From assembly GCA_021324255.1 (NCBI GenBank), contig JAJPJL010000068.1, forward strand, positions 1 to 64,000: DNA of 64,000 nt, read 5' to 3'. Below the pieces are notes generated by a model. It had not been told where the DNA came from. It made no database searches and was given only the letters and a program-made list of their open reading frames with translations. Below, one piece after another: positions 1-64,000 of the stretch. This DNA is from Bacillota bacterium. GTDB taxonomy: Bacteria > Sysuimicrobiota > Sysuimicrobiia > Sysuimicrobiales > Segetimicrobiaceae. Within the stretch, counting starts at the first letter, position 1, and each line of letters starts with the position of its first letter. The position numbers were made by a program, and so were the translations under genes.

Positions 1-876
1 CGGCGCCAGAGCCGCGGCGGCCGCGGCGTCATGGGGATGGAGACGAAGGAGGAGGACTACGTGGAGCTCGTCCAGGTCACGACGAGCCATGCGTTTCTCC
101 TCTTCTTTACGAATCGGGGCAAGGTGTACCGGCTCAAGGCGTACGAGGTGCCGGAAGCGGGCCGCACCGCCAAGGGCGTCAGTCTCGCCAACCTGTTGAA
201 CGTCGCGCAGGGTGAGCGCGTCAACGCGATCATCCCGATTCGGTCGCTCGAGGACGCGGGCTACCTGTTCTTTGCGACCAGCCGCGGGTGCGTGAAGCGC
301 ACCGGGTTGATGGAGTTCCTCAACGCCAAGCGGGCGGGCATCGTCGCGATCAGCCTCGATCGGGGCGATGAGCTGGTCGGCGTGCACCTGACGGACGGCC
401 GGCAGGAGATCTTTCTGGCCTCGCGGCGCGGGCAAGCGATCCGGTTCAAGGAATCCAACGCGCGCGAGATGGGGCGTCAGGCGCACGGGGTCATCGGCAT
501 GCGCCTGCGCACGGACGACGCGGTGGTCGGGATGGCGCGCAGCGGGGAGGGCGACGAGCTCCTCACGGTCACGGAGCTCGGGCTCGGCAAGCGCACGCCC
601 CTCGGTCAGTACCGGCTGCAAACGCGCGGCGGCTCGGGGATCAAGAACATCCGGCTCACCGCGAAGACCGGCGACGTGGTGGCGATCCGGGCGATCCGCG
701 AGGACACGGAGATCCTCGTGATCACGGCCCGGGGCATCGTGAGTCGCGTGTCCGTCAAGGAGATCTCCACGCAGGGCCGGTCCGCGCAGGGCGTGCGCCT
801 CAAGCGGCTGGACGAGGGGGACCGTGTGGCCGCCATCGCGCCGATCGTCGCGCGGGCCGAGGGCGGCGAGACGTGA
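1..876 (+). CDS. gyrA: DNA gyrase subunit A, C-terminal domain (5' partial)
   Basis: The reading frame is open from the window edge, so this is the 3' end of a longer gene; the breakage-reunion domain and active-site tyrosine lie upstream and are not visible. The first visible residues read RQSRGGRGV, which corresponds to the GyrA box (QRRGGKG) that starts the C-terminal DNA-wrapping pinwheel. About five to six pinwheel blades follow, each with a hydrophobic strand then a TxRG or SRRG turn (FFTNRGKVYR, FATSRGCVKR, LASRRGQAIR, VITARGIVSR). The GyrA box favours gyrase over topoisomerase IV subunit ParC. The stop codon TGA shares a base with the ATG of the following DoxX gene, so the two are probably co-transcribed. 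Confidence 0.93.
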   Translation, partial: RRQSRGGRGVMGMETKEEDYVELVQVTTSHAFLLFFTNRGKVYRLKAYEVPEAGRTAKGVSLANLLNVAQGERVNAIIPIRSLEDAGYLFFATSRGCVKRTGLMEFLNAKRAGIVAISLDRGDELVGVHLTDGRQEIFLASRRGQAIRFKESNAREMGRQAHGVIGMRLRTDDAVVGMARSGEGDELLTVTELGLGKRTPLGQYRLQTRGGSGIKNIRLTAKTGDVVAIRAIREDTEILVITARGIVSRVSVKEISTQGRSAQGVRLKRLDEGDRVAAIAPIVARAEGGET

Positions 877-1292
877 TGGTGGACCTCGCGCTCTTGATCC
901 TCCGCGTCTGGCTGGGGTTCACCTTCGTCCTGCACGGCGGGCAGAAGCTGTTCGGCTGGTTTGGGGGCGGCGGGATCGCCGGGACCGCGAGGTACTTCGA
1001 AGGCGTGGGGATTCGTCCGGGCCGGTTCTGGGCCGTGCTCGCCGGGCTCGGCGAGTTCGGCGGCGGCGTGCTGGTCGGCCTCGGCTTTCTCACGCCGCTC
1101 GGCGCCTTGGCGATCGTCATCACGATGGTCGTGGCGATCTCGGCGGTTGCCGGGCGCCACGGCTTCTGGGTGCAGGACGGCGGGTACGAGTACAACCTGC
1201 TGATCATCGCCGTCGCGCTCATGCTGATTCTCGCCGGTCCGGGCGCCTACGCGATCGATCATCGACTCGGCGTCGTCGGATCGCGGTCGTGA
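876..1292 (+). CDS. DoxX family membrane protein
   Basis: A 138-residue protein with about four hydrophobic segments. The early signature LRVWLGFTFVLHGGQKLFGWFGG and the following GTARYFEGVGI are characteristic of DoxX/YphA-type small membrane proteins, some of which take part in redox homeostasis; the exact role here is unknown. The ATG at 876 overlaps the last base of the gyrA stop; a GTG at 873 is an equally placed alternative start. Length is normal for the family. Confidence 0.8.
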   Translation: MVDLALLILRVWLGFTFVLHGGQKLFGWFGGGGIAGTARYFEGVGIRPGRFWAVLAGLGEFGGGVLVGLGFLTPLGALAIVITMVVAISAVAGRHGFWVQDGGYEYNLLIIAVALMLILAGPGAYAIDHRLGVVGSRS

Positions 1293-1456
1293 CGTCGCGC
1301 CGCGGGTGCGACGCCTTCTTCCCGTGAGGTCCGTGTCCACCACGCCCGGCGCGCGTCCCGGCGGGCCCATCCCGGACGGGCGCGCAGGGGAGGAAACGTC
1401 CCGGGCGGCGAAGAGAGCACCGGGCGCTGCACCGGCCCCCATGGGGAGGCGATCGG

Positions 1457-1942
1457 ATGGACATCGCCGTGCAGGGAGTCGCCGAGCATCTCGATGAGGT
1501 GTGGTCGTCGCTGCTCGACGCGGTCAAGGCGGTGGACGACGAACTCTTTCAGTGGTGCCCCGGTCCCGAATTCAACTCCATCGCGATCCTGCTGCGCCAT
1601 CTCGCCGGGAGCGAGCGCTGGTGGATCGGCGAGGCGATCGGCGGCGTGCCGGCCCATCGCAACCGCGACGCCGAGTTCGTGCACGACACTCCCGCCCGCG
1701 GGGACGTGCTCCGGTTGGTCGAGGAGGCCCGCGACCGGACCCGGCGCGTGCTGGCGGGGCTCGCGGTGGCGGATCTCACGGCGCCGATCAACAATCCCCG
1801 GGGCGGGGAGCGCCCCACGAAGTTGTGGGCGCTCCTGCACTACCTCGAACATCTCGGGTACCATCGCGGTCAGATCTTGCTGCTCCGCAATCTCGGCCGT
1901 ACAGCGGCCGGCGTCGGGCAGAGCGGCTCCGCCGCGCGCTAG
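1457..1942 (+). CDS. DinB-like putative metal-dependent protein
   Basis: A 161-residue protein with the four-helix layout of the DinB/YfiT superfamily. Candidate metal ligands are His48 in LLRHLAGSERWW and the pair His132/His136 in EHLGYHRGQI, matching the family's three-histidine pattern. These proteins are often thiol-dependent S-transferases or stress proteins; no substrate can be inferred here. The ATG at 1457 is preceded by GGGGAGG about eight bases upstream. It sits 165 bp after doxX and 15 bp before the next gene. Confidence 0.75.
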   Translation: MDIAVQGVAEHLDEVWSSLLDAVKAVDDELFQWCPGPEFNSIAILLRHLAGSERWWIGEAIGGVPAHRNRDAEFVHDTPARGDVLRLVEEARDRTRRVLAGLAVADLTAPINNPRGGERPTKLWALLHYLEHLGYHRGQILLLRNLGRTAAGVGQSGSAAR

Positions 1943-1957
1943 GCCCGGCAGGCGGCG

Positions 1958-2503
1958 ATGCGCTGGGAGCTTTGTTCTAAGACGCACGCGCGTTTGGCTC
2001 GCATCGTGACGGCCCTGGGGTTCCGGCACGTTGATCCCGCGCGCATCTTCTGCGTACGCGGGTACGGCTCCACCTCGGAGGCATGGGCGCGGATCTGGGG
2101 ACTGCCCGCGTTGTGGCAGCAGGTCCTCGGCATCGGGCCGGCCTACGTGGTGGAGATCATCGAGCCGGAGTTCGGCCGGCTGCCGGAATCGGAGCAGGAC
2201 CGCATCCTGATCCACGAACTGCTGCATATTCCGCGCACGTTCAGCGGCGCGATTCGCCCGCACCGGACGCCGACCTTTCAAATCACGCGGCGCAGCGTCG
2301 AGCGGTATTATCAGCGGTATCTCGCCGCCGTCGCGGGCGCCGCGGGCAGGGTGTCCCAGCCGGACGACCGCGCGGACCGGCCGGAGCGGCCGGCGGAGGT
2401 GCCGGCGGGCAGCTCGGTGTCGGCCGCGGCTCGGCGGCGGTCGCCGGCCGCGGCACACCGCAGGGCGGGCCGGTCCCGGAGGCGGATGGGCGCGCTCCGC
2501 TAG
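1958..2503 (+). CDS. Putative zinc metallopeptidase (HExxH family)
   Basis: A 181-residue protein. The motif ILIHELLHIP supplies HExxH at residues 86-90, and His102 in AIRPH is a plausible third zinc ligand. The arrangement resembles the small putative metallopeptidase family found in archaea, phages and environmental bacteria. The first 125 residues look folded; the last 50 are an Arg/Ala/Pro-rich, probably disordered tail. There is no signal peptide, so it is probably cytoplasmic. A strong terminator follows 22 bp after the stop, marking the end of this transcription unit. The substrate is unknown. Confidence 0.65.
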   Translation: MRWELCSKTHARLARIVTALGFRHVDPARIFCVRGYGSTSEAWARIWGLPALWQQVLGIGPAYVVEIIEPEFGRLPESEQDRILIHELLHIPRTFSGAIRPHRTPTFQITRRSVERYYQRYLAAVAGAAGRVSQPDDRADRPERPAEVPAGSSVSAAARRRSPAAAHRRAGRSRRRMGALR

Positions 2504-2525
2504 CCGCGAGGTGGCGCCGAGGTCG

Positions 2526-2560
2526 GATCCCGGGCGCCCCGCGGCGCCCGGGATCTTTTT
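2526..2560 (+). terminator. Rho-independent terminator
   Basis: A perfect 13-bp inverted repeat (2526-2538 with 2543-2555, four-base loop) is followed directly by five T residues at 2556-2560. It closes the transcription unit ending with the metallopeptidase gene. Confidence 0.9.
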
Positions 2561-2585
2561 GACGCCGCTGCCCGTGGTGTAAAAT
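2559..2585 (+). promoter_or_regulatory. Probable sigma-70-type promoter of tatA
   Basis: TTGACG at 2559-2564 and TAAAAT at 2580-2585 are good -35 and -10 matches, with a short 15-bp spacer (16 bp if TTTGAC at 2558 is used). The -35 element shares bases with the T-tract of the preceding terminator, so one unit ends where the next begins. Confidence 0.6.
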
Positions 2586-2596
2586 GGCCGAGGATG

Positions 2597-2620
2597 CCCC
2601 GGCGTCCAAGGACGCCGGGG
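2597..2620 (+). other. Stable hairpin in the tatA 5' untranslated region
   Basis: An 11-bp perfect GC-rich inverted repeat (2597-2607 with 2610-2620) with a two-base spacer lies just after the predicted transcription start and 13 bases before the tatA ATG. There is no T-tract, so it is not a classical terminator. A role in mRNA stability or translation is inference. Confidence 0.5.
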
Positions 2621-2633
2621 ATGGGGTGTATCG

Positions 2634-3050
2634 ATGTTTGACAACCCGGAAAAGCTGATGATCCTGCTCGTGATCGCCTTGCTGATCCTCGGGCCGTCGA
2701 GGCTCGCGGGCTTCGGCGGCAGCCTGGGCCGCGCGATGCGGGACTTTCGCAACGCCGTGCGCGGCGCCCAGGAGGAGGCGCGCTCCGCGTTCAGCGAGTT
2801 CACTGAGGAAGCCTCGTCGGCCATGCACGAGGTCCAGCAGGCGCTCCCGGCCCCCGACGCGATGGCCGACACCGCGTTTGCCGACAGCGGCGGCGCGCCG
2901 GAACCCTCGGCCGCCGCCGAGGAACCCGTCGTGACATCCGCGACGCCGGGTTCCGGCGCCTCCTGGGAAGAAGATCCCTCGTCCCTCGCGTCCGAGCCGA
3001 CCGCGGCCGCGCTGCGAGAGGTGGCGCGCCAAGCGCAGCACGGCGGTTGA
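2634..3050 (+). CDS. tatA: Twin-arginine translocase subunit TatA/TatB
   Basis: A 138-residue TatA/B family protein of the folded-protein export pathway. It has the short N-terminal transmembrane helix (about residues 8-19, LMILLVIALLILGPSRL), the LGPSRL hinge, the GSLGRAMRDFR amphipathic helix, then a long acidic, Ala-rich tail. The family usually has LGPxxLP at the hinge; here the proline is replaced (LGPSRLAG). No tatB or tatC is visible nearby. A Tat-type signal on the ABC binding protein near 47.6 kb is a plausible client. It has its own promoter and a UTR hairpin. Confidence 0.85.
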   Translation: MFDNPEKLMILLVIALLILGPSRLAGFGGSLGRAMRDFRNAVRGAQEEARSAFSEFTEEASSAMHEVQQALPAPDAMADTAFADSGGAPEPSAAAEEPVVTSATPGSGASWEEDPSSLASEPTAAALREVARQAQHGG

Positions 3051-3784
3051 CCGGTCCCGGCGCGACCCACGCCCGTCTCCACCTGCCGGCGCCGGCGCAG
3101 GAGACCCGTCTCTACCTGATCCGCCACGGGCAGACCGACTGGAACGCCGAGGAGCGCTATCAGGGCCAGATCGACAGCACGCTGAGCGCGCGCGGCCGTG
3201 ACCAGGCGGCACGGTTGGCCCGGACGCTCGCGTCCGTCCCGCTGCGCGCGGTCTACACGAGCCCGCTGTCGCGAGCGCGCGATACCGCGACGGTGATCGC
3301 GGCGCCGCACGGCTTGGCCGTCATCACGCTGGAGACGTTGCGCGAGGTCAACATGGGCGAGTGGGAGGGGCTGACCGCGCCGGAGATCACCGACCGGTTT
3401 GGCGACGTGTTGCGGGCCCGGCGGCGGGATCCGCAGGGCGTCACGCCCGCCGGCGGGGAAGCGCTCGCGGATCTCCAGGCGCGCGCGCTCGGCGCCGTCG
3501 CCTGCATGGTGGGACGGCACCCCGGGGCGACGATCGCCGCCGTCGCGCACGGCGGCCTCAACAAGACGATCCTGCTCGCGGTCCTCGGCGCGCCGCTCAG
3601 CCGCTACTGGGCCATCCGGCAGGACAACGCGGCGATCAACCTCGTCGTGTTCGGCGAGACCGGCGCGCGCGTGGAATTGCTCAACGAGACGTCGTACCTC
3701 GAAGCAGCGGCCGCCCGGCGCCCGGGAATCGAAGGAACGCCAGCAGCGCCAGCAGCGTGCACCCGGCGCCCACAATCGGAATGA
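3047..3784 (+). CDS. Histidine phosphatase (phosphoglycerate mutase-like) family protein
   Basis: A 245-residue branch-1 histidine phosphatase. The catalytic RHG motif is in LYLIRHGQTDWN near residue 25, an acid-base glutamate lies in REVNMGEWEG, and the second catalytic histidine is in AAVAHGG. Members include cobalamin/nucleotide phosphatases and phosphoglycerate mutases; the substrate is unclear. The reading frame starts at a TTG overlapping the tatA stop (TTGA), which implies translational coupling, though the first 18 or so residues are poorly conserved in character and the true start may differ. Its 3' end overlaps the opposing MFS gene by 104 bp. Confidence 0.78.
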   Translation: MTGPGATHARLHLPAPAQETRLYLIRHGQTDWNAEERYQGQIDSTLSARGRDQAARLARTLASVPLRAVYTSPLSRARDTATVIAAPHGLAVITLETLREVNMGEWEGLTAPEITDRFGDVLRARRRDPQGVTPAGGEALADLQARALGAVACMVGRHPGATIAAVAHGGLNKTILLAVLGAPLSRYWAIRQDNAAINLVVFGETGARVELLNETSYLEAAAARRPGIEGTPAAPAACTRRPQSE

Positions 3785-4982
3785 GCCGGAGTCCGAGGGA
3801 GCGACCGGGGCTGTCTCCGAGCGCGAGGAGCACCCCCAGGAGCGCCGAGGCGCCCGCCGAGGCGGCGTTGAGAATCAGCCCCTGCACCGCGTAGTACATC
3901 GCTTCCTGCCCCTCGCCGCTACGCAGGCGCGCGGCTTCCGCAATGTCCGCCACGAGGGCGTTCGGCAGCACCAGGAGGCCCGCGAGCGGCGCGGCGGCGA
4001 GGAGGATCAGCGCGTATCCCTGCACGGCCGGCGTGCCCGGCACCCCGCCGAGTCCGATCGCCGCGATCAACGGGATGACGGCGGACGCGGCGCCCAGTGT
4101 CCACCGCAGCGCGCCCGCGGTGCCGATCGCGCGGGTCAGGCGACCGAGCAGCGGGAACGCGGCGAGCGTGCACACAAACGTGGCGCCGAGCACGGCGCCG
4201 ACCGTGTCCTGCGACAGCCGCATCAGCACGGTGATCACATAGACCACCGCGGAGTTGACCATGCTGGTGCCGGTCCACAACAGCGCCAGGCTGACGACGT
4301 ATACGCGGAACGCGGGATCCGCGAGCACGCTCGTGATCTCACGCCAGAACGCCATCCCCGAGACCGCCACGGGCGCCGGCTCGCGGATGCCCGCGGCGAC
4401 GAGCCAGAGCGTCGCGAGCGCGGCGGCGCCGACCGCGGCGCCCATCACGCCGAATCCGCCGTGGGCGATGAGCCATGGCGACGACACCATGACGATCCCC
4501 ACGCCGCCGATGGAGGCGCCCGCCTGCCACGACGCGATTGCCACACGCCCGCATCCGCCCGGCGTGATGTCGGGCAGCAGCGCGGCGTACGGGTTCATCG
4601 TGAGAGAGAAGGAAAAGAAAAATCCCATGAGCACGCAGAGGACGTAGAGCGCCGTGACCGGGGGGGACGCCGGCGGCGGGATCCACAACAGCACGAAGCA
4701 CGCGGCCACGGCCGGCGCGCCCACCGCGAGAAACGGACGCCGCCGGCCCCACGGGCTGCGAAGCCGGTCGCTCCAAAACGCGACGGGAGGATTGCTGAGG
4801 GCGTTGACGATCCGGCCCCCCGCCAGCGCGAGTCCCATCCACTCCGGCGGCAACCGCACCGCGCCGGACGGCGGCGCGTAGAAGTACACCGCCCACAGCA
4901 CGATGGTCTGCAGGAGCATGCTGGCGCCGAACGCGCCGGCGCTGTAGACGGCGGGGCGCGCCCGGAGGCGTTCGTCGGCCAC
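3681..4982 (-). CDS. MFS transporter, GPH (glycoside-pentoside-hexuronide):cation symporter-like
   Basis: A 433-residue integral membrane protein with about 12 hydrophobic segments. The cytoplasmic loop SDRLRSPWGRRRPFL near residues 71-85 is the GPH/MelB signature (DxxxxxxGRRRPF). Family members import sugars or related polar solutes with Na+ or H+. It follows the phosphoribosyltransferase gene by four bases on the same strand, so the pair forms a two-gene operon; a link to nucleoside or base uptake is an inference from that. It converges on and overlaps the histidine phosphatase gene. Confidence 0.8.
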   Translation of the reverse strand: MADERLRARPAVYSAGAFGASMLLQTIVLWAVYFYAPPSGAVRLPPEWMGLALAGGRIVNALSNPPVAFWSDRLRSPWGRRRPFLAVGAPAVAACFVLLWIPPPASPPVTALYVLCVLMGFFFSFSLTMNPYAALLPDITPGGCGRVAIASWQAGASIGGVGIVMVSSPWLIAHGGFGVMGAAVGAAALATLWLVAAGIREPAPVAVSGMAFWREITSVLADPAFRVYVVSLALLWTGTSMVNSAVVYVITVLMRLSQDTVGAVLGATFVCTLAAFPLLGRLTRAIGTAGALRWTLGAASAVIPLIAAIGLGGVPGTPAVQGYALILLAAAPLAGLLVLPNALVADIAEAARLRSGEGQEAMYYAVQGLILNAASAGASALLGVLLALGDSPGRSLGLRLIPIVGAGCTLLALLAFLRFPGAGRPLLRGTTSR

Positions 4983-4986
4983 GCGG

Positions 4987-5565
4987 TCAGCGGGTGAAGA
5001 TCGGGAGCGCCCCGAGAGCGATCAGATCCGGGTTGTGATAGCCGCCCTCCTCGAGCAGGACCGCCGCGCGCGCGACCGTCGTCGCGCCGACACGGCGGAG
5101 CAGCTCATCCACCGCGCGGAGGCTCCCGCCGGTGCTGACGACATCGTCGACGACCGCCACCCGCGCGCCGCGCAGGCGGCCGGCGTCCACCCCGTCCAGC
5201 ACCAAGGTCTGCGTGGCGGCGGTCGTGATGGATTTGACCTCGACCGTGAGCGGGTCCTTCATGTATCCCTTGACGCTCTTGCGGCACACGACGTACGGGA
5301 AGTACCGTCCGGTGAGCGGGTTCGAGAGGTACGTGGCCACCATGTGCGCGAGCGGCAGCGCCTTGGCCTCGACCGAGACGATGCAGTCGAATACGGTGGA
5401 GCGCAGGCGTTCCGCGATCTGCCGGGCGCACACGTTCGTCATCTCGACGTCGCCCCACAGCACAAACGCGGCGATCCACAGCGAGTCTGTGATCGGCACC
5501 ACCGGCAGCCGGCGGCGGAGCCCGGCGACGGTGATCTCGTAGAACTCCTGCCCTTCGTACTTCAT
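4987..5565 (-). CDS. Phosphoribosyltransferase family protein
   Basis: A 192-residue type I PRTase. The PRPP-binding loop is VAVVDDVVSTGGSL, and the N-terminal half includes IVSVEAKALPLAH, as in adenine/xanthine-type enzymes. It probably salvages a purine or pyrimidine base, or is a PRTase-fold regulator; the base is not determinable. The ATG at 5565 was chosen because GGGGGAGG stands directly upstream and the conserved N-terminus starts there; the frame stays open much further upstream but that extension is antisense to aroE. It leads an operon with the MFS gene. Confidence 0.75.
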   Translation of the reverse strand: MKYEGQEFYEITVAGLRRRLPVVPITDSLWIAAFVLWGDVEMTNVCARQIAERLRSTVFDCIVSVEAKALPLAHMVATYLSNPLTGRYFPYVVCRKSVKGYMKDPLTVEVKSITTAATQTLVLDGVDAGRLRGARVAVVDDVVSTGGSLRAVDELLRRVGATTVARAAVLLEEGGYHNPDLIALGALPIFTR

Positions 5566-5715
5566 GCGGGCCTCCCCCGTGCGTCGGTGACGACCCTCTT
5601 CGGGCATGGCCCCGGCAGCCCCTGTGCGGCGGACGCCGCGGATCGCGGACGTCGCGATCGTCCCCGCCGGCATCGGTGGCCTGCCCGTGCCGCGCGCTGG
5701 CGCGCGCGGGGCTCG

Positions 5716-6642
5716 GTGACTATAATTTGGGGAAGCAGCGGCGGGAGGCGGGATACGCGGATCGACGGTGCGACCTCGGTTGTGGGATTGATTGGCAGCG
5801 CCGCGCGGGAGAGTCTGTCGCCGCGCATGCACAACGCGGCCTTCGCCGCGCTCGAGCTGAACTGGTGCTACGTGGCCTTCCCGGTGCCCCGCGACCGCCT
5901 GCCCGACGCGTTGCGCGGCCTGGTGCCGCTCGGCATTGCCGGCGCCAACGTGACGGTGCCGCACAAGGAAGCGGCGCTCGCGTACCTTGACGAGACCACC
6001 GACGAGGCCCGCGCCATCGGCGCGGTGAACACCATCCAGGTGGCGGGCGGGCGCCTCATCGGCCACAACACGGACGGCGCGGGGATGCTGGAGGCGCTGC
6101 GCCGCGACGGGGGCGTGGAGCCGGCCGGGACGCGCGCGGTCGTGGTCGGCGCCGGGGGCGCCGCGCGCGGCGCGGCGTTTGCCCTGGCCGGCGCCGGCGC
6201 CGCCTCGGTCGTGATCGCGAACCGCAACTGGGACCGCGGGGCCGCGCTGGCGGAGGCGCTGCGCCGCTCCTTCCCCTCGTGCCCGGTGGACGCGCTGCCG
6301 CTCGACGGCGTCCGGATCCACGCCGCGGTGCGCGACGCGGCGGTGTTGATCCAGGCTACAACGGTCGGTGGCGGGGCGCAGCGGGGCCTCTCGCCGGTGG
6401 CGGCGGACGCGCTGCACCCGGGATTGCTCGTCATGGACATGATCTACGAGCCGCGGGAGACGGCGCTGCTGCGCGAGGCCCGCGGGCGCCGGTGCCGCGC
6501 GCTCGGCGGGCTGGCGATGCTCGTGTATCAGGGCGCGCGGGCGTTCGAGATTTGGACGGGATGCCCGGCCCCGATCGGTGCGATGCGGCAGGCGCTCGGG
6601 CTGCCGGCGGAACCTCCCGCCGGAGCCCCTACGGGACGGTGA
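5716..6642 (+). CDS. aroE: Shikimate dehydrogenase
   Basis: Reduces 3-dehydroshikimate to shikimate with NADPH. Shikimate-binding SLSPRMHN, the catalytic lysine in [10 protein letters not shown] and aspartate in HNTDGAG, and the NADP loop [10 protein letters not shown] are all present. The start is uncertain. GTG 5716 gives 308 residues, about 20 more than usual, and places a TATAAT inside the coding region. The conserved N-terminus ([15 protein letters not shown]) starts only about 20 codons later, where the only in-frame near-canonical start is GTG 5782, lacking a good ribosome site. It is first in the aroE-C-KB-Q-H-A run, and its TGA lies four bases before aroC. Confidence 0.9.
5721..5726 (+). 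promoter_or_regulatory. TATAAT -10 element, candidate promoter of the aro operon
   Basis: A consensus TATAAT stands in the only gap upstream of the shikimate operon, in otherwise very GC-rich DNA. No convincing -35 lies 16-18 bp upstream. If used, transcription would begin near 5733, inside the longest aroE reading frame. Confidence 0.4.
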
Positions 6643-6646
6643 CACG

Positions 6647-7777
6647 ATGGTGCGATTTCTGACCGCCGGCGAGTCTCACGGCCGCGGCCTCCTGGTCGTC
6701 GTGGAGGGGATGCCCGCGGGGATGCCCCTCGCGGAGGACGACATCAACGGGCAGCTTGCGAGGCGGCAACAGGGCTACGGGCGCGGCGGCCGCATGCAGA
6801 TCGAGCAAGACCGCGCCGAGATCTACAGCGGCGTGATGGGCGGGACGACGATCGGCGCGCCGATCGGCCTCCTGATCGGGAACAAGGATTGGCGCCGCGA
6901 GGAACCGCCGCTCACGCGGCCGCGTCCGGGCCACGCGGACCTGGCCGGCGCCCTCAAGTATCGCTTCAACGACGTCCGTCGCGTCTTGGAACGCTCGAGC
7001 GCGCGCGAGACGACGGCCCGCGTCGCGGCGGGCGCGGTGTGCCGGACGCTGCTCGCGCAGTTTGGCATCGCGCTGGCGAGCCATGTCGTCGAGCTCGGCG
7101 GGATCGCGGCGGCGCGCCGCCCGGAGCGGCCGGAAGACATCGGCCCGGCCGCGGAGCGGTCGCCGCTGCGCTGCGTGGACCCGGACGCCGAGGCGCGTAT
7201 GATCGCGGCGATCGACCAGGCGCGCGAGCGAGGCGACACCCTGGGCGGCGTCTTCGAGGTCGTCGTGACCGGGCTCCCCGTGGGCCTCGGGACCTACGTG
7301 CATTGGGACCGGCGGCTCGACGGCCGGCTGGCGCAGGCCATGATGTCGATCAATGCGATGAAGGGGGTCGAGATCGGGCAGGGGTTCGCCGAGGCGCGAT
7401 TGCCGGGGTCCGCGGCGCACGACGAGATCTTGTACGATCGCGAGCGCGGCTTCTACCGGCGGAGCAACCAGGCGGGCGGGACGGAAGGCGGCATGACGAC
7501 CGGGGAGCCGCTCGTGGTGCGCGTGGCGATGAAGCCGCTCAGCACGCTCCGCAGCCCGCTCGCGTCCGTGGACATCGTCACCAAGGGGCGCGTGGAGGCC
7601 GCGGTCGTGCGCAGCGACGTCACGGCGGTGCCCGCCGCGGGCGTGATCGGCGAGGCGATGGCCGCGATCGTGCTCGCCGACGCCATGGTGGAGAAGTTCG
7701 GGGGCGACAGCCTGGCGGAGATGCGCGCCGCGCACGAGGCGTACCTGCGGTGGGTGCGCACCGGTCCGGAGGCGTAG
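6647..7777 (+). CDS. aroC: Chorismate synthase
   Basis: Converts EPSP to chorismate using reduced FMN. The 376-residue protein has the FMN/substrate signatures [38 protein letters not shown] and [13 protein letters not shown], and a C-terminal [15 protein letters not shown] block with the family's conserved layout. The ATG at 6647 is the start at which the conserved [12 protein letters not shown] begins; upstream in-frame methionines lie within aroE. It is followed after seven bases by the aroK-aroB fusion. Confidence 0.96.
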
Positions 7778-7784
7778 GCGCGGC

Positions 7785-9428
7785 GTGCGCCACAACGTGG
7801 TGCTCATCGGCTTCATGGGGACGGGCAAGACCGCCCTCGGCCGCGCGCTGGCGTCACGGCTCGGCCGCCCGTTCGTGGACACCGACGTCCTGATCGAGGA
7901 GCGCGCGGGGCGGCCGATCCCGCGGATCTTCGCCGAGGACGGCGAGGCGGCGTTTCGGCGCCTCGAAGCCGAGGTCGTGGCCGCGGTCGGCAATGCGCAG
8001 GGCAGCGTGATCGCCACCGGCGGCGGCGTGGTGCTCAACCCGGAAAACATGGCGCACCTGCGCCGCGGCGGCGTGATCGTGGCGCTGCGCGCGGCGCCCG
8101 CGGCGATCCTGGCCCGCGTCGGCCGCGGGACCGGGCGCCCGCTGTTGGGCGCCGATCCGGAGGAGAGCGTGCGGCGCCTCCTGGACGAGCGCGGCCCGTT
8201 GTACGACGACGCCGACCTGGTCGTGGACACCTCGACGCTGCAGCCCGAGGACGCGGTGCGGCTGGTGGAGATGTTCGCGGCGACGTGGAAGGGCCGGGAC
8301 GGTCGCGCGCCGGGCGCCGGCGGCGGCGCGGCCCACGTCGTGCGGGTGGCCGCGGCATCCCGCGGCTACGACGTGCGGATCGGCCGGGGCCTCATCGATC
8401 ACGCCGGCGGCTACCTGCGGGATCTCGGCCCGGCCGGACGCGCGGCGATCCTCACGCACCCCCGGCTCGACGCGCTGTACGGCGTTCGCCTCGCCGCATC
8501 GCTCCGGGCGGCGGGGTACGACCCCGTAACGATCACGGTCCCGGCGGCCGAAACGAGCAAGAGCCTGCGCGCCGCCGACCGCCTGTACGGCCGGTTGCTC
8601 GAGGCGCGGCTCGACCGCGGGTCCGTGCTCGTCGTGCTCGGCGGCGGCGTGGCGGGCGATCTCGGCGGGTTTGTGGCGGCCACGTTCCTGCGGGGCATCG
8701 CGTGGGCGGCGGTCCCCACCACGTTGCTCGCCCAGGTCGACGCGTCGATCGGCGGCAAGACCGCGGTCAATCACGCCCGCGGCAAAAACCTGATCGGCGC
8801 GGTGCACCAGCCAGTGGTCGTCATCGCGGACATCGACACACTGGCGTCGCTCCCGGCGCGCGAGGTGCGCTCGGGCCTGGCGGAGGTGGTCAAGACGGGC
8901 GTGATCGGCGCCCCCGGGCTGTTCGCGTACCTGGAGGACTGCCTCGGCGCCGTATTGCGGGGCGACGCGGAGGCGCGGACGGCCGTGGTCGCCCGCTGCG
9001 CGGCCTACAAGGCGGGGGTCGTCGCCGGAGACGAGCGGGAGGACGCGGGGCGGATCGTGCTCAACTACGGGCACACGATCGGGCACGGCATCGAGGCCGC
9101 CGCCGCCTACCGCGGTGTGACACACGGCGAGGCGGTGGCCGTCGGGATGACCTTGGAGGCCCGGCTGGCGGTGCGGCTCGGCGTGTGCGATGCCGGGCTG
9201 CTCGAGCGGCAGACGGCGCTGCTGCGCCTGGCCGGCCTGCCGGTCCGCGTCGCCGACCTGCGCCTCGCGCACCGGCCGGCGCCCGACGCGATCGCCGGGG
9301 CGATGGCGCTCGACAAGAAGGCGCGGGCGGGGCGGCTGCGGTTCGTGCTGCCGGCCGGCGTCGGGCGCACCACCGTGCGCGACGACGTCCCGCCGTCCCT
9401 CATCCGGGAGGTGCTCGACGATGGCTAA
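7785..9428 (+). CDS. aroKB: Bifunctional shikimate kinase / 3-dehydroquinate synthase
   Basis: A 547-residue fusion of two shikimate enzymes. Residues 1 to about 170 are shikimate kinase: Walker A GFMGTGKT (9-16), shikimate-binding DTD and [15 protein letters not shown], and lid RPLLG. After a Gly/Ala linker (about 171-185), the rest is 3-dehydroquinate synthase with NAD-binding [21 protein letters not shown], and zinc-site segments [19 protein letters not shown] and [10 protein letters not shown]. The fused enzyme therefore catalyses steps 2 and 5 of the pathway. It starts at GTG 7785 and overlaps aroQ by eight bases. AroK-AroB fusions are known in some bacteria, such as Thermotoga. Confidence 0.95.
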
Positions 9429-9864
9429 GGTCCTCGTGATTCACGGGCCCAACCTCAACCTGCTGGGCAGCCGCGAGCCGCATCTCTACGGCACCGTGAC
9501 GCTGGCCGAGGTGGATCGCCGTCTCCGGGCGCTCGCCGAGGAACTGGGCGTCGCCGTCGAGACGTTCCAGTCCAATCACGAAGGCGCGATCATCGACCGG
9601 CTCCACGCCGCCCGGGGCGCGTACGGCGCGGTCGTGCTCAACCCGGGCGGGCTCACGCACTACAGCATCGCGCTGCGCGACGCGATCGCCGCCATCGCCC
9701 TGCCCGTGGTGGAGGTACACGTCACCAACATCCACGCCCGCGAGGCGTTCCGCGGCGTCTCGGTCATCTCGCCGGTCGCGCGGGGCCAGATCGCCGGGTT
9801 CGGCCCGGACAGTTACCTGTTGGGCCTGCGCGCCGCGGTCGCCTTGAGCCAAGCCGCTCGGTAG
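9421..9864 (+). CDS. aroQ: Type II 3-dehydroquinate dehydratase
   Basis: Dehydrates 3-dehydroquinate to 3-dehydroshikimate. The 147-residue size and motifs fit the dodecameric type II enzyme: [17 protein letters not shown] near the N-terminus with the catalytic tyrosine, [29 protein letters not shown], and [14 protein letters not shown] with the catalytic histidine. The ATG at 9421 is inside the last codons of aroKB, indicating coupled translation. Confidence 0.95.
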
Positions 9865-9957
9865 CCGGCCGGCGTCGCGGAGGACGGCCCGGCGCGGCGG
9901 TCGAAGCACGGACGGGATCGCGGCTGGGCCGCGGCGCACGGGACGAGGAGGTCGGCG

Positions 9958-10329
9958 ATGCCGTTCCGCGGCATTCGAGGCGCGATCACGGTCGACGCCA
10001 ACACGGAGGACGCGATTCTCGGCGCCACGCTGGAGTTGCTCCGGGAGATGGTGCGCGAGAACGACGTGCGCAGCGACGACATCGCCAGCGTGATCTTCAC
10101 CATGACGCCCGACCTCGATGCCGTCTTTCCCGCGGCGGCGGGCCGGGACCTGCCGGGATGGACCCACGTGCCGCTCATGTGCATGCAGGAGATCCCGGTG
10201 CCGGGCGCGCTCCCGCGGTGCGTGCGGATCCTGATGCACATCAACACGCCGAAGGCGGCCATGGAGATCCGGCACGTGTACCTGGGCGGGGCAACGCGGC
10301 TGCGCCCCGACCTGGCCTCGCGGTCGTAA
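9958..10329 (+). CDS. aroH: Chorismate mutase, AroH (Bacillus) type
   Basis: Rearranges chorismate to prephenate, committing it to tyrosine and phenylalanine. The 123-residue protein has the monofunctional AroH fold markers: FRGIRGAITV at the N-terminus (substrate arginine), then LMCMQEIPVPGALPRCVRIL with the catalytic Glu and Arg. An AGGAGG-like site (GAGGAGG) stands just before ATG 9958. Its stop shares one base with the aroA start (TAATG). A dedicated prephenate dehydratase is not seen in this window. Confidence 0.92.
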   Translation: MPFRGIRGAITVDANTEDAILGATLELLREMVRENDVRSDDIASVIFTMTPDLDAVFPAAAGRDLPGWTHVPLMCMQEIPVPGALPRCVRILMHINTPKAAMEIRHVYLGGATRLRPDLASRS

Positions 10330-11615
10330 TGCCCGGCGCCGCGCTCGTGGTCGCGCCCGGGCGGCCGCTGCGTGGCAGCGTGCGGGTGCCCGGGGACAAG
10401 TCCATCTCGCACCGGGCGGCGTTGCTCGGCGGTCTCGCCGCCGGGGTGACCACGGTGGAGGGATTTCTCCGGGCCGAGGACTGTCTCGCCACGCTCGCCT
10501 GCGTGCGCGCGCTCGGCGTGCGGATCGACGACGGCGGCGACCGTCTTACCATCCACGGCGGGGCTCTCGCGGAGCCCGGCGACGTGCTCGACGTCGGCAA
10601 CTCCGGCACCACGATCCGGCTCTTGGCCGGCGTTCTCGCCGGCCAGCCGTTCCATAGCGTGGTCACGGGCGATGCGAGCGTCCGCCGCCGCCCCATGGAC
10701 CGCGTGGCGACGCCGCTGCGGCGCATGGGCGCGCGGGTCGCCGGCCGCGCCGGCGGGCGATTTGCGCCGCTCTCGATCGACGGCGGCGGTCTCCGCGGCA
10801 TCGTCTACGACACGCCCGTGGCCAGCGCGCAGGTCAAATCCGCGGTGCTGCTGGCCGGCCTGTTTGCGGAGGGCGAGACCGTGGTGCGTGAACCGGCGCT
10901 GAGCCGCGACCACACCGAGCGCATGCTGCGCGGGTTCGGGGTGGCCGTGCAGCGGAACGGGCTCGCGGTCGGACTCCGCGGTCCGGCGCCGCTGCGGGGC
11001 GCCGCCGTGCTGGTGCCCGGCGATCTCTCCTCCGCCGCGTTCTTCCTCGCGGCCGCGGCGTTCGTGCCGGGTTCGGAGCTGACGGTCACGGACGTCGGCC
11101 TCAACCCGACGCGGGCGGGCGTCCTCGACGTGCTCGCGCAGATGGGCGCGGACATTCGCGTGTGGGGCCGGCGGGATGCCGGAGGCGAGCCGGTGGGGTC
11201 GGTGACCGTGCGGGGCAGCCGGCTCCGCGGCACGGTCATCGGGGGGGAGCTGATTCCCCGCGCGATCGACGAGCTGCCCGTGCTCGCCGTCGCCGCGTGC
11301 CTGGCGGACGGCGAGACGGTGATTCGTGACGCCGCGGAGCTCCGCGTCAAAGAGTCGGACCGCATCGCCGCGCTCGCGCGCGAGCTCGGCCGGCTCGGCG
11401 CCGAGGTCGCGCCGCAGCCGGACGGGCTCGTGATCCGAGGTGGGAGACGGTTCCGCGGCGGGCGGCTCCAGAGCGGCGGCGATCACCGCATCGCGATGGC
11501 GCTGGCCGTGGCGGGGTTGTGCGCGGAGGCGCCGGTGACGATCGACGACACGGCGTGCATCCGGACGTCGTTCCCCGACTTCGAGGAAACGCTCAGGCGC
11601 GTGACGTCGGCGTGA
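10329..11615 (+). CDS. aroA: 3-phosphoshikimate 1-carboxyvinyltransferase (EPSP synthase)
   Basis: Transfers the enolpyruvyl group of PEP to shikimate-3-phosphate. The 428-residue protein shows VPGDKSISHRAALLGGL, LDVGNSGTTIRLLAG, GDASVRRRPM, SAQVKSAVLLAGL, the catalytic IDELPVLAVAAC and LRVKESDRIAALA, and DHRIAMALAVAG. Length and all motifs are normal. It begins inside the aroH stop and overlaps the next gene by four bases (GTGA). Confidence 0.96.
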   Translation: MPGAALVVAPGRPLRGSVRVPGDKSISHRAALLGGLAAGVTTVEGFLRAEDCLATLACVRALGVRIDDGGDRLTIHGGALAEPGDVLDVGNSGTTIRLLAGVLAGQPFHSVVTGDASVRRRPMDRVATPLRRMGARVAGRAGGRFAPLSIDGGGLRGIVYDTPVASAQVKSAVLLAGLFAEGETVVREPALSRDHTERMLRGFGVAVQRNGLAVGLRGPAPLRGAAVLVPGDLSSAAFFLAAAAFVPGSELTVTDVGLNPTRAGVLDVLAQMGADIRVWGRRDAGGEPVGSVTVRGSRLRGTVIGGELIPRAIDELPVLAVAACLADGETVIRDAAELRVKESDRIAALARELGRLGAEVAPQPDGLVIRGGRRFRGGRLQSGGDHRIAMALAVAGLCAEAPVTIDDTACIRTSFPDFEETLRRVTSA

Positions 11616-12361
11616 CGTACGATCCGCCGCGCCTCGCGGCCATCGCGCTCGTCGTCTGCGTGGCCGCGGGGATCAAAGGCGCCGTGGGCTTTGGCTTTCC
11701 GCTGATCGCGATCCCGGTGCTCTCGATCGTCCTCGGCCCGGCCGCGGCGATCCCGCTCGTGACCCTGCCCACGCTGGTGAGCAACCTGATCCTCGTGGGC
11801 CGGGGCCCGGGAACCCGGGCGGACATGCGGCCGTTCGTCTTCACCCTGGCGGCGCTGGTCGCCGGCGTGGTTGCCGGCGCGTTGTTGATCCACGCCATGC
11901 GGCCACGCACGTTTTCGGTGCTGGTGGGCGCGGTCTCCGCGCTGTACGTCGCCGCCAGCGCGCTCCGCCTCACGCAGGTGATTCCGCCCGGAGCGGGCCG
12001 CCGCGCCGGCCCGCTCATCGGCCTCGCGGCGGGCGTGCTCGGCGGCTCCACGGGGATCTTTTCGCCGCTGGTCGCGAGCTATCTGCACATGCTGCGGCTC
12101 GAAAAGCGCGCGTTCGTCTTTTGGATGACGATGATGTTTTTCGTCGGCAACATCGCGCAGTTCGCATCGTATCTCCGGCTCGGGCTGTACCGCGGGCCCG
12201 TGATGGCCACGGCCCTGCTCGCGTGCATTCCGATGGCGGTGGGGACGTGGGCGGGGCTCCGGTTGCAGGACGTGCTGCACCCGGAGACGTTCAGCCGCGT
12301 CGTGCTCGGCCTCGTGTTCCTCGCCTCGTTGGGTCTGCTCGCGCGCGGCCTCTTTGGCTGA
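11612..12361 (+). CDS. TauE/SafE-type sulfite exporter family permease
   Basis: A 249-residue membrane protein with about seven to eight hydrophobic helices. The glycine-rich GIKGAVGFGFPLIAIP near the N-terminus and the matching GLAAGVLGGSTGIFSPL in the second half are the twin repeat of the TauE/SafE (DUF81) family, which exports sulfite, sulfoacetate or other organic anions. Translation is coupled to aroA through GTGA, so it belongs to the aro operon. Its substrate is unknown; export of an aromatic-pathway acid is only a possibility. Confidence 0.78.
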   Translation: MTYDPPRLAAIALVVCVAAGIKGAVGFGFPLIAIPVLSIVLGPAAAIPLVTLPTLVSNLILVGRGPGTRADMRPFVFTLAALVAGVVAGALLIHAMRPRTFSVLVGAVSALYVAASALRLTQVIPPGAGRRAGPLIGLAAGVLGGSTGIFSPLVASYLHMLRLEKRAFVFWMTMMFFVGNIAQFASYLRLGLYRGPVMATALLACIPMAVGTWAGLRLQDVLHPETFSRVVLGLVFLASLGLLARGLFG

Positions 12362-12431
12362 CCCCGCGCGCACGGGTTGCGCCGGTGCATCGTTGTTGAC
12401 GGTCAACCCGCGCCGGCGTTCGGCCATGACG

Positions 12432-13535
12432 CTAGCGCAGCTTGCCGCGTCCCAACAGCGGCCAGACGATCTCGACGCGGCCGTCCCGCACGCCGTAGAG
12501 TTCGTCGTGTAGGCAGACCGTGGTGTCCGAGTACCCGACGACGAACTCGATTTTGTCTCCGACCCGTACCGAGGCGTCCGGCTCGCTGAGCTCGATCTTG
12601 CCGTGCTCGGCCGACAGCGCCACCGAGGTCACGTGCGACACGCCGACCGGCGCGGGGGGCGCGGCGTCGCTGCTCATCGTCTTCTTGCCGGCATCGCAGA
12701 TGATCCGGAGCGGTGTCGGCCGGCTCGTGACCGTCGCGAGCACCGTGAGCGCGTAGTCGTGGTCGACGTGCATGCGCGTGCGGTACAGGACGTCGCCGAA
12801 GATCCCGCCGCCGGCCTGGATCTCCGTGACGCCAGGCAGGCGCGCGGTGATCGTGTACGTGCCGGTGCCGCCGCAGCTCACGATGTCCACCGGCAGGTCC
12901 GCCCGCCGGCACCGGTCCGCGCTCTGGACGAGGAGGCCCACCGCGTCCGCGACCGCGCGGCGCTTCTCGGCGGGATCGGCGATGCGGATCGTGTGCGCCT
13001 CCCACCCCATGAGTCCGGCCAGCCGCAGGCCCTCGCACCCGTGGACGAGCCGGGCGAGGTGGACGACCGCGTCGCCGGGCTCCACGCCGGCGCGATGCAT
13101 GCCGATATTCACCTCGATCAGCACCCGCAGGCGCACGCCCTTGGCACGAGCGGCGGCGTCGATCGCGCGCACGTTGTCCTCGCCGTCGACCGCGACCATG
13201 ACGTCGGCGTGCGGCGCGAGGTTGACGAGCCGGCGGATCTTGTGGTCTCCGACCACCTGGTTCGCGATCAGGATGTCGCGGACGCCGCCCGCGGCCATGA
13301 CTTCCGCCTCGCCGAGCTTCGCGCACGTGACCCCGTGGGCGCCGGCGCGGAGCAGCATGTGCGCGAGCGCCGGCGTCTTGAGCGCCTTGGTGTGCGGCCG
13401 CCAGCCGACGCCGGCGTCACGCATGTACCGGGCCATGCGGTCGATGTTGCGCTCCATCGTGGGAAGATCCACGAGGAGCGCCGGGGTGTCGAGCTCCGTC
13501 TTCGGCCGTCCGATCGCCCACGTGTCGAGGGACAT
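12432..13535 (-). CDS. DSD1-family PLP enzyme (D-threonine aldolase / D-serine dehydratase-like)
   Basis: A 367-residue fold-type III PLP enzyme. The N-terminal alanine-racemase-like barrel has the PLP lysine in RPHTKALKTP; the C-terminal D-serine-dehydratase-like domain has HDELYGVRDG, where the family places a metal-binding histidine. Members cleave D-3-hydroxyamino acids or dehydrate D-serine; the substrate cannot be told from sequence alone. The start ATG at 13535 has AAAGGAG upstream. It is transcribed away from the T-box operon and converges on the TauE gene, with an imperfect hairpin (12373-12379 with 12404-12410) in the 70-bp gap. Confidence 0.82.
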   Translation of the reverse strand: MSLDTWAIGRPKTELDTPALLVDLPTMERNIDRMARYMRDAGVGWRPHTKALKTPALAHMLLRAGAHGVTCAKLGEAEVMAAGGVRDILIANQVVGDHKIRRLVNLAPHADVMVAVDGEDNVRAIDAAARAKGVRLRVLIEVNIGMHRAGVEPGDAVVHLARLVHGCEGLRLAGLMGWEAHTIRIADPAEKRRAVADAVGLLVQSADRCRRADLPVDIVSCGGTGTYTITARLPGVTEIQAGGGIFGDVLYRTRMHVDHDYALTVLATVTSRPTPLRIICDAGKKTMSSDAAPPAPVGVSHVTSVALSAEHGKIELSEPDASVRVGDKIEFVVGYSDTTVCLHDELYGVRDGRVEIVWPLLGRGKLR

Positions 13536-13649
13536 CGCATGCTCCTTTGACGCGGTCTATGCCGTACGGTGCCGGTCTTGTTTCCGCTCTCTATTCCCCC
13601 GGGATCATGGAAGTCCCGCCGCCCGGCCCGCGGGGCTCGACCGCGGGCC

Positions 13650-13676
13650 GGCTACGGGGGCTACGGGGGCTACGGG
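13650..13676. repeat. Three tandem 9-bp repeats
   Basis: Three exact copies of GGCTACGGG lie 12 bp upstream of the -35 region of the T-box operon promoter. Function unknown; it could be slippage or regulator binding. Confidence 0.6.
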
Positions 13677-13688
13677 GTGCGGCGGCAC

Positions 13689-13715
13689 TTGCGCGGCGGC
13701 GCGTTATGCTATAAT
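13689..13715 (+). promoter_or_regulatory. Promoter of the aroF-tyrA-trp operon
   Basis: A consensus TATAAT at 13710-13715 stands just ahead of the T-box leader. The best -35 candidate is TTGCGC at 13689-13694 (15-bp spacer), or overlapping hexamers giving 16-17 bp. Transcription would start near 13722 and read through the leader. Confidence 0.65.
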
Positions 13716-13729
13716 CCGAGCAACTAATC

Positions 13730-14020
13730 CCGATGACCGGGGATAGTACGACGGGGAACGGCCCCAAGAGACCCGCGTGAAGCGGTGGAAGCGCGGGGGG
13801 CGGCCTCGGACGGAATGGACCCGTGAGGGGCGGACCGAAAGGCGGCGGGATGCCGCCGTGTAGTCGCCGCCGGCTGCCTCCACCGTAACCCGGAGGGGGG
13901 ATCGAGTCGCTGTTGCGGGCTCCGTCCCTGGCGAGCGGCCCCGGGCGACCGGGGAACTGGGGTGGTACCGCGGGCAGGCAGAGCCTCCCGTCCCGAAAGG
14001 GCGGGAGGTTTCGTGTTTGG
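13730..14020 (+). promoter_or_regulatory. T-box riboswitch leader, tRNA-Trp specific
   Basis: This about 290-nt leader has the T-box landmarks in order. They are the AGTA element (13745-13748), AGAGA (13767-13771), the apical GGTGGAAG (13784-13791), the specifier region GGAATGGACC with codon TGG at 13816-13818, and the conserved T-box GGTGGTACCGCGGG (13961-13974) that pairs with the tRNA acceptor end. A terminator hairpin competes with the antiterminator. UGG is the only Trp codon, so uncharged tRNA-Trp should bind and let transcription continue into aroF-tyrA-trpEGDCSFBA. The assignment rests on motif order and spacing; the fold was not computed. Confidence 0.9.
13984..14012 (+). terminator. 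T-box regulated intrinsic terminator
   Basis: The CCTCCCG arm and CCC with a GAAA loop pair with GGG and CGGGAGG (13984-14008, one bulged T), followed by a short T-rich run. It sits directly after the T-box sequence and is the default off state of the leader. Confidence 0.85.
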
Positions 14021-14041
14021 GCCCGGTGGGGAGGAGGCGCG

Positions 14042-15064
14042 ATGATCGTGGTGATGAGCCCGGCTCATACGCGGGAAATGCGCGATGCCGTCACGCGCAA
14101 GATCGAGGATGCGGGCCTGCGATGCCAGGTCAACGAGGGCGTGGAACGCACCGTGATCGGCGTCGTGGGGGACAGCCATACCAAGGAGGTGCTCCGCGAC
14201 AGCCTGGAGGCCATGGCGGGCGTCGAGAGCGTCGTCCGGATTTTGCAGCCGTACAAGCTGGTCGCCCGGGAGTTTCACGGCGGCAAGGACACGACGGTCT
14301 GGGTCGGCGACGTCCCCATCGGGGGCGGCAGCGTGGTCGTGATCGCGGGTCCGTGCTCGGTCGAGACGCGCGAGCAGGTGTTGCAGACCGCGGAGGCGGT
14401 CAAGCTGGCGGGCGCCAAGCTCCTGCGCGGCGGCGCGTTCAAGCCGCGCACGTCGCCGTACTCGTTCCAGGGGCTCGAGGAGGAGGCGCTCAAGATCCTC
14501 GCCGAGGCCCGGGAGGCGACGGGGCTGGGGGTGGTCACGGAGGCGATGGACGTCCGGCAGATGGACATGGTCACGAAGTACGCGGACATGGTCCAGATCG
14601 GCGCCCGCAACATGCAGAACTATCCGCTACTGCGGGAGGCCGGACGGACCCGGCATCCCGTGATGCTCAAACGCGGGCCGAGCGCGACGATTGAGGAGCT
14701 GCTCCTCGCGGCGGAGTACATCATCGCCGAGGGCAACCCCGACGTGGTGCTGTGCGAGCGCGGCATCCGCACGTTCGAAAACTACACGCGCTACACCCTC
14801 GACCTCAACGCGGTGCCGGTGCTCAAGTCGCTGACGCACCTCCCGGTCCTCGTCGACCCGTGTCACGGGACCGGCAAGTGGAAGCTCGTGACGCCGATGG
14901 CGCGGGCCGCGGTCGCGGCCGGCGCGGACGGGCTGCTCGTCGAGGTGCATCCGGAGCCCGACAAGGCGTTGAGCGACGGGCCGCAGCAGCTGACGCCCCA
15001 GAACTTCGCCGTCATGATGCAGGAATTGGACGCGATCGCGCTGGCCGTCGGGCGGCGGGTGTGA
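14042..15064 (+). CDS. aroF: 3-deoxy-7-phosphoheptulonate synthase (DAHP synthase)
   Basis: Condenses PEP with erythrose-4-phosphate, the entry step of aromatic biosynthesis. The 340-residue protein has an N-terminal ferredoxin-like (ACT-like) regulatory domain (about 1-70) and the KDO8P-type DAHP synthase barrel. Visible motifs are [46 protein letters not shown] and [10 protein letters not shown]. This is the Thermotoga/Bacillus-type class Ib enzyme, usually feedback-inhibited through the N-terminal domain. GGGGAGGAGG precedes ATG 14042. It is the first gene after the tRNA-Trp T-box, so carbon entry to the pathway is tied to Trp status. Confidence 0.95.
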
Positions 15065-15071
15065 GGGACCG

Positions 15072-15926
15072 GTGACCCCGTTCGCGCGCGTCGCGATCGT
15101 CGGGGTCGGCCTGATCGGCGGCTCGCTCGGGATGGCCGTGCGCCGCCGCGGGCTGGCGCGCGAGGTCGTCGGCGTGACGCGGACGGCCGGCGCGATGGAG
15201 GCGGCGCGCGTGCGCGGCGCGATCGACCGCGGGACGCTCGCCCTGGAGGACGCCGTGGCGGGCGCGGACCTCGTCGTGCTGGCCACGCCGCCGGATGCGG
15301 TCGTGCCCGCGGCCCGGCGGGCGCTGCCGCACCTCCGCCCGGACGCGATCCTGACGGACGTCACGAGCGTCAAAGGGGACATCGTCGGCGCCATCGAGGC
15401 GATGGCCGTACGTCCCGGCGCCGTGTTCGTGGGGGGACACCCGATGGCGGGCAACGAGGGGAGCGGCGTCGCGTCCGCGGACGCCGAGCTGTTCGAGGGC
15501 GCGGTGTACGTGCTCACGCCCACGGAGCGCGCCGGCGCGGCGGCCGTCGCCCGGCTGGCGGACCTGGCGCGCGCCATCGGGGCGCGCCCCGTCGTGCTGG
15601 CCCCCGACGCCCATGATCGCGCGGTGGCGATCGTGAGCCACCTGCCGTACCTGATCGCCGCGGCCCTGGTGCGCGTCGCTGACGGCGCCGCCGGCACGGC
15701 GGGGCCGGCCTTTCTCGGCGCCACGCGGGTCGCAGCGAGCCCGGTGGAACTGTGGACGCAGATCTGCCGGCTCAATCGCGCGCCGATCGCGGAGGCGCTC
15801 GCCGCGTTTCGTTCGGAGCTGGCGCAGCTCGAGGCCGCGCTCGACGACCGGGACCGTACGGGTGCCCTCCTCGAGCGGGCCCGCGCCGCGCGGGTCCGTC
15901 TCGGGGCGGCGCGCGGGGAGGCGTAG
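15072..15926 (+). CDS. tyrA: Prephenate/arogenate dehydrogenase
   Basis: Oxidatively decarboxylates prephenate (or arogenate) toward tyrosine. The 284-residue protein begins with the NAD(P) Rossmann loop VAIVGVGLIGGSLG and contains LTDVTSVKGD, GGHPMAGNEGSG and SHLPYLIAAAL, the conserved TyrA segments. It lacks a fused chorismate mutase, which is supplied by aroH in the neighbouring operon, and has no obvious C-terminal ACT domain. It starts at GTG 15072, seven bases after aroF. Placing it under a Trp-sensing leader couples Tyr supply to Trp starvation. Confidence 0.92.
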   Translation: MTPFARVAIVGVGLIGGSLGMAVRRRGLAREVVGVTRTAGAMEAARVRGAIDRGTLALEDAVAGADLVVLATPPDAVVPAARRALPHLRPDAILTDVTSVKGDIVGAIEAMAVRPGAVFVGGHPMAGNEGSGVASADAELFEGAVYVLTPTERAGAAAVARLADLARAIGARPVVLAPDAHDRAVAIVSHLPYLIAAALVRVADGAAGTAGPAFLGATRVAASPVELWTQICRLNRAPIAEALAAFRSELAQLEAALDDRDRTGALLERARAARVRLGAARGEA

Positions 15927-15933
15927 GGAGGCG

Positions 15934-17415
15934 ATGGTGCAGGACACCTTGATCGCTCCGGGGCCGGCGGAGTTCGACCGGCGGGCCCGCGAGGGCAACC
16001 TCGTCCCCGTGACGTGCGAGGTCCCGGCGGATCTCGACACGCCGATCTCCGCGTTCATGCGGCTGCGTCACCTGCCCCACGCGTTCTTGCTGGAGAGCGC
16101 GGAGGGCGGCGACAAGCTCGCCCGCTACTCGTTTCTGGGCGCGGCCCCCGCGCTGACGCTGCGGGCGACGCTGTCCGGCGTCGAGATCACGGAGCGCGGC
16201 GTCGTGCGTCGGCTGGCGCAGGATCCGCTGGAGGCGGCGCGCGACATCATGCGCCGGTACCGGCCGGCCGAGCAGGCGGGCCTGCCTCGATTCTACGGCG
16301 GGCTGGTGGGATATTTTTCCTACGATCTCATCCGCACGATCGAGCGCCTCCCGCACCGCCCCCCCGACGACCGCAACTTCCCGATCCTGGAGCTCGCGCT
16401 GGCCGACACGGTGGTCGTGTTCGATCACCGCGCGCACCGGCTGCGCGTGATCGCGAACGCCTACGTCGAGGACGGCGCGGAGCGCGCGTACCGCGCCGCG
16501 CAGGAACGCATCCGGGAGTGGATCGATCTGCTCCGCCGGCCGCTGCCGGCGCCCCCGCCGGCGGCCAAGGTCACGCGGCTCGCCCTGCGCTCGAACATGA
16601 CGCGCGAGCGGTACCTCGAAGGCGTCCAGCGGTGCCGCGAGTACATTCACGCCGGGGATGCGTTCCAGATCGTGTTTTCGCAGCGGTTCGCGGCCGACAT
16701 CGGCGACCTGGACCCGCTCACGATCTACCGGGCGCTGCGCATGATCAACCCGTCGCCGTTCATGTTCTATCTCGCGGCGCGCGACGCCGTGCTGGTCGGC
16801 GCGTCGCCGGAGCTCCTCGTCCGCGTGGAGGGGGAGAGCGTCGAGATGCGCCCCATCGCCGGCACGCGCCGGCGCGGCCTCACGGAGGACGAAGACCGCG
16901 CCCTCGCGGACGAGATGCTGGCGGACGAGAAGGAGCGGGCGGAGCACGTCATGCTGGTCGACCTGACCCGCAACGACGTGGGGCGCGTCTCCCGGTTCGG
17001 CACCGTGCGGGTCCCGGAGCTCATGACCGTGGAGCGGTACTCCCACGTGATGCACATCGTCAGCCTCGTCCAGGGGCAGCTGGCCCCCGGGCGGGATGTC
17101 TTCGATGTCCTCCGCGCGGTGTTTCCGCACGGCACCGTGAGCGGCGCCCCCAAGGTGCGCGCGATGGAGATTTTGGACGAGCTCGAGCCGACCGCCCGCG
17201 GCCCGTACGCGGGGGCGGTCGGGTACGCGGGCTTCGGGGGCGCGCTCGACACCTGCATCGCGATCCGCACGCTGGCGATCCAGAACGGCGTGGCGTACGC
17301 GCAGGCGGGCGGCGGGATCGTCGCCGATTCCGTCCCGGAGCACGAGTACGATGAGACGATCAACAAGGCGAAGGTGTTGGTCCGGGCCATCGAGGCGGCG
17401 GCCCGCGGGCTGTAG
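15934..17415 (+). CDS. trpE: Anthranilate synthase component I
   Basis: With TrpG converts chorismate and glutamine to anthranilate. The 493-residue protein has the Trp feedback-site motif LLES at residues 52-55. The catalytic domain shows [41 protein letters not shown] and [13 protein letters not shown] 15934 follows a GGGAGGC ribosome site and fits the family N-terminus. The gene is a stand-alone component I, not fused to trpG, which follows after 35 bp. Confidence 0.96.
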
Positions 17416-17450
17416 GGTGCGCGCCGGGCCCGGCGGAGCGGAGGCGTGAT

Positions 17451-18128
17451 GTGATTCTCGTCATCGACAACTACGACTCGTTCACGTACAACCTCGTGCA
17501 GTACCTCGGCGAGCTGGGCGAGACGCCGTGCGTCGTCCGAAACGACGCGGTGACCGTCCCGGAGATCGTCGCCAGGGCGCCCGAGGCCATCGTGATCTCG
17601 CCCGGGCCGTGCACGCCCGCGGAGGCCGGCGTCAGCGCGCCGGCCGTCGCCGCCCTCGCCGGGCGGATCCCGATCCTCGGGGTGTGCCTCGGGCATCAGT
17701 GCATCGGCGCGGCGTGCGGCGCCGCCGTGGTGCGAGGCCGGGCGCCGGTCCACGGCAAGACGGCGCGCATCTTCCACGACGGGCGGACGATCTTCGAGGG
17801 CCTGCCGAGCCCGTTCGTCGGCACGCGCTACCACTCGCTCGTCGTCGACGGCGCGACCCTGCCGGCGTCGTTCGAGGTGTCGGCGCGGACCGAGGACGGC
17901 GTGATCATGGGGCTGCGGCATCGCTCGGCCCTCCTGGAGGGTGTCCAGTTGCATCCCGAGTCCGTGCTCACCGAGCACGGGCACGCGCTGCTCGCGAATT
18001 TTCTCGCGCTCGCCCGCGGCACCGGGCCGCGCCGCGCCGCGGCGGCCGAGCCGGATCACCCCGCCGCCGCCGGCGGCGGCGCGTCGACGTCCGGCAGCGC
18101 CGACTACCACGTGGCGAGGGGGCGATAG
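17451..18128 (+). CDS. trpG: Anthranilate synthase component II (glutamine amidotransferase)
   Basis: Supplies ammonia from glutamine to TrpE. The class I amidotransferase triad is visible: Cys79 in GVCLGHQ, and His168 and Glu170 in [20 protein letters not shown] at the N-terminus is typical. The GTG at 17451 is the start. The 225 residues exceed the usual 190; the extra 30 or so C-terminal residues are Ala/Gly-rich and probably disordered. Such proteins can also serve 4-amino-4-deoxychorismate synthase; no pabB is seen here. Confidence 0.94.
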
Positions 18129-18132
18129 GCCG

Positions 18133-19149
18133 ATGCCGCTCCGCGCCGCGATCGCCAAGGTGGCGGCTCACGAGCGCCTGACGGAAGCCGAGGCGCACCA
18201 CGCGATGAGCGTGATCATGGACGGGGAGGCGACGGCGGCGCAGATCGCCTCGTTCATCACCGCGCTCGCGATGCGCGGGGAAACGGTCGAGGAGATCACG
18301 GGCTTTGCGCGGGCGATCCGCGAGCACGCCGTCCCGATCACGCCGCACGTGGACCACCTCGTCGACGTCGTCGGCACGGGCGGCGACCGCCTCAACACGT
18401 TCAACATCTCCACCACCACCGCGTTTGTGATCGCCGGCGCCGGCGCCCGCGTCGCGAAGCACGGCAACCGCGCGGCCAGCAGCCGCAGCGGCAGCGCGGA
18501 CGTCCTCGAGGCGCTGGGCATCAACATCGGAGCGCCGCCCGACGTCGTGCGGGCCTGCGTCGAGGAGCTCGGCGTGGGCTACTTGTTCGCGCCGCAGTTC
18601 CACCCGGCGTTCCGGCACGCCGTGGTGCCGCGGCGGGAAATCGGGATCCGCACGGTGTTCAACATCCTCGGCCCGCTGACCAATCCGGCCCGGGCGCGGC
18701 GGTACCTCTTGGGCGTGCCCGGCCCGGGGTATACGGAGGTGATGGCCCGCGTGCTCGCCGGCCTCGGCGGCGAGCGGGCGTTCGTCGTTCACGGCGAGGA
18801 CGGCATGGACGAAGTCTCGCTCACCGCGCCGACCCGGGTCTCGGAGATGGAGGGCGGGGAGGTGCGGACGTACGTGATCTCCCCGGAACAGTTTGGGCTG
18901 CGGCGCGCGCCGCTCGACGCGCTCCGCGGGGGTACGGCCGCGGAGAACGCCGCGATCGCCGTCGAGATCCTGCAGGGCCGTCCCGGCCCGCGGCGCGACA
19001 TCGTCGTGCTGAACGCGGGGGTCGCACTCGTCGCCGCGGGGCTTGCGGGCACGGTCGGTGACGGCATCGCGCTCGCGGCCCGGAGCATCGACTCGGGGGC
19101 TGCGTACGCCAAGCTCGAGGGCCTGCGGCTCCGGACGAAGTTCGCGTGA
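18133..19149 (+). CDS. trpD: Anthranilate phosphoribosyltransferase
   Basis: Transfers phosphoribose from PRPP to anthranilate. The 338-residue protein shows the PRPP loop VGTGGDRLNTFNISTTTAF, KHGNRAASSRSGSADVLEALG, RTVFNILGPLTNPA and VHGEDGMDEVSLTAPT, all family hallmarks. It starts four bases after the trpG stop. Confidence 0.95.
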   Translation: MPLRAAIAKVAAHERLTEAEAHHAMSVIMDGEATAAQIASFITALAMRGETVEEITGFARAIREHAVPITPHVDHLVDVVGTGGDRLNTFNISTTTAFVIAGAGARVAKHGNRAASSRSGSADVLEALGINIGAPPDVVRACVEELGVGYLFAPQFHPAFRHAVVPRREIGIRTVFNILGPLTNPARARRYLLGVPGPGYTEVMARVLAGLGGERAFVVHGEDGMDEVSLTAPTRVSEMEGGEVRTYVISPEQFGLRRAPLDALRGGTAAENAAIAVEILQGRPGPRRDIVVLNAGVALVAAGLAGTVGDGIALAARSIDSGAAYAKLEGLRLRTKFA

Positions 19150-19228
19150 GACACGAGGGTGTCGCGCGCCGGCCCGCGCCCGGGCGGCCGCGGCGCGTGG
19201 GTGCGGCGGCTCCGCGGAGGTGAGCCCG

Positions 19229-20020
19229 GTGGGGGTGTTGGGCGCGATCGTCGCGCACAAACGAGAGGAGCTCGCGGCGCGCCGCCGGCGCGTTCCGCTG
19301 GGGGATGTCCGCGGGCGCGCCGCGGATGCGCCGCCGGCGCGCGGGTTCGCGGCCGCGATCCAGGGTCCGCCGGTGCGTCTCATCGCCGAGGTCAAAGGAG
19401 CGTCCCCGTCGGCCGGCGTGATCCGCGAGACGTTCGATCCGGTCGCGGTGGCGCGTACGTACGCGGAGCACGGCGCGGCGGCCGTGTCCGTGCTCACGGA
19501 TGCGCGGTTCTTTCGCGGCGCCGACGAGCATCTTGCGGCCGTGCGGCGCGCGGTGCCGGTGCCGGTGCTGCGCAAGGACTTCACGCTGGATCCGTACCAG
19601 GTGTATGAGGCGCGGGCGCTCGCGGCGGACGCGGTGCTCCTGATCGCGGCCATCCTCGACGCCGCTGCGCTCCGCGACCTCCAGGGGCTTGCCGCGGAAC
19701 TCGGGATGGCCGCGCTGGTGGAGGTGCACACCCGGGACGAACTGGAGCGGGCGCTTGCCGCGCGACCGGCCCTGGTCGGCATCAACAACCGCAACCTGGA
19801 CACGCTGGAGACGACGCTGGAGACGACGCGCCGGCTGCGGCCGCTCGTGCCCCCCGGGCCGCGCGTCGTGGCCGAAAGCGGCATCGAGACGCGCGCCCAC
19901 GTCGAGGAGTTGGAGCGCCTGGGGATCGATGCCGTGCTCGTCGGCACGGCGCTGATGCGGTCCGCGGATCCGGCCGCGTGCGTCCGCGAGCTCCTCGGAT
20001 GCTCGCGCGCGGGCGCGTGA
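19229..20020 (+). CDS. trpC: Indole-3-glycerol-phosphate synthase
   Basis: Cyclises CdRP to indole-glycerol phosphate. The 263-residue TIM barrel has [40 protein letters not shown], the catalytic Glu in [14 protein letters not shown] and AESGI. GTG 19229 was chosen because GGAGG lies about eight bases upstream; GTG 19220 and 19235 are in-frame alternatives. A 79-bp gap separates it from trpD, the longest spacing in the operon. Confidence 0.94.
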
Positions 20021-20046
20021 ACGATCGGTCACACACAGGAGGCAGC

Positions 20047-21114
20047 ATGACGGAGACACGGATCCAGAGGACATCGATCCGGCCGGCGGCGCCGGGCACG
20101 CGGGGGCGGCTGCTGACCGGCGACCGGCCGACGGGGAAGCTGCACCTGGGGCACTACGTGGGATCCCTGGAGAACCGCGTGCGGCTGCAGGAGGAGTACG
20201 AGTGCTTCTTCCTGGTGGCCGATTACCATGTGCTCACGACCGGGGCGGAGCGCACCCGCGAGATCGGCCACAACATCCGCGACCTGGTGCTCGACTACCT
20301 GAGCATCGGGATCGACCCGGAGCGAAGCACGATCTACGTGCAGTCCCTGGTGCCGGAGGTGGCGGTCCTCTACCTGATCCTCTCGATGCTCACCACGGTC
20401 CCGCGCCTCCAGCGCGTGCCGACGCTGAAGGAGGTCATGCGGGATCTCCGGCTGGAGACCGCCACCCTCGGCCTGCTCTCGTACCCGGTCCTCCAGGCGG
20501 CCGACATCCTCATGGTGCGCGCCGACGTCGTGCCGGTAGGCAAGGACCAGTCGAGCCATCTCGAGGTCACACGCGAGCTCGCGCGGCGGTTCAACGAGCT
20601 GTACGGGCCCGTGTTCCCGGAGCCGGAAACCATCACCGGACGGGTCGGCACGCTCGTCGGGACCGACGGCCAGGCCAAGATGAGCAAGTCGCTCGACAAC
20701 GCGATCTACCTCTCCGACGACGCCGCGACGGTCGAGAAGAAGGTGAGCCGGATGTTCACCGACCCGACGCGGATCCATCCGACCGATCCCGGTCACGTCG
20801 AGGGCAACCCGGTCTTCATCTACCACGACGCCTTCAACCACGATACCGCCGAGGTCGACGAGCTCAAGGCGCGGTACCGCAAGGGTACCGTGGGCGATGT
20901 CGAGGTCAAGAAGCGCCTCGCGCGGGCCCTCAACGAGTTTCTCGCGCCGATCCGCGAGCGCCGCGCCGCGTGGGCCGCGACGCCCGGGCGGCTCGAGGAG
21001 ATTCTCGTCGAGGGGAGCCGCGTCGCGCGCCGCGAAGCCCAGCAGACGGTGGCGCTCTGCCTCCAGCGCATGGGGATGGATTACTTCGAGGCCGCGCGCG
21101 CCCGGGGAGGCTGA
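20047..21114 (+). CDS. trpS: Tryptophanyl-tRNA synthetase
   Basis: Charges tRNA-Trp. The 355-residue class I synthetase has the HIGH variant HLGH at 33-36 ([14 protein letters not shown]), the Trp-binding region PVLQAADIL, and KMSKS at 211-215. AGGAGGC precedes ATG 20047. It lies inside the trp biosynthetic operon, between trpC and trpF, so the same tRNA-Trp T-box should control both Trp synthesis and its charging. The trpF start overlaps its stop by one base. Confidence 0.96.
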
Positions 21115-21740
21115 TGGTCCGCGTCAAGATCTGCGGGATCCGGCGGTTGGAGGACGCGCTGGCCGCGGTGGACGCGGGGGCCGACGCGATCGGCCTGAAC
21201 TTCTGGCGCCCGGGACGGCGCTACGTCGCTCCGGAGATCGCCCGGGCGATCGCCCGCGCCGTCCCGCCGTTTGTGGCCAAGGTTGGCGTGTTCGCCAACG
21301 AGGAGCCCGATGTCGTCCGCAGGATCGCGGACGTGTGCGCGCTGGACGCCCTGCAGTTTCACGGCGAGGAGACCCCGGAGTTCTGCGGCGGCTTCCACCG
21401 CCCGGTGATCAAGGCGATCAAGATCCGGGACGCCGGCAGCCTCCGGCAGCTCGAGCGCTATCACGTGGCCGCGTATTTGCTCGACGCCCACGTCCCGGGC
21501 GCGATGGGCGGAACGGGGCGGACGTTCGACTGGACGCTCGCGCGGGCTGCGCAGGCGTGCGGGCCCGTCATCCTATCGGGCGGGCTCACGCCGGAAAATG
21601 TGGCGGCGGCGATCGAGGCGGCGCGGCCGTACGCGGTGGACGTGGCGTCGGGCGTGGAAACGCGCGGGGAGAAGGATCCCAGGAAGATCCGCGCGTTTAT
21701 CGCGCAGGTGACGCGGTGCAACGAGGAGGTGCGACCGTGA
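21114..21740 (+). CDS. trpF: Phosphoribosylanthranilate isomerase
   Basis: Isomerises PRA to CdRP. The 208-residue barrel has the catalytic Cys in [12 protein letters not shown], the family [18 protein letters not shown], the catalytic Asp in [14 protein letters not shown], and [14 protein letters not shown]. Coupled to trpS (TGATG) and to trpB (GTGA). Confidence 0.95.
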
Positions 21741-22957
21741 GAACGGTGTCGCGCAAGGCGCGCGCCGAACTGCCGGGACGGTTCGGCGTCTACGGAGGCC
21801 GGTACGTGCCCGAGACGCTGATCCCGGCGCTGGAGGAGCTGGAGACCGCGTTCCACGAGGCGCGCCGCGATCCCGCGTTCACGGCGGAGCTCCAGCGACG
21901 TCTCCGCACATTCTGCGGCCGGCCGACGCCGCTGTACCTGGCCGGCCGTCTCACGGAGGCGCTCGGGGGCGCCCGCATCTACCTGAAGCGCGAGGATCTC
22001 CTGCACACCGGCGCGCACAAGATCAACAACACCGTCGGCCAGGTGTTGCTCGCGGTGCGCATGGGCAAGCGGCGCATCATTGCCGAGACCGGCGCCGGCC
22101 AGCATGGGGTCGCCACCGCCGCCGCGGCGGCGGCGTGTGGCCTCCCCTGCGAGGTCTACATGGGCGTCGACGACATGGAGCGGCAGGCCCTCAATGTCTT
22201 CCGCATGCGACTCCTCGGCGCGCGGGTCATCGGGGTCGAGGGGGGGAGCCGGACGCTCAAGGACGCCATCAACGAGGCCCTGCGCGATTGGGTCACCAAC
22301 GTCCGGGACACGTTCTACGTGTTCGGCACCGTGGCCGGGCCGCATCCGTATCCCGAGATCGTACGGGCCTTTCAGGCGATCATCGGCGAGGAGGCGCGCC
22401 GCCAGATCGTGGACGTCGAGGGCCGGCTGCCGGACTGCTGCGTCGCGTGCGTCGGCGGCGGCAGCAACGCCCTGGGCCTGTTTTATGCCTTCCGAGACGA
22501 TCCCGCGGTCGCGCTCGTCGGCGTGGAAGCGGCCGGCCGGGGCTTGGCCACCGGCGAACATGCCGCGTCGCTCACGGCCGGCAGCCCCGGGGTCCTGCAC
22601 GGCGCCTACAGCTACGTGCTGCAGGACGCGGCCGGGCAGGTCCTGCCCACCCATTCAATTTCGGCCGGGTTGGACTATCCGGGCGTCGGCCCGGAGCACG
22701 CGTACATGAAGGATACCGGCCGCGCCCGCTACGTCGCGGTCACGGACGAGGAGGCGCTCGACGCGCTCCACCTGCTGTGCCGGACCGAGGGCATCCTGCC
22801 CGCGCTGGAGTCGGCGCATGCGCTCGCGCATCTCAACACGCTCGCCCCGGCGCTCGGACGGGACAAGCTCGTCGTGGTCGGCCTGAGCGGGCGCGGCGAC
22901 AAGGACGTGCACACGGTCGCCAAGGCCGCGGGTGAAGATCTCGGAGACCGGCGGTGA
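21737..22957 (+). CDS. trpB: Tryptophan synthase beta subunit
   Basis: Condenses indole with serine using PLP. The 406-residue TrpB1-type protein has [11 protein letters not shown], the PLP lysine Lys95 in [23 protein letters not shown], and the phosphate loop [11 protein letters not shown] 21737 overlaps the trpF stop and its own stop overlaps trpA, so F, B and A are tightly coupled, consistent with an alpha2-beta2 complex. Confidence 0.97.
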
Positions 22958-23829
22958 GCCGGCCCCGCGCGGCCGCCGGGACCCGCCGGTCCGCGGCGCG
23001 GCCGGCCGCCGCTCGGGCGTCCGCGGCAGCCCTTCGGGACAACCGGCTCGTCCGCGCCCTCGCCGCGGCCCGGATGGGCGGCCGGCGGGTGTTGGTGCCG
23101 TACATCATGGCCGGGGACCTGGACGCCGCGGCGACGGAGCGGCTGGTGGAGTTGCTGGTCGCCGCGGGCGCGGACGCGATCGAGCTTGGGGTGCCGTTCA
23201 GCGATCCGATCGCCGACGGCCCGGTGAATCAGCGCGCCGGCTTCCGGGCGCTCGCCCGCGGGATGACGCTCGGGAGAGCACTCGCGCTCGTGGCGCGCAT
23301 CCGGGAGCACACGGGCGTGCCGCTCGTGTTCATGACCTACTACAACCTGTTGCTCCGCCACGGCCTCGCCGCGTTTTGCCGCGACGCCGTGGCGGCGGGA
23401 CTCGACGGCGTGATCACGGCCGACCTGCCGCCCGAGGAGGGCGATGCCCTCGTCGCGGAGGGCCGGGCGGCGGGGCTGGCCACGATCTTTCTCCTGGCGC
23501 CGACCAGCACCGATGCGCGGATCCGCTCCGTCGCCGGCGCCTCCAGCGGTTTCATTTACTGCGTGTCGCGCACCGGCGTGACGGGCGTGCGCGACGAGGT
23601 GCCGCCGGAGCTGGCGGAGCTGGTCGGGCGGATCCGCGCCGCCACCGAGACCCCGGTGTGCGTGGGCTTCGGCATCAGCCGGCCCAGCCAGGCCCGGGAG
23701 GTGGCGCGCTACGCCGACGGCGTGATCGTGGGGAGCGCGCTCGTCGGAATGCTCGAGGAAGACCCGGAGGATCTGGGCCGCGTCGGCGCGTTTGTGCGCG
23801 ACCTCAAGGCCGCGGTGAGCGGCCGGTAG
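22954..23829 (+). CDS. trpA: Tryptophan synthase alpha subunit
   Basis: Cleaves indole-glycerol phosphate to indole. The barrel has [10 protein letters not shown]-like [14 protein letters not shown] with the catalytic Glu, [12 protein letters not shown], the catalytic Asp in [11 protein letters not shown], and [13 protein letters not shown]. The 291 residues include an Ala/Arg-rich leader of about 30 residues before the conserved domain, so the true start may be downstream, although GTG 22954 overlaps trpB (GTGA) and fits the operon pattern. It is the last gene under the T-box. Confidence 0.94.
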
Positions 23830-23843
23830 CCGCGCCGCCGCGG

Positions 23844-23861
23844 CCGCGGGGGCGCCCGCGG
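23844..23861 (+). terminator. Possible terminator hairpin after trpA
   Basis: A perfect 7-bp GC stem (23844-23850 with 23855-23861, four-base loop) lies 15 bp after the trpA stop and just before the next promoter. There is no T-tract, so termination is uncertain. Confidence 0.35.
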
Positions 23862-23865
23862 AGCG

Positions 23866-23894
23866 TTGACACCGGCTCCTGCCGGCCATACGGT
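23866..23894 (+). promoter_or_regulatory. Probable promoter of the citrate synthase gene
   Basis: A perfect TTGACA at 23866-23871 with a weaker TACGGT at 23889-23894, spacer 17 bp. An inverted CCGGC/GCCGG lies in the spacer and could bind a regulator. Confidence 0.55.
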
Positions 23895-23990
23895 AGAGGT
23901 GCGGGGCATAACAGAGAGTGAAGGGGCACGCGCTCGCGCATCATGGACGGGCCGGCCAAACGCTCCGCCCGTCGTCCGGAGGTCGATCCT

Positions 23991-25148
23991 ATGCAGCCCA
24001 CGCCAGGTCAGTCCGCAGGCGGTCCCAGCGCGGTCGCGGAGGGGCTCGAGGGGATCGTTGCGGCCTCCAGCCGCATCTGCTTCGTCGACGGCGTGGAGGG
24101 GCGGCTGATCTACCAAGGGTATGACATCCACGACCTGGTTGCGCACGCGTCGTTCGAGGAGGTGGCGTACCTGCTGTGGCACGGCGACCTGCCGAGCCGC
24201 GCCGAGCTCGACGCGTTGAACCGCGACCTCCGCGCGGCGCGGGCGCTCCCGGTCCCGGTTGTCGAGCTCATCACCGCCGCGCCGCCGGACGCGCTGCCCA
24301 TGGACGTGCTGCGCACGGCGGTGTCGGCCCTCGGCGTGTACGATCCCGAGGCGAAGGACGACACGCGCCCGGCCAACGTGCGCAAGTCGATCCGGCTCAC
24401 GGCGCAGATTGCGACCATCGTGGCCGCGTTCGACCGGCTCCGCCACCGGCAGCCGCTCGTTGCGCCGGACCCCGCGCTCGGCCACGCGGCCAACTTTCTC
24501 TACATGCTGCGGGGCGAGCGGCCCACCGAGACCGCGGCGAAGACCGTCGACACCGCGCTCATCCTCCACGCGGACCACGAGCTGAACGCCAGCACGTTCG
24601 CCGCCCGCGTCACGGCCGCGACGCTGGCTGACATGCACTCCGCGATCACGTCGGGCATCGGGACCCTCAAGGGCCCGCTGCACGGCGGCGCCAACGAGGC
24701 CGTGATGCGCCTCTTGCTCCGGATCGGCGACGTCCAGAACGCCGTGCCCACCGTCAAACGGCTGCTCGCCGACAAGAAAAAGATCGCGGGCTTCGGCCAC
24801 CGGGTCTACAAGACGGAAGATCCGCGCGCGACGCATCTACGGAAGATGTCCGAGGAGCTCTGCCGGCAGACGAACCAGCTCAAGTGGTTCCAGATGTCGC
24901 GCGAGATCGAGCAGTTCATGCTGGCGGAAAAGCACCTGCATTGCAACGTCGACTTCTACTCGGCCAGTTGTTACTACGCGCTGGGGATCCCGCTCGACCT
25001 GTTCACCCCGGTGTTCGCCGTGAGCCGCATCTCCGGGTGGACGGCGCACGTGCTCGAGCAGTTCGCCGACAACCGCCTCATCCGCCCCCGCGCGGAATAC
25101 GTCGGTCCGCGCAACCGCACGTACGTGCCGATTGGGGCGCGGAGCTAA
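23991..25148 (+). CDS. gltA: Citrate synthase
   Basis: Condenses oxaloacetate and acetyl-CoA, the entry reaction of the TCA cycle. The 385-residue protein is of the short, Gram-positive/archaeal type. Catalytic segments are LHADHELNAS, GPLHGGANEAVM with a catalytic His, GFGHRVYKTEDPRA, and VDFYSA with the catalytic Asp. ATG 23991 was preferred to ATG 23943 because GGAGG lies upstream at proper spacing. A 2-methylcitrate synthase role cannot be excluded. It has its own promoter and converges on the SDR gene with a three-base gap. Confidence 0.92.
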   Translation: MQPTPGQSAGGPSAVAEGLEGIVAASSRICFVDGVEGRLIYQGYDIHDLVAHASFEEVAYLLWHGDLPSRAELDALNRDLRAARALPVPVVELITAAPPDALPMDVLRTAVSALGVYDPEAKDDTRPANVRKSIRLTAQIATIVAAFDRLRHRQPLVAPDPALGHAANFLYMLRGERPTETAAKTVDTALILHADHELNASTFAARVTAATLADMHSAITSGIGTLKGPLHGGANEAVMRLLLRIGDVQNAVPTVKRLLADKKKIAGFGHRVYKTEDPRATHLRKMSEELCRQTNQLKWFQMSREIEQFMLAEKHLHCNVDFYSASCYYALGIPLDLFTPVFAVSRISGWTAHVLEQFADNRLIRPRAEYVGPRNRTYVPIGARS

Positions 25149-25151
25149 CGC

Positions 25152-25940
25152 CTAGCCGACGATATCTTCGCCACCGTCCACGCCGAGCACGGCGCCGGTG
25201 ATCCAGTCGGTCCCGGGCCCGCACAGGGCGACGAGCGCGCGCGCCACATCCTCGGTGGTCGTCAGGCGGCCCGAGGGATTGCGCGCGCGCGCGGTGCTCG
25301 CGATCACCTCGTGTCCGGGGATCTTTCTGAGCGCCGGCGTGTCCGTGACCCCGGCGCGAATCGCGTTCACGGTGATGCCGCGCGGCGCGAGCTCCATCGC
25401 GAGCTGGCGCACGTGGGATTCCAGCGCGGCCTTGGCGGCCGAGACGGCGCCGTAGTTCGGGAGCACGCGCGTCGCGCCGGCGCTCGTCATCGCGAAGATC
25501 TTGCTCCCGCGGCGCATGAGCCCGCCGAACACCAGGTCCTGCGTCCAATAGACGAGGCTGTGGGCCATGACGGCGAGCGTCATGTCCATCTGCGCCGCGG
25601 TGATCGAGCCCTCAGGAGTCTCCGCCACATACGGCCGCAGGTTGCCGAAGGCGAGCGAGTGCAGCAGCACCGCGATGGTGCCGTCGGGCCCCGCGGCGTC
25701 CTTGGCGCGGGCGAGCACCTCCACGCGCCGCTCCGGGTCGGCCGCGTTGACGTTGAAGAAGATCGGCGTCCGTCCGGCTTCGCGGATGCGGCCGATGATC
25801 TCCTCGACGTGGGGGAGGGTGGCCTTGCGGTCGAGGTGCACGCCCACGATGTCGTAGCCCGCGCGGGCCAGCGCGAGGCTCGCCGCCTCGCCAAACCCGC
25901 TGCTGGCCCCGAGGACGAGCGCCCATCGCCGACCGTTCAT
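25152..25940 (-). CDS. SDR family oxidoreductase (enoyl-ACP reductase FabL-like)
   Basis: A 262-residue short-chain dehydrogenase. The cofactor loop is LVLGASSGFGEA, an NAG-equivalent segment is VLLHSLAFGN, and the active-site motif is YGAVSAAK (Tyr-x6-Lys) in the TSAGATRVLPNYGAV context. The HSLAFG segment and overall layout resemble enoyl-ACP reductases of the FabI/FabL group, so a fatty-acid synthesis role is plausible, but other SDR activities are possible. Confidence 0.75.
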   Translation of the reverse strand: MNGRRWALVLGASSGFGEAASLALARAGYDIVGVHLDRKATLPHVEEIIGRIREAGRTPIFFNVNAADPERRVEVLARAKDAAGPDGTIAVLLHSLAFGNLRPYVAETPEGSITAAQMDMTLAVMAHSLVYWTQDLVFGGLMRRGSKIFAMTSAGATRVLPNYGAVSAAKAALESHVRQLAMELAPRGITVNAIRAGVTDTPALRKIPGHEVIASTARARNPSGRLTTTEDVARALVALCGPGTDWITGAVLGVDGGEDIVG

Positions 25941-26157
25941 CCCAGGACCTCCGGATCGTCACCAGTTCGCGGCCCGGCGCGCTGGCGCCGGGCCGCGTGT
26001 GGCACAGTTCGTGTCTGGCTGCTGGATCCCCTGGGTCTGTCGTCGCATTCCCTGCGGCCGGAGGACGGCTGGCCCGGCGCGAAGGTTTCCTGACGATGGT
26101 TCCTTGGGGTGGACGCACGTGGTACGGGCGACAATCCTACAAAGGACGGTGGCATCG

Positions 26158-28503
26158 ATGGGCTTGACGACCCGCGACCTGCGCGAGGCACTTCCCGACC
26201 TGGACAGCGCGGCTTCGGTGGGAGCGTTGCGCGCGCCGGTCGAGGTCTGGCGGGACGCCGACGGCATCCCGCACGTCGAGGCGCGCTCGGCGCACGACGT
26301 GTTTGTGGGGCAGGGGTTCGTGCACGCCCAGGACCGGCTGTGGCACATGGAGTACGACAGACGGCGCGCGTACGGACGGTGGGCCGAGTATGCCGGCCCG
26401 GCCGCCGTCCCGCAGGATGCCCGGTTCCGGCGCCTTGGACTGGGCGCCAGCGCACGCACCGACTACGAATCCGTGAACGACGAGACGCGGGCGATGCTCG
26501 ACGCGTATGCCGCGGGCGTCAACGCGTTTCTCGCCTCCACGCGGGCGTTGCCGGTCGAGTTTCGCCTCCTCGGCGCGCGCCCCGAGCCCTGGACGCCGTG
26601 GGATTGTCTTGCGGTGTTCAAGGTGCGCCACCTCGACATGGGGCCGTGGCAGCAAAAGGTCTGGCGCGCGCGCCTCCTCCGGCATCTCGGCCCGGCGCTT
26701 GCGGCAAAGCTGTGCCCCGGGATTCCACCGCATCTCACGCTCATCGTTCCGCCGGGCGCGCGATTCGCGGGCCAGCCGGCGGATGCGCTCGGAGCCTTCA
26801 CGGCGCTCGCGCCGGCGCTCGCGGAGGCCCGCGATTTCGCGACCGATCTCGAGGGCGGCAGCAACAACTGGGCCGTCTCGGGCACGCGAACCGCGTCCGG
26901 CAAACCGCTCGTGGCGGGGGATCCGCATCGTGCCCTCGACGTGCCGAACGTCTACTACCAGAATCATCTCGCGTGTCCCGAGTTCGACGCCATTGGATTC
27001 TCGTTTCCGGGCGTGCCCGGGATGCCGCACTTCGGCCACAATCGCCACGTCGCGTGGTGCGTGACGCACGCGATGGCCGACTACCAGGATCTCTTCATCG
27101 AGCGCTTCGACCGCGACGATCCCGCGCGCTACCTCTTCCGGGGTGAGTGGCGGCGCGCCGGTGTCGCCCGTGAGACCGTTCGGGTGCGCGGGGCCGACCC
27201 CGTCGAGATCGACGTCACGGTGACGCATCACGGTCCGGTGGTGCTCGGCGATCCCCGGCGCGGCTACGCGGTCACCATGCGGTATACGGCGACCGCCGAG
27301 CCGAATCGAACGTCCCAAGCGCTCCTGCCCATGCTTCGCGCAACCTCCGCGGACGAGCTGGAACACGCGATGCGTGTCTGGGTGGACCCCGGCAACAACT
27401 TCGTCTTCGCCGACACCCGCGGCACGATCGGCTACCGCACTCGCGGCCGGGTCCCGCTGCGGGCGGCGGAAAACGCATGGCTCCCCGTGCCCGGCTGGGA
27501 CGGCGCGCACGAGTGGCACGGCGTCATCCCGTTCGAGGAGATGCCGGCCTACCGCAATCCGGATACCGGATGGATCGCGACCGCCAACAGCCGGATCACG
27601 GGACCCGAGTATCCTCATTACCTCGGCCTCGATTTCGCGCCCGACTTTCGGACGCGCCGGGTGATCGAGCGCCTGCGAGGCCTGGAGCGCGCCACCGCGG
27701 TGGACATGGGGCGCGTGCACGCCGATCGCGTCTCGATCCCGGCCGGTGAGTGGATCGGCATCCTGGCCGGCATCGCCGCGGCCGAGCCGCTCGCGCAGCG
27801 CGCGCTCGCGGAGCTCCGCGCCTGGGACGGCGTCATGAACCCGGCGGCCGCGGCGCCGACGATCTACGCGGCGTTCCGCGACCGTCTCATGCGAGACCTC
27901 TTCGAGCCGGTGCTCGGCCCACTCGCCGCCGAGGCGTTCGCGGCGGAGCCCGGTCCCGGCGTGGGGCACATCGCGCGGCTCAGGTCGCTTCTTCCCGAGT
28001 GGGTCAGCCGGGACGACCGGACGCTGCTCCCCCAGGGGACGGACTGGCCGTCGATGCTGCGGCGAAGCTTCGAGGCCGCGGTGGCCGATCTCGGGGGGCG
28101 GCTCGGCCCCGACGTCGAGACGTGGCGCTGGGGACGGGTCCACGTCACGCAACCCAAGCATCCGCTCGCCGCGATCTTCCCGGACAGCGCGGCGCTCCTC
28201 AACCCGCCGAGCGTGCCCGCGGGCGGCGACGGCGACACCGTCCAGGCGGCGTCGTTCGTGCCGTCGGCCGGCTTTGGCGTCACCAGCAGCTCGGTGGCGC
28301 GATATGTGTTCGATGTCGGCGATTGGCGCAACAGCGCCTGGATCGTCCCGCTCGGGGCGTCGGGCCACCCGGGGAATCCCCACTACGCCGATCAAGCGCA
28401 AGACTGGTCCGAGCTGCGCCTGCGTCCCATGCGCTACGAGCGGGCCGACATCCGAGCAGGAGCGACGCACCACCAGCGGTTGGAACCGGCGGGGCGGAGC
28501 TGA
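26158..28503 (+). CDS. Penicillin acylase family (Ntn) hydrolase
   Basis: A 781-residue N-terminal-nucleophile hydrolase precursor that should be cut into alpha and beta chains. The predicted autocleavage serine is Ser235 in LEGGSNNWAVSG; a conserved asparagine follows in the beta chain. The alpha chain carries VEVWRDADGIPHVEA and FVHAQDRLWHMEYDRR. Relatives hydrolyse penicillin G, acyl-homoserine lactones or other amides. There is no signal peptide from ATG 26158, whereas characterised members are usually exported. It is divergent from the SDR gene, with 217 bp between them and no convincing promoter seen. Confidence 0.88.
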   Translation: MGLTTRDLREALPDLDSAASVGALRAPVEVWRDADGIPHVEARSAHDVFVGQGFVHAQDRLWHMEYDRRRAYGRWAEYAGPAAVPQDARFRRLGLGASARTDYESVNDETRAMLDAYAAGVNAFLASTRALPVEFRLLGARPEPWTPWDCLAVFKVRHLDMGPWQQKVWRARLLRHLGPALAAKLCPGIPPHLTLIVPPGARFAGQPADALGAFTALAPALAEARDFATDLEGGSNNWAVSGTRTASGKPLVAGDPHRALDVPNVYYQNHLACPEFDAIGFSFPGVPGMPHFGHNRHVAWCVTHAMADYQDLFIERFDRDDPARYLFRGEWRRAGVARETVRVRGADPVEIDVTVTHHGPVVLGDPRRGYAVTMRYTATAEPNRTSQALLPMLRATSADELEHAMRVWVDPGNNFVFADTRGTIGYRTRGRVPLRAAENAWLPVPGWDGAHEWHGVIPFEEMPAYRNPDTGWIATANSRITGPEYPHYLGLDFAPDFRTRRVIERLRGLERATAVDMGRVHADRVSIPAGEWIGILAGIAAAEPLAQRALAELRAWDGVMNPAAAAPTIYAAFRDRLMRDLFEPVLGPLAAEAFAAEPGPGVGHIARLRSLLPEWVSRDDRTLLPQGTDWPSMLRRSFEAAVADLGGRLGPDVETWRWGRVHVTQPKHPLAAIFPDSAALLNPPSVPAGGDGDTVQAASFVPSAGFGVTSSSVARYVFDVGDWRNSAWIVPLGASGHPGNPHYADQAQDWSELRLRPMRYERADIRAGATHHQRLEPAGRS

Positions 28504-28537
28504 CGTGCGCGGGACAGTCGGCAACACTTGGGGGACG

Positions 28538-28546
28538 TGGTAGAAT
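28538..28546 (+). promoter_or_regulatory. Extended -10 promoter of tRNA-Lys
   Basis: TGG-TAGAAT at 28538-28546 forms an extended -10 element ten bases before the tRNA. No strong -35 is visible. Confidence 0.45.
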
Positions 28547-28555
28547 TCGTGGCGT

Positions 28556-28631
28556 GGGCCGTTAGCTCAGCGGGTAGAGCGCCGGGCTTTTAACCCGGGC
28601 GTCGGGGGTTCGAGTCCCTCACGGCCCACCA
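28556..28631 (+). tRNA. tRNA-Lys (UUU)
   Basis: A full cloverleaf: acceptor stem GGGCCGT with ACGGCCC, D arm GCTC/GAGC, anticodon stem CCGGG/CCCGG with loop CTTTTAA (anticodon TTT at 28589-28591), T arm with GGTTCGAGTCC, discriminator A, and an encoded CCA (28629-28631). Its 3' 53 bases recur at 29942-29994. Confidence 0.96.
28579..28631 (+). repeat. Direct repeat within tRNA-Lys 3' end (putative att site, left)
   Basis: From before the anticodon stem to the CCA end, this 53-bp segment matches 29942-29994 at 51 of 53 positions. tRNA 3' ends are classic integration targets; the intact tRNA is kept on this side. Confidence 0.85.
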
Positions 28632-28757
28632 TATTTTACTAGGGCTGGCGGGCCATTCCTGGTCTACTGCGCGATCCCAAAGCCCGCCTGGAGCAATTGG
28701 AGATAGAAATTCGGCTCTTCAGAGATTGGTGTGGGGGAGCAGCCGATAACAATATGC

Positions 28758-28786
28758 TTGCGGTTCATGATCAAGCCAAGTAATAT
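28758..28786 (+). promoter_or_regulatory. Candidate promoter of the AbiEi-like gene
   Basis: TTGCGG at 28758-28763 and TAATAT at 28781-28786 with a 17-bp spacer, 18 bases before the gene start, in an AT-rich stretch. Confidence 0.45.
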
Positions 28787-28804
28787 TGTGCTTGTGGATG
28801 AACA

Positions 28805-29521
28805 ATGATCTCCAGGACCAAGGTACCCAAAAGTGTCGCGACTCCCACGCGCCACCTCGGTGTGCCGCCCGATAGACCGGCTAGAACCTCGCGCAAGGCG
28901 CTAGTGCGCCGCCGTCCTGACCACCGGTTCCTTTTCGAGATCGCCGCGGATCAGGGGGGCTATTTCACCGCAACACAAGCCCATGAGGCGGGGTTCTCTA
29001 AGAACCTGATCCTGTACCATGTGCAGCGCGGGAAGTTCCGGATTCTGCGGCCCAGAGGCGGAGTCTACCGGCTTCGGGATTTCCCTTCCGATCCCCACGA
29101 GGAACTCTGGGCCGCGTTGGTAGCTACTGGGCCCGAAGCGGTCATCTCCCATGAAACCGCGCTCCGCCTGCACAACCTCTCAGATGTCACGCCGCGGCGC
29201 GTGGACCTGTGGGTCCCCTACGAGAAACGCTGGCTCACACCACGGTCAGTCGGGCGCGGGGTCAAGCTCCACGTGGCACGCAGGCGGCTGCGTCCAGATG
29301 ACGTGACGACCGTCGACGGGCTGCGAGTCACGACGCCCTTGCGTACGCTCCTCGACATCGCTGCGGGCGATACGAACCCGCGGCAGGTCGTTGTGGCTAT
29401 CAAGCAGGCCATGGAACCGCAATGGGTCACCGCTGACGCGCTGCTGAGCGCCGCGCGCGCGAGAGGAGACCGCAAGGCTATCGCGCGCCTTGAGAAGTTT
29501 GTCCAAGAGGCCCGCGAGTGA
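28805..29521 (+). CDS. Type IV toxin-antitoxin AbiEi family antitoxin-like protein
   Basis: A 238-residue protein. After a basic leader of about 40 residues comes a winged-helix domain (GYFTATQAHEAGFSKN, then LILYHVQRGKFRIL and GVYRL), followed by the AbiEi C-terminal region with EAVISHETALRLHNLSD and VTTPLRTLLDIA. AbiEi proteins repress the abiE promoter and neutralise the AbiEii nucleotidyltransferase. Its last codon overlaps the start of the AbiEii remnant by four bases (ATGA), the normal antitoxin-toxin arrangement. The antitoxin appears complete although its partner is broken. Confidence 0.8.
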   Translation: MISRTKVPKSVATPTRHLGVPPDRPARTSRKALVRRRPDHRFLFEIAADQGGYFTATQAHEAGFSKNLILYHVQRGKFRILRPRGGVYRLRDFPSDPHEELWAALVATGPEAVISHETALRLHNLSDVTPRRVDLWVPYEKRWLTPRSVGRGVKLHVARRRLRPDDVTTVDGLRVTTPLRTLLDIAAGDTNPRQVVVAIKQAMEPQWVTADALLSAARARGDRKAIARLEKFVQEARE

Positions 29522-29783
29522 AGCGGTACCGAACGCGTGAAGCTTTCCGTGACGCATTACCGGGACACCTCGCAAAGCGCGCCGCCGAACTCGGCGTGCC
29601 GGTCGAGCTCGTGCGGAGGCGAAGGAATGGGCGCGTGACTACCGGGCTGCGGCAGAGGAGCTGCGCATTCTCTCGGACCTGGACGCCGCCGACGTTTTGG
29701 TCGGCGAGTTCCTGAACGGGATATTGCAGGACATCGCTCGAGGAGTCTGGGACCCCGGCGCCCGCGAGTGGCGTGGTTCATAG
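29518..29783 (+). pseudogene. AbiEii-like nucleotidyltransferase toxin, internally deleted
   Basis: Two pieces of one family remain. Frame 1 from ATG 29518 gives the AbiEii N-terminus (MKRYRTREAFRDALPGHL and AKRAAELGVPVELVRRR). From about 29625 a different frame gives the AbiEii C-terminus (EWARDYRAAAEEL, LVGEFLNGILQDIARG, VWDPGAREWRG) ending at TAG 29781-29783. The intervening part, about 200 residues including the catalytic nucleotidyltransferase core, is missing, and the join shifts the frame. The toxin must be inactive. Confidence 0.72.
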
Positions 29784-29941
29784 AGTCGACGGGTTGCCGG
29801 CGTCCGTGTCATTACCTCGGAGAAACTCGCGAACGCCGCGCTAGGCGACGTCCGCGAGTAGATCAAGTGTCAGCAGAAGCGTTAGCAAACTGTTAGCAGC
29901 TGCCTCGCTGCTCCTTGATTTTGATTGGCCTGGCGAGCCGC

Positions 29942-29994
29942 GCGCCGGACTTTTAACCCGGGCGTCGGGGGTTCGAGCCCCTCACGGCCCACCA
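29942..29994 (+). repeat. Partial tRNA-Lys copy (putative att site, right)
   Basis: A 53-bp copy of the tRNA-Lys 3' half with two substitutions, including one in the anticodon stem (G to A). It has no D arm or 5' acceptor strand, so it is not a tRNA gene. It ends with ACCA as in the tRNA. Confidence 0.88.
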
Positions 29995-30003
29995 CAGCAA
30001 GGC

Positions 30004-30387
30004 CTAGCGCGCGACGCGCCGGCAAGGGACCCCGCGACGTCCGTCTCCCTTAGTCCGGCTCTTCTGTGCAGCGGGTGGTGCGTGACCGGTGCGAGGATCA
30101 GGTGCTCCGAAGCTCACGCCGCCGAGGGAGACATAAATCCAGTCACGGGCGCCTACTAACCGCATGCGGTGAGCCACGTGCCAGTCTTGCAGGAGTCGCT
30201 CAATCTCGTGCTCGTCTGTCTTGTCCAAGAACTGCGTACTCACGAGTACTTGAAAGGTCGCCCGAGCAACACTGACTTGGAAGACCCAACACTGCTTTGA
30301 CGCCCACTCGAACTCTTCAATGACGCTCTCCGGGAACCACGCGGCAAGGTAGTTCTCGACGGCGTGACACGCGGGGTGCAGAACCAT
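30004..30387 (-). CDS. Hypothetical protein
   Basis: A 127-residue protein I do not recognise. The first 95 residues have a plausible mixed alpha/beta composition (HAVENYLAAWFPESVIEEFEW, VLVSTQFLDKT, MRLVGARDWIYVSL); the last 30 are basic and low-complexity. It starts just outside the right tRNA repeat and lies nine bases downstream of another small gene on the same strand, so the two may be a pair in the accessory patch. Confidence 0.45.
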   Translation of the reverse strand: MVLHPACHAVENYLAAWFPESVIEEFEWASKQCWVFQVSVARATFQVLVSTQFLDKTDEHEIERLLQDWHVAHRMRLVGARDWIYVSLGGVSFGAPDPRTGHAPPAAQKSRTKGDGRRGVPCRRVAR

Positions 30388-30396
30388 GTCCCTGTC

Positions 30397-30603
30397 CTAA
30401 GCAGGACTGCTGCCGCCACCGATAATCGCCGACGGCGCATCCCGCTCGGCGGCATGCTCGATTAGCGCGCGCACCAGCTCATGGGGAAGCCTGCGCTTGT
30501 TGCCGGCCAACCGCCGATCGTGCTCGATGGCGGAGCGCGATAATCCCAGCGCCCGCAACAGGTGTAAGGACTCGTCAAACCTCTTGCGGCGTGCAAATCC
30601 CAT
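30397..30603 (-). CDS. Small hypothetical protein
   Basis: A 68-residue, Arg/Leu-rich, helical protein (FDESLHLLRALGLSRSAIEHDRR, LPHELVRALIEHAAE). Nine bases upstream of the 30004-30387 gene on the same strand; the pair has the layout of a small two-gene operon such as a toxin-antitoxin module, but no family is recognised. Confidence 0.4.
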   Translation of the reverse strand: MGFARRKRFDESLHLLRALGLSRSAIEHDRRLAGNKRRLPHELVRALIEHAAERDAPSAIIGGGSSPA

Positions 30604-30844
30604 GCGGACTTACGTCCCGCCTCGACAGTGGCAACCGCCGTGCGACGCGCACGGCGATTTCCGCGGCGCGACGGCGGCATTTGCCACTCTATCATGCCCT
30701 GGTTCTCCCCCTCATAGACCGTGATCCCGTCGTGGAGATGATCGGGTGTCCGCGGGAGAATCGCCCGCGCCTCGGTTGACCATACTGTTAGAGCCGCTTG
30801 GAGTGCTCCTGCACGGCAAGAAGGGCGACCGGGTACTTCCCCCC
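30604..30844. other. Intergenic stretch with no supported gene
   Basis: Open frames here are short or overlap the pseudogene antisense, and none shows a recognisable domain. It probably contains decayed sequence from the oxidoreductase next to it. Confidence 0.4.
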
Positions 30845-31317
30845 TCAAGTCGGGTCGCTCTTCTTGTTTTCCAAGCGGCCCAGCCTTCGCTCGTTCGTCG
30901 CACTGCTGCGCCTCGTGAAGACACACCGAGCCACCGACCTCATCAGAAGCCCAACTTGTAACGGTCGTCTGGCGCGACGCGCGGCGTCGCGCATCTGCCG
31001 TGCCTCATCCAGCCGCAGCACAACAGGAGTCTCGCAGAAGACATGCTTTGCCTCGGACAGAGCCGCAACAACAAAACGGTTGTGAATCGCACTGGGCAGG
31101 CACACGTCGATGGCGTCCACGGTGTCGCTCCGGATTAACGCCGCCGCGTCCTTGACCGGCTCGGCCCCACACGCGTCGGCCACCAACCGTGCCCGGGCAA
31201 GATCACGGCCGTATACGCGACGACCTCTGCAACGCGAATAGTGCCGTACGCCGCCGTGTGTTCGGCACCCATGGCACCCGCGCCCAAAATGCCAATCCGG
31301 ACCTTGTCAGTGGGCAC
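30845..31317 (-). pseudogene. Gfo/Idh/MocA-type oxidoreductase, frameshifted and truncated
   Basis: The N-terminus (MPTDKVRIGILGAGAMGAEHT, then EVVAYT) is the NAD(P) Rossmann start of the family. A frameshift near 31215 moves the rest into another frame, which continues ARLVADACGAEPVKDAAALI, VDAIDVCLPSAIHNRFVVAAL and KHVFCETPVVLRLDEAR, and stops at about residue 155 of a normal 340. Most of the C-terminal catalytic domain is gone. An upstream 66-codon frame (31307-31507, same strand) ends over its start and may be another gene remnant. Confidence 0.72.
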
Positions 31318-31498
31318 GAGCCGTCCTCCCTTTGAGACGCACGGGCTTAGTCCGGTTGGCGCCGTGCTTCTTGAGCCACGCCATCGCTCGTTCAGTCGTG
31401 TCGCCCTTGTGTGTAGATGCGTCCGCGGCGAAACTTAGGGGGTCCTTGTGCGCCGTCCAGCCGTCTGATAGCGTGTGGAAGCCACCGGGGGATTCGAG

Positions 31499-32308
31499 AT
31501 GGGACATAGCACCACGGCGGAGGATACGGTGAAACAGTACATCTTGGGCAATGAGGCGATCATCGAGTACCAGCGCCTCGACCTGATGTCAAAGATCCTG
31601 GATCCGTGGACCCGCCGCTACCTGACCGCCCTGGGCGTCACCCGCGGGTGGAACTGCCTCGAGGTCGGCGGCGGCAACGGGAGCGTGACGGAGTGGTTGT
31701 GCCAGGAGGTCGGTCCAGGAGGGTCCGTCACATCGGTCGACCTGGACACCCGCCTGATCCGGCTGGTCCCCGCGCGCAATCTCATCGTGCGGGATGCGGA
31801 TGTGCGGACCGCTGATCTGCCGGAAGGCCCATACGACTTGGTGATGTGCCGCGCCCTCCTTCACCAGATCGCGAGCTTTGCGCCCGAGGTGCTCACGAAG
31901 ATGGCCGCGGCCGTCAGACCTGGAGGGGTGCTGTTCGTCCAGGAGCCGGACTTCAGCCTCGCCCCGACCACCGCGCCGGAGGCCTGGGCCAAAACGTGGC
32001 AAGGGTTGATCGAGTGGGGGCGCACACAGGATGTCGATTGGCTCATCGGGCGGAAGCTCCCGGGCATGGTCTCGCGGCTGGGCTGGGGGCATCCGGAGGC
32101 TGCGACGGACGTGCAACACATCCGCGGGACGGAGCGCGGAGCGCGGTACTTCCAGTTCTTTTTCGACATGGTGCGTGATAGAGTCGTGGCGTCGGGATGC
32201 GTGGATGCGGCCCTGCTGGAGCGGGCTCATCGACTCTTGGACGATTCGGATTACTGGACCCAGTGCTGGATGATGACCGCGGTGTGGGCGCGCAAGGCCG
32301 GCGGCTGA
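31499..32308 (+). CDS. Class I SAM-dependent methyltransferase
   Basis: A 269-residue protein with a Rossmann methyltransferase core: motif I LEVGGGNGS, an acidic end of strand 2 in SVDLDTRL, the motif II region ADLPEGPYDLVMCRALLHQI, and VRPGGVLFVQEPDF. An N-terminal helical segment and a C-terminal cap suggest a small-molecule methyltransferase. ATG 31499 was chosen; GTG 31475 is an alternative and neither has a strong ribosome site. Substrate unknown; its neighbours give no hint. Confidence 0.8.
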   Translation: MGHSTTAEDTVKQYILGNEAIIEYQRLDLMSKILDPWTRRYLTALGVTRGWNCLEVGGGNGSVTEWLCQEVGPGGSVTSVDLDTRLIRLVPARNLIVRDADVRTADLPEGPYDLVMCRALLHQIASFAPEVLTKMAAAVRPGGVLFVQEPDFSLAPTTAPEAWAKTWQGLIEWGRTQDVDWLIGRKLPGMVSRLGWGHPEAATDVQHIRGTERGARYFQFFFDMVRDRVVASGCVDAALLERAHRLLDDSDYWTQCWMMTAVWARKAGG

Positions 32309-32486
32309 AGCAATCCCGCCGGAGGGCAGCGCACGCGGTGTTCGACACGCGAGAGACCGCTGGACGGAGGCGCGCCTGTCGGGATCGGGCGGCGCCTGAT
32401 GGGCGATCACGCGCCGCCCACCAAGGCCGCGTGATCTTGTGGTGGAGCATGAGCGGCTCAGCCGCCTATTGATGCGCCTTCGGTCG

Positions 32487-33671
32487 TTACTCGCCGCCTC
32501 GCTCGACGTGAAAAATGCGCTCCAGGACAAACTCGCCGCTGACCTGCTCGCCGGTCAGGGCCATCGCCAGCAACTCTCCCCCGAGGACCTGCGGAGCGAT
32601 CACGATGTCCGGCCGCGCGAGCTTGACGCGCTCCAGGTGCTTGCCGTCGTTGACGGCGGCGACGGTCCGGGCGCGCCCCTGCAGCTCCTTCACCGCCAGC
32701 ACGATGAACGCGTTGTCGGAGTCGTCGTCGCTCATGGCCAGCACGGCCTGCGCCGCGTCCGCGTGCGCGCGGCGGAGCACCTCGAGGCTGTCCGCCTCCC
32801 CGACCACGACGTCCGCATCCTCGAACTCGCCGCCAACCGGGTGCCCAGGCAGAACCAGCGTCACGGCCTGACGGCGCCGCCGGAGCTCTCGATACGTGTT
32901 GAACGCAAGCGGTGTCGCGCCTATCACCACGAAATGGTTCTCCCGCTTCATTCGCGCCTCCCGCCGCCGGATGATGTGCTCGATGCTGCCCCGCACGAGC
33001 GGCCGCGCTACCGCGCTCAGCGAGGTCGCAAACACGGCGACGCCCAACAGGATGATGGAGACCGCGAACAGGCGCGCATCGATCGTCCTGGGGACGATAT
33101 CGCCGTAGCCGACCGTGGTCATCGTGACGACCGCGTAGTAGAAAGCGCCGACCAGCGTGTCGATCGGCGGCGAGAACTGGCGGCCGAGATAGAAACTCCC
33201 GAAGGTCGCGTAGATGATCAACAACAAGGCGGCGGTGAGCGCGAACACCGTCGCGCCCGTGAGACTGCTGCGGTCAAACGTCCTCCAGGCGAGCAACAGC
33301 GCCGAGAGGAGTGCGCCGTCGTACCCGGTGAGGTAGCCCGCCGTTCGATGCCCGACCGTGAGCGCCACGAGGATCGTCGCCAGCGTGAGCACCACGCCGA
33401 CGGCCCATCCGAGACGGGAGCGGGTGGCCAACCCCGCCGACATCGTGACCATCCCCACGCCGATCAAGAGGTAGGGCAGGTCGACCGGTTGGAAGGTCGA
33501 GGCGATGAGAGATACGCCGCCCTGGGACTCCCGCCACGCCGCGCCGAAGGTTACCCACAGGAGATGGACGCCCGCCACGGCCAGCGCGGCGGCAAGCGGC
33601 ACGTGTGGAAACCACACCTGGGCATGAAGGACCCGTGCCACCGATCCGGATCCCTGGCGGAACGTGAGCAT
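32487..33671 (-). CDS. Kch-like potassium channel with RCK/TrkA-N domain
   Basis: A 394-residue voltage-channel-like protein. The N-terminal half has about six hydrophobic segments and the K+ selectivity filter TVGYGD (about residues 186-191) after the pore helix FYYAVVTMT. The C-terminal half is an RCK domain (HFVVIGATPLAFNTY, an acidic VVVGEADSLEVLRR, AVLAMSDDDSDNAF) that binds ligand or nucleotide to gate the pore. Length matches E. coli Kch. ATG 33671 is taken as start; GTG 33689 adds six residues. Confidence 0.88.
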   Translation of the reverse strand: MLTFRQGSGSVARVLHAQVWFPHVPLAAALAVAGVHLLWVTFGAAWRESQGGVSLIASTFQPVDLPYLLIGVGMVTMSAGLATRSRLGWAVGVVLTLATILVALTVGHRTAGYLTGYDGALLSALLLAWRTFDRSSLTGATVFALTAALLLIIYATFGSFYLGRQFSPPIDTLVGAFYYAVVTMTTVGYGDIVPRTIDARLFAVSIILLGVAVFATSLSAVARPLVRGSIEHIIRRREARMKRENHFVVIGATPLAFNTYRELRRRRQAVTLVLPGHPVGGEFEDADVVVGEADSLEVLRRAHADAAQAVLAMSDDDSDNAFIVLAVKELQGRARTVAAVNDGKHLERVKLARPDIVIAPQVLGGELLAMALTGEQVSGEFVLERIFHVERGGE

Positions 33672-33956
33672 TGAGTCTCGTGGTTCCACGGCGGAGGACC
33701 GGCCCCCTCGGGAGGAAAGAGGTCCCTCTCCGGACGCGCCGGTGTCGATGCGGTAGCGTCCATCGCACGGGCTGGCGACCTACGCCTTGGCCGACGTCGC
33801 GTAGCGACGGACGAGATGGACCGCAACCGCTCTCGGGATGAGCCTCAGACCGGGAACGGGATCACGCCATGCAGGTGAGATCCCGCGCGGTCCAGGCGAG
33901 CTACGCATCGGGCCGTACGCTGTCGAGCACGCCCCGGTGGTACTCACCGGCGGGAC

Positions 33957-34895
33957 TCACGTCTCGGCTTCCCGGCGGCGAAGGGGTGGTGTGGCGCGCG
34001 GCATCCCAAGCTGGCGCGCCCGGTCGTGAAACACGCCGCCGACCCCCAGCAGCACGAGCGCCGAGCCGGCGACGGTCCACGGCGTCACGCCCTCCCGGAG
34101 AACCAGCCAGCCCAGGAACACGGCCACCATGGGGTTGACGTACGCCGCCGTCGTGGCGACGCTCACGGGGAGCAGGCGCAACACCTGCACGTACGACGTG
34201 AACGCGAGCAGGGATCCAAACACCACGAGGTAACCCCAGGCCACCCAGCCCGACGTCGTGATGTGCGGCGGTGATTCCCGGAACCTCAGGGCCATGAGGG
34301 CGAATCCCAGTCCGGCAAACACCTGCTGGTAGCCCGAACTGACGGCCGGTTCCACCTGGACCCTGCGGCGCTGTTGGAGCACCGAACCGGCCGCCCAGCA
34401 CGCCCCCGCGGCGAGGAGTGCGAGGGTGGCGCCCAGGTCGGACGTCTGTGGGACGGCGCGTTGCGGGAGGCTCAGCAATCCCACTCCGCAAAATCCGGTC
34501 ACCAAGGCGAGGATCGTGAGGCGCGACGGCGCGCGGCGGTCCAGCGCCGCCTCGAGAATCGCCGCCCACACCGGCGACAGCGCCGCGAGCAGGGCGGCGT
34601 AGCCCGACGCCGACCGCTGCTCCGCCCACATCACCAACCCGTTCGCGCCGATCCAGAAGAGCAGCCCCGAGGCCGCCAGTATTCCCGCCTCCGCCCACGA
34701 GATGCGAACCCGCCTCCCGCGCCATGCGGCCCACAGGAGCAGCAATCCTCCGGCCATGAGCACGCGGAGCGCGCCGAGCACGAATGGCGTGAACCCGCCG
34801 AGGATCGCCACGCGAATCCCGAGGTACGTGCTGCCCCACACGACGTAGATGACGCCCAAGTGGAACGCCCCTGCCCAGCTGATGCGCGGATTCAT
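33957..34895 (-). CDS. EamA/DMT family transporter
   Basis: A 312-residue drug/metabolite transporter with ten predicted helices in two EamA repeats. The first begins FHLGVIYVVWGSTYLGIRVA and the second shows LLAAGACWAAGSVL and AAYVNPMVAVFLGWLVLRE, both typical. Close to the YedA/RhaT-like exporters of amino acids and metabolites. The substrate is unknown. The 267-bp gap to the K+ channel gene holds nothing recognisable. Confidence 0.85.
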   Translation of the reverse strand: MNPRISWAGAFHLGVIYVVWGSTYLGIRVAILGGFTPFVLGALRVLMAGGLLLLWAAWRGRRVRISWAEAGILAASGLLFWIGANGLVMWAEQRSASGYAALLAALSPVWAAILEAALDRRAPSRLTILALVTGFCGVGLLSLPQRAVPQTSDLGATLALLAAGACWAAGSVLQQRRRVQVEPAVSSGYQQVFAGLGFALMALRFRESPPHITTSGWVAWGYLVVFGSLLAFTSYVQVLRLLPVSVATTAAYVNPMVAVFLGWLVLREGVTPWTVAGSALVLLGVGGVFHDRARQLGMPRATPPLRRREAET

Positions 34896-35168
34896 GCCGG
34901 CATGGTCGGCCTCGGGATTCGGAGTCGGTGACTACCGGGCTCGTGGCAGCCGTGAGCCCGGCAACGGCCCCCAATGTTGCCAACGGTTGTGACCGCACCG
35001 GCATTTCCTCTCGTCGCGCGCGACACCGGGCCGTTGCCGGACATCGCCCGCACGTCAAAGCCGTTCAGGAAGGGCGGCCGAGTGCTGTGCGGAGGGAGCG
35101 CAACGCGCTCATCGGAGCGGCTCGGTTCATCCGAGCGAAGCGAAGTCTAACCAAATGCCCGTTCCAGC
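34896..35168. other. Intergenic region, nothing recognised
   Basis: No ORF with coding character and no clear promoter or RNA signature was seen before the inverted repeat at 35169. Confidence 0.4.
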
Positions 35169-35210
35169 ACGAAGACGCCCGGAGCAGTTGTGCGCTCCGG
35201 GCGTCTTCGT
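35169..35210 (-). terminator. Long perfect inverted repeat, probable terminator
   Basis: A 17-bp perfect stem (35169-35185 with 35194-35210, eight-base loop) begins eight bases after the stop of the reverse-strand secreted-protein gene. No T-tract follows on the reverse strand, so it may act as a transcript 3' stabiliser as well. Confidence 0.6.
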
Positions 35211-35217
35211 TGACCGC

Positions 35218-35556
35218 CTAGAATCCGATCTTGGGCGTCGAGTCCCAGATCTCCCAGGCTTCTTCGGGCGAATATCCGGCCTCCTGCCACGACATCCCGT
35301 TCACCTGTCCGGGCGGATAGACTCCGCTATTCCCGGCGCCGTTCCATCGGTGGTCCCCCTGGGCCGCGTTGCATGCCCAGCCTCGGGGGCCGCCCCGGTC
35401 ATGCGGGCCGGCGCAATCGGTCTGGGCCTGCCGGTAGCCTCCCCACGCCTCGTAGTTTCCCGACGGCTGTCCCGCGTACGCCGGCAGCCCGCTGAGCGCG
35501 ACGAGCGCCGTGCCCAGGACCGCGAATCGCGCGAAGCGCTTCCCCAACGCCGTCAT
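35218..35556 (-). CDS. Small secreted protein of unknown function
   Basis: A 112-residue protein with a clear Sec signal peptide: basic start (MTALGKRFARF), hydrophobic core and a cleavage site after AYA at about residue 28. The mature part (about 85 residues) is rich in Gly, Trp, Asn and acidic residues (GNYEAWGGYRQAQTDC, GQVNGMSWQEAGYSPEEAWE) with two cysteines that could pair. ATG 35556 is set by GGAGGTGAC seven bases upstream. No family recognised. Confidence 0.6.
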   Translation of the reverse strand: MTALGKRFARFAVLGTALVALSGLPAYAGQPSGNYEAWGGYRQAQTDCAGPHDRGGPRGWACNAAQGDHRWNGAGNSGVYPPGQVNGMSWQEAGYSPEEAWEIWDSTPKIGF

Positions 35557-35976
35557 GCCAGTCACCTCCACCATCGTTCGTGCCCAGAGCTCGGCGTCGA
35601 GGGCCCACCGCGCTCGATGCCGTACTTCGAAGATACCCCGGTGCGTTGAAGAGCTCGCGGACGACCCATGAAGGTGTTGTGAATGTTACCCGGCCGGCGT
35701 GCGTGGAGGGGAATGTTAGATGCGTTCCCCTGCGGGTACAATATCTATGCAAGCGAGCAAGGCGAGAGAGCGGCCCTTTTCCTCCCCCCGAGTGCCGTTC
35801 TTTCGTTTTCCGATCTTGTCGGCGCCGCCTGTCCGATGCTTTGGTGAGACGCAGTTGGGCCGGCCCGACCCCGAGCCGAAGGCCGGCAACGACGCACCGG
35901 GATTCACCGGGTCTCGCCAATCTCTGCGCAGGGCGGAGTGCCCGGGCGCCGAACGACAGCCCCCATGGAGAGCGCC
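35557..35976. other. Intergenic region with one candidate promoter
   Basis: A 420-bp divergent gap. TGTTAG (35714-35719) and TACAAT (35737-35742) form a candidate forward promoter with a 17-bp spacer, about 235 bp ahead of the GNAT gene. GAATGTTA occurs twice just upstream. The long leader downstream contains no recognised RNA family. Confidence 0.35.
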
Positions 35977-36501
35977 ATGCGCATCCGCCGCGTTCGCGCG
36001 CATGAAGGTGTGCGCCTTCGCGAGGTCCGCCTGCGCGCCTTGGCCGAGGCGCCGGCGGCCTTTGGGTCGACGCGCGCGGAGGCGCTCGGGCAGCCGCCGG
36101 AGTTTTGGGACGGCATGTGCCGGGAGTGTGCGGACGGCGCGGCGTGCACGATCTTCGTCGCCGAGCAAGACGAGACGTGGTACGGCATGGTGAGGGGATT
36201 CGTGCACCGGGACTACCCCGGCATCGTGCGGCTGGCCTCCATGTGGGTCGATCCGGCTCGGCGGCGGGCCGGCGTCGGCGCGGCGCTCGTCGCAGCCATC
36301 GCGGCGTGGGCTTGCGCGCGCGGTGCCGGCTGTGTGCAGCTATGGGTCACGGACACGAACCACGCGGCGAAGGCGCTGTACGCGCGTCAGGGGTTCGCCG
36401 AGTCCGGACGAGCCAAGCCGCACCGCACCGACCCGGTGCTCCGGGAGGTGCTCATGGTTCGCACGCTGCCGCCCGTGACCACGACGCCGGCGTCTTCCTG
36501 A
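35977..36501 (+). CDS. GNAT family N-acetyltransferase
   Basis: A 174-residue GNAT protein. The acetyl-CoA pyrophosphate loop is in WVDPARRRAGVGAALV (motif A), followed by LWVTDTNHAAKALYARQGF, the typical motif B. The N-terminal part RIRRVRAHEGVRLREVRLRAL is the usual first strand-helix. ATG 35977 was chosen because GGAGAG lies five bases upstream; ATG 35965 and GTG 35938 also occur in frame. Substrate unknown. Confidence 0.82.
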   Translation: MRIRRVRAHEGVRLREVRLRALAEAPAAFGSTRAEALGQPPEFWDGMCRECADGAACTIFVAEQDETWYGMVRGFVHRDYPGIVRLASMWVDPARRRAGVGAALVAAIAAWACARGAGCVQLWVTDTNHAAKALYARQGFAESGRAKPHRTDPVLREVLMVRTLPPVTTTPASS

Positions 36502-36678
36502 TTCCCGTCCGGTACGTCGCGGTCTCTGGAACCGGACGGGCACGGCGCGAGCCCTCCGAGGCAGGTCCGGGGAGCGATCGCCCGGCGAGTCCCGCGCCCT
36601 CGACGGGGACGCCCGTCGAACAACTGCCGAGCGACGGATGAGCGCCAGCAAACGAGCGACGCGTCCTCGCCGATCGGC

Positions 36679-36840
36679 CTAACGAGGCTCGTCATCGGGG
36701 TCGTGCGCGCCTCCGCGCGGCCACCCGGCTTCCTCGTGTCTGGCGGGGCGTGCCACGATCGCGACCGCCAGGATGAGACACCACAGGAGCACCCCTACCG
36801 CGTTCGCCGGATCCAGTCCTGACGTAAGCCCAGACGGCAT
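36679..36840 (-). CDS. Small single-pass membrane protein
   Basis: A 53-residue protein with one hydrophobic helix (AVGVLLWCLILAVAIVA, about residues 13-29) and an acidic-basic tail. GGTGAGGG stands just before ATG 36840, which is why the shorter start was chosen within a longer open frame. Its 5' end faces the sigma-factor gene across the region with the CRP-like operator. Too short for family assignment. Confidence 0.45.
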   Translation of the reverse strand: MPSGLTSGLDPANAVGVLLWCLILAVAIVARPARHEEAGWPRGGAHDPDDEPR

Positions 36841-36939
36841 TTCCCTCACCCCCGTACGTCCCGTGTACCGGGACGCCCCTGTCTTTGCCAGTCTAGTCCG
36901 GCGTCCCCCGAGCCGCGTTGAACGGTGCCACCCCGCGGT

Positions 36940-36955
36940 TGTGAATCCCGTCACA
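36940..36955. promoter_or_regulatory. CRP-type operator TGTGA-N6-TCACA
   Basis: A perfect 5-6-5 palindrome, TGTGA (36940-36944), six bases, TCACA (36951-36955), the consensus of the CRP/GlxR family. It lies in the divergent gap between the small membrane protein and the sigma factor, and a Crp family gene with matching recognition residues is 1.2 kb away. Confidence 0.65.
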
Positions 36956-36965
36956 GTGGCGTAGT

Positions 36966-36982
36966 TCACACACGTCGTGTGA
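36966..36982. promoter_or_regulatory. Second inverted repeat TCACAC-N5-GTGTGA
   Basis: A 6-bp perfect inverted repeat with the same half-sites in everted orientation, ten bases after the CRP-type site. It could be a second binding site or the partner half-sites of an extended operator. Confidence 0.35.
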
Positions 36983-36991
36983 CACATGCGA

Positions 36992-37020
36992 TTTCACCCG
37001 GCGGCGGGCGCGGTTATCGT
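36992..37020 (+). promoter_or_regulatory. Candidate promoter of the sigma-factor gene
   Basis: TTTCAC (36992-36997) and TATCGT (37015-37020) with a 17-bp spacer. The start would be near 37027, about 79 bp after the centre of the CRP-type site. Confidence 0.35.
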
Positions 37021-37130
37021 GAGGCCATCACCTGCGGCGGAGCGCGGCGCAAAACGGGCCGCCTCCCGTCGCGGGAGAGCCGGCGCCGAGAGGCCGCCGA
37101 GTCCAGGGCAAACGGCCGGGGGGAGCGGGG

Positions 37131-38024
37131 ATGCTTCGCGAGCAGCTGCGGGCGCACACGGACGAAGATCGGGCACCATTGCGGGGCGGCGACGGCGCGG
37201 GGAGCGATCTCGTTCGCATGTACTTGGACGAAGTCGGGCGCGTGCGGTTGCTCTCGGCAGCCGAGGAGGTGGAGTTGGCCCGGCGCGCGGAAGGCGGCGA
37301 CGCGGACGCGAAGCGGCAACTGATCGAAGCCAACCTGCGGTTGGTGGTGAGCCTCGCCAGGCGATACGCCGGCGGCGGCGTCGCGCTGTCCGACCTCATC
37401 CAGGAGGGCAACCTCGGGCTCCTGCAGGCCGTGGCACGATTCGACTGGCGCCGTGGCCACCGGTTCGCGACGTACGCAACCTGGTGGATCCGGCAGGCGC
37501 TCGTGCGGGCTCGGGGCGCCCACGGACGGCCGATCCGGATTCCCGTGCACATGGCGCTGCAGATGAGCAAGCTCGCACGTGTCCAGCAGCATCTGGCCCA
37601 GGAGCTGGGGCGCGAGCCGAGCGCCGAGGAGATCGAGGACCGTATGCGCGAGCCGGTTGCGCGGCTGCGCACGGCGCAGCAGATCGCGCGGATGCCGGTT
37701 TCGCTCGAAGCGCCGATCGCGAGCGACGAGGACGCATCCCTCGGCGATCTGCTCGAGGATATGACGGCGCCGGATCCGGCCGAGACCGCGTTTGCGTCGG
37801 CGTTGAAGGCGCACCTCGCGGACCTGCTGAATGCCCTGCCGATGCGCCAGCGCCGGGTCATCGTGCTTCGCTTTGGATTGGACGACAATCAGCCGCGCAC
37901 CCTGGAGGAAGTGGCCAAGGCGTTCGGGGTCACACGCGAACGCGCCCGGCAGCTGGAGCTCAAAGCTCTCGCCAAGCTGCGGCGCTCGAGCCAGGAGCGG
38001 GCGCTGGCCGATTTTGTCTCGTAG
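37131..38024 (+). CDS. RNA polymerase sigma factor, sigma-70 family (group 2-like)
   Basis: A 297-residue sigma factor with regions 1.2 (SDLVRMYLDEVGRVRLLSAAEE), 2 (ANLRLVVSLARRYAGGGVAL, SDLIQEGNLGLLQAV, RFATYATWWIRQAL), 3 (RPIRIPVHMALQMSKL) and 4 (LPMRQRRVIVLRFGLDD, LEEVAKAFGVTRERARQLE). It lacks the long region 1.1 of housekeeping RpoD, so a non-essential primary-like sigma (SigB/HrdB-paralogue type) recognising near-consensus -10 elements is most likely. ATG 37131 has GGGGAGCGGGG upstream. It is followed by the Crp gene after 97 bp. Confidence 0.88.
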   Translation: MLREQLRAHTDEDRAPLRGGDGAGSDLVRMYLDEVGRVRLLSAAEEVELARRAEGGDADAKRQLIEANLRLVVSLARRYAGGGVALSDLIQEGNLGLLQAVARFDWRRGHRFATYATWWIRQALVRARGAHGRPIRIPVHMALQMSKLARVQQHLAQELGREPSAEEIEDRMREPVARLRTAQQIARMPVSLEAPIASDEDASLGDLLEDMTAPDPAETAFASALKAHLADLLNALPMRQRRVIVLRFGLDDNQPRTLEEVAKAFGVTRERARQLELKALAKLRRSSQERALADFVS

Positions 38025-38121
38025 GCGCAGCCGCGGGTGCGGCGGAGGTACGGGCCGGTGATCGTCGAAGGGTCCGCCGGCGGATGACGGTGCGCCGCTC
38101 GGGCGGCGATGGAGGGACCGC

Positions 38122-38838
38122 GTGGACGGAAAGCCGGCCTCGATCGGAGGAAGCGCCGCGGTGCTCCGGGACCTGCTCGCGCAGGTCCCCCTGTTGACGC
38201 AACTGGCGCCGGCGTCGCTGGACGGCGTCGCCGCGCTCATGCGGCGGCACCGGTACGCCGCCGGCGAGGTCATCTTTCATCAAGGCGACCCCGGGACTGC
38301 CCTCTATATCGTCGAGGAGGGCGAGGTCAAGATCGTCCTCGGGTCGTCTCGCGGAGACGAGGTCGTGCTGGCGCTGTTCGGCCGAGGCGATTTTCTCGGC
38401 GAGCTCTCGCTCCTCGACGGCGAACCCCGATCGGCCGAGGCCGTGGCGACCGTCCCCTCTGTGCTGTGGATCCTGCCCCGAGACGCCTTTACGAGCTTTC
38501 TGACCGCGCAGCCGCAGGCGGCGCTCGTGCTGCTCGCGGCCCTCAGCCGAAGGCTGCGCGGCGCGGACGGCCGCATCCACGACGGAGTCTTTCTCGACGT
38601 CCGCACGCGGCTGGTGAAGCTGCTGGTCGAGCTGGCCGACACGCGGGGCCGCCCCGGACCGCACGGCGTCGCGGTTGCATCCCGGCTGACGCAGGGCGAT
38701 CTCGCGGGCATGGTCGGTGCGACGCGGGAGAGCGTCAACAAGTGGCTGCGGTACTATGCCGAGCGAGGGCTGATCCGGCACGAACGGCAGCGCCTCATCG
38801 TGGTCGATCCCGAGCGTTTGCGAGCGGAGCTGTCCTGA
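38122..38838 (+). CDS. Crp/Fnr family transcriptional regulator
   Basis: A 238-residue regulator. The cyclic-nucleotide domain (about 15-130) has an intact phosphate-binding cassette, FLGELSLLDGEPRSAEAVA, with the Glu and Arg-Ser that contact cAMP in CRP. The helix-turn-helix LTQGDLAGMVGATRESVNKWL keeps the R-E-x3-K/R pattern with which CRP/GlxR reads TGTGA. No Fe-S cysteine cluster of the FNR type is seen. It starts at GTG 38122, and its stop overlaps the peptidase start. Together with the operator at 36940 this suggests auto- or cluster regulation by cAMP. Confidence 0.88.
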   Translation: MDGKPASIGGSAAVLRDLLAQVPLLTQLAPASLDGVAALMRRHRYAAGEVIFHQGDPGTALYIVEEGEVKIVLGSSRGDEVVLALFGRGDFLGELSLLDGEPRSAEAVATVPSVLWILPRDAFTSFLTAQPQAALVLLAALSRRLRGADGRIHDGVFLDVRTRLVKLLVELADTRGRPGPHGVAVASRLTQGDLAGMVGATRESVNKWLRYYAERGLIRHERQRLIVVDPERLRAELS

Positions 38839-39644
38839 GCGCGCGCGAGGGCGCCCGGCCGCGGCAGGCGGGCGGGCGGCGGCGATATCACTACGGCTGG
38901 GTCCGGGACCTTCCGGACCGGCGGGACGTCCCCTACACGTGGCCCGCCGCGCTTGCGCGGCGGCTGCCGCGTCGCGTCGACCTCCGCGCGCAGTGTCCAC
39001 CGGTCTATGACCAGGGCCAGTTGGAGAGCTGCACCGCCAACGCGGTCGCGGCGGCGCTGCAGTACCTGCGCCGGCGGGAAACGCTCGTGCCCGATTTTGT
39101 CCCCTCCCGCATGTTCATCTACTACACTACGCGCGCGGCGCGCGGGCTTGCGCGATGCGACACCGGATCGTCGATCCGCGACGCGTTGAAGTGCGTGGCG
39201 CGGCTCGGCGTGTGCGCGGAGACCTTGTGGCCGTACGAGATGCCGCGCTTCGAACTCGCGCCCCCGCCGCGCTGTTTCCGGGCCGCCGCGCCGCACCGCG
39301 GGATCCGGTATCAGCGCCTGGCGCGGGACGCACGGCTGGCCGCGGTGCGAACCTGCCTGGCTTCCGGGCACCCCGTGCTGTTCGGGATGGTGGTCTACTC
39401 GAGCTTCGAGACCGCGGCCGTCGCCCGCTCGGGCGTGGCGCCGCTGCCGACGCAACGCGATCACCATCTCGGGCGGGGCCACAGTGTCCTCGCCGTGGGG
39501 TACGACGACGGCGCACGCCGCCTGCTCGTGCGCAACTCGTGGGGCAGCCGCTGGGGACAGGGCGGCTACTTCCTGCTCCCGTACGCGTACCTCACGGCGC
39601 CCCACCTCGCGGACGACTTCTGGACGATTCGGTCGGCCGCGTGA
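38835..39644 (+). CDS. Papain-like (C1 family) cysteine peptidase
   Basis: A 269-residue C1A-type peptidase with a complete active site: oxyanion Gln60 and catalytic Cys66 in YDQGQLESCTANA, His216 in GRGHSVLAVGYDD, and Asn234 in VRNSWGSRWGQGGYF. There is no signal peptide or long propeptide, so it is probably cytoplasmic. No ATG, GTG or TTG start exists between the crp stop and the conserved domain. The likeliest start is CTG 38835, which overlaps the crp stop (CTGA) and has GGAG five bases upstream; GTG 38742 deep inside crp is an alternative. Confidence 0.82.
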   Translation: MSAREGARPRQAGGRRRYHYGWVRDLPDRRDVPYTWPAALARRLPRRVDLRAQCPPVYDQGQLESCTANAVAAALQYLRRRETLVPDFVPSRMFIYYTTRAARGLARCDTGSSIRDALKCVARLGVCAETLWPYEMPRFELAPPPRCFRAAAPHRGIRYQRLARDARLAAVRTCLASGHPVLFGMVVYSSFETAAVARSGVAPLPTQRDHHLGRGHSVLAVGYDDGARRLLVRNSWGSRWGQGGYFLLPYAYLTAPHLADDFWTIRSAA

Positions 39645-39776
39645 CCGTGGCCCGACGGGAGTCGTCCGTCAGCCGGCAGGACCTCCCGACGGCCCACCGA
39701 AAAGGCCTCGTCGTCGCGCATCGGAAACGGACGCGCCGCCAACTCGACGGGTCGGGCGCGCTTCGGGGACTCGAGT

Positions 39777-42404
39777 ATGTCCGGCCGCTCACGGATCGTC
39801 ACGTTCGTCTTTACCGACATCGAAGGCTCCACCAACCTGCTCCAGCATCTCGGTGACGCCCCGTATGCCGACTTGCTCGACGAGCACCGCCGGGTGCTCC
39901 ACGCCGAGTTTGCGCGGCAGGGCGGGCGGCAGATCGACGTGGCCGGAGACGCGATCCTGGTGGTTTTTGACAGCGCCCGCGCGGCCGTGGTTGCGGCGGT
40001 GGCCGCGCAGCGGGCGCTCGCCGAGCACGCGTGGCCGCCGCGGGCGCGCCTGCGGGTGCGGATGGGCGTGCACACCGGCGAGCCGGTACGGGTAGCGGGG
40101 GAGTACATCGGCCTCGACGTTCACCGGGCCGCCCGTATCTGCAACGCGGCGCACGGCGGCCAGATCCTGGTGTCGCGGGCGACCGGGAACCTCGTGGCGG
40201 AGACGCTGCCTCCGGAGATGGGCCTGCGGGACCTGGGCGTCCACCGGCTCAAGGACCTGCGCCAGCCGGAACAGATCTTTCAGGTGACGTCGCCGGCGCT
40301 CGAGGTCGACTTTCCCCCGCTCCGGGCGCTGCCGGCGCGGCGTCACAATCTCCCGCCGGAACTCTCCAGTTTCGTCGGGCGCGACCGGGAGCGGGCCGAG
40401 GTCGGCCGCCTCCTCGCGGCGAGCCGCCTCGTCACCTTGGTGGGGACGGGCGGCTGCGGCAAGACGCGCCTCGCGCTTCGGGTCGGCGCGGATCTGGTGC
40501 CGCGGTATCCGGACGGCGTCTGGCTCGTCGAGCTCGGCTCCCTCACCGATCCCGGTCTCGTGGTGCAGACCGTGGCCGCGACATTCGGCGTGCGGGAGAT
40601 GCCGGGCCGGCCCTGGCTGACCGGGCTCACGGAGGCGCTTCGCGATCGTGCGATGGTGCTGGTGATGGACAACTGCGAGCATCTCATCGACGCCTGCGCG
40701 GCAATAGTCAGTACGATTCTCGGCGCGTGCGAGCGTGTGCGGGTGCTCGCGACCAGCCGGGAACCGCTCGGGATCCCCGGCGAGCTCACGATGCGCGTGC
40801 CGTCGCTGTCGTTGCCGGCGGCGGGGGCGCCGGTCACCGCGGCCACCGCCCCCGCGTCGGAGGCCGTGATGTTGTTCGCGGAACGGGCGGCGGCGGTCCA
40901 GCCCGCGTTTGCCCTCACCCCTGAGAACGCCCCGGCGGTCGCGGAGGTCTGCCGCCGGTTGGACGGGATCCCCCTGGCCATCGAACTGGCCGCGGCCCGC
41001 ATCGCGGCGCTCCCGGTGTCGGAGCTCGCGAAGCGGCTCGAGGACCGGTTGTCGTTGCTCACGCAGGGAAGCCGCACAGCACCGCCGCGCCACCAGACGC
41101 TCCGCGCCGTGATGGACTGGGGATACCAGCTACTCTCCCCCGGTGAGCAGGCACTGCTGCGACGCCTGGCGGTGTTCGCCGGCGGCTGGACGCTCGAGGC
41201 GGCGGAGCGCGTCTGCGCGGCCCCGGAGGACCCGCCGCTCGCCGTGCTCGACCTGCTGAGCCAGCTCGTCTTGAGGTCGCTGGTCCAGGCGGAAGAGCAC
41301 GCGGGCACGATGCGCTACCGGTTCCTGGAAACGGTCCGTCAGTACAGCGCCGAGCGGCTCCGCGAGTCGCGGGAGGCCGCGGCCGTCTCGGACCGGCACC
41401 TCCAATGGTACGTCGACCTGGCGGGACGCGCGGCCCCGGATCTGGTCGGCTCGACGCAGGCCGCCTGGTTCGAGCGCTTCGAGACCGAGCACGACAACCT
41501 CCGGACGGCGCTGGAGTGGGCGCTCCGCAGCGGCCGAGCGGAGGCGGGCCTGCGGCTGATCGGCGCCGCCTGGCGGTTTTGGTTCGTCCGCGGCTATTTT
41601 GCGGAAGGCCGGCAGTGGGTGGACGCGCTGCTCCAGGCCGGCGCGGACGCGCCCGGGCCCGTGCGCGCCGAGGCGCTCAACGCGGCGGGCAACCTGGCCG
41701 TCTTTGGCCAGGGCGACTACGCCGCGGGCCGGCGACTCTACGAGCAGGGCCTCGCGTTGTGGCGGGCGGCGGGCGACGGCCGCGGCATCGCGAAGGTCCT
41801 CGGCAACCTCGCGTTCGTCGCGGCCGGGGAGGGGGACGTGGCGTCGGAGCGGGCGTTGCTCGGGGAGAGCCTCGCGCTGCGACGCGAGCTCGGCGACCAG
41901 TGGGGCGTGGCCCTGGCGCTGCACAACCTCGGCCGCGCCGCGTTTCGTCAAGGCGACTATGGCGAGGCGACGAGGCTCCTGCGCCAGGCGCTCGAGATCT
42001 GGGAGGGGTATCAGGACAAGCAGCACATCGCCATGACGCTGGCCAACCTCGGATGGGTAGCCTACCGGCAGGCAGACTATGCCGCGGCGCGGGCGCTGCT
42101 CACCGAGGGCCTGGGGCTGCGGCGCGAGATCGGCGACACGCTGGGCCTCGCGAACCAGCTCGAGCGGTTCGCCGGGTTGGCCGGGGCGCAGGGGCGCGCG
42201 GCGCAGGCGGCGCGTCTCTTCGGCGCCGCGGAAGCCCTGCGCGAGTCGCTGGGCGCGCCGCTCCCGCCGTCGGACCGCGGCGACTACGACCGGGAAGTCA
42301 CGGCGGCCCGCGAGGCCGCCGCGCCGGACGACTTTGCCGCCGCCTGGGCCGCCGGACGCGCCCTCACCATGGAGCGCGCGCTGGAGGAAGCTGAGCGCGT
42401 GTGA
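39777..42404 (+). CDS. Adenylate cyclase-like domain / NB-ARC ATPase / TPR protein
   Basis: An 875-residue STAND-type signalling protein. Residues 6-170 are a class III cyclase domain with metal aspartates Asp14 (FTDIEGST) and Asp58 (VAGDAILVVF), specificity Asp114 and transition-state Arg120. The adenine Lys is replaced by Asp54 and the transition-state Asn by His116, so activity is doubtful. Residues about 195-540 are an NB-ARC-like ATPase (Walker A GTGGCGKT at 223-230, Walker B VLVMDN, sensor ATSREPLGIPGE). The remainder has TPR-type repeats (about 620-800). Related SARP/LuxR-type regulators have a DNA-binding domain; none is visible here. Confidence 0.85.
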   Translation: MSGRSRIVTFVFTDIEGSTNLLQHLGDAPYADLLDEHRRVLHAEFARQGGRQIDVAGDAILVVFDSARAAVVAAVAAQRALAEHAWPPRARLRVRMGVHTGEPVRVAGEYIGLDVHRAARICNAAHGGQILVSRATGNLVAETLPPEMGLRDLGVHRLKDLRQPEQIFQVTSPALEVDFPPLRALPARRHNLPPELSSFVGRDRERAEVGRLLAASRLVTLVGTGGCGKTRLALRVGADLVPRYPDGVWLVELGSLTDPGLVVQTVAATFGVREMPGRPWLTGLTEALRDRAMVLVMDNCEHLIDACAAIVSTILGACERVRVLATSREPLGIPGELTMRVPSLSLPAAGAPVTAATAPASEAVMLFAERAAAVQPAFALTPENAPAVAEVCRRLDGIPLAIELAAARIAALPVSELAKRLEDRLSLLTQGSRTAPPRHQTLRAVMDWGYQLLSPGEQALLRRLAVFAGGWTLEAAERVCAAPEDPPLAVLDLLSQLVLRSLVQAEEHAGTMRYRFLETVRQYSAERLRESREAAAVSDRHLQWYVDLAGRAAPDLVGSTQAAWFERFETEHDNLRTALEWALRSGRAEAGLRLIGAAWRFWFVRGYFAEGRQWVDALLQAGADAPGPVRAEALNAAGNLAVFGQGDYAAGRRLYEQGLALWRAAGDGRGIAKVLGNLAFVAAGEGDVASERALLGESLALRRELGDQWGVALALHNLGRAAFRQGDYGEATRLLRQALEIWEGYQDKQHIAMTLANLGWVAYRQADYAAARALLTEGLGLRREIGDTLGLANQLERFAGLAGAQGRAAQAARLFGAAEALRESLGAPLPPSDRGDYDREVTAAREAAAPDDFAAAWAAGRALTMERALEEAERV

Positions 42405-42500
42405 GCAGGAGAACCTCCGGCGCACATGAAAGCAGCGAGCGAGGGGCGCCCGCCGGGCGCGGCAAACAATGACACGATCGCGGTCACCGAGGGGGTGGCT

Positions 42501-42635
42501 ATGCCAGGGAGCAACGGCGCCGGCTCTCCCAAACCAAGCCTCAAAGGCAAGCGGACGCGGCGCACGGCGACGAAGCGGCGGGTTGCGCGTGCTCCCGCCG
42601 CCACGCGAGCGACCAAGCGGCGCAAGCGGCGCTGA
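42501..42635 (+). CDS. Small Lys/Arg-rich basic protein
   Basis: A 44-residue, highly basic protein (PSLKGKRTRRTATKRR, ATRATKRRKRR) resembling histone-like or nucleic-acid-binding tails. GAGGGGGT precedes ATG 42501; an in-frame ATG at 42426 would add 25 residues. Could be non-coding; composition alone supports it. Confidence 0.35.
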   Translation: MPGSNGAGSPKPSLKGKRTRRTATKRRVARAPAATRATKRRKRR

Positions 42636-42677
42636 GCCAGGTCGCCGGACGAGGTGCACAGGGTGCTCGCCCGGCGC

Positions 42678-42977
42678 TCATCGCGGCCCGGCCGGATCGA
42701 CGTCGAGCGCTGTGCTCGACCGAGGGCGGGGGACCGGCGGCGGCTGCCGCAGGAGATCGCGTAGCTCGTCGAGCTGCGCCTCGATCCGCTGTATGTGCGT
42801 GTGCACTTGCAGGCCGTTGAGAATCAGCTTCACCGACACAAGCAGGACGCCCGCTTCGAGAAACAGATCGTGCTCCAGCCCCTTCACGATCAGCGCCGCG
42901 GCGAACAGCACGAACGTGAGCACGATCACGATCTGTGACGCGCGATCGAGGTGCGCGCCCCAGGAGCCCCCACGCAT
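42678..42977 (-). CDS. Small two-helix membrane protein
   Basis: A 99-residue protein with two transmembrane segments (IVIVLTFVLFAAALIVKGL and LEAGVLLVSVKLILNGLQ), followed by a helical, coiled-coil-like region (HIQRIEAQLDELRDLLRQ) and a Pro-rich end. ATG 42977 has GGAGG nine bases upstream. No known family is recognised. It is divergent from the secreted protein at 43175. Confidence 0.55.
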   Translation of the reverse strand: MRGGSWGAHLDRASQIVIVLTFVLFAAALIVKGLEHDLFLEAGVLLVSVKLILNGLQVHTHIQRIEAQLDELRDLLRQPPPVPRPRSSTALDVDPAGPR

Positions 42978-43174
42978 TCCCATGCACCTCCGGCGTACTC
43001 GCTGCCCGCACTTTCGCGCGCAGGCGGCTCGTCCCTCTCGGCGGCCCGCGGCGAGCCGCGCGCTGCCGGGATCCGCGCGCCGCAGACGCGGCGCCGCCGG
43101 CGGGCTGCGATTTGCGCGCCGGCAATTTGGGTATGCTGACGGTAGCATTGCTCGAGAGCGGCAAACGGAGGCAT

Positions 43175-43681
43175 ATGGTGGGCACGCGCCTCGCAGCGAT
43201 CGCGTGCGCGGTGCTGTTGACCGCATCCCCGGCCGCGGCGCAACAGACGCGCTACCTGGTCGTGCCCGGTGTCGGGATCGGGCCGATCAAGCTCGGTATG
43301 AGCATCGCCACGGTCGCGCAGATGCTCGGCGAGCCGAGGCCGTCGGATGATCTCTTGGAGCCGGGGATCCCCGAGCTCGACGGGACGCACGGATACAGCT
43401 GGCGCGACGGGCACATCTTCGTGGAGACCAACAGAGCGGGCACGGTCTACTACGTCGGCGTGGCGATGCCCGGGGTGGTGACCTCCGAGGGCTTCGGCTA
43501 CGGCACCGACATGGACGAGATCCAGGACCGGCTCGGCGTTCCGTCCCGGACGATACCGGTCGGCAACAGCATCCGCATGATCTACGATGAGCTCGGCGTC
43601 CAGTTTGCAGTGTCGATGCTCATCGGTACGGATCACTACCACAAGGTCGACGCGGTCGGCGTGTTCGCCCCACGGCAGTAG
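43175..43681 (+). CDS. Secreted protein of unknown function
   Basis: A 168-residue protein with a Sec signal peptide (TRLAAIACAVLLTASPAAAQQ, cleavage near residue 22). The mature part holds two similar short units, GIGPIKLGMSIATVAQMLGEP and GYGTDMDEIQDRLGVPS, the pattern of small lipoprotein-like or SmpA/BamE-type beta folds that often recur in exported proteins. GGAGGC precedes ATG 43175. Function unknown. Confidence 0.65.
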   Translation: MVGTRLAAIACAVLLTASPAAAQQTRYLVVPGVGIGPIKLGMSIATVAQMLGEPRPSDDLLEPGIPELDGTHGYSWRDGHIFVETNRAGTVYYVGVAMPGVVTSEGFGYGTDMDEIQDRLGVPSRTIPVGNSIRMIYDELGVQFAVSMLIGTDHYHKVDAVGVFAPRQ

Positions 43682-43828
43682 TCCGGATCAACCCTCCACC
43701 GCCTACCTGAAGACCACCCGGCACCCGCGGCGTGCCCTCCCGCCTGCGCGCGACTCGAGCTTCTTCCGCAACTGCTACCGGCCGGGCTCCCCTGCCGCTA
43801 CTTATGCGGCGGCCGATGGCCGGGTCGC

Positions 43829-44482
43829 TCAAAGGCTGGCGCGGAGCCACTCGATCACGGCGGCGGCGAGCTCGTCGTGACGCTGATCGAAGTAGTGGTT
43901 GCCTCCCTCGAGGAGGCGCACCTCGACGCGGGCGCTCGTGGCCGCGGCCGCGAACTCGTCGCCCCTGGCCCGCCCTTCGAGCGACGCGTCGATCGCGCCC
44001 TGCACCACCAGGATCTGACCGGTCATCGCGGCCGCGGCCTCGAGGCCGGCCTGCCAGATCTCGGGATGGCGCCGCTTCACGGACCCCATCGTGGTCAAGA
44101 TCCAATGGCGGATGCGGTGGTCATCCGACCGCGCCGGGTAGCGGACGATCTTATTGCAGGCGTATCCGTGCCCGAGCACGATCACGGTGCGGGCCCCGAG
44201 GTCGAAGAGCGCGTCGATGCCGGCGCGCAGATCGTGGTGCGCGAGGTCGAAGTCCCGCGGCTCCGCGAGGTCGTGATCCCGCATGTTCAGGGACAGGCAC
44301 GTGTACCCCGCCCCGGCCAAGCGCGGCGGGAGCCACCGCGACGGTCCCCGGTAGAAGTTCCAGGTGAGGCCGTGCACCATGAGCACCTGGGCCGCCGGCG
44401 TCACCGGCGCGGGCGCCCGGTACAGCGCCCCGTCCAGCTCGACGGCGTCCGGCGTTCGCAGCGTGACGAGGTCCGCGAGCAT
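43829..44482 (-). CDS. Alpha/beta hydrolase fold protein lacking the canonical nucleophile
   Basis: A 217-residue alpha/beta hydrolase: oxyanion MVHGLTWNF, a late acid GAIDASL, and a histidine GGNHYF. The nucleophile elbow reads LGHGYACNK, so the serine of GHSxG is replaced by Gly at about residue 106 and the second glycine by Ala. It is therefore either non-catalytic or uses an unusual residue. It is the last gene of the reverse-strand ABC operon, eight bases after the second permease. Confidence 0.75.
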   Translation of the reverse strand: MLADLVTLRTPDAVELDGALYRAPAPVTPAAQVLMVHGLTWNFYRGPSRWLPPRLAGAGYTCLSLNMRDHDLAEPRDFDLAHHDLRAGIDALFDLGARTVIVLGHGYACNKIVRYPARSDDHRIRHWILTTMGSVKRRHPEIWQAGLEAAAAMTGQILVVQGAIDASLEGRARGDEFAAAATSARVEVRLLEGGNHYFDQRHDELAAAVIEWLRASL

Positions 44483-44489
44483 GGCCGCG

Positions 44490-45395
44490 TCAGCCCTTGA
44501 CGGCGCCGCCGAGGAGCCCGCGCATGACGGCCCCGCGGAACACGAGCGCGAGCGCGGCCGGCACCAGCGCGGTCACCAGCCCCGCGCTGTTCATCAGGCC
44601 CCAACTGGGGTTCGTAATCGCGTTGAGCGACTGGGCGAGCACGACCGAGACGGGCCACGCCCGCTCGCTGGCGGTCAGGACGAGCGCGACGATGAAATCC
44701 GACCACGCGGCGATGAAGACAAACGCCCCGGCGGCGAACAGCGAGTTCGTCGACAAGGGCAGCACGATCCGCGCGAAGATCCGCGTCGGGCTGCACCCGT
44801 CGATGGCCGCGGCTTCCTCCAGCTCGATCGGGAACGATCGGTAGAAGCCCTCCAAAATCCAGATCACGAACGGCAGCAGCAATCCGGCGTCCGCGAGAAT
44901 CAGGCCGGACAGCGTATCCAGCAGCCCCAACCGCTGGAGCCCCATGTAGATCGGGATCAGGACGACGATCACGGGAACCATCCGCGAGCCCAACAGGCAA
45001 AAGAGGATCACCCGGCGGCGGGGTGCGGCAACAAAGCGGGTGAGCGAGTACGCCGACACCGAGCCGAACAGCAGGCAGATGACGACGGTGGCCGACGCCA
45101 GCGCGAGGCTGTTCAGGAGCGCGCGGGCAAACGACCGGATCTCCGGATTCTGCTCCGCTTCCTGCCGGTCGCCGCCCGGCAACCGCAGCAGCGTTCGATA
45201 ATGGACGGCGGTGAGGTCCGTGGGGATCCAGCGCGGCGGCCGGGCCAGGAGCTCCCGGTCGGGCGAGAGGCTCGAGATCACCATCCACGCGGGCGGCGCG
45301 AGCAGGTAGAAGAGGCTCAGTGCGAGGAACGCCCCGAGCACGGCATGCCGGAGGCGTGTGGCCGGGCGCCGGCGGCGCCGGGGCGCGCGCGTCAC
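44490..45395 (-). CDS. Carbohydrate-type ABC transporter permease (MalG/UgpE-like)
   Basis: A 301-residue inner-membrane permease with six helices. The N-terminal segment with PPAWMVISSLSPDRELL and the cytoplasmic EAA loop EEAAAIDGCSPTRIFARIVLPL are signatures of the CUT1 MalG group. It overlaps the first permease by four bases, so the two should be made in equal amounts. No ATP-binding subunit lies in this cluster. Confidence 0.92.
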   Translation of the reverse strand: MTRAPRRRRRPATRLRHAVLGAFLALSLFYLLAPPAWMVISSLSPDRELLARPPRWIPTDLTAVHYRTLLRLPGGDRQEAEQNPEIRSFARALLNSLALASATVVICLLFGSVSAYSLTRFVAAPRRRVILFCLLGSRMVPVIVVLIPIYMGLQRLGLLDTLSGLILADAGLLLPFVIWILEGFYRSFPIELEEAAAIDGCSPTRIFARIVLPLSTNSLFAAGAFVFIAAWSDFIVALVLTASERAWPVSVVLAQSLNAITNPSWGLMNSAGLVTALVPAALALVFRGAVMRGLLGGAVKG

Positions 45396-46342
45396 GACGC
45401 CCCCTCCTGGGGCAGCGCGCGCCAGTACCCGAACGTAAGGGCGAGGGTCACGAGCGTCAGCAGGCAGGCCACGGCCGCGGCGGCCCCGAGGTCACCGAAC
45501 TGGAACGCCTTGGCGAACGTGAAGTAGCTCAACACCGTCGTGGCCTGGCCCGGCCCGCCGCTTGTCAGGACGTAGATGATGTCGAACGCCCGCATCGACC
45601 ACACGATGCAGAAGAGGACCGCGACCGCGAGGGCCGGAGCGATGAACGGCATCGTGACGTAGCGAAACCGGGCCCAGGGGCCTGCGCCGTCGAGCGCCGC
45701 GGACTCGTAGTAATCGAGGGGCACGGATCGCAGCGCGGCGTACAAGATGACGACCACGAACGGCACGAGCTTCCACGTGTAGGCGAAGACGACGGCGTGC
45801 ATGGCCGACGCCGGCGTGCTGAGCCAGGCGCGGTACCGGTCGGCGAGGTGCAGCGAGACGAGCAGGCCGTTGAGTGAACCGAAGGTCGGATTGTAGATCC
45901 ACTGCCACATCGAGGCATTGACGATCTCCGGGATGCCCCACGCAAGCACGGCTCCGGCCATGAGGAGGCTGGTGCCGGGCGCATCGCTGTCGAGCAGCAG
46001 GGCGACGCCGAGCCCCGCGGCCGTGGCGGCGGCGACGGAGAGGACGGTGAAGTACAGTGTGTTGCGAAACGCCGCCGCGACGGCGCCGTCCGACAGTACG
46101 AAGCGGTAGTTGGCCCAGCCGGCGAAGCCGCCCGAGCCCGGCGCGCCGATCCGCAGGTCGAGCGTGCTGAGATACGCCACGTACGCGATTGGCGCGAGGG
46201 TAAACGCCGTGATCAGCACGACGCTCGGTACGTTGAGCAGGCGGAGCGGCCCGTCCAGCCGTGCGCGCCGCGGCCGCCGGGACGCCACGACTGCCCGCGC
46301 GCCGGATGCGTTGAGCCCGGCCGGCGGCGCCTGGGACCTCAC
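45392..46342 (-). CDS. Carbohydrate-type ABC transporter permease (MalF/UgpA-like)
   Basis: A 316-residue permease with six to seven helices, TLAPIAYVAYLSTLDLRIG early and the EAA loop YYESAALDGAGPWARFRYVTMPF. These are CUT1 MalF features. It starts in the last codons of the binding-protein gene (GTGA), the usual SBP-MalF-MalG order. Confidence 0.92.
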   Translation of the reverse strand: MRSQAPPAGLNASGARAVVASRRPRRARLDGPLRLLNVPSVVLITAFTLAPIAYVAYLSTLDLRIGAPGSGGFAGWANYRFVLSDGAVAAAFRNTLYFTVLSVAAATAAGLGVALLLDSDAPGTSLLMAGAVLAWGIPEIVNASMWQWIYNPTFGSLNGLLVSLHLADRYRAWLSTPASAMHAVVFAYTWKLVPFVVVILYAALRSVPLDYYESAALDGAGPWARFRYVTMPFIAPALAVAVLFCIVWSMRAFDIIYVLTSGGPGQATTVLSYFTFAKAFQFGDLGAAAAVACLLTLVTLALTFGYWRALPQEGAS

Positions 46343-47649
46343 TTATAGCGGGCCGCGAGCTCCTTTGCCTTCGCCGACCAGGCCTGCGCGCCTTGCTCCA
46401 CCGGGGTGCGGCCGACCAGCATATCCTGCAATACCCCGTTGGCGTCCTGCTCCCACTCGGAGTACCAGACCGCTTGGAACGGCACGATGGCGCTCATTGG
46501 CACCGCGTTCTCGAGGTTCGCCTCGACCTGGGCGGGGTCGGCGCCCCATGACCGTAGCGACGCGGCCACGGTCGGGTCCTTTTCCACGCCGCGGTAGCCC
46601 CAGGTCAACGCGCCCGAGGTGACCCAGGCCTTGGGTGTGACGTAGCTGCCGTCCTTGTCGGTGCCGCCCATGTACTTGACGAAGCGCCACGCCTCGGCCT
46701 TGTGGGCGCTCGCGGCGTTGATGCCGTACAGCCGCGCAAAGCCCGCGGTGCGGTGCAGGGCGGGGGTTGGGGCGAGCTTCGTGACGCCGTACACCTTCGA
46801 CTTATCCTTGTCGTTCGCCTACTGCGGGCCGGCGAAGAAGCTCGTCGACAACATCGTGGCGTAATCGCCGCCCATGAACGCGGTCGCGGACGTGTTGGGA
46901 TCCAGCTCGATTCCGTTGGGATCGGACAGGCCTTCCTTGTACGTCGACACCCACCAGCGCAGCGACGTGAGCGTCACCGGCGTCACATTGAGGCTGTCGT
47001 CCAGCACCCGCCCGCCCCGCGAGGCCGCCATGGCGTTGACGACCCACATGCCGCCCCAGCCGGAAATCTTGACCGGCCACAGCATCGGCGTCTTGCTGAG
47101 GCCTTTGCTCTTGATGGCGCGCGCCTGCTCGGTCCACTCCTCGTAGGTCTTGGGCGGCGCCGCAAACCCCGCGCCCCTGAGCATGCGATCGTTGTAGATC
47201 AACGCGAAGTAGCTCGAAAAGTATGGGAGGCCGTACAACCGGCCCTTGTACGTCATGGAACGCAGCGCCACCGGGAGCATCTGTTGTTTCAGCGCCGCCG
47301 CGCCGTCGTACGCGTCGAGCGGCTGCAGCCACGGCGACCACTGGGCCAGGATCCCGTCCGCGACGTAGAGCACGTCGAACGGCGTCCTGGCGTTCTGCAT
47401 GAGCTGGATCTTTGGGATGTACTCGTTCCCGGGGATGACCTCCATGTCTACCTTGATGTCGGGGTTCGCCGCCTCGAACTGGTTGATGAACTGCTGGACG
47501 GTCTGGACCTGATAGTTCCAGACGATGAACTTGAGGCGCACCGGCTCGGCCGCGGTCCCGCGCCTCCCGAGCAGCCCGGCCACCCCCGCGGCCGCCACCG
47601 CTCCGCCGATGCCCTTCAACACAGCGCGCCGCGTCAACCTCTGCGCCAT
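46339..47649 (-). pseudogene. ABC transporter extracellular sugar-binding protein with an in-frame amber stop
   Basis: The frame from ATG 47649 gives a Tat signal peptide (RLTRRAVLKGIGG) and a solute-binding protein body (LKFIVWNYQVQTVQQFINQFEAANPDIKV). TAG at 46819-46821 interrupts it after about 276 residues. The same frame continues without any shift to 46339, giving the C-terminal lobe (YGINAASAHKAEAWRFVKYM, WSAKAKELAARYK). Joined, they make a normal 436-residue CUT1 binding protein. TAG ends other genes here, so it is a true stop. It is a nonsense mutation, a sequencing or strain artefact, or a recoded site. Confidence 0.8.
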
Positions 47650-47767
47650 CGCGAACCCCCTCGGGCTGAACTGGCGCCGGTACGCAGCGCAAGCAACAGG
47701 CCGCGCAGCGTCCGGCCGATCGGGCCAAAGCGCTTTCTGGGGCGCCGCAGGGATTTCCTTGTGCCGG

Positions 47768-49180
47768 CTACGCGATTGGAGGCCTGTCGTCTGCCCACGG
47801 CGCCGCGGCCTCCCACGCAGCGGCCGCGCGGAGCACCAGCGCGTCCGCGAAACGCGGCCCCACGATCTGAAGCCCGACCGGCAGGCCGGCCTCGGTGCGG
47901 CCGCAGGGCACGCTGGCCGCCGGGTAGCCGACCATGTTCAATGGAAAGGTGAACGCGATCCACCCGAGCCGGCCGACCGGCTTCCCGCCGATCTCGCCGT
48001 ACCCGTCGATGCCGACCGGCAGCGGGGGAGCCGCGAGCGTGGGCGTGAGCAGCAGGTCGAAGCGCGCGAAATAGCGCTGCCAAACGTCATTGAGTGTGCG
48101 GCGGCAGGCCGCGGCCCGCACAAACTCCACCGCGCTCCAAGTCAGGCCCCGCTCGATCCACGGCAGGGTGGATGGATCGAGCTGATCGCGTTGAGCCGGA
48201 AGCAGGTAGCCCCAGCGGGCCGCGGTCGACGCGCTCGACAAGGTTTCAAAGGCGTCCGCGGGATCGCCGAAGCCCGGGGCGGCCTCGTCGACGCGGCACC
48301 CCAGCTCCTCGAAGCGCGCCGCGGCGGCTCCTGTGATCCGCCGGATTTCGGGATCGACGGCGGCGTATCCCCAGTCCGGGGTCCATCCCACCCGCAGGCC
48401 TCTCACCGCCCCGCCGCAGGCCGCGGCGTACTCGGTGCCGTCGGCGGGGAGAGAGCTTGGATCCCGCGGATCGGGACCGCTGATCGCATCGAGCAGGAGG
48501 GCCGCATCCCGGACCGACCGCGCCATCGGGCCGGTGTGCAGCATGATCTCCAATCCGCCGAACAGCGGCGCCTGCGCCACGCGCCCGAGCGTGGGCTTGA
48601 AGCCGACGATCCCGCAGCAACTCGCGGGGATGCGGATGGATCCGCCGCCGTCGGTGCCCACGGCGAGCGGCCCCAGCCCGGCGGCGACGGCCGCGGCCGC
48701 GCCGCCGCTGCTCCCGCCCGGCGTGTGCGAGGGGCGCCACGGATTGCGGCTTGGCCCGAAGATGCGATTGTCGGTCACAGCCTTGTGCCCGAACTCGCAG
48801 GTGTTGGTCTTGCCGAGGATGACGGCGCCGGCGCGCCGGAGCCGGGTCACGACCGGAGCGTCCCCCGCGGGCACGTAGTCGCTGAAGACGCGCGACCCGA
48901 GGGTCGTCCGCACGCCGGCGGTCTCGATGAGATCTTTGACCGAGACGGGAACGCCGTGGAGCGGCCCCACGGCATCGCCGCGTATCAGGGCCGCCTCGGC
49001 TGCCCGCGCGTCCGCACGGGCCTGATCCGCCGTTACGGTGCAAAAGGCATTCAGCTCGGGGTTCAGGCGTTCGATGCGGGCGAGGATGTCATCGACGATC
49101 TCGACGGGAGACACCCGCCGGGTGCGGATCGCCGCCGCCATCTCCGCCGCCGGCATATAGCACACAGCCGAATCGCTCAT
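47768..49180 (-). CDS. Amidase (amidase signature family)
   Basis: A 470-residue amidase-signature hydrolase with the Ser-cisSer-Lys triad: Lys in VSVKDLIETAG, the Gly/Ser-rich block GGSSGGAAAAVAAG with the cis-Ser, and the nucleophile Ser in GGSIRIPAS. Relatives include GatA, AtzF and general amidases; no gatB/C is adjacent, so it is probably a catabolic amidase. ATG 49180 is the start before the conserved MPAAEMAAAI. It heads the reverse-strand run with the ABC importer 118 bp downstream, hinting that the imported compound is an amide. Confidence 0.87.
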   Translation of the reverse strand: MSDSAVCYMPAAEMAAAIRTRRVSPVEIVDDILARIERLNPELNAFCTVTADQARADARAAEAALIRGDAVGPLHGVPVSVKDLIETAGVRTTLGSRVFSDYVPAGDAPVVTRLRRAGAVILGKTNTCEFGHKAVTDNRIFGPSRNPWRPSHTPGGSSGGAAAAVAAGLGPLAVGTDGGGSIRIPASCCGIVGFKPTLGRVAQAPLFGGLEIMLHTGPMARSVRDAALLLDAISGPDPRDPSSLPADGTEYAAACGGAVRGLRVGWTPDWGYAAVDPEIRRITGAAAARFEELGCRVDEAAPGFGDPADAFETLSSASTAARWGYLLPAQRDQLDPSTLPWIERGLTWSAVEFVRAAACRRTLNDVWQRYFARFDLLLTPTLAAPPLPVGIDGYGEIGGKPVGRLGWIAFTFPLNMVGYPAASVPCGRTEAGLPVGLQIVGPRFADALVLRAAAAWEAAAPWADDRPPIA

Positions 49181-49447
49181 GGAGCAGAGTGTTCGCCGCG
49201 CCCCGCCGCGCTCCCGCGCGGGTGGGCCGGGCGAGGTCCGGCCGGGCCGGCGTGATGCCGCTGGCGGTTGTGGGAACAAACGGCCCGGAGTCGGCGCTAG
49301 GTTGCCTATCGGAGCCGCGCCGGCCGCGAGGATCATGTCATGGCCCCGTCATCGGGAGGCGCTACGGTAGCGATGCCGGTGCCGCGATGGACCGAGACGC
49401 CGGTTGTCGCGGTGCGCCGGCGGCATCGCCAAGGAGGGATCGGGAGC

Positions 49448-50113
49448 ATGGCACACGATGATGTGAGGCGGCGCGGGATGGTGGTGCGCGGGCGCCTGGC
49501 CGCTGCCGTCGTGGCCGGGTGGTGCCTTGCGGTCGGCGCGTGGCCCGCGCCGTCGCCGGCGGCCGCGCCGGTCGAGCGGTTCGTGATCGTGCCGGCGGCC
49601 TCCACGGTGACCTATCGCGTCGGGGAGACGTTTGTGACCGGGAACCGCTACAACCTGGCCGTCGGTACGACGCACGACGTGCAGGGCGAGGCGTACGTCG
49701 ATCGCGTGCACCCCGCGAACAGCCGCATCGGGCCGGTCACGGTGAACATCAGCACGTTTCAGTCGGACAAGCGGCGCCGCGACCAGGCCATCCGGGATCA
49801 CTGGCTGGAGTCCGCGAAGTACCCGACGGCGGTGTTTACCCCGGCCGGGATCCGCGGGCTTCCCGCGACCTACCGGGACGGGCAGGACGTGGCGGTCGAG
49901 ATCCCGGGAACGCTCCGGGTGCGCGACGTCGCCAAGCCGGTGACGTTTGCCGGCACCGTCAAGCTGTCCGGCAACACGTTGACCGGAAAACTGCAGACGA
50001 CCATCCAGATGACGGACTTCGGATTCGAGCCACCGTCGATCCTCGGCGTGCTCAAGGCGGAGAACAAGGCGCAGCTCGAGCTGGATTTCACCGCCGAGGC
50101 GCCGCAAGGTTGA
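49448..50113 (+). CDS. YceI family protein
   Basis: A 221-residue exported protein. A basic start and hydrophobic core (LAAAVVAGWCLAVGAW) form a signal peptide, and the rest is the YceI lipocalin-like barrel: STVTYRVGETFVTG, VNISTFQSDKRRRDQAIRDHWL, YPTAVFTPAG and GTLRVRDVAKPVTF. YceI proteins bind isoprenoid or other lipophilic molecules. AAGGAGGG lies upstream of ATG 49448; ATG 49478 is an alternative. It is divergent from the amidase gene; the 267-bp gap holds nothing recognised. Confidence 0.85.
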   Translation: MAHDDVRRRGMVVRGRLAAAVVAGWCLAVGAWPAPSPAAAPVERFVIVPAASTVTYRVGETFVTGNRYNLAVGTTHDVQGEAYVDRVHPANSRIGPVTVNISTFQSDKRRRDQAIRDHWLESAKYPTAVFTPAGIRGLPATYRDGQDVAVEIPGTLRVRDVAKPVTFAGTVKLSGNTLTGKLQTTIQMTDFGFEPPSILGVLKAENKAQLELDFTAEAPQG

Positions 50114-50252
50114 CTGCGTAGCGCTAGGTAGCTCGATCGCGAGCGCTGGCCCGGCGCACGGGCGTCCCCGCGCGCCCGCCAAGGTCCCGCGGGGGCCGCC
50201 GGCGAATGGCCATCTACTGGTACGCCGATCGCCGGGAGGCCCGAAGGCGGAG

Positions 50253-51476
50253 TTGCGGATTCAGGACGCCGGAGCCGCGGTGTTCCGGCGCGAGGGCGGG
50301 AGCGCGGCCGCGGATCCGCGCGCGCTCCTCCGGGCAAACAACGCGCTGCAGATCCTGTCGAACGCCGCGTGGTACGCGGCGGCGCCGTTCATCCCCCTGT
50401 ACCTCGTGTCGCAGGGCGCAGCCATCGCGACCATCGGCATGATCATCGGGTGCTCGGGCGTCCTGCCGCTCCTCGTGTCGCTCTACGCCGGCGCGCTGTC
50501 GGACGAGCGCGGGCCGGTGCCCGTCGCGCAGGCCTCCGTCCTCTTGTTCGCCCTCGCCGGCGCGCTCCTCACCGCGGTGCAATCGGTGTGGGCCGTGGCC
50601 GTCGCGTACACGCTCATGGCCGTCGGCAACATCGGCTTCGCCGTCGCCCCGCAGGCGATCGTGGCCGCGGCCAGCACCCCCGCGACGCGCGTGCGGAATT
50701 ACGGCTATTACTCGTTCTGGAACTCCGCCGGCGCCGTGGTCGGCCCGATGCTCGGCGGGGCCGTCGTCGGCCACGTCGGGTACCGGGCCGCGTTCGCGCT
50801 CGTGTGGATCTTGATGCTACCGTCGTTCTGGGCCACCGCATCGATGCACGTCCCGCCCGCGACGTCGCGCCACGCCTCGTTCGCCACGGCGCACCGGCTC
50901 GTGGGCGCGATCATCGGGCAGCGGGGCATTCCCGGCGTGCTGTTCATCTCGTTCATGATGGTATGGGCGCAGCAACTCCAACAGTCGTTCTATCCGATCT
51001 ACCTCCACAAAGTCGGGCTCTCCACGGAGCTCATCGGCGTCCTCGTCGCATCCGTGAGCCTCAGCTCGATGCTCGTACGCGCGGTGCTGTCGCGCGGCGT
51101 GGAGCAGTTCGGATATCGCCGCCTGCTCCTCGGCGCGACCGCGCTCGTGGCGCTCGCGATTGGAGCGATCCCGCTGTTCCATCGATTCTGGGCGCTCGTC
51201 GTGCTCTCGGGCCTCATCGGCGCGAGCCTCGGCGTCACGCAGCCGCTGAGCATGAGCCTCATGGTGGAATCGGTGGCATCGCAGTTTTGGGGGGTGGCCT
51301 TCGGCATCCGGCAGGGCGTTCAGCGCATCGCCTCGATTACGAGCCCCGTCGTGTTGGGCGTCGTGATCACGATGTCCGGCATCGAGGCCGCGTTTTTCCT
51401 GGGCGGCGGCACCATCCTGGCGACCATCCCGATCATGGCCGGCGTCACCCGCCACCTTCGCGATCCGCACGGCTGA
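50253..51476 (+). CDS. Major facilitator superfamily transporter
   Basis: A 407-residue, 12-helix MFS protein. It has the motif A-like loop YAGALSDERGPVPV after helix 2, GYYSFWNSAGAVVGPMLGG in helix 5, and a repeat of the fold in the second half (LVRAVLSRGVEQFGYRR). It resembles DHA1-type exporters or solute uptake carriers. TTG 50253 with an AAGGCGGA site is the start. It is first in the run leading to the ThDP enzyme, CoA lyase and amidohydrolase, so uptake of their substrate is plausible. Confidence 0.8.
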   Translation: MRIQDAGAAVFRREGGSAAADPRALLRANNALQILSNAAWYAAAPFIPLYLVSQGAAIATIGMIIGCSGVLPLLVSLYAGALSDERGPVPVAQASVLLFALAGALLTAVQSVWAVAVAYTLMAVGNIGFAVAPQAIVAAASTPATRVRNYGYYSFWNSAGAVVGPMLGGAVVGHVGYRAAFALVWILMLPSFWATASMHVPPATSRHASFATAHRLVGAIIGQRGIPGVLFISFMMVWAQQLQQSFYPIYLHKVGLSTELIGVLVASVSLSSMLVRAVLSRGVEQFGYRRLLLGATALVALAIGAIPLFHRFWALVVLSGLIGASLGVTQPLSMSLMVESVASQFWGVAFGIRQGVQRIASITSPVVLGVVITMSGIEAAFFLGGGTILATIPIMAGVTRHLRDPHG

Positions 51477-51676
51477 GCCGGCGCGGCGGCGGCGCTCGGC
51501 CCGGGGGCCCCGGTGTTGGAGGAGAAACTGGGCGTTGGTCGGAAGAGCGACTCGCGCCCAGGCCGTCCCGGTATCATCCTTCGCCACGCGCGCGCGAGCT
51601 GGAGCCGCGGGTCGCGAACCGCCGGGGCGACCAGGCGTTGTGGAAGAAGGACGTCGCGGACCCGAGGCGGTGACGC

Positions 51677-53314
51677 ATGAACGTGGCGGGGGCGGTGGCG
51701 CAGATCCTCAAGCGCGAGGGCGTGGAGTTCCTGATCGGCTATCCCGTGAATCCGATCATCGAGGCGGCTGCCGCGGCGGACATCCGGACCATCATCGTGC
51801 GGCAGGAGCGAACCGGGTTGCACATGGCGGACGCCGTGAGCCGCCTGTCGTCGGGGCGGACGATCGGCGTCTTCGCGATGCAGCACGGCCCTGGGGCGGA
51901 AAACTCGTTTGGCGGCGTGGCCCAGGCGTACGCCGACTCCGCACCGATCATCGTGCTACCCGCGGGCTATCCGCGCCGCCTCACGAACGTGCCCCCGAAC
52001 TTCAACGCGGCGCTTGCCTACCGCTACGTGACCAAGTCCGCGGAGCAGGTGCTTCTCGCCCGCGAGGCCCCGGCGGCGATGCGGCGGGCGTTTACCCAGG
52101 TCCGCATGGGCCGGCCGCGGCCTGTGCTCGTGGAGTTCCCCACCGACGTGCTGGAGGAAGAGCTCCCCGAGCCCCTGCGCTACCGCCCCGTCACCGGCGC
52201 GCGCACGGCGCCCGATCCGAGCGCCGTCGACACGGTCGCCGGCGTGCTCGTCGAGGCGGCGCGGCCGGTGATCTACGCCGGGCAGGGCGTGCACTACGCG
52301 CGTGCGTGGCGCGCGCTGCAGGCCCTGGCGGAGTGGCTCGGCGCCCCGGTCACGACGAGCCTTCAGGGAAAGAGCGCGTTTCCGGAGACGCACCCGCTCT
52401 CGTTGGGCTCGGGCGGGCGGTCGGTCCCCCAGCCGGTGCACCAGTTTCTCAGAGACGCCGACGTGATCTTCGGGATCGGCTGCAGCTTCGCCACCACCAA
52501 CTACGGCGTGGCCATGCCGCCGGGCAAGGTGCTCATCCACGCGACGCTGGACCCCGCCGACGTGAACAAGGACGTGGAAGCGGATCACGTGCTGCTGGGG
52601 GACGCCGGCGCGACGCTCGAGGCCGTGCTGGCCGCGGTCAAGGAGCGCCTGCCGGCCCCGCGCCGCGAGCGGGCCGCCGCGACGGCCGGCGAGATCGCGT
52701 CCCTGCGCGCGCGATGGCTGGAGCGGTGGATGCCGAAGCTCCGGTCCGACGAGGTCCCGCTGTCGCCGTACCGTGTGATCTGGGACCTGTTGCACACCGT
52801 CGACGTGCCCAATACCGTCATCACGCACGACGCCGGCAGCCCCCGCGACCAGCTGTCGCCGTTTTGGACCGCGGAGACGCCGCTGTCCTACGTGGGATGG
52901 GGCAAGACGACGCAGCTCGGCTACGGGCTGGGCTTGGCCATGGGCGCGAAGCTCCTGGCCCCGGAGAAACTGAGCATCAACGTCTGGGGCGATGCCGCGA
53001 TCGGGTTCACCGGAATGGACTTCGAGACGGCGGTGCGCGAGCGGCTCCCGATCCTGTCGGTGCTCCTGAACAACTTCAGCATGGCCATCGAGCTCCCGGT
53101 CATGAAAGTCGCCACCGAGAAGTACCGCAGCACCGACATTTCCGGCAACTACGCGGCGCTGGCGCAGGCCCTGGGGGGCTACGGCGAGCGCGTGACCGAG
53201 CCGTCGCAGATCGTGCCCGCGATCCGGCGGGCGGTGCGGACGACGCAGGACGGCACGCCGGCGCTCCTCGAGTTCATCACGGCGAAGGAGATCGAGTACT
53301 CCATTTTCAAGTAG
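51677..53314 (+). CDS. Thiamine-diphosphate-dependent enzyme (acetolactate synthase-like)
   Basis: A 545-residue ThDP enzyme with the three-domain layout of acetolactate synthase and decarboxylases. The catalytic Glu is in IVRQERTGLHMADAVSR, the ThDP/Mg motif is GDAAIGFTGMDFE ending in LLNN, and the central domain has PVIYAGQGVHYARAW. It lacks clear acetolactate synthase specificity and may decarboxylate a 2-oxo acid, oxalyl-CoA-type or sulfopyruvate-type substrate. A MFS gene lies upstream and CitE- and ACMSD-like genes downstream. Confidence 0.82.
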   Translation: MNVAGAVAQILKREGVEFLIGYPVNPIIEAAAAADIRTIIVRQERTGLHMADAVSRLSSGRTIGVFAMQHGPGAENSFGGVAQAYADSAPIIVLPAGYPRRLTNVPPNFNAALAYRYVTKSAEQVLLAREAPAAMRRAFTQVRMGRPRPVLVEFPTDVLEEELPEPLRYRPVTGARTAPDPSAVDTVAGVLVEAARPVIYAGQGVHYARAWRALQALAEWLGAPVTTSLQGKSAFPETHPLSLGSGGRSVPQPVHQFLRDADVIFGIGCSFATTNYGVAMPPGKVLIHATLDPADVNKDVEADHVLLGDAGATLEAVLAAVKERLPAPRRERAAATAGEIASLRARWLERWMPKLRSDEVPLSPYRVIWDLLHTVDVPNTVITHDAGSPRDQLSPFWTAETPLSYVGWGKTTQLGYGLGLAMGAKLLAPEKLSINVWGDAAIGFTGMDFETAVRERLPILSVLLNNFSMAIELPVMKVATEKYRSTDISGNYAALAQALGGYGERVTEPSQIVPAIRRAVRTTQDGTPALLEFITAKEIEYSIFK

Positions 53315-53503
53315 CGCGGCCAGGACCGGCCATGCGGACCGGGAACGTTGGCCCGCGTTCCTCGTGGTGTCGATCTCCTACGCCGTGCGGGCGGACACTG
53401 CCGGGGAGGCGTCCATTCCGCTCGTGAGCGGGCGGGCGCGGCGGTATGCCGGTGAGGGCGTCCGGGGAAGGCGGTTCACCACCCCGCAACGAACTCCCCG
53501 GCG

Positions 53504-54349
53504 ATGCCGCGCGCCGAGCTTCGTACGGTGAGGACCCTGCTCTTTACCCCCGGCGACCGTCCCGACCGCTTTGCCAAGGCGCAATCCACCGGCGCGGACG
53601 GGCAGATCCTCGACCTCGAAGACGCGGTCGCCGCCGGCCGGAAGGACGAAGCGCGCGCCCGCGTGTTGGAGTACCTGCGCCGGACGCCACGGGACGGCGG
53701 GTTCCTGCGCTGCGTGCGCATCAACAGCCTGGGCACGGTGGCCGGCTTGAACGACGTTTCCGCGCTCGCCGCGAGCGGCGTGCGGCCGGACGCCATCCTG
53801 GTACCGAAGTCCGAGCATCCCGCGGAACTGCGCCTGCTCGCGCGCGTGCTCGGGCGCGCGCTCGTCCCCCTGGTGCCGTTCGTGGAGACCGCGCGCGGCC
53901 TGCGCTGGGCGGAGCAGATCGCCGGCGCGCCTGGGATCGCCGCGCTGGCGTTTGGAGGCATGGATCTCGCCGCCGACCTCGGCGCCGAGCTCGCGTGGGA
54001 ACCGATGCTCTGCCACCGCGTCCACGTCGTGCGCGCCGCGGCGGTCGCGGGCGTCGTCGCCTGGGACGTTCCCTACCCCGGGTTGCGCGACGCGGACGAC
54101 GCTGCGTTGATCGAGGAGACCCGGCGGAGCAAAGCGCTGGGGTACACGGCCAAGCTGGCGGTGCACCCCCGGCAGGTGGGGCCGATCCTCCGGGTGTTCA
54201 CGCCGTCTCCGGACGAGGCGGCGGCGGCCCTCCGCGTGGTCGAGGCGTACGAGCGCGCCGCCGGCGGGGTCTGCGAGGTCGACGGCAAGATGATCGACGC
54301 ACCGGTGTACCGGTCGGCGAAGCGCATCGCGGACCTGGCGTCGCGGTAG
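53504..54349 (+). CDS. HpcH/HpaI-family CoA ester lyase (CitE-like)
   Basis: A 281-residue CitE/Mcl-type lyase that cleaves or forms CoA thioesters such as citryl-CoA, malyl-CoA or citramalyl-CoA. LLFTPGDRPDRFAKA at the N-terminus, ILDLEDAVA with metal Asp, a substrate Arg in RINSLG, the metal Glu in VPFVETARGL and FGGMDLAADLG are visible. It is stand-alone, without citD or citF. Context suggests a short carboxylic-acid degradation route. Confidence 0.85.
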   Translation: MPRAELRTVRTLLFTPGDRPDRFAKAQSTGADGQILDLEDAVAAGRKDEARARVLEYLRRTPRDGGFLRCVRINSLGTVAGLNDVSALAASGVRPDAILVPKSEHPAELRLLARVLGRALVPLVPFVETARGLRWAEQIAGAPGIAALAFGGMDLAADLGAELAWEPMLCHRVHVVRAAAVAGVVAWDVPYPGLRDADDAALIEETRRSKALGYTAKLAVHPRQVGPILRVFTPSPDEAAAALRVVEAYERAAGGVCEVDGKMIDAPVYRSAKRIADLASR

Positions 54350-54456
54350 CGGTGGCGGGCACGGGGTGCGCGCGCTGCCGGCGTGAGGCTCGATCCGGAC
54401 ATCCGGGCAGTGAGGGTACGCAACGTCGCAGGCGCTCGTGAGGGAGGGGGACGCCC

Positions 54457-55440
54457 GTGCCGATCGTGGACATGCACGACCATTTCTACCCGCCCGCGTA
54501 TCTGGATGCGCTGGCCAAGGATCCCGGCAACGTCCGGGTGACGCACGATCAGGACGGCAATCCGCTCCTCCACTACCCCGGCGATTACAACATCGCCGTG
54601 CGGGGGCACCGCGACATCGCGTACCGGACAGAGGTGCTGGCCCAGCACGGCATCGACCGGCAGGTCCTGAGCCTGACCACGCCCGGCACGCACGTCGAGC
54701 GGCCGGCGCGCGCCCAGGCGCTCGCGGCGCTCGTGAACGACGCGTTCGCGGCCGTGATCGCCGAGCGCGGGCGGCGTTTCAGCGCGCTCGCGACGCTGCC
54801 GCTCAACGATCCCGCGGCGTCCGTCGCGGAGCTGGAGCGGTGTCTCGGGGAGCTCGGCCTGCGCGGCGCGATGCTGTTCAGCAACGTCAACGGCGTGGCG
54901 CTTGCCGACCGGCGCTTCTGGCCCCTGTACGAAGCGGCGAACGACCGCGGCGCGATTCTGCACATCCATCCTACCTCGCCGGTCGGCGTGGAGGCGATGA
55001 CCGAGTACTGGCTCATGCCGCTCGTGGGGTTTCTGCTGGACACGACGCTCGCGGCGGCGCACCTCATCTTCGCGGGCGTGCTCGAGCGGTTTCCCAGGAT
55101 CCGCTGGGTGCTGAGCCATCTCGGCGGCGCCCTGCCGTACCTGGCGGAGCGCCTGGACCGCGGGTACGAGGCGTTCCGGGAGTGCCGCGAGCACATTCGC
55201 AAGCCGCCGAGCGAATACCTCAAAACCCAGTGCTGGTACGACACCGTCAACTTCGACGTCAACGCGCTGCGCCTGGCCGCGGACTTCGCCGGCCCCGGCC
55301 ATCTGCTGGCCGGGAGCGACTATCCCCATCAGATCGGCAGCCTCTCAAAGATGGTCGAGAGCCTTCGCGCGCTGCCGGCGTCCGAGGCGGACCGGGCGGG
55401 CATCCTCGGCGGCAACGCCGAGAAGCTGCTCGGGCTTTGA
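54457..55440 (+). CDS. Amidohydrolase family protein (ACMSD-like)
   Basis: A 327-residue amidohydrolase-2 barrel. Metal ligands are HxH in VDMHDHFYPP, His in LHIHPTSP, His in VLSHLGGALPYLAERLDRGY, and Asp in AGSDYPH. The family includes aminocarboxymuconate-semialdehyde, resorcylate and other decarboxylases. GTG 54457 is the start, with GAGGGAGGGGG upstream. It is the third enzyme of the ThDP/CitE-like cluster. Confidence 0.86.
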   Translation: MPIVDMHDHFYPPAYLDALAKDPGNVRVTHDQDGNPLLHYPGDYNIAVRGHRDIAYRTEVLAQHGIDRQVLSLTTPGTHVERPARAQALAALVNDAFAAVIAERGRRFSALATLPLNDPAASVAELERCLGELGLRGAMLFSNVNGVALADRRFWPLYEAANDRGAILHIHPTSPVGVEAMTEYWLMPLVGFLLDTTLAAAHLIFAGVLERFPRIRWVLSHLGGALPYLAERLDRGYEAFRECREHIRKPPSEYLKTQCWYDTVNFDVNALRLAADFAGPGHLLAGSDYPHQIGSLSKMVESLRALPASEADRAGILGGNAEKLLGL

Positions 55441-55495
55441 GACGCGGGAGCGCCGGGGCGCCCCCGCCGCGCGGAAAGCCTTACACTGCATGGGT

Positions 55496-55524
55496 TTGCA
55501 GAGTGGTGGGACGTGCGGTACCAT
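55496..55524 (+). promoter_or_regulatory. Candidate promoter of the transhydrogenase operon
   Basis: TTGCAG (55496-55501) and TACCAT (55519-55524) with a 17-bp spacer. Two inverted repeats lie in or next to it: CTGCA/TGCAG at 55486-55501, and a TACCAT/ATGGT pair over the -10 region. Both could bind a regulator. The 284-bp gap holds nothing else recognised. Confidence 0.45.
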
Positions 55525-55724
55525 GAAGATGGTCCCGGCCGCAGCGCCGGACGCCGTCCCGCCCCCGCGATGCGAGCCCCGAACGACAGTGCGGCCGCAC
55601 GAGGCATGTCCTGTGGAACGGTCCGGCGTGGCATGACGTACAGTGTGCGGGCCCACGGGACGGCACCCCGATCGCGGATGCGGGCGACGTCTGCGAGCGC
55701 GCGTCGGGCGGGAGGACCTGAGCG

Positions 55725-56903
55725 GTGAACATAGGCGTTCCAAGAGAGCGAACCGGCGGGGAGCGCCGGGTGGCGGCGTCACCCGATACGGTCAAGAAGC
55801 TGGTGGCCGCGGGTCACCAGGTGGTCGTCGAGGCGGGAGCGGGTGCCGGGGCGTGCTTCCCCGACGGCGACTACCGCGATGCGGGGGCGACCCTCGCGGA
55901 GGGGCCCAAAGCCGCCGTGGGCGCGGCGGACGTCGTGCTCCGGGTGCGGCCGCCGCTGCGTGGAATCGGGAGGGCGCCGGATGAGCTCGCCCTGCTGCGC
56001 GAAGGCGCGGTGCTCATCGGGCTGCTCGCGCCGTACCAGGACCCCGAGGCGCTCACCGCCTACGCGTCGCGCCGGCTGACGGCGTTCGCGCTGGAGCTGC
56101 TGCCGCGGATCACGCGGACGCAGGCCATGGATGCGCTGTCCTCCCAGGCTAATCTCGCCGGCTACAAGGCGATGCTGGCCGGCGCCGCCTCGCTCGGCCG
56201 CGCGTTTCCCATGATGATGACCGCGGCCGGCACGCTGGTACCGGCCCGCGTGCTCGTCATGGGGGCGGGGGTTGCGGGCCTGCAGGCGATTGCGACCGCG
56301 CGGCGGCTGGGGGCGATCGTGTCCGCCACGGACGTCCGTCCGGCCACGAAGGAGCAGGTGGAGAGCCTGGGCGCGCGATTCTTGATGGTCGACGACGAGG
56401 AGGCGCGCTCGGCCGAAGCCGCCGGGGGGTACGCGCGCGAGATGAGCGCCGAGTTCCAGCGGAAGCAGGCGGCGCTCGTCCTCGAGGCGCTCCGGAGCAT
56501 CGACGTCGTCATCACAACCGCCCAGGTACCCGGCCGCCGCGCGCCCGTGCTGCTGACCGAGGAGATGGTGGCGGAGATGCGCCCGGGCGCGGTGGTCGTG
56601 GATCTCGCGGTGGAGACGGGCGGAAACTGCGTGCTCTCGAAGCCGGACGAGATCATCGAAGCCCACGGCGTGACGATCATCGGGTACACAAACTGGCCGA
56701 GCCGCGTCGCGACGGATGCCTCGTCGCTCTACGCGAGAAACCTGCTGCACTTTCTCACGCTCCTGGTGGACAAAGAAACGCGACAGATCCGGATCGATGC
56801 CAACGACGAGGTGGTCCGGGCGACCCTCCTGACCCGGGACGGCGCCGTGGTGCACCCGTCGTTCACGGACGAGAAGGAGCTGAGCCGTGCAGGGGGCCGT
56901 TGA
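55725..56903 (+). CDS. pntAA: NAD(P) transhydrogenase subunit alpha 1
   Basis: The NAD(H)-binding domain I of proton-pumping transhydrogenase. The 392-residue protein begins IGVPRERTGGERRVAASP, carries ALELLPRITRTQAMDALSSQ and a Rossmann loop VLVMGAGVAGLQAIATARRLGA. It ends before membrane helices, so this is the split alpha1 form. GTG 55725 is the start. Its 3' end overlaps pntAB by 17 bp. It can also resemble alanine dehydrogenase, but the neighbours settle it. Confidence 0.93.
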   Translation: MNIGVPRERTGGERRVAASPDTVKKLVAAGHQVVVEAGAGAGACFPDGDYRDAGATLAEGPKAAVGAADVVLRVRPPLRGIGRAPDELALLREGAVLIGLLAPYQDPEALTAYASRRLTAFALELLPRITRTQAMDALSSQANLAGYKAMLAGAASLGRAFPMMMTAAGTLVPARVLVMGAGVAGLQAIATARRLGAIVSATDVRPATKEQVESLGARFLMVDDEEARSAEAAGGYAREMSAEFQRKQAALVLEALRSIDVVITTAQVPGRRAPVLLTEEMVAEMRPGAVVVDLAVETGGNCVLSKPDEIIEAHGVTIIGYTNWPSRVATDASSLYARNLLHFLTLLVDKETRQIRIDANDEVVRATLLTRDGAVVHPSFTDEKELSRAGGR

Positions 56904-57183
56904 TCCTCTCGTCTTTCAGCTCTCGATTTTCGTCCTCGCCGTGTTCGTCGGCTATTACGTGGTCTGGAGCGTGACCCCGGCGCTGCATACGCCGTTGATG
57001 TCGGTCACCAATGCGGTCTCGTCGGTCATCATCGTGGGCGCCCTGATCGCCGCGGCGCCGGCTGCGATGACGCCGTCCAAGATCCTGGGGCTCATCGCGG
57101 CGGCGCTGGTCGCGGTCAACATCTTCGGCGGCTTCGCCGTCACCCAGCGCATGCTCGTGATGTTCCGCAAGCGCAAGCCCTAG
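56887..57183 (+). CDS. pntAB: NAD(P) transhydrogenase subunit alpha 2
   Basis: A 98-residue membrane subunit with three helices (LSIFVLAVFVGYYVVWSV, VSSVIIVGALIAAA, LIAAALVAVNIFGGFAV) and the conserved HTPLMSVTNAVS before the second helix. Part of the proton channel. Confidence 0.93.
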   Translation: MQGAVDPLVFQLSIFVLAVFVGYYVVWSVTPALHTPLMSVTNAVSSVIIVGALIAAAPAAMTPSKILGLIAAALVAVNIFGGFAVTQRMLVMFRKRKP

Positions 57184-57195
57184 CGCCCCGGGTCG

Positions 57196-58584
57196 ATGCC
57201 GGCCGACCTCGCGGCCCTCCTCTACCTGGCCTCCGCCGTCCTGTTCATCCTCGCGCTTCGCGGGTTGTCGAACCCGGAATCGGCGCGGCTGGGCAACATC
57301 TTCGGGATGCTCGGCATGGCCGTCGCCATCCTCACGACGGTGCTCGGCGCCCGGACCGCGGCGTACGGTGAGATGGCGCTCGCGCTCGCGGCCGGCGGCG
57401 CCGTGGGTCTCGTCATCGCATTTCGCATCAAGATGGCCGCGATGCCGCAGCTCGTCGCGGCGTTCCACAGTCTCGTCGGCCTGGCGGCGGTGCTCGTGGC
57501 GGCGGCGGCGTTTTATCACCCCGCCGCCTACGGCATCGTCGACGCCCTGGGACAGATCCGGACGTCGAGCCGCGTCGAGATGTCGCTCGGCGTCGTCATC
57601 GGGGCCGTGACGTTTACGGGCTCGATCGTGGCCTTCACACGGCTGCAGGGCATCATTCCGGGCGATCCGGTCGTGTTTCGGGGCCAGCACGCGCTCAACG
57701 TCGTGATCGGCGTCATCATCGTCCTGCTCCTCGGCACCTTCGTGCACACGCCGTCGACCGACGTCTTCTGGGTGGTGACGCTGCTGGCGCTGGTGCTCGG
57801 CGTCACGCTGGTCGCGCCGATCGGCGGCGCCGACATGCCGGTCGTCATCTCCATGCTGAACAGCTATTCCGGCTGGGCCGCCGCGGGCATCGGCTTCACG
57901 CTCGAGAACTCCGCCCTCATCGTCACGGGCGCGCTGGTGGGGTCCTCGGGCGCGATTCTGAGCTACATCATGTGCCGCGCCATGAACCGCTCGTTTCTGA
58001 GCGTCATCCTCGGCGGGTTTGGCGGAGAGGCGGCGGGGCAGGCGGTGCGCGCCGCGGACCGGGCCGTGACGGCCGGCTCAGCGGAGGACGCCGCGTTCAT
58101 CCTCAAAAACGCGTCCTCCGTGATCATCGTCCCGGGCTACGGCATGGCGGTCGCGCAAGCGCAGCACGCGGTCCGTGAACTGGCCGACGCCCTGAAACGC
58201 CGCGGCGTCCGCGTCGCCTACGCCATTCATCCGGTCGCCGGGCGCATGCCTGGGCACATGAACGTGCTCCTGGCAGAGGCGAACGTGCCGTACGACGAGG
58301 TGTTCGCGCTCGAACAAATCGACTCCGAGTTTCAGGCGACGGACGTGGCGTACGTGATCGGGGCGAACGACATCACCAATCCGGCGGCACGGGACGATCC
58401 CTCGAGTCCGATCTACGGCATGCCGATCCTGGACGTGGATCGCGCCAAGACGGTGCTCTTCGTCAAACGGTCCCTTGCGCCCGGGTACGCCGGCATCGAC
58501 AACGCGCTCTTCTACAAGCCCAACACCATGATGCTCTTCGGCGACGCGAAGAAGATGACGGAGGAGATCGTCAAGGCGCTCTGA
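57196..58584 (+). CDS. pntB: NAD(P) transhydrogenase subunit beta
   Basis: A 462-residue subunit with an N-terminal membrane part of about nine helices and a C-terminal NADP(H) domain (about 290-462). Visible are SVIIVPGYGMAVAQAQHAV, HPVAGRMPGHMNVLLAEA, VIGANDITNPAARDDPSSP, PILDVDRAKTV and RSLAPGYAGIDN. With pntAA and pntAB the full enzyme, which uses the proton gradient to make NADPH, is encoded. Confidence 0.95.
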   Translation: MPADLAALLYLASAVLFILALRGLSNPESARLGNIFGMLGMAVAILTTVLGARTAAYGEMALALAAGGAVGLVIAFRIKMAAMPQLVAAFHSLVGLAAVLVAAAAFYHPAAYGIVDALGQIRTSSRVEMSLGVVIGAVTFTGSIVAFTRLQGIIPGDPVVFRGQHALNVVIGVIIVLLLGTFVHTPSTDVFWVVTLLALVLGVTLVAPIGGADMPVVISMLNSYSGWAAAGIGFTLENSALIVTGALVGSSGAILSYIMCRAMNRSFLSVILGGFGGEAAGQAVRAADRAVTAGSAEDAAFILKNASSVIIVPGYGMAVAQAQHAVRELADALKRRGVRVAYAIHPVAGRMPGHMNVLLAEANVPYDEVFALEQIDSEFQATDVAYVIGANDITNPAARDDPSSPIYGMPILDVDRAKTVLFVKRSLAPGYAGIDNALFYKPNTMMLFGDAKKMTEEIVKAL

Positions 58585-58642
58585 GCCGCGGCGACCGCCG
58601 TCCGCGCGGCGCGCCCGCGGGACGTCCACGCCGCCGCGGGGG

Positions 58643-58648
58643 TATCAT
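58643..58648 (+). promoter_or_regulatory. Candidate -10 element for cydAB
   Basis: TATCAT at 58643-58648 is a good -10 match 54 bases before cydA; no clear -35 is visible. Confidence 0.35.
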
Positions 58649-58701
58649 TCGCGGGTTCGTCGAAAGCCGGGTGCGGCCGAGGCCGGCGCCCGGGGGATCC
58701 C

Positions 58702-60039
58702 ATGACCGACACCGTCATCGCGGACCGCATCCAATTTACCTTCACCATCATGTTCCACTACCTGTTTCCGATCCTGACGATGGGGCTCGCGCCCTTGATC
58801 GTCGTCCTCAAGACGCTGCATCTGCGCCACGGCGACCCGCGGTACGCGGCCGCGGCGCGGTTCTGGACGCACGTCTTCGCGCTCAACTTCGCGGTGGGCG
58901 TCGTCACCGGAATCCCGATGGAGTTCCAGTTCGGGACGAACTGGGCGCAGTTGTCGGTCTTCGCCGGCGGCGTCATCGGGCAGACGCTCGGGCTCGAGGG
59001 CGTCTTCTCGTTCTTTCTGGAATCCACGTTTCTCGGGATCCTGTTGTTCGGCGAGGAGCGCGTCTCGCCGCGGCTCCACTGGGTGGCGGCGGTGCTGGTG
59101 GCCGCCGGCGCGTGGCTGTCCGGGCTCTTCATCACCGCCACCAACGCGTGGATGCAGCATCCCGTGGGCTACCGGGTCGCGCCCGACGGGAGCGTGCAGT
59201 TGGCCAGCCTCGGGGCGCTGCTCGGCAACCCGTTCCTGTGGTGGCAGTACGCGCACGTCCTGAACGGTGCCGTGCTGTCAGCCGCGGTCGTGATGGCGTC
59301 GATCGGCGCCTACTATCTGCTCGCGGGCCGCCACCTCGACGTTGGACGGCTCTCCGTGGCGCTCGGCGTCGGGGTCGGCGCCGCGGCGGCGTTGACCCAG
59401 CTCTTCCCGACGGGCGACATGAACAGCCGCACCGTCACCGCCTACCAGCCCGTGAAGCTCGCCGCCATGGAGGGCTTGTTCGAGACACGCTACGGCGCGC
59501 CGCTGGCCATCATCGGGATGCCGTCGACGACCCAACACCGCCTGCTCGATCCGGTGCTCGTCCCCGATGGCCTGAGCTACCTCGCCTACGGCAATTTCCG
59601 CGCGGAGGTGCGGGGCCTCAACGACTACCCGGAGGACGCGTGGCCGCCGGTGCAGCTCACGTACTACGCCTACCACATCATGGTCGGGCTCGGGACGTTG
59701 TTGATCGCCGCCTTGCTCCTCGGCGCGGCCCTGTGGTGGCGCGGCGTCCTGTTCACCAGCCGGTGGTTTCTCTGGATCCTGGTGCTGCTGCTGCCGTTCC
59801 CGTACATCGCGAACGAAGCGGGGTGGGTGGTCACCGAGGTCGGCCGGCAGCCGTGGCTCGTGTACGGCCTGCTGCGGACGGCCGCCGGCGCCTCCCCGAA
59901 CGTGGAGGCGGGCGAGACGATCTTCACGGTGCTCGGATTTGCCGGGCTGTACGCGCTGCTCGGCGTCCTGGCCGCGTTTCTGGCCGTGTTGATGGTGCTG
60001 CGCGGCCCCGCCGAGCCGCGCCTCGAGGCCGAGCGCTGA
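58702..60039 (+). CDS. cydA: Cytochrome bd ubiquinol oxidase subunit I
   Basis: Terminal oxidase subunit with quinol site and haems b558, b595 and d. The 445-residue protein has the haem b595 ligand His19 in IMFHYLFPILTMG and a conserved QYAHVLNGAV with the b558 His. The b558 Met is in AYHIMVGLG, and the signature is GWVVTEVGRQPWLVYGLLRT. Its short length indicates a bd-type with a short Q-loop. GGGGGATCCC precedes ATG 58702. It overlaps cydB by one base. Confidence 0.95.
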   Translation: MTDTVIADRIQFTFTIMFHYLFPILTMGLAPLIVVLKTLHLRHGDPRYAAAARFWTHVFALNFAVGVVTGIPMEFQFGTNWAQLSVFAGGVIGQTLGLEGVFSFFLESTFLGILLFGEERVSPRLHWVAAVLVAAGAWLSGLFITATNAWMQHPVGYRVAPDGSVQLASLGALLGNPFLWWQYAHVLNGAVLSAAVVMASIGAYYLLAGRHLDVGRLSVALGVGVGAAAALTQLFPTGDMNSRTVTAYQPVKLAAMEGLFETRYGAPLAIIGMPSTTQHRLLDPVLVPDGLSYLAYGNFRAEVRGLNDYPEDAWPPVQLTYYAYHIMVGLGTLLIAALLLGAALWWRGVLFTSRWFLWILVLLLPFPYIANEAGWVVTEVGRQPWLVYGLLRTAAGASPNVEAGETIFTVLGFAGLYALLGVLAAFLAVLMVLRGPAEPRLEAER

Positions 60040-61055
60040 TGGGGACGTTTTGGTTTGTCGTCCTCGCCGCGATGATCGTGGCCTACGCGGTGCTCGACGG
60101 GTTCGATCTCGGCGTCGGCGCCATCCACCTGGCGGTCGCCCGCAACGACGCCGAGCGGCGCGCGGTCCTCAACGCCATCGGTCCGGTCTGGGACGCGAAC
60201 GAGGTGTGGCTCCTCGGCGTCGGCGTTGGCGCGTTGCTGGCGTTCCCGCGCGCCTTCGCGGTCGGGTTCAGCGGCTTCTACCTGCCGCTCATGCTGGTGC
60301 TGTGGCTGCTGGTCGGCCGCGGGATCGCGCTGGAGTTTCGCCATCACATCGCGGATCCCATGTGGCAGGGGGCGTGGGACGTCGTGTTCTCGGTCAGCAG
60401 CCTCCTCCTCACCGTGCTCTACGGCGTCGCCGTGGGCAACCTGGTGAGCGGCGTGGCGATCGACGCGCGCGGGTGGTTCCAGGGGCTGCTCGAATCGCTG
60501 CTCAACCCCTACGCGCTCCTGATGGGCGTGTTCAGCCTGGCGTTGCTCATGCTGCACGGCGCGTACTACCTGTGCCTCAGGACCGACGGCGCGCTGCACG
60601 AGCGCGCGCACCGCGCGGCGGGCCGGCTGTGGGGCATCGTCGCCATGCTCGTGGTCGTCCTGACGATCGCCACGTTCGCGCTCCGCCCGGGCATCCTCGC
60701 CAACTACGCCGTCCATCCGATCTGGGCCGTGGTGCCGCTGGCCGGCGGCTGGTGCGTCGTGGCCATGTCCCGGGCGCACGCGCGCCGGCGCCACGGAACC
60801 GCGTTCGTCGCATCCGCGGGCCTGATCGCGGCCCTGCTCGCGGCCACCGCGATCGGTCTGTACCCGTACCTCCTGCCGTCCCGTCCGTTCCCCGAGCGCG
60901 GCCTGACGATCGCCAACTCGGCGGCGTCGACGGCCGGGCTCGTCACCGCCGCCGCCTGGCTGCTCCCGGGCATTGCGTTGGTGATCGTGTATCAGGCCGT
61001 GGCGTACCGGATCTTCTCGGGCAAGGTCACGACGGGCGGAGGCGGGCACTACTGA
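60039..61055 (+). CDS. cydB: Cytochrome bd ubiquinol oxidase subunit II
   Basis: A 338-residue membrane partner of CydA with eight to nine helices. YAVLDGFDLGVGAIHL and IGPVWDANEVWLLGVG near the N-terminus are CydB signatures. Translation is coupled to cydA (TGATG). Its 3' end overlaps the opposing DUF885 gene by 29 bp. No cydX or cydDC is visible. Confidence 0.95.
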   Translation: MGTFWFVVLAAMIVAYAVLDGFDLGVGAIHLAVARNDAERRAVLNAIGPVWDANEVWLLGVGVGALLAFPRAFAVGFSGFYLPLMLVLWLLVGRGIALEFRHHIADPMWQGAWDVVFSVSSLLLTVLYGVAVGNLVSGVAIDARGWFQGLLESLLNPYALLMGVFSLALLMLHGAYYLCLRTDGALHERAHRAAGRLWGIVAMLVVVLTIATFALRPGILANYAVHPIWAVVPLAGGWCVVAMSRAHARRRHGTAFVASAGLIAALLAATAIGLYPYLLPSRPFPERGLTIANSAASTAGLVTAAAWLLPGIALVIVYQAVAYRIFSGKVTTGGGGHY

Positions 61056-62760
61056 CCGCGGGACCCTCGGGCCCCGCCGCGGGCGGCGCATCCCCGGCGC
61101 CGTCCCCCCGCAGCATGCAGGCCCGCGCGAGCGCGACGGGCACCGAGCCGTGCGAGAGGAGCCGGTCGTGGAACGACCGCAGCGTGAAGCCCGGCCGGGG
61201 GAGCAGCGCGCGGCGGAGCGCGTGAATCATGTCCGTCCCAACGAGGTACACGAGCGCCGTTCCCGGGAACAGGCTGTTCTTCACCGCCTCGGCCCGCGCG
61301 GCGTCGGGCGACAGGCCCGCGCGGTCCCGGTACCAGGCGATCGCCTGATCCAGGCTGAGCGCGCCTTGGTGCAGGCGGACGTCCACGAGCGCCCGGACGG
61401 CCTGCCGGAGGCGGGCGTGACGGTGCGCGAGCTGCTCCAGCGGGTCGAGAAACCCGTGTTCGTCCATCAGGTCGGTGGCGTAGCACGCCCACCCCTCGGC
61501 CATGGTGCCGCCGCAAAGCATCGCGATGCGTGAGGCGCAGTCCACGGCGGCGATCCGCCCGATCCGCGACGCGGTCCGGTACGCGTACCAGTTCTGGACG
61601 TGGTGGCCGAGCCCGCCGTGATGGATCACGTGGTTGAGCTTGATGACGCTGTCGTTCGCGGCGCGCAGGCGGCGGAGCTGCTCGGCCTCCGGCATCGCCG
61701 GCTCGACCGGGGGGACGTGGTACTCCACGATCGGGACCGCGTCGAACGGCGCCGGTGAACGGTACGGGATGAAGTACAGGTACGGCGCCGCGGCGCGGAC
61801 CCACGTCGGTTGCGGCACGTACCGGATCGGGTAGTCCGGCCACGTCACGAGGTCCCGCGCCAGGGCGGCGTTGCGCGCCGCGGCCCACATCTCTCCGAAG
61901 CGATCGTAGTACGCGGCCCCGGACGGGTGGCGGTCGAGCAGCCGCGCCAGCGCGGCCTGCGGCGATGGCGCGCCGAGCGCGGCGGCGCCCGCGGCGAGAG
62001 CGCGTTCGCGGGCGGCGATCTGCTGCTCGGCGTACGCGGCGATCTCGTCCGCGCTCTGGTCGAGACAGTGCCCAGAGCGCAGGAGCAGCGCGAGCGCGTC
62101 GGAGCCGCAGGCGTACTGCTCGGTCGCACGCGCGCGGAGGGCGGTCTCGAGGTGGTGCTGGAACGCCGCGAACGCCTCCGCCGCGCGCGCGGCGGCATGA
62201 CGCAGCGCCGGTGCCGCGATGCCCGCGTCGCGGATCCAGAGATCGATGCCGCCGGCCAGCAGGAGACGGGCTCCGGCGCACTCGCGCAGGGCGCGGTCGA
62301 TCCACGCGGACGGCGCCTCACGGACGTTACGGCGTCCCTGCTCCAGGAACGCGGGGATCGCGGACAGCCTCGCCGTGGCGCACTCGAGCCGCTCGCCGAG
62401 CGGGCGAAACGGCCGGAGCATGAGGCCGATGACGCCGAAGAGCGCCTCGCCCGTGTACACGCATGGGTTTCCGCGATGACCGTGAGCGGACTCGCGCTCC
62501 CAGCGCTCGATCGCCAGTACGCCCTCGGCGAGCCGGCGGTCGATCTCCTCGGCGGCCCCAAGCGGCTCCTCCGGGAGGGTGCGCAGCGCCCCGAGCAGCG
62601 CGTCCGCCGCGGACGCGGCCTCGTCGACGCCGGCCGGCGAATAGTCCGGGAGCCGGTCATCGTACCCGTGCACGCCGATGAACGTGGCGTTGACGGGATG
62701 ATAGCGGTAGTAGGCGCTCAGAAAGCCGTCGAGCCACGCGGCCAGCGCGGGGGCGGGCAC
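61027..62760 (-). CDS. DUF885 family protein with variant metallopeptidase motif
   Basis: A 577-residue DUF885 protein. The family zinc site is normally HExxPGHH; here it reads HHGGLGHHVQ, so the general-base Glu is replaced by His and Pro by Leu. The second signature MAEGWACYATDLMDEHGF, with its Glu ligand, is intact. GTG 62760 was chosen: the conserved LDGFLSAYYRYHPVNATFIG starts just after, GAGG lies nine bases upstream, and the rest of the open frame is antisense to the next gene. Whether it is an active peptidase is open. Confidence 0.78.
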   Translation of the reverse strand: MPAPALAAWLDGFLSAYYRYHPVNATFIGVHGYDDRLPDYSPAGVDEAASAADALLGALRTLPEEPLGAAEEIDRRLAEGVLAIERWERESAHGHRGNPCVYTGEALFGVIGLMLRPFRPLGERLECATARLSAIPAFLEQGRRNVREAPSAWIDRALRECAGARLLLAGGIDLWIRDAGIAAPALRHAAARAAEAFAAFQHHLETALRARATEQYACGSDALALLLRSGHCLDQSADEIAAYAEQQIAARERALAAGAAALGAPSPQAALARLLDRHPSGAAYYDRFGEMWAAARNAALARDLVTWPDYPIRYVPQPTWVRAAAPYLYFIPYRSPAPFDAVPIVEYHVPPVEPAMPEAEQLRRLRAANDSVIKLNHVIHHGGLGHHVQNWYAYRTASRIGRIAAVDCASRIAMLCGGTMAEGWACYATDLMDEHGFLDPLEQLAHRHARLRQAVRALVDVRLHQGALSLDQAIAWYRDRAGLSPDAARAEAVKNSLFPGTALVYLVGTDMIHALRRALLPRPGFTLRSFHDRLLSHGSVPVALARACMLRGDGAGDAPPAAGPEGPAVSSARLRPS

Positions 62761-62765
62761 CGGTC

Positions 62766-63887
62766 TCAGGCCTCGAGCGGCAGCGAGATCCACCGGGCCT
62801 CGCGGTACGAGCGCTCGACCGCGTTGATCACTTCCTGGACCCACGCGCCGTCCTCGAAGTTGCCCTGGTTGCGCGTCCCGCCCGCGCGGATCTCGTCGAT
62901 GAAGTCCCGGATCAGGTTGGCGTAGAACAGCGAGCGCCACGACTCGCGCGGGTGGCCGCCCGGCGGGTAGAACCGCTGCGGGATCTCCCGCACGTTGAAC
63001 TCGACCGCGTCCGGTGTGGCGGTTCTGATCGTCTCCGCGACGCCGCCCTCCTCGACGAGCCGGCAGATGACGGCGCCCCGCTCGCCGTACAGCCGCGCCT
63101 CCACGCCGGGGTAGTTGCCGATCGTCACGTAGCTGGTTTGGATCGAGCCGATCGCGCCGTTGACGTACTCGCCGATGAAGATGTCGCCGTCGTCGATGTT
63201 CATCCGCATCGTCCGGCCGGTCGCCCGCACGACGCGCTCGGGGATGAAGTTGCGCATCGTGCCGACGACGCGGGTGTAGTCCGCGCCGACCCACCAGTGC
63301 CCGATGTCGATGATCGGGGCGCCGTACCCTTCGAGCGACGATGTCCTGAGGGCCGTCTGATCCGCGGTGTGGTCGACCTGGCGGAGCGGGACGGCAGGGT
63401 CGAGCCACTGCGAGTTCTGCTCGTACCCGTTGAACACGAACGGCCGGCCGACGAAGCCGTCGTCCAGCAGGGACCTGGCGTAGAGGACCCCCGGGCTGTA
63501 TCGGAACGTAAACCCGAGCTTCGTCTTGAGGCCCCGCCGGCGGGCGAGCGCGGCGAGGTCGCGGGTCTGCCGGAAGTCGTAGGCGACCGGCTTCTCGCAC
63601 AGGACGTGCTTCCCCGCCTCGATCGCGGCCCGCGCCAGCTCGAGATGGGTGTGGGACGGCGTGGCGATGTCGATGACATCGAGGTCCGAACGAGCGACGA
63701 CGTCCTGCCAGTCCGCCGCGGCCTCGGGGACCGCGAACTGCCCCGCGAGATCCCGGGCGCGCGCCGCCTCCGGATCGCAGATGACGGCGATCTCGGCGCG
63801 CGGATCGCGCCGCCACCCGGGAAGATGGGCGGCCCGCGCCCAGTTGCCCGCGCCGAGCACACCGATTCGCAGCACCGAGTTCCGCAT
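62766..63887 (-). CDS. Gfo/Idh/MocA family oxidoreductase
   Basis: A 373-residue NAD(P)-dependent sugar/polyol dehydrogenase-like protein. Rossmann loop LRIGVLGAGNWARAAHLPG, VIDIATPSHTHLELA, the conserved KHVLCEKPVAYD with the catalytic Lys, and GAPIIDIGHWWVG in the C-terminal domain are visible. ATG 63887 was chosen because GGAGGTGC lies five bases upstream; ATG 63905 would add six residues. It precedes the DUF885 gene by five bases in one operon. Substrate unknown. Confidence 0.87.
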   Translation of the reverse strand: MRNSVLRIGVLGAGNWARAAHLPGWRRDPRAEIAVICDPEAARARDLAGQFAVPEAAADWQDVVARSDLDVIDIATPSHTHLELARAAIEAGKHVLCEKPVAYDFRQTRDLAALARRRGLKTKLGFTFRYSPGVLYARSLLDDGFVGRPFVFNGYEQNSQWLDPAVPLRQVDHTADQTALRTSSLEGYGAPIIDIGHWWVGADYTRVVGTMRNFIPERVVRATGRTMRMNIDDGDIFIGEYVNGAIGSIQTSYVTIGNYPGVEARLYGERGAVICRLVEEGGVAETIRTATPDAVEFNVREIPQRFYPPGGHPRESWRSLFYANLIRDFIDEIRAGGTRNQGNFEDGAWVQEVINAVERSYREARWISLPLEA

Positions 63888-64000
63888 ACGCACCTCCGAG
63901 GACATCGCCGGTCTCTATTCGAAGAGAACGGCGAGAGTTCCGGCCCGCCGTACGGGGCGCGGCCGCAAGATCCCGGGACGACGACGGGGAGGGAGGGGGC

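Follow-up and report, generated by a model that had tools for sequence, protein, structure and literature searches.

The DNA analysed here, a stretch of 64,000 nucleotides that we call the window, very probably carries a class I (transcription-attenuation) T-box leader for tRNA-Trp(CCA), which would control aroF-tyrA-trpEGDC-trpS-trpFBA as one transcript. The T-box is canonical, the aromatic operon behind it is unusually broad and conserved in the phylum, and both the genes it contains and the way it has been rewired in nature deserve to be reported. The architecture of the RNA, its specificity by anticodon match, the cognate tRNA, the content of the operon and its conservation can all be read from the sequences compared. 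An earlier note had proposed a Trp-specific T-box before the operon, and this is upheld by the score of the covariance model (CM), covariation in stem I, the presence of tRNA-Trp(CCA), and a phylum-wide T-box and gene order.

The nearest named relatives of the window are MAGs titled 'Bacillota bacterium' and 'Terrabacteria group bacterium ANGP1', the latter being Candidatus Segetimicrobium genomatis of the phylum Candidatus Sysuimicrobiota. The host belongs to Candidatus Sysuimicrobiota, a phylum with little published regulation, and is not a typical Firmicute. The operon content described in the earlier note stands, but its comparison with Firmicute trp operons is for this reason not quite apt. 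Relatives were drawn from 43 genomes of the phylum, with families named f1 to f7.

Detection and architecture of the leader

The leader comprises the following elements upstream of its antiterminator and terminator.

13724–13998, + strand: T-box leader, full RF00230 model (cmscan, 37.4 bits, E 8.6e-7, model positions 1–219 of 219)
13729–13832, + strand: stem I with AGTA, AGAGA and GGTGGAAG motifs (CM alignment; RNAalifold, 17 leaders)
13816–13818, + strand: specifier codon TGG (Trp) in the specifier loop (unpaired columns 97–99 of alignment A1; invariant in 17 leaders)
13833–13900, + strand: stem II and IIA/B region, limits approximate (CM alignment; motifs)
13939–13954, + strand: stem III hairpin, CCCCGG/CCGGGG (CM alignment, sequence)

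The covariance check against Rfam RF00230 that the earlier note had put forward gave a significant score over the full model (E 1.3e-6 when searched against the whole genome), though one below the curated gathering cut-off of 93 bits; cmscan does not report the leader at the gathering threshold, and it was found with an E-value threshold instead. Nearly all T-box leaders of the phylum score below 93 bits, and the low score of this one seems to stem from the base composition of a high-GC phylum. The stem I motifs AGTA (13745–13748), AGAGA (13767–13771) and GGTGGAAG (13784–13791), the specifier TGG, the T-box GGTGGTACCGCGGG (13961–13974) and the terminator are all located where the earlier note had placed them, and the strict T-box pattern GGTGGNACCGCG has a single match in all 64 kb of the window, which is on the strand of the leader.

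Stem I of 17 leaders was aligned (alignment A1) and a consensus fold obtained with RNAalifold. The fold contains 19 pairs, 12 of which show compensatory changes, and TGG falls in an open internal loop between the covarying helices 15–18/101–104 and 26–32/86–93 of the alignment. The proposal that this codon occupies the specifier loop is thus borne out by covariation. Minimum free energy (MFE) folding of the single sequence does not show the T-box fold, and was dropped as a test because it is uninformative for a lone leader. That failed fold, together with a score under the Rfam cut-off, could be taken to mean that the leader is a degenerate, non-functional relic of a T-box, but the compensatory changes in stem I, a specifier that does not vary among the aligned relatives and the preserved overlap of terminator and antiterminator make this exceedingly improbable; a true relic resembles that of G011, in which most of the leader is deleted.

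The window genome (G000; L001–L008) contains seven further T-box matches, which by eye precede aspS, proC, ilvB, ileS, valS and others. Elsewhere in the phylum, three Trp T-boxes (L034, L038 and L045, from G003, G004 and G005) have only 52–76 bases between specifier and T-box and appear to lack stem II and IIA/B, like glyQS; an unusual D arm was noted in the tRNA-Trp of G003 and G005.

Specifier codon and cognate tRNA

A cognate tRNA-Trp(CCA) is encoded in the genome of the window and ends 3′ in GCCA. The T-box bulge, UGGU at 13963–13966, complements this end, with a G.U wobble as the last pair. As an exception, Trp T-boxes commonly have a bulge U opposite discriminator G (46% in TBDB; PMC7778990), and UGGU against GCCA is allowed for Trp. 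Covariation with the discriminator was sought within the Trp leaders and none was found, tRNA-Trp always having G and the leaders U or C. The marks of a Trp-specific T-box are present in the form of a UGG specifier and of trpEGDCFBA and trpS downstream.

Terminator, antiterminator and the predicted switch

Two alternative structures occupy the 3′ end of the leader.

13960–13994, + strand: antiterminator, with bulge UGGU at 13963–13966 (CM alignment; tRNA-Trp end GCCA)
13984–14008, + strand: intrinsic terminator hairpin CCTCCCGTCCCGAAAGGGCGGGAGG (−19.7 kcal/mol folded alone; terminator scan)

The terminator is a 10-bp GC hairpin with a U-rich tail, TTTCGTGTTT at 14009–14018 (6 U in 10), directly after it, and a hairpin with such a tail is seen again in the leaders of relatives. 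The 3′ arm of the antiterminator (13987–13994) lies inside the 5′ arm of the terminator (13984–13994); because these bases are shared, the two structures are mutually exclusive.

We infer a switch in which tRNA binding controls termination, with physiological effect. The UGG specifier would pair with the CCA anticodon of tRNA-Trp, and the GCCA end of an uncharged tRNA would pair with the UGGU bulge and stabilize the antiterminator, allowing RNA polymerase to read through into the ten genes. With charged tRNA-Trp, the terminator would form. Low charging of tRNA-Trp would in this way raise a single transcript encoding DAHP synthase, prephenate dehydrogenase, all of the Trp enzymes and TrpRS, which are the sole copies detected.

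Action on translation initiation, with the Shine–Dalgarno sequence of aroF (GGAGGAGG, 14030–14037) sequestered as in actinobacterial class II T-boxes, is improbable. This Shine–Dalgarno lies outside the terminator hairpin, and while the terminator 5′ arm contains CCUCCC, which to judge by its bases could pair with GGAGG of the Shine–Dalgarno, the stable hairpin, the U-rich tail directly after it and the recurrence of this pattern in relatives argue against such a role, even in a high-GC genome and with a U tract that is weak. Stem I also has the full length typical of class I (TBDB), and it carries AG bulge and loop motifs in its distal part; the shortened stem I and the Shine–Dalgarno sequestrator that characterize class II are both absent from the leader.

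The ten-gene operon and the reach of its control

Ten genes follow the leader, as the earlier note had claimed, and their identities were assigned mainly by NCBIfam.

14042–15064, + strand: aroF, DAHP synthase type I with ferredoxin-like regulatory domain (NCBIfam PRK08673, TIGR01361; Pfam PF18152 + PF00793)
15072–15926, + strand: tyrA, prephenate dehydrogenase (PF02153 + PF20463)
15934–17415, + strand: trpE (TIGR00564)
17451–18128, + strand: trpG (TIGR00566)
18133–19149, + strand: trpD (TIGR01245)
19220–20020, + strand: trpC (NF001377)
20047–21114, + strand: trpS, tryptophanyl-tRNA synthetase, Deinococcus TrpRS II / Thermotoga-like (TIGR00233; PDB relatives)
21114–21740, + strand: trpF (NF002298)
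21740–22957, + strand: trpB, start approximate (TIGR00263)
22954–23829, + strand: trpA, probable last gene of the operon (TIGR00262)

No gap between these genes exceeds 70 bases, and those between aroF and tyrA and between tyrA and trpE are of 7 bases each. The operon probably ends at trpA, since the next gene, gltA, lies 113 bases on behind a promoter-like sequence (TTGACA-17-TACGGT). A crude scan of 11500–25600 found no sigma-70-like site. Just upstream of the operon, at 7785–11615, lies a shikimate cluster comprising an aroK-aroB fusion, an aroQ-like ORF, a type I chorismate mutase and aroA, and no T-box was detected before it.

In the genome of the window, a 95% complete assembly, only one type I DAHP synthase was found at the threshold used. 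No type II DAHP synthase was found in this genome or in any of the 43 genomes of the phylum, and the enzyme was rejected as a bypass route. TyrA gave one strong match only, with no second copy in an assembly that, at this completeness, could miss a gene, and the trpS of the operon is likewise the sole copy found there; pheA is located on another contig. Since the search of the 95% complete assembly turned up a single copy each of DAHP synthase, TyrA and TrpRS, how much entry enzyme is available for making the three aromatic amino acids is probably governed by tRNA-Trp charging. We infer, in agreement with the earlier note, that Trp starvation would increase both entry into the pathway and the capacity of the Tyr branch, a view strengthened by the single DAHP synthase, TyrA and TrpRS of the assembly.

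Conservation across the phylum and switching from Trp to Phe

A T-box before aroF is found phylum-wide among the 43 genomes, and across the whole phylum the tRNA of one amino acid appears to set the amount of entry enzyme for three. The order T-box-aroF-tyrA is kept in families f1, f2, f4, f6 and f7 and in part of f5, and the full order T-box-aroF-tyrA-trpEGDC-trpS-trpFBA recurs in f1, f2, f4 and f5; the operon lacks trpS in f7, and a second T-box stands ahead of trpE in f6. Gene loss is also seen. G008 has lost the trp genes beside the T-box and retains the T-box, aroF, tyrA and trpS, while G011 has lost both its trp genes and most of the leader, and trpE was not found in the genome; what is left upstream of aroF at this locus (L137) is a promoter with a short linker and a remnant that resembles a terminator.

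The aroF leader could be read in 32 genomes, and by our own reading its specifier is TGG (Trp) in 29 and TTC (Phe) in three, namely G002, G035 and G036. The Phe specifier always occurs where aroF is separated from trpE. In G002, aroF-tyrA is preceded by a TTC leader and trpE onward by a second T-box with TGG; in G035, aroF alone is under TTC, and tyrA-trpEGD onward is under a TGG T-box; in G036, aroF is under TTC and neither a trp operon nor trpS was found. The TTC leaders carry UGGU, which is Watson–Crick to the A discriminator of the tRNA-Phe read in G002 and G035, and in the TGG leader of G002 the bulge is UGGC, fitting discriminator G. Because G002 falls within f2 and G035 and G036 within f5 in the aroF tree, at least two independent switches to Phe have occurred. 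The swap from Trp to Phe has thus been repeated in nature when aroF leaves the trp genes, with a fitting discriminator-pairing base in the T-box, and comparing the Phe and Trp leaders offers a clean way to test how the specificity of a T-box co-evolves with the content of its regulon. This natural rewiring supports both the reading of the specifier and aroF as a true target. A Phe T-box on pheA was considered in f5 and rejected, as the T-boxes near pheA seem to lie before a proC-like gene and to have a Pro-like specifier region.

These data bear on whether aroF and tyrA are mere bystanders of a leader that mainly controls the trp genes, with internal promoters setting their expression or that of trp. 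The gaps of 35 bases before trpG and 70 bases before trpC could hold promoters, and aroF and trpE are separated in G035 and G002. We nevertheless consider this very unlikely: aroF directly follows the leader, only 7 bases separate each of aroF, tyrA and trpE, the scan for sigma-70-like sites was negative, gene order is kept in several families, and aroF, on leaving, gains a T-box of its own specificity. The preferred reading remains control of all ten genes by the leader.

A promoter motif at aroF

The least explained part of the locus is a promoter motif that occurs only at aroF.

13707–13715, + strand: extended −10 promoter element TGCTATAAT (sequence; same element before the leader in most relatives)

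In the 43 whole genomes, TTGACN{5,6}TGNTATART has 16 matches, every one at aroF. These short-spaced sites (7–8 bp; for example, G017:C1:326469-326487) correspond to 15 T-box leaders and one aroF copy without a T-box, whereas the two boxes spaced as is usual (16 to 18 bp) give 72 matches scattered in the genomes. The window has a degenerate version at about 13690–13715, in which the extended −10 is retained and the TTGAC box has decayed, and the Phe T-box aroF promoters of G002, G035 and G036 have near-standard spacing instead. The copy without a T-box is a second aroF in G033 (G033:C100:10350-11397; L148, L184) with the same promoter; its mRNA may be leaderless, as the ATG is only 8 bases behind the −10.

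The short-spaced motif could serve an aromatic regulator, either as its operator or as a promoter of an unusual kind. That TTGAC with a short-spaced extended −10 constitutes a second, DNA-level control of the operon common to the phylum, besides the T-box, is a tentative idea that we regard as possible rather than probable. If true, the motif and the switching of specifier from Trp to Phe would together place the shikimate entry step under a control that has two layers, can be rewired and extends through the phylum.

The AroF regulatory domain and TrpRS type

The aroF product of the window shares a ferredoxin-like domain with the Thermotoga enzyme (PF18152; PDB 1rzm, 3pg9). In DAHP synthase of this type, His29 and Ser31 contact Tyr. 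The residues aligned to these positions are His/Ser in families f2, f4, f5 and f6, and the second aroF of G033 also keeps them; none of the operon aroF copies of f1 has both, the window having Gln/Asn (14042–14290). In the Thermotoga enzyme, paired ferredoxin-like domains bind Tyr (PMC5493349). Tyr feedback may possibly have been lost in the f1 DAHP synthase.

In several f4 and f5 genomes (e.g. L139, L141) the trpS slot holds a distant TrpRS of 36–40% identity. This is closest to the Geobacillus and Thermus enzymes, and the TrpRS of the window to the Deinococcus TrpRS II and Thermotoga type. The slot of trpS in the operon is kept while the type of enzyme changes.

Comparison with known systems

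The leader shares with class I T-boxes of RF00230 (the B. subtilis tyrS/trpS type) the stem I specifier loop, AGTA, AG bulge and distal loop motifs, together with stem II/IIA-B, stem III, the T-box bulge and the terminator; it differs in being very GC-rich, in scoring 37 bits and in its host, Candidatus Sysuimicrobiota. Trp T-boxes likewise precede tryptophan biosynthesis genes in Firmicutes and Dehalococcoides (trpE; PMC2494555), but the operon of the window starts with aroF-tyrA and includes trpS. In Thermacetogenium (L015), a T-box over aroF-pheA similarly extends control to DAHP synthase, although its specifier is apparently TTC (Phe) and the leader is tandem, whereas the tyrosine-operon T-boxes of the B. 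cereus group (PMC2494555) act on synthesis of Tyr, not Trp. No description of a T-box, aroF and trp in one operon was found in the literature searched. The class of RNA and its mechanism are already known; it is the composition of the regulon and its natural rewiring that are of interest.
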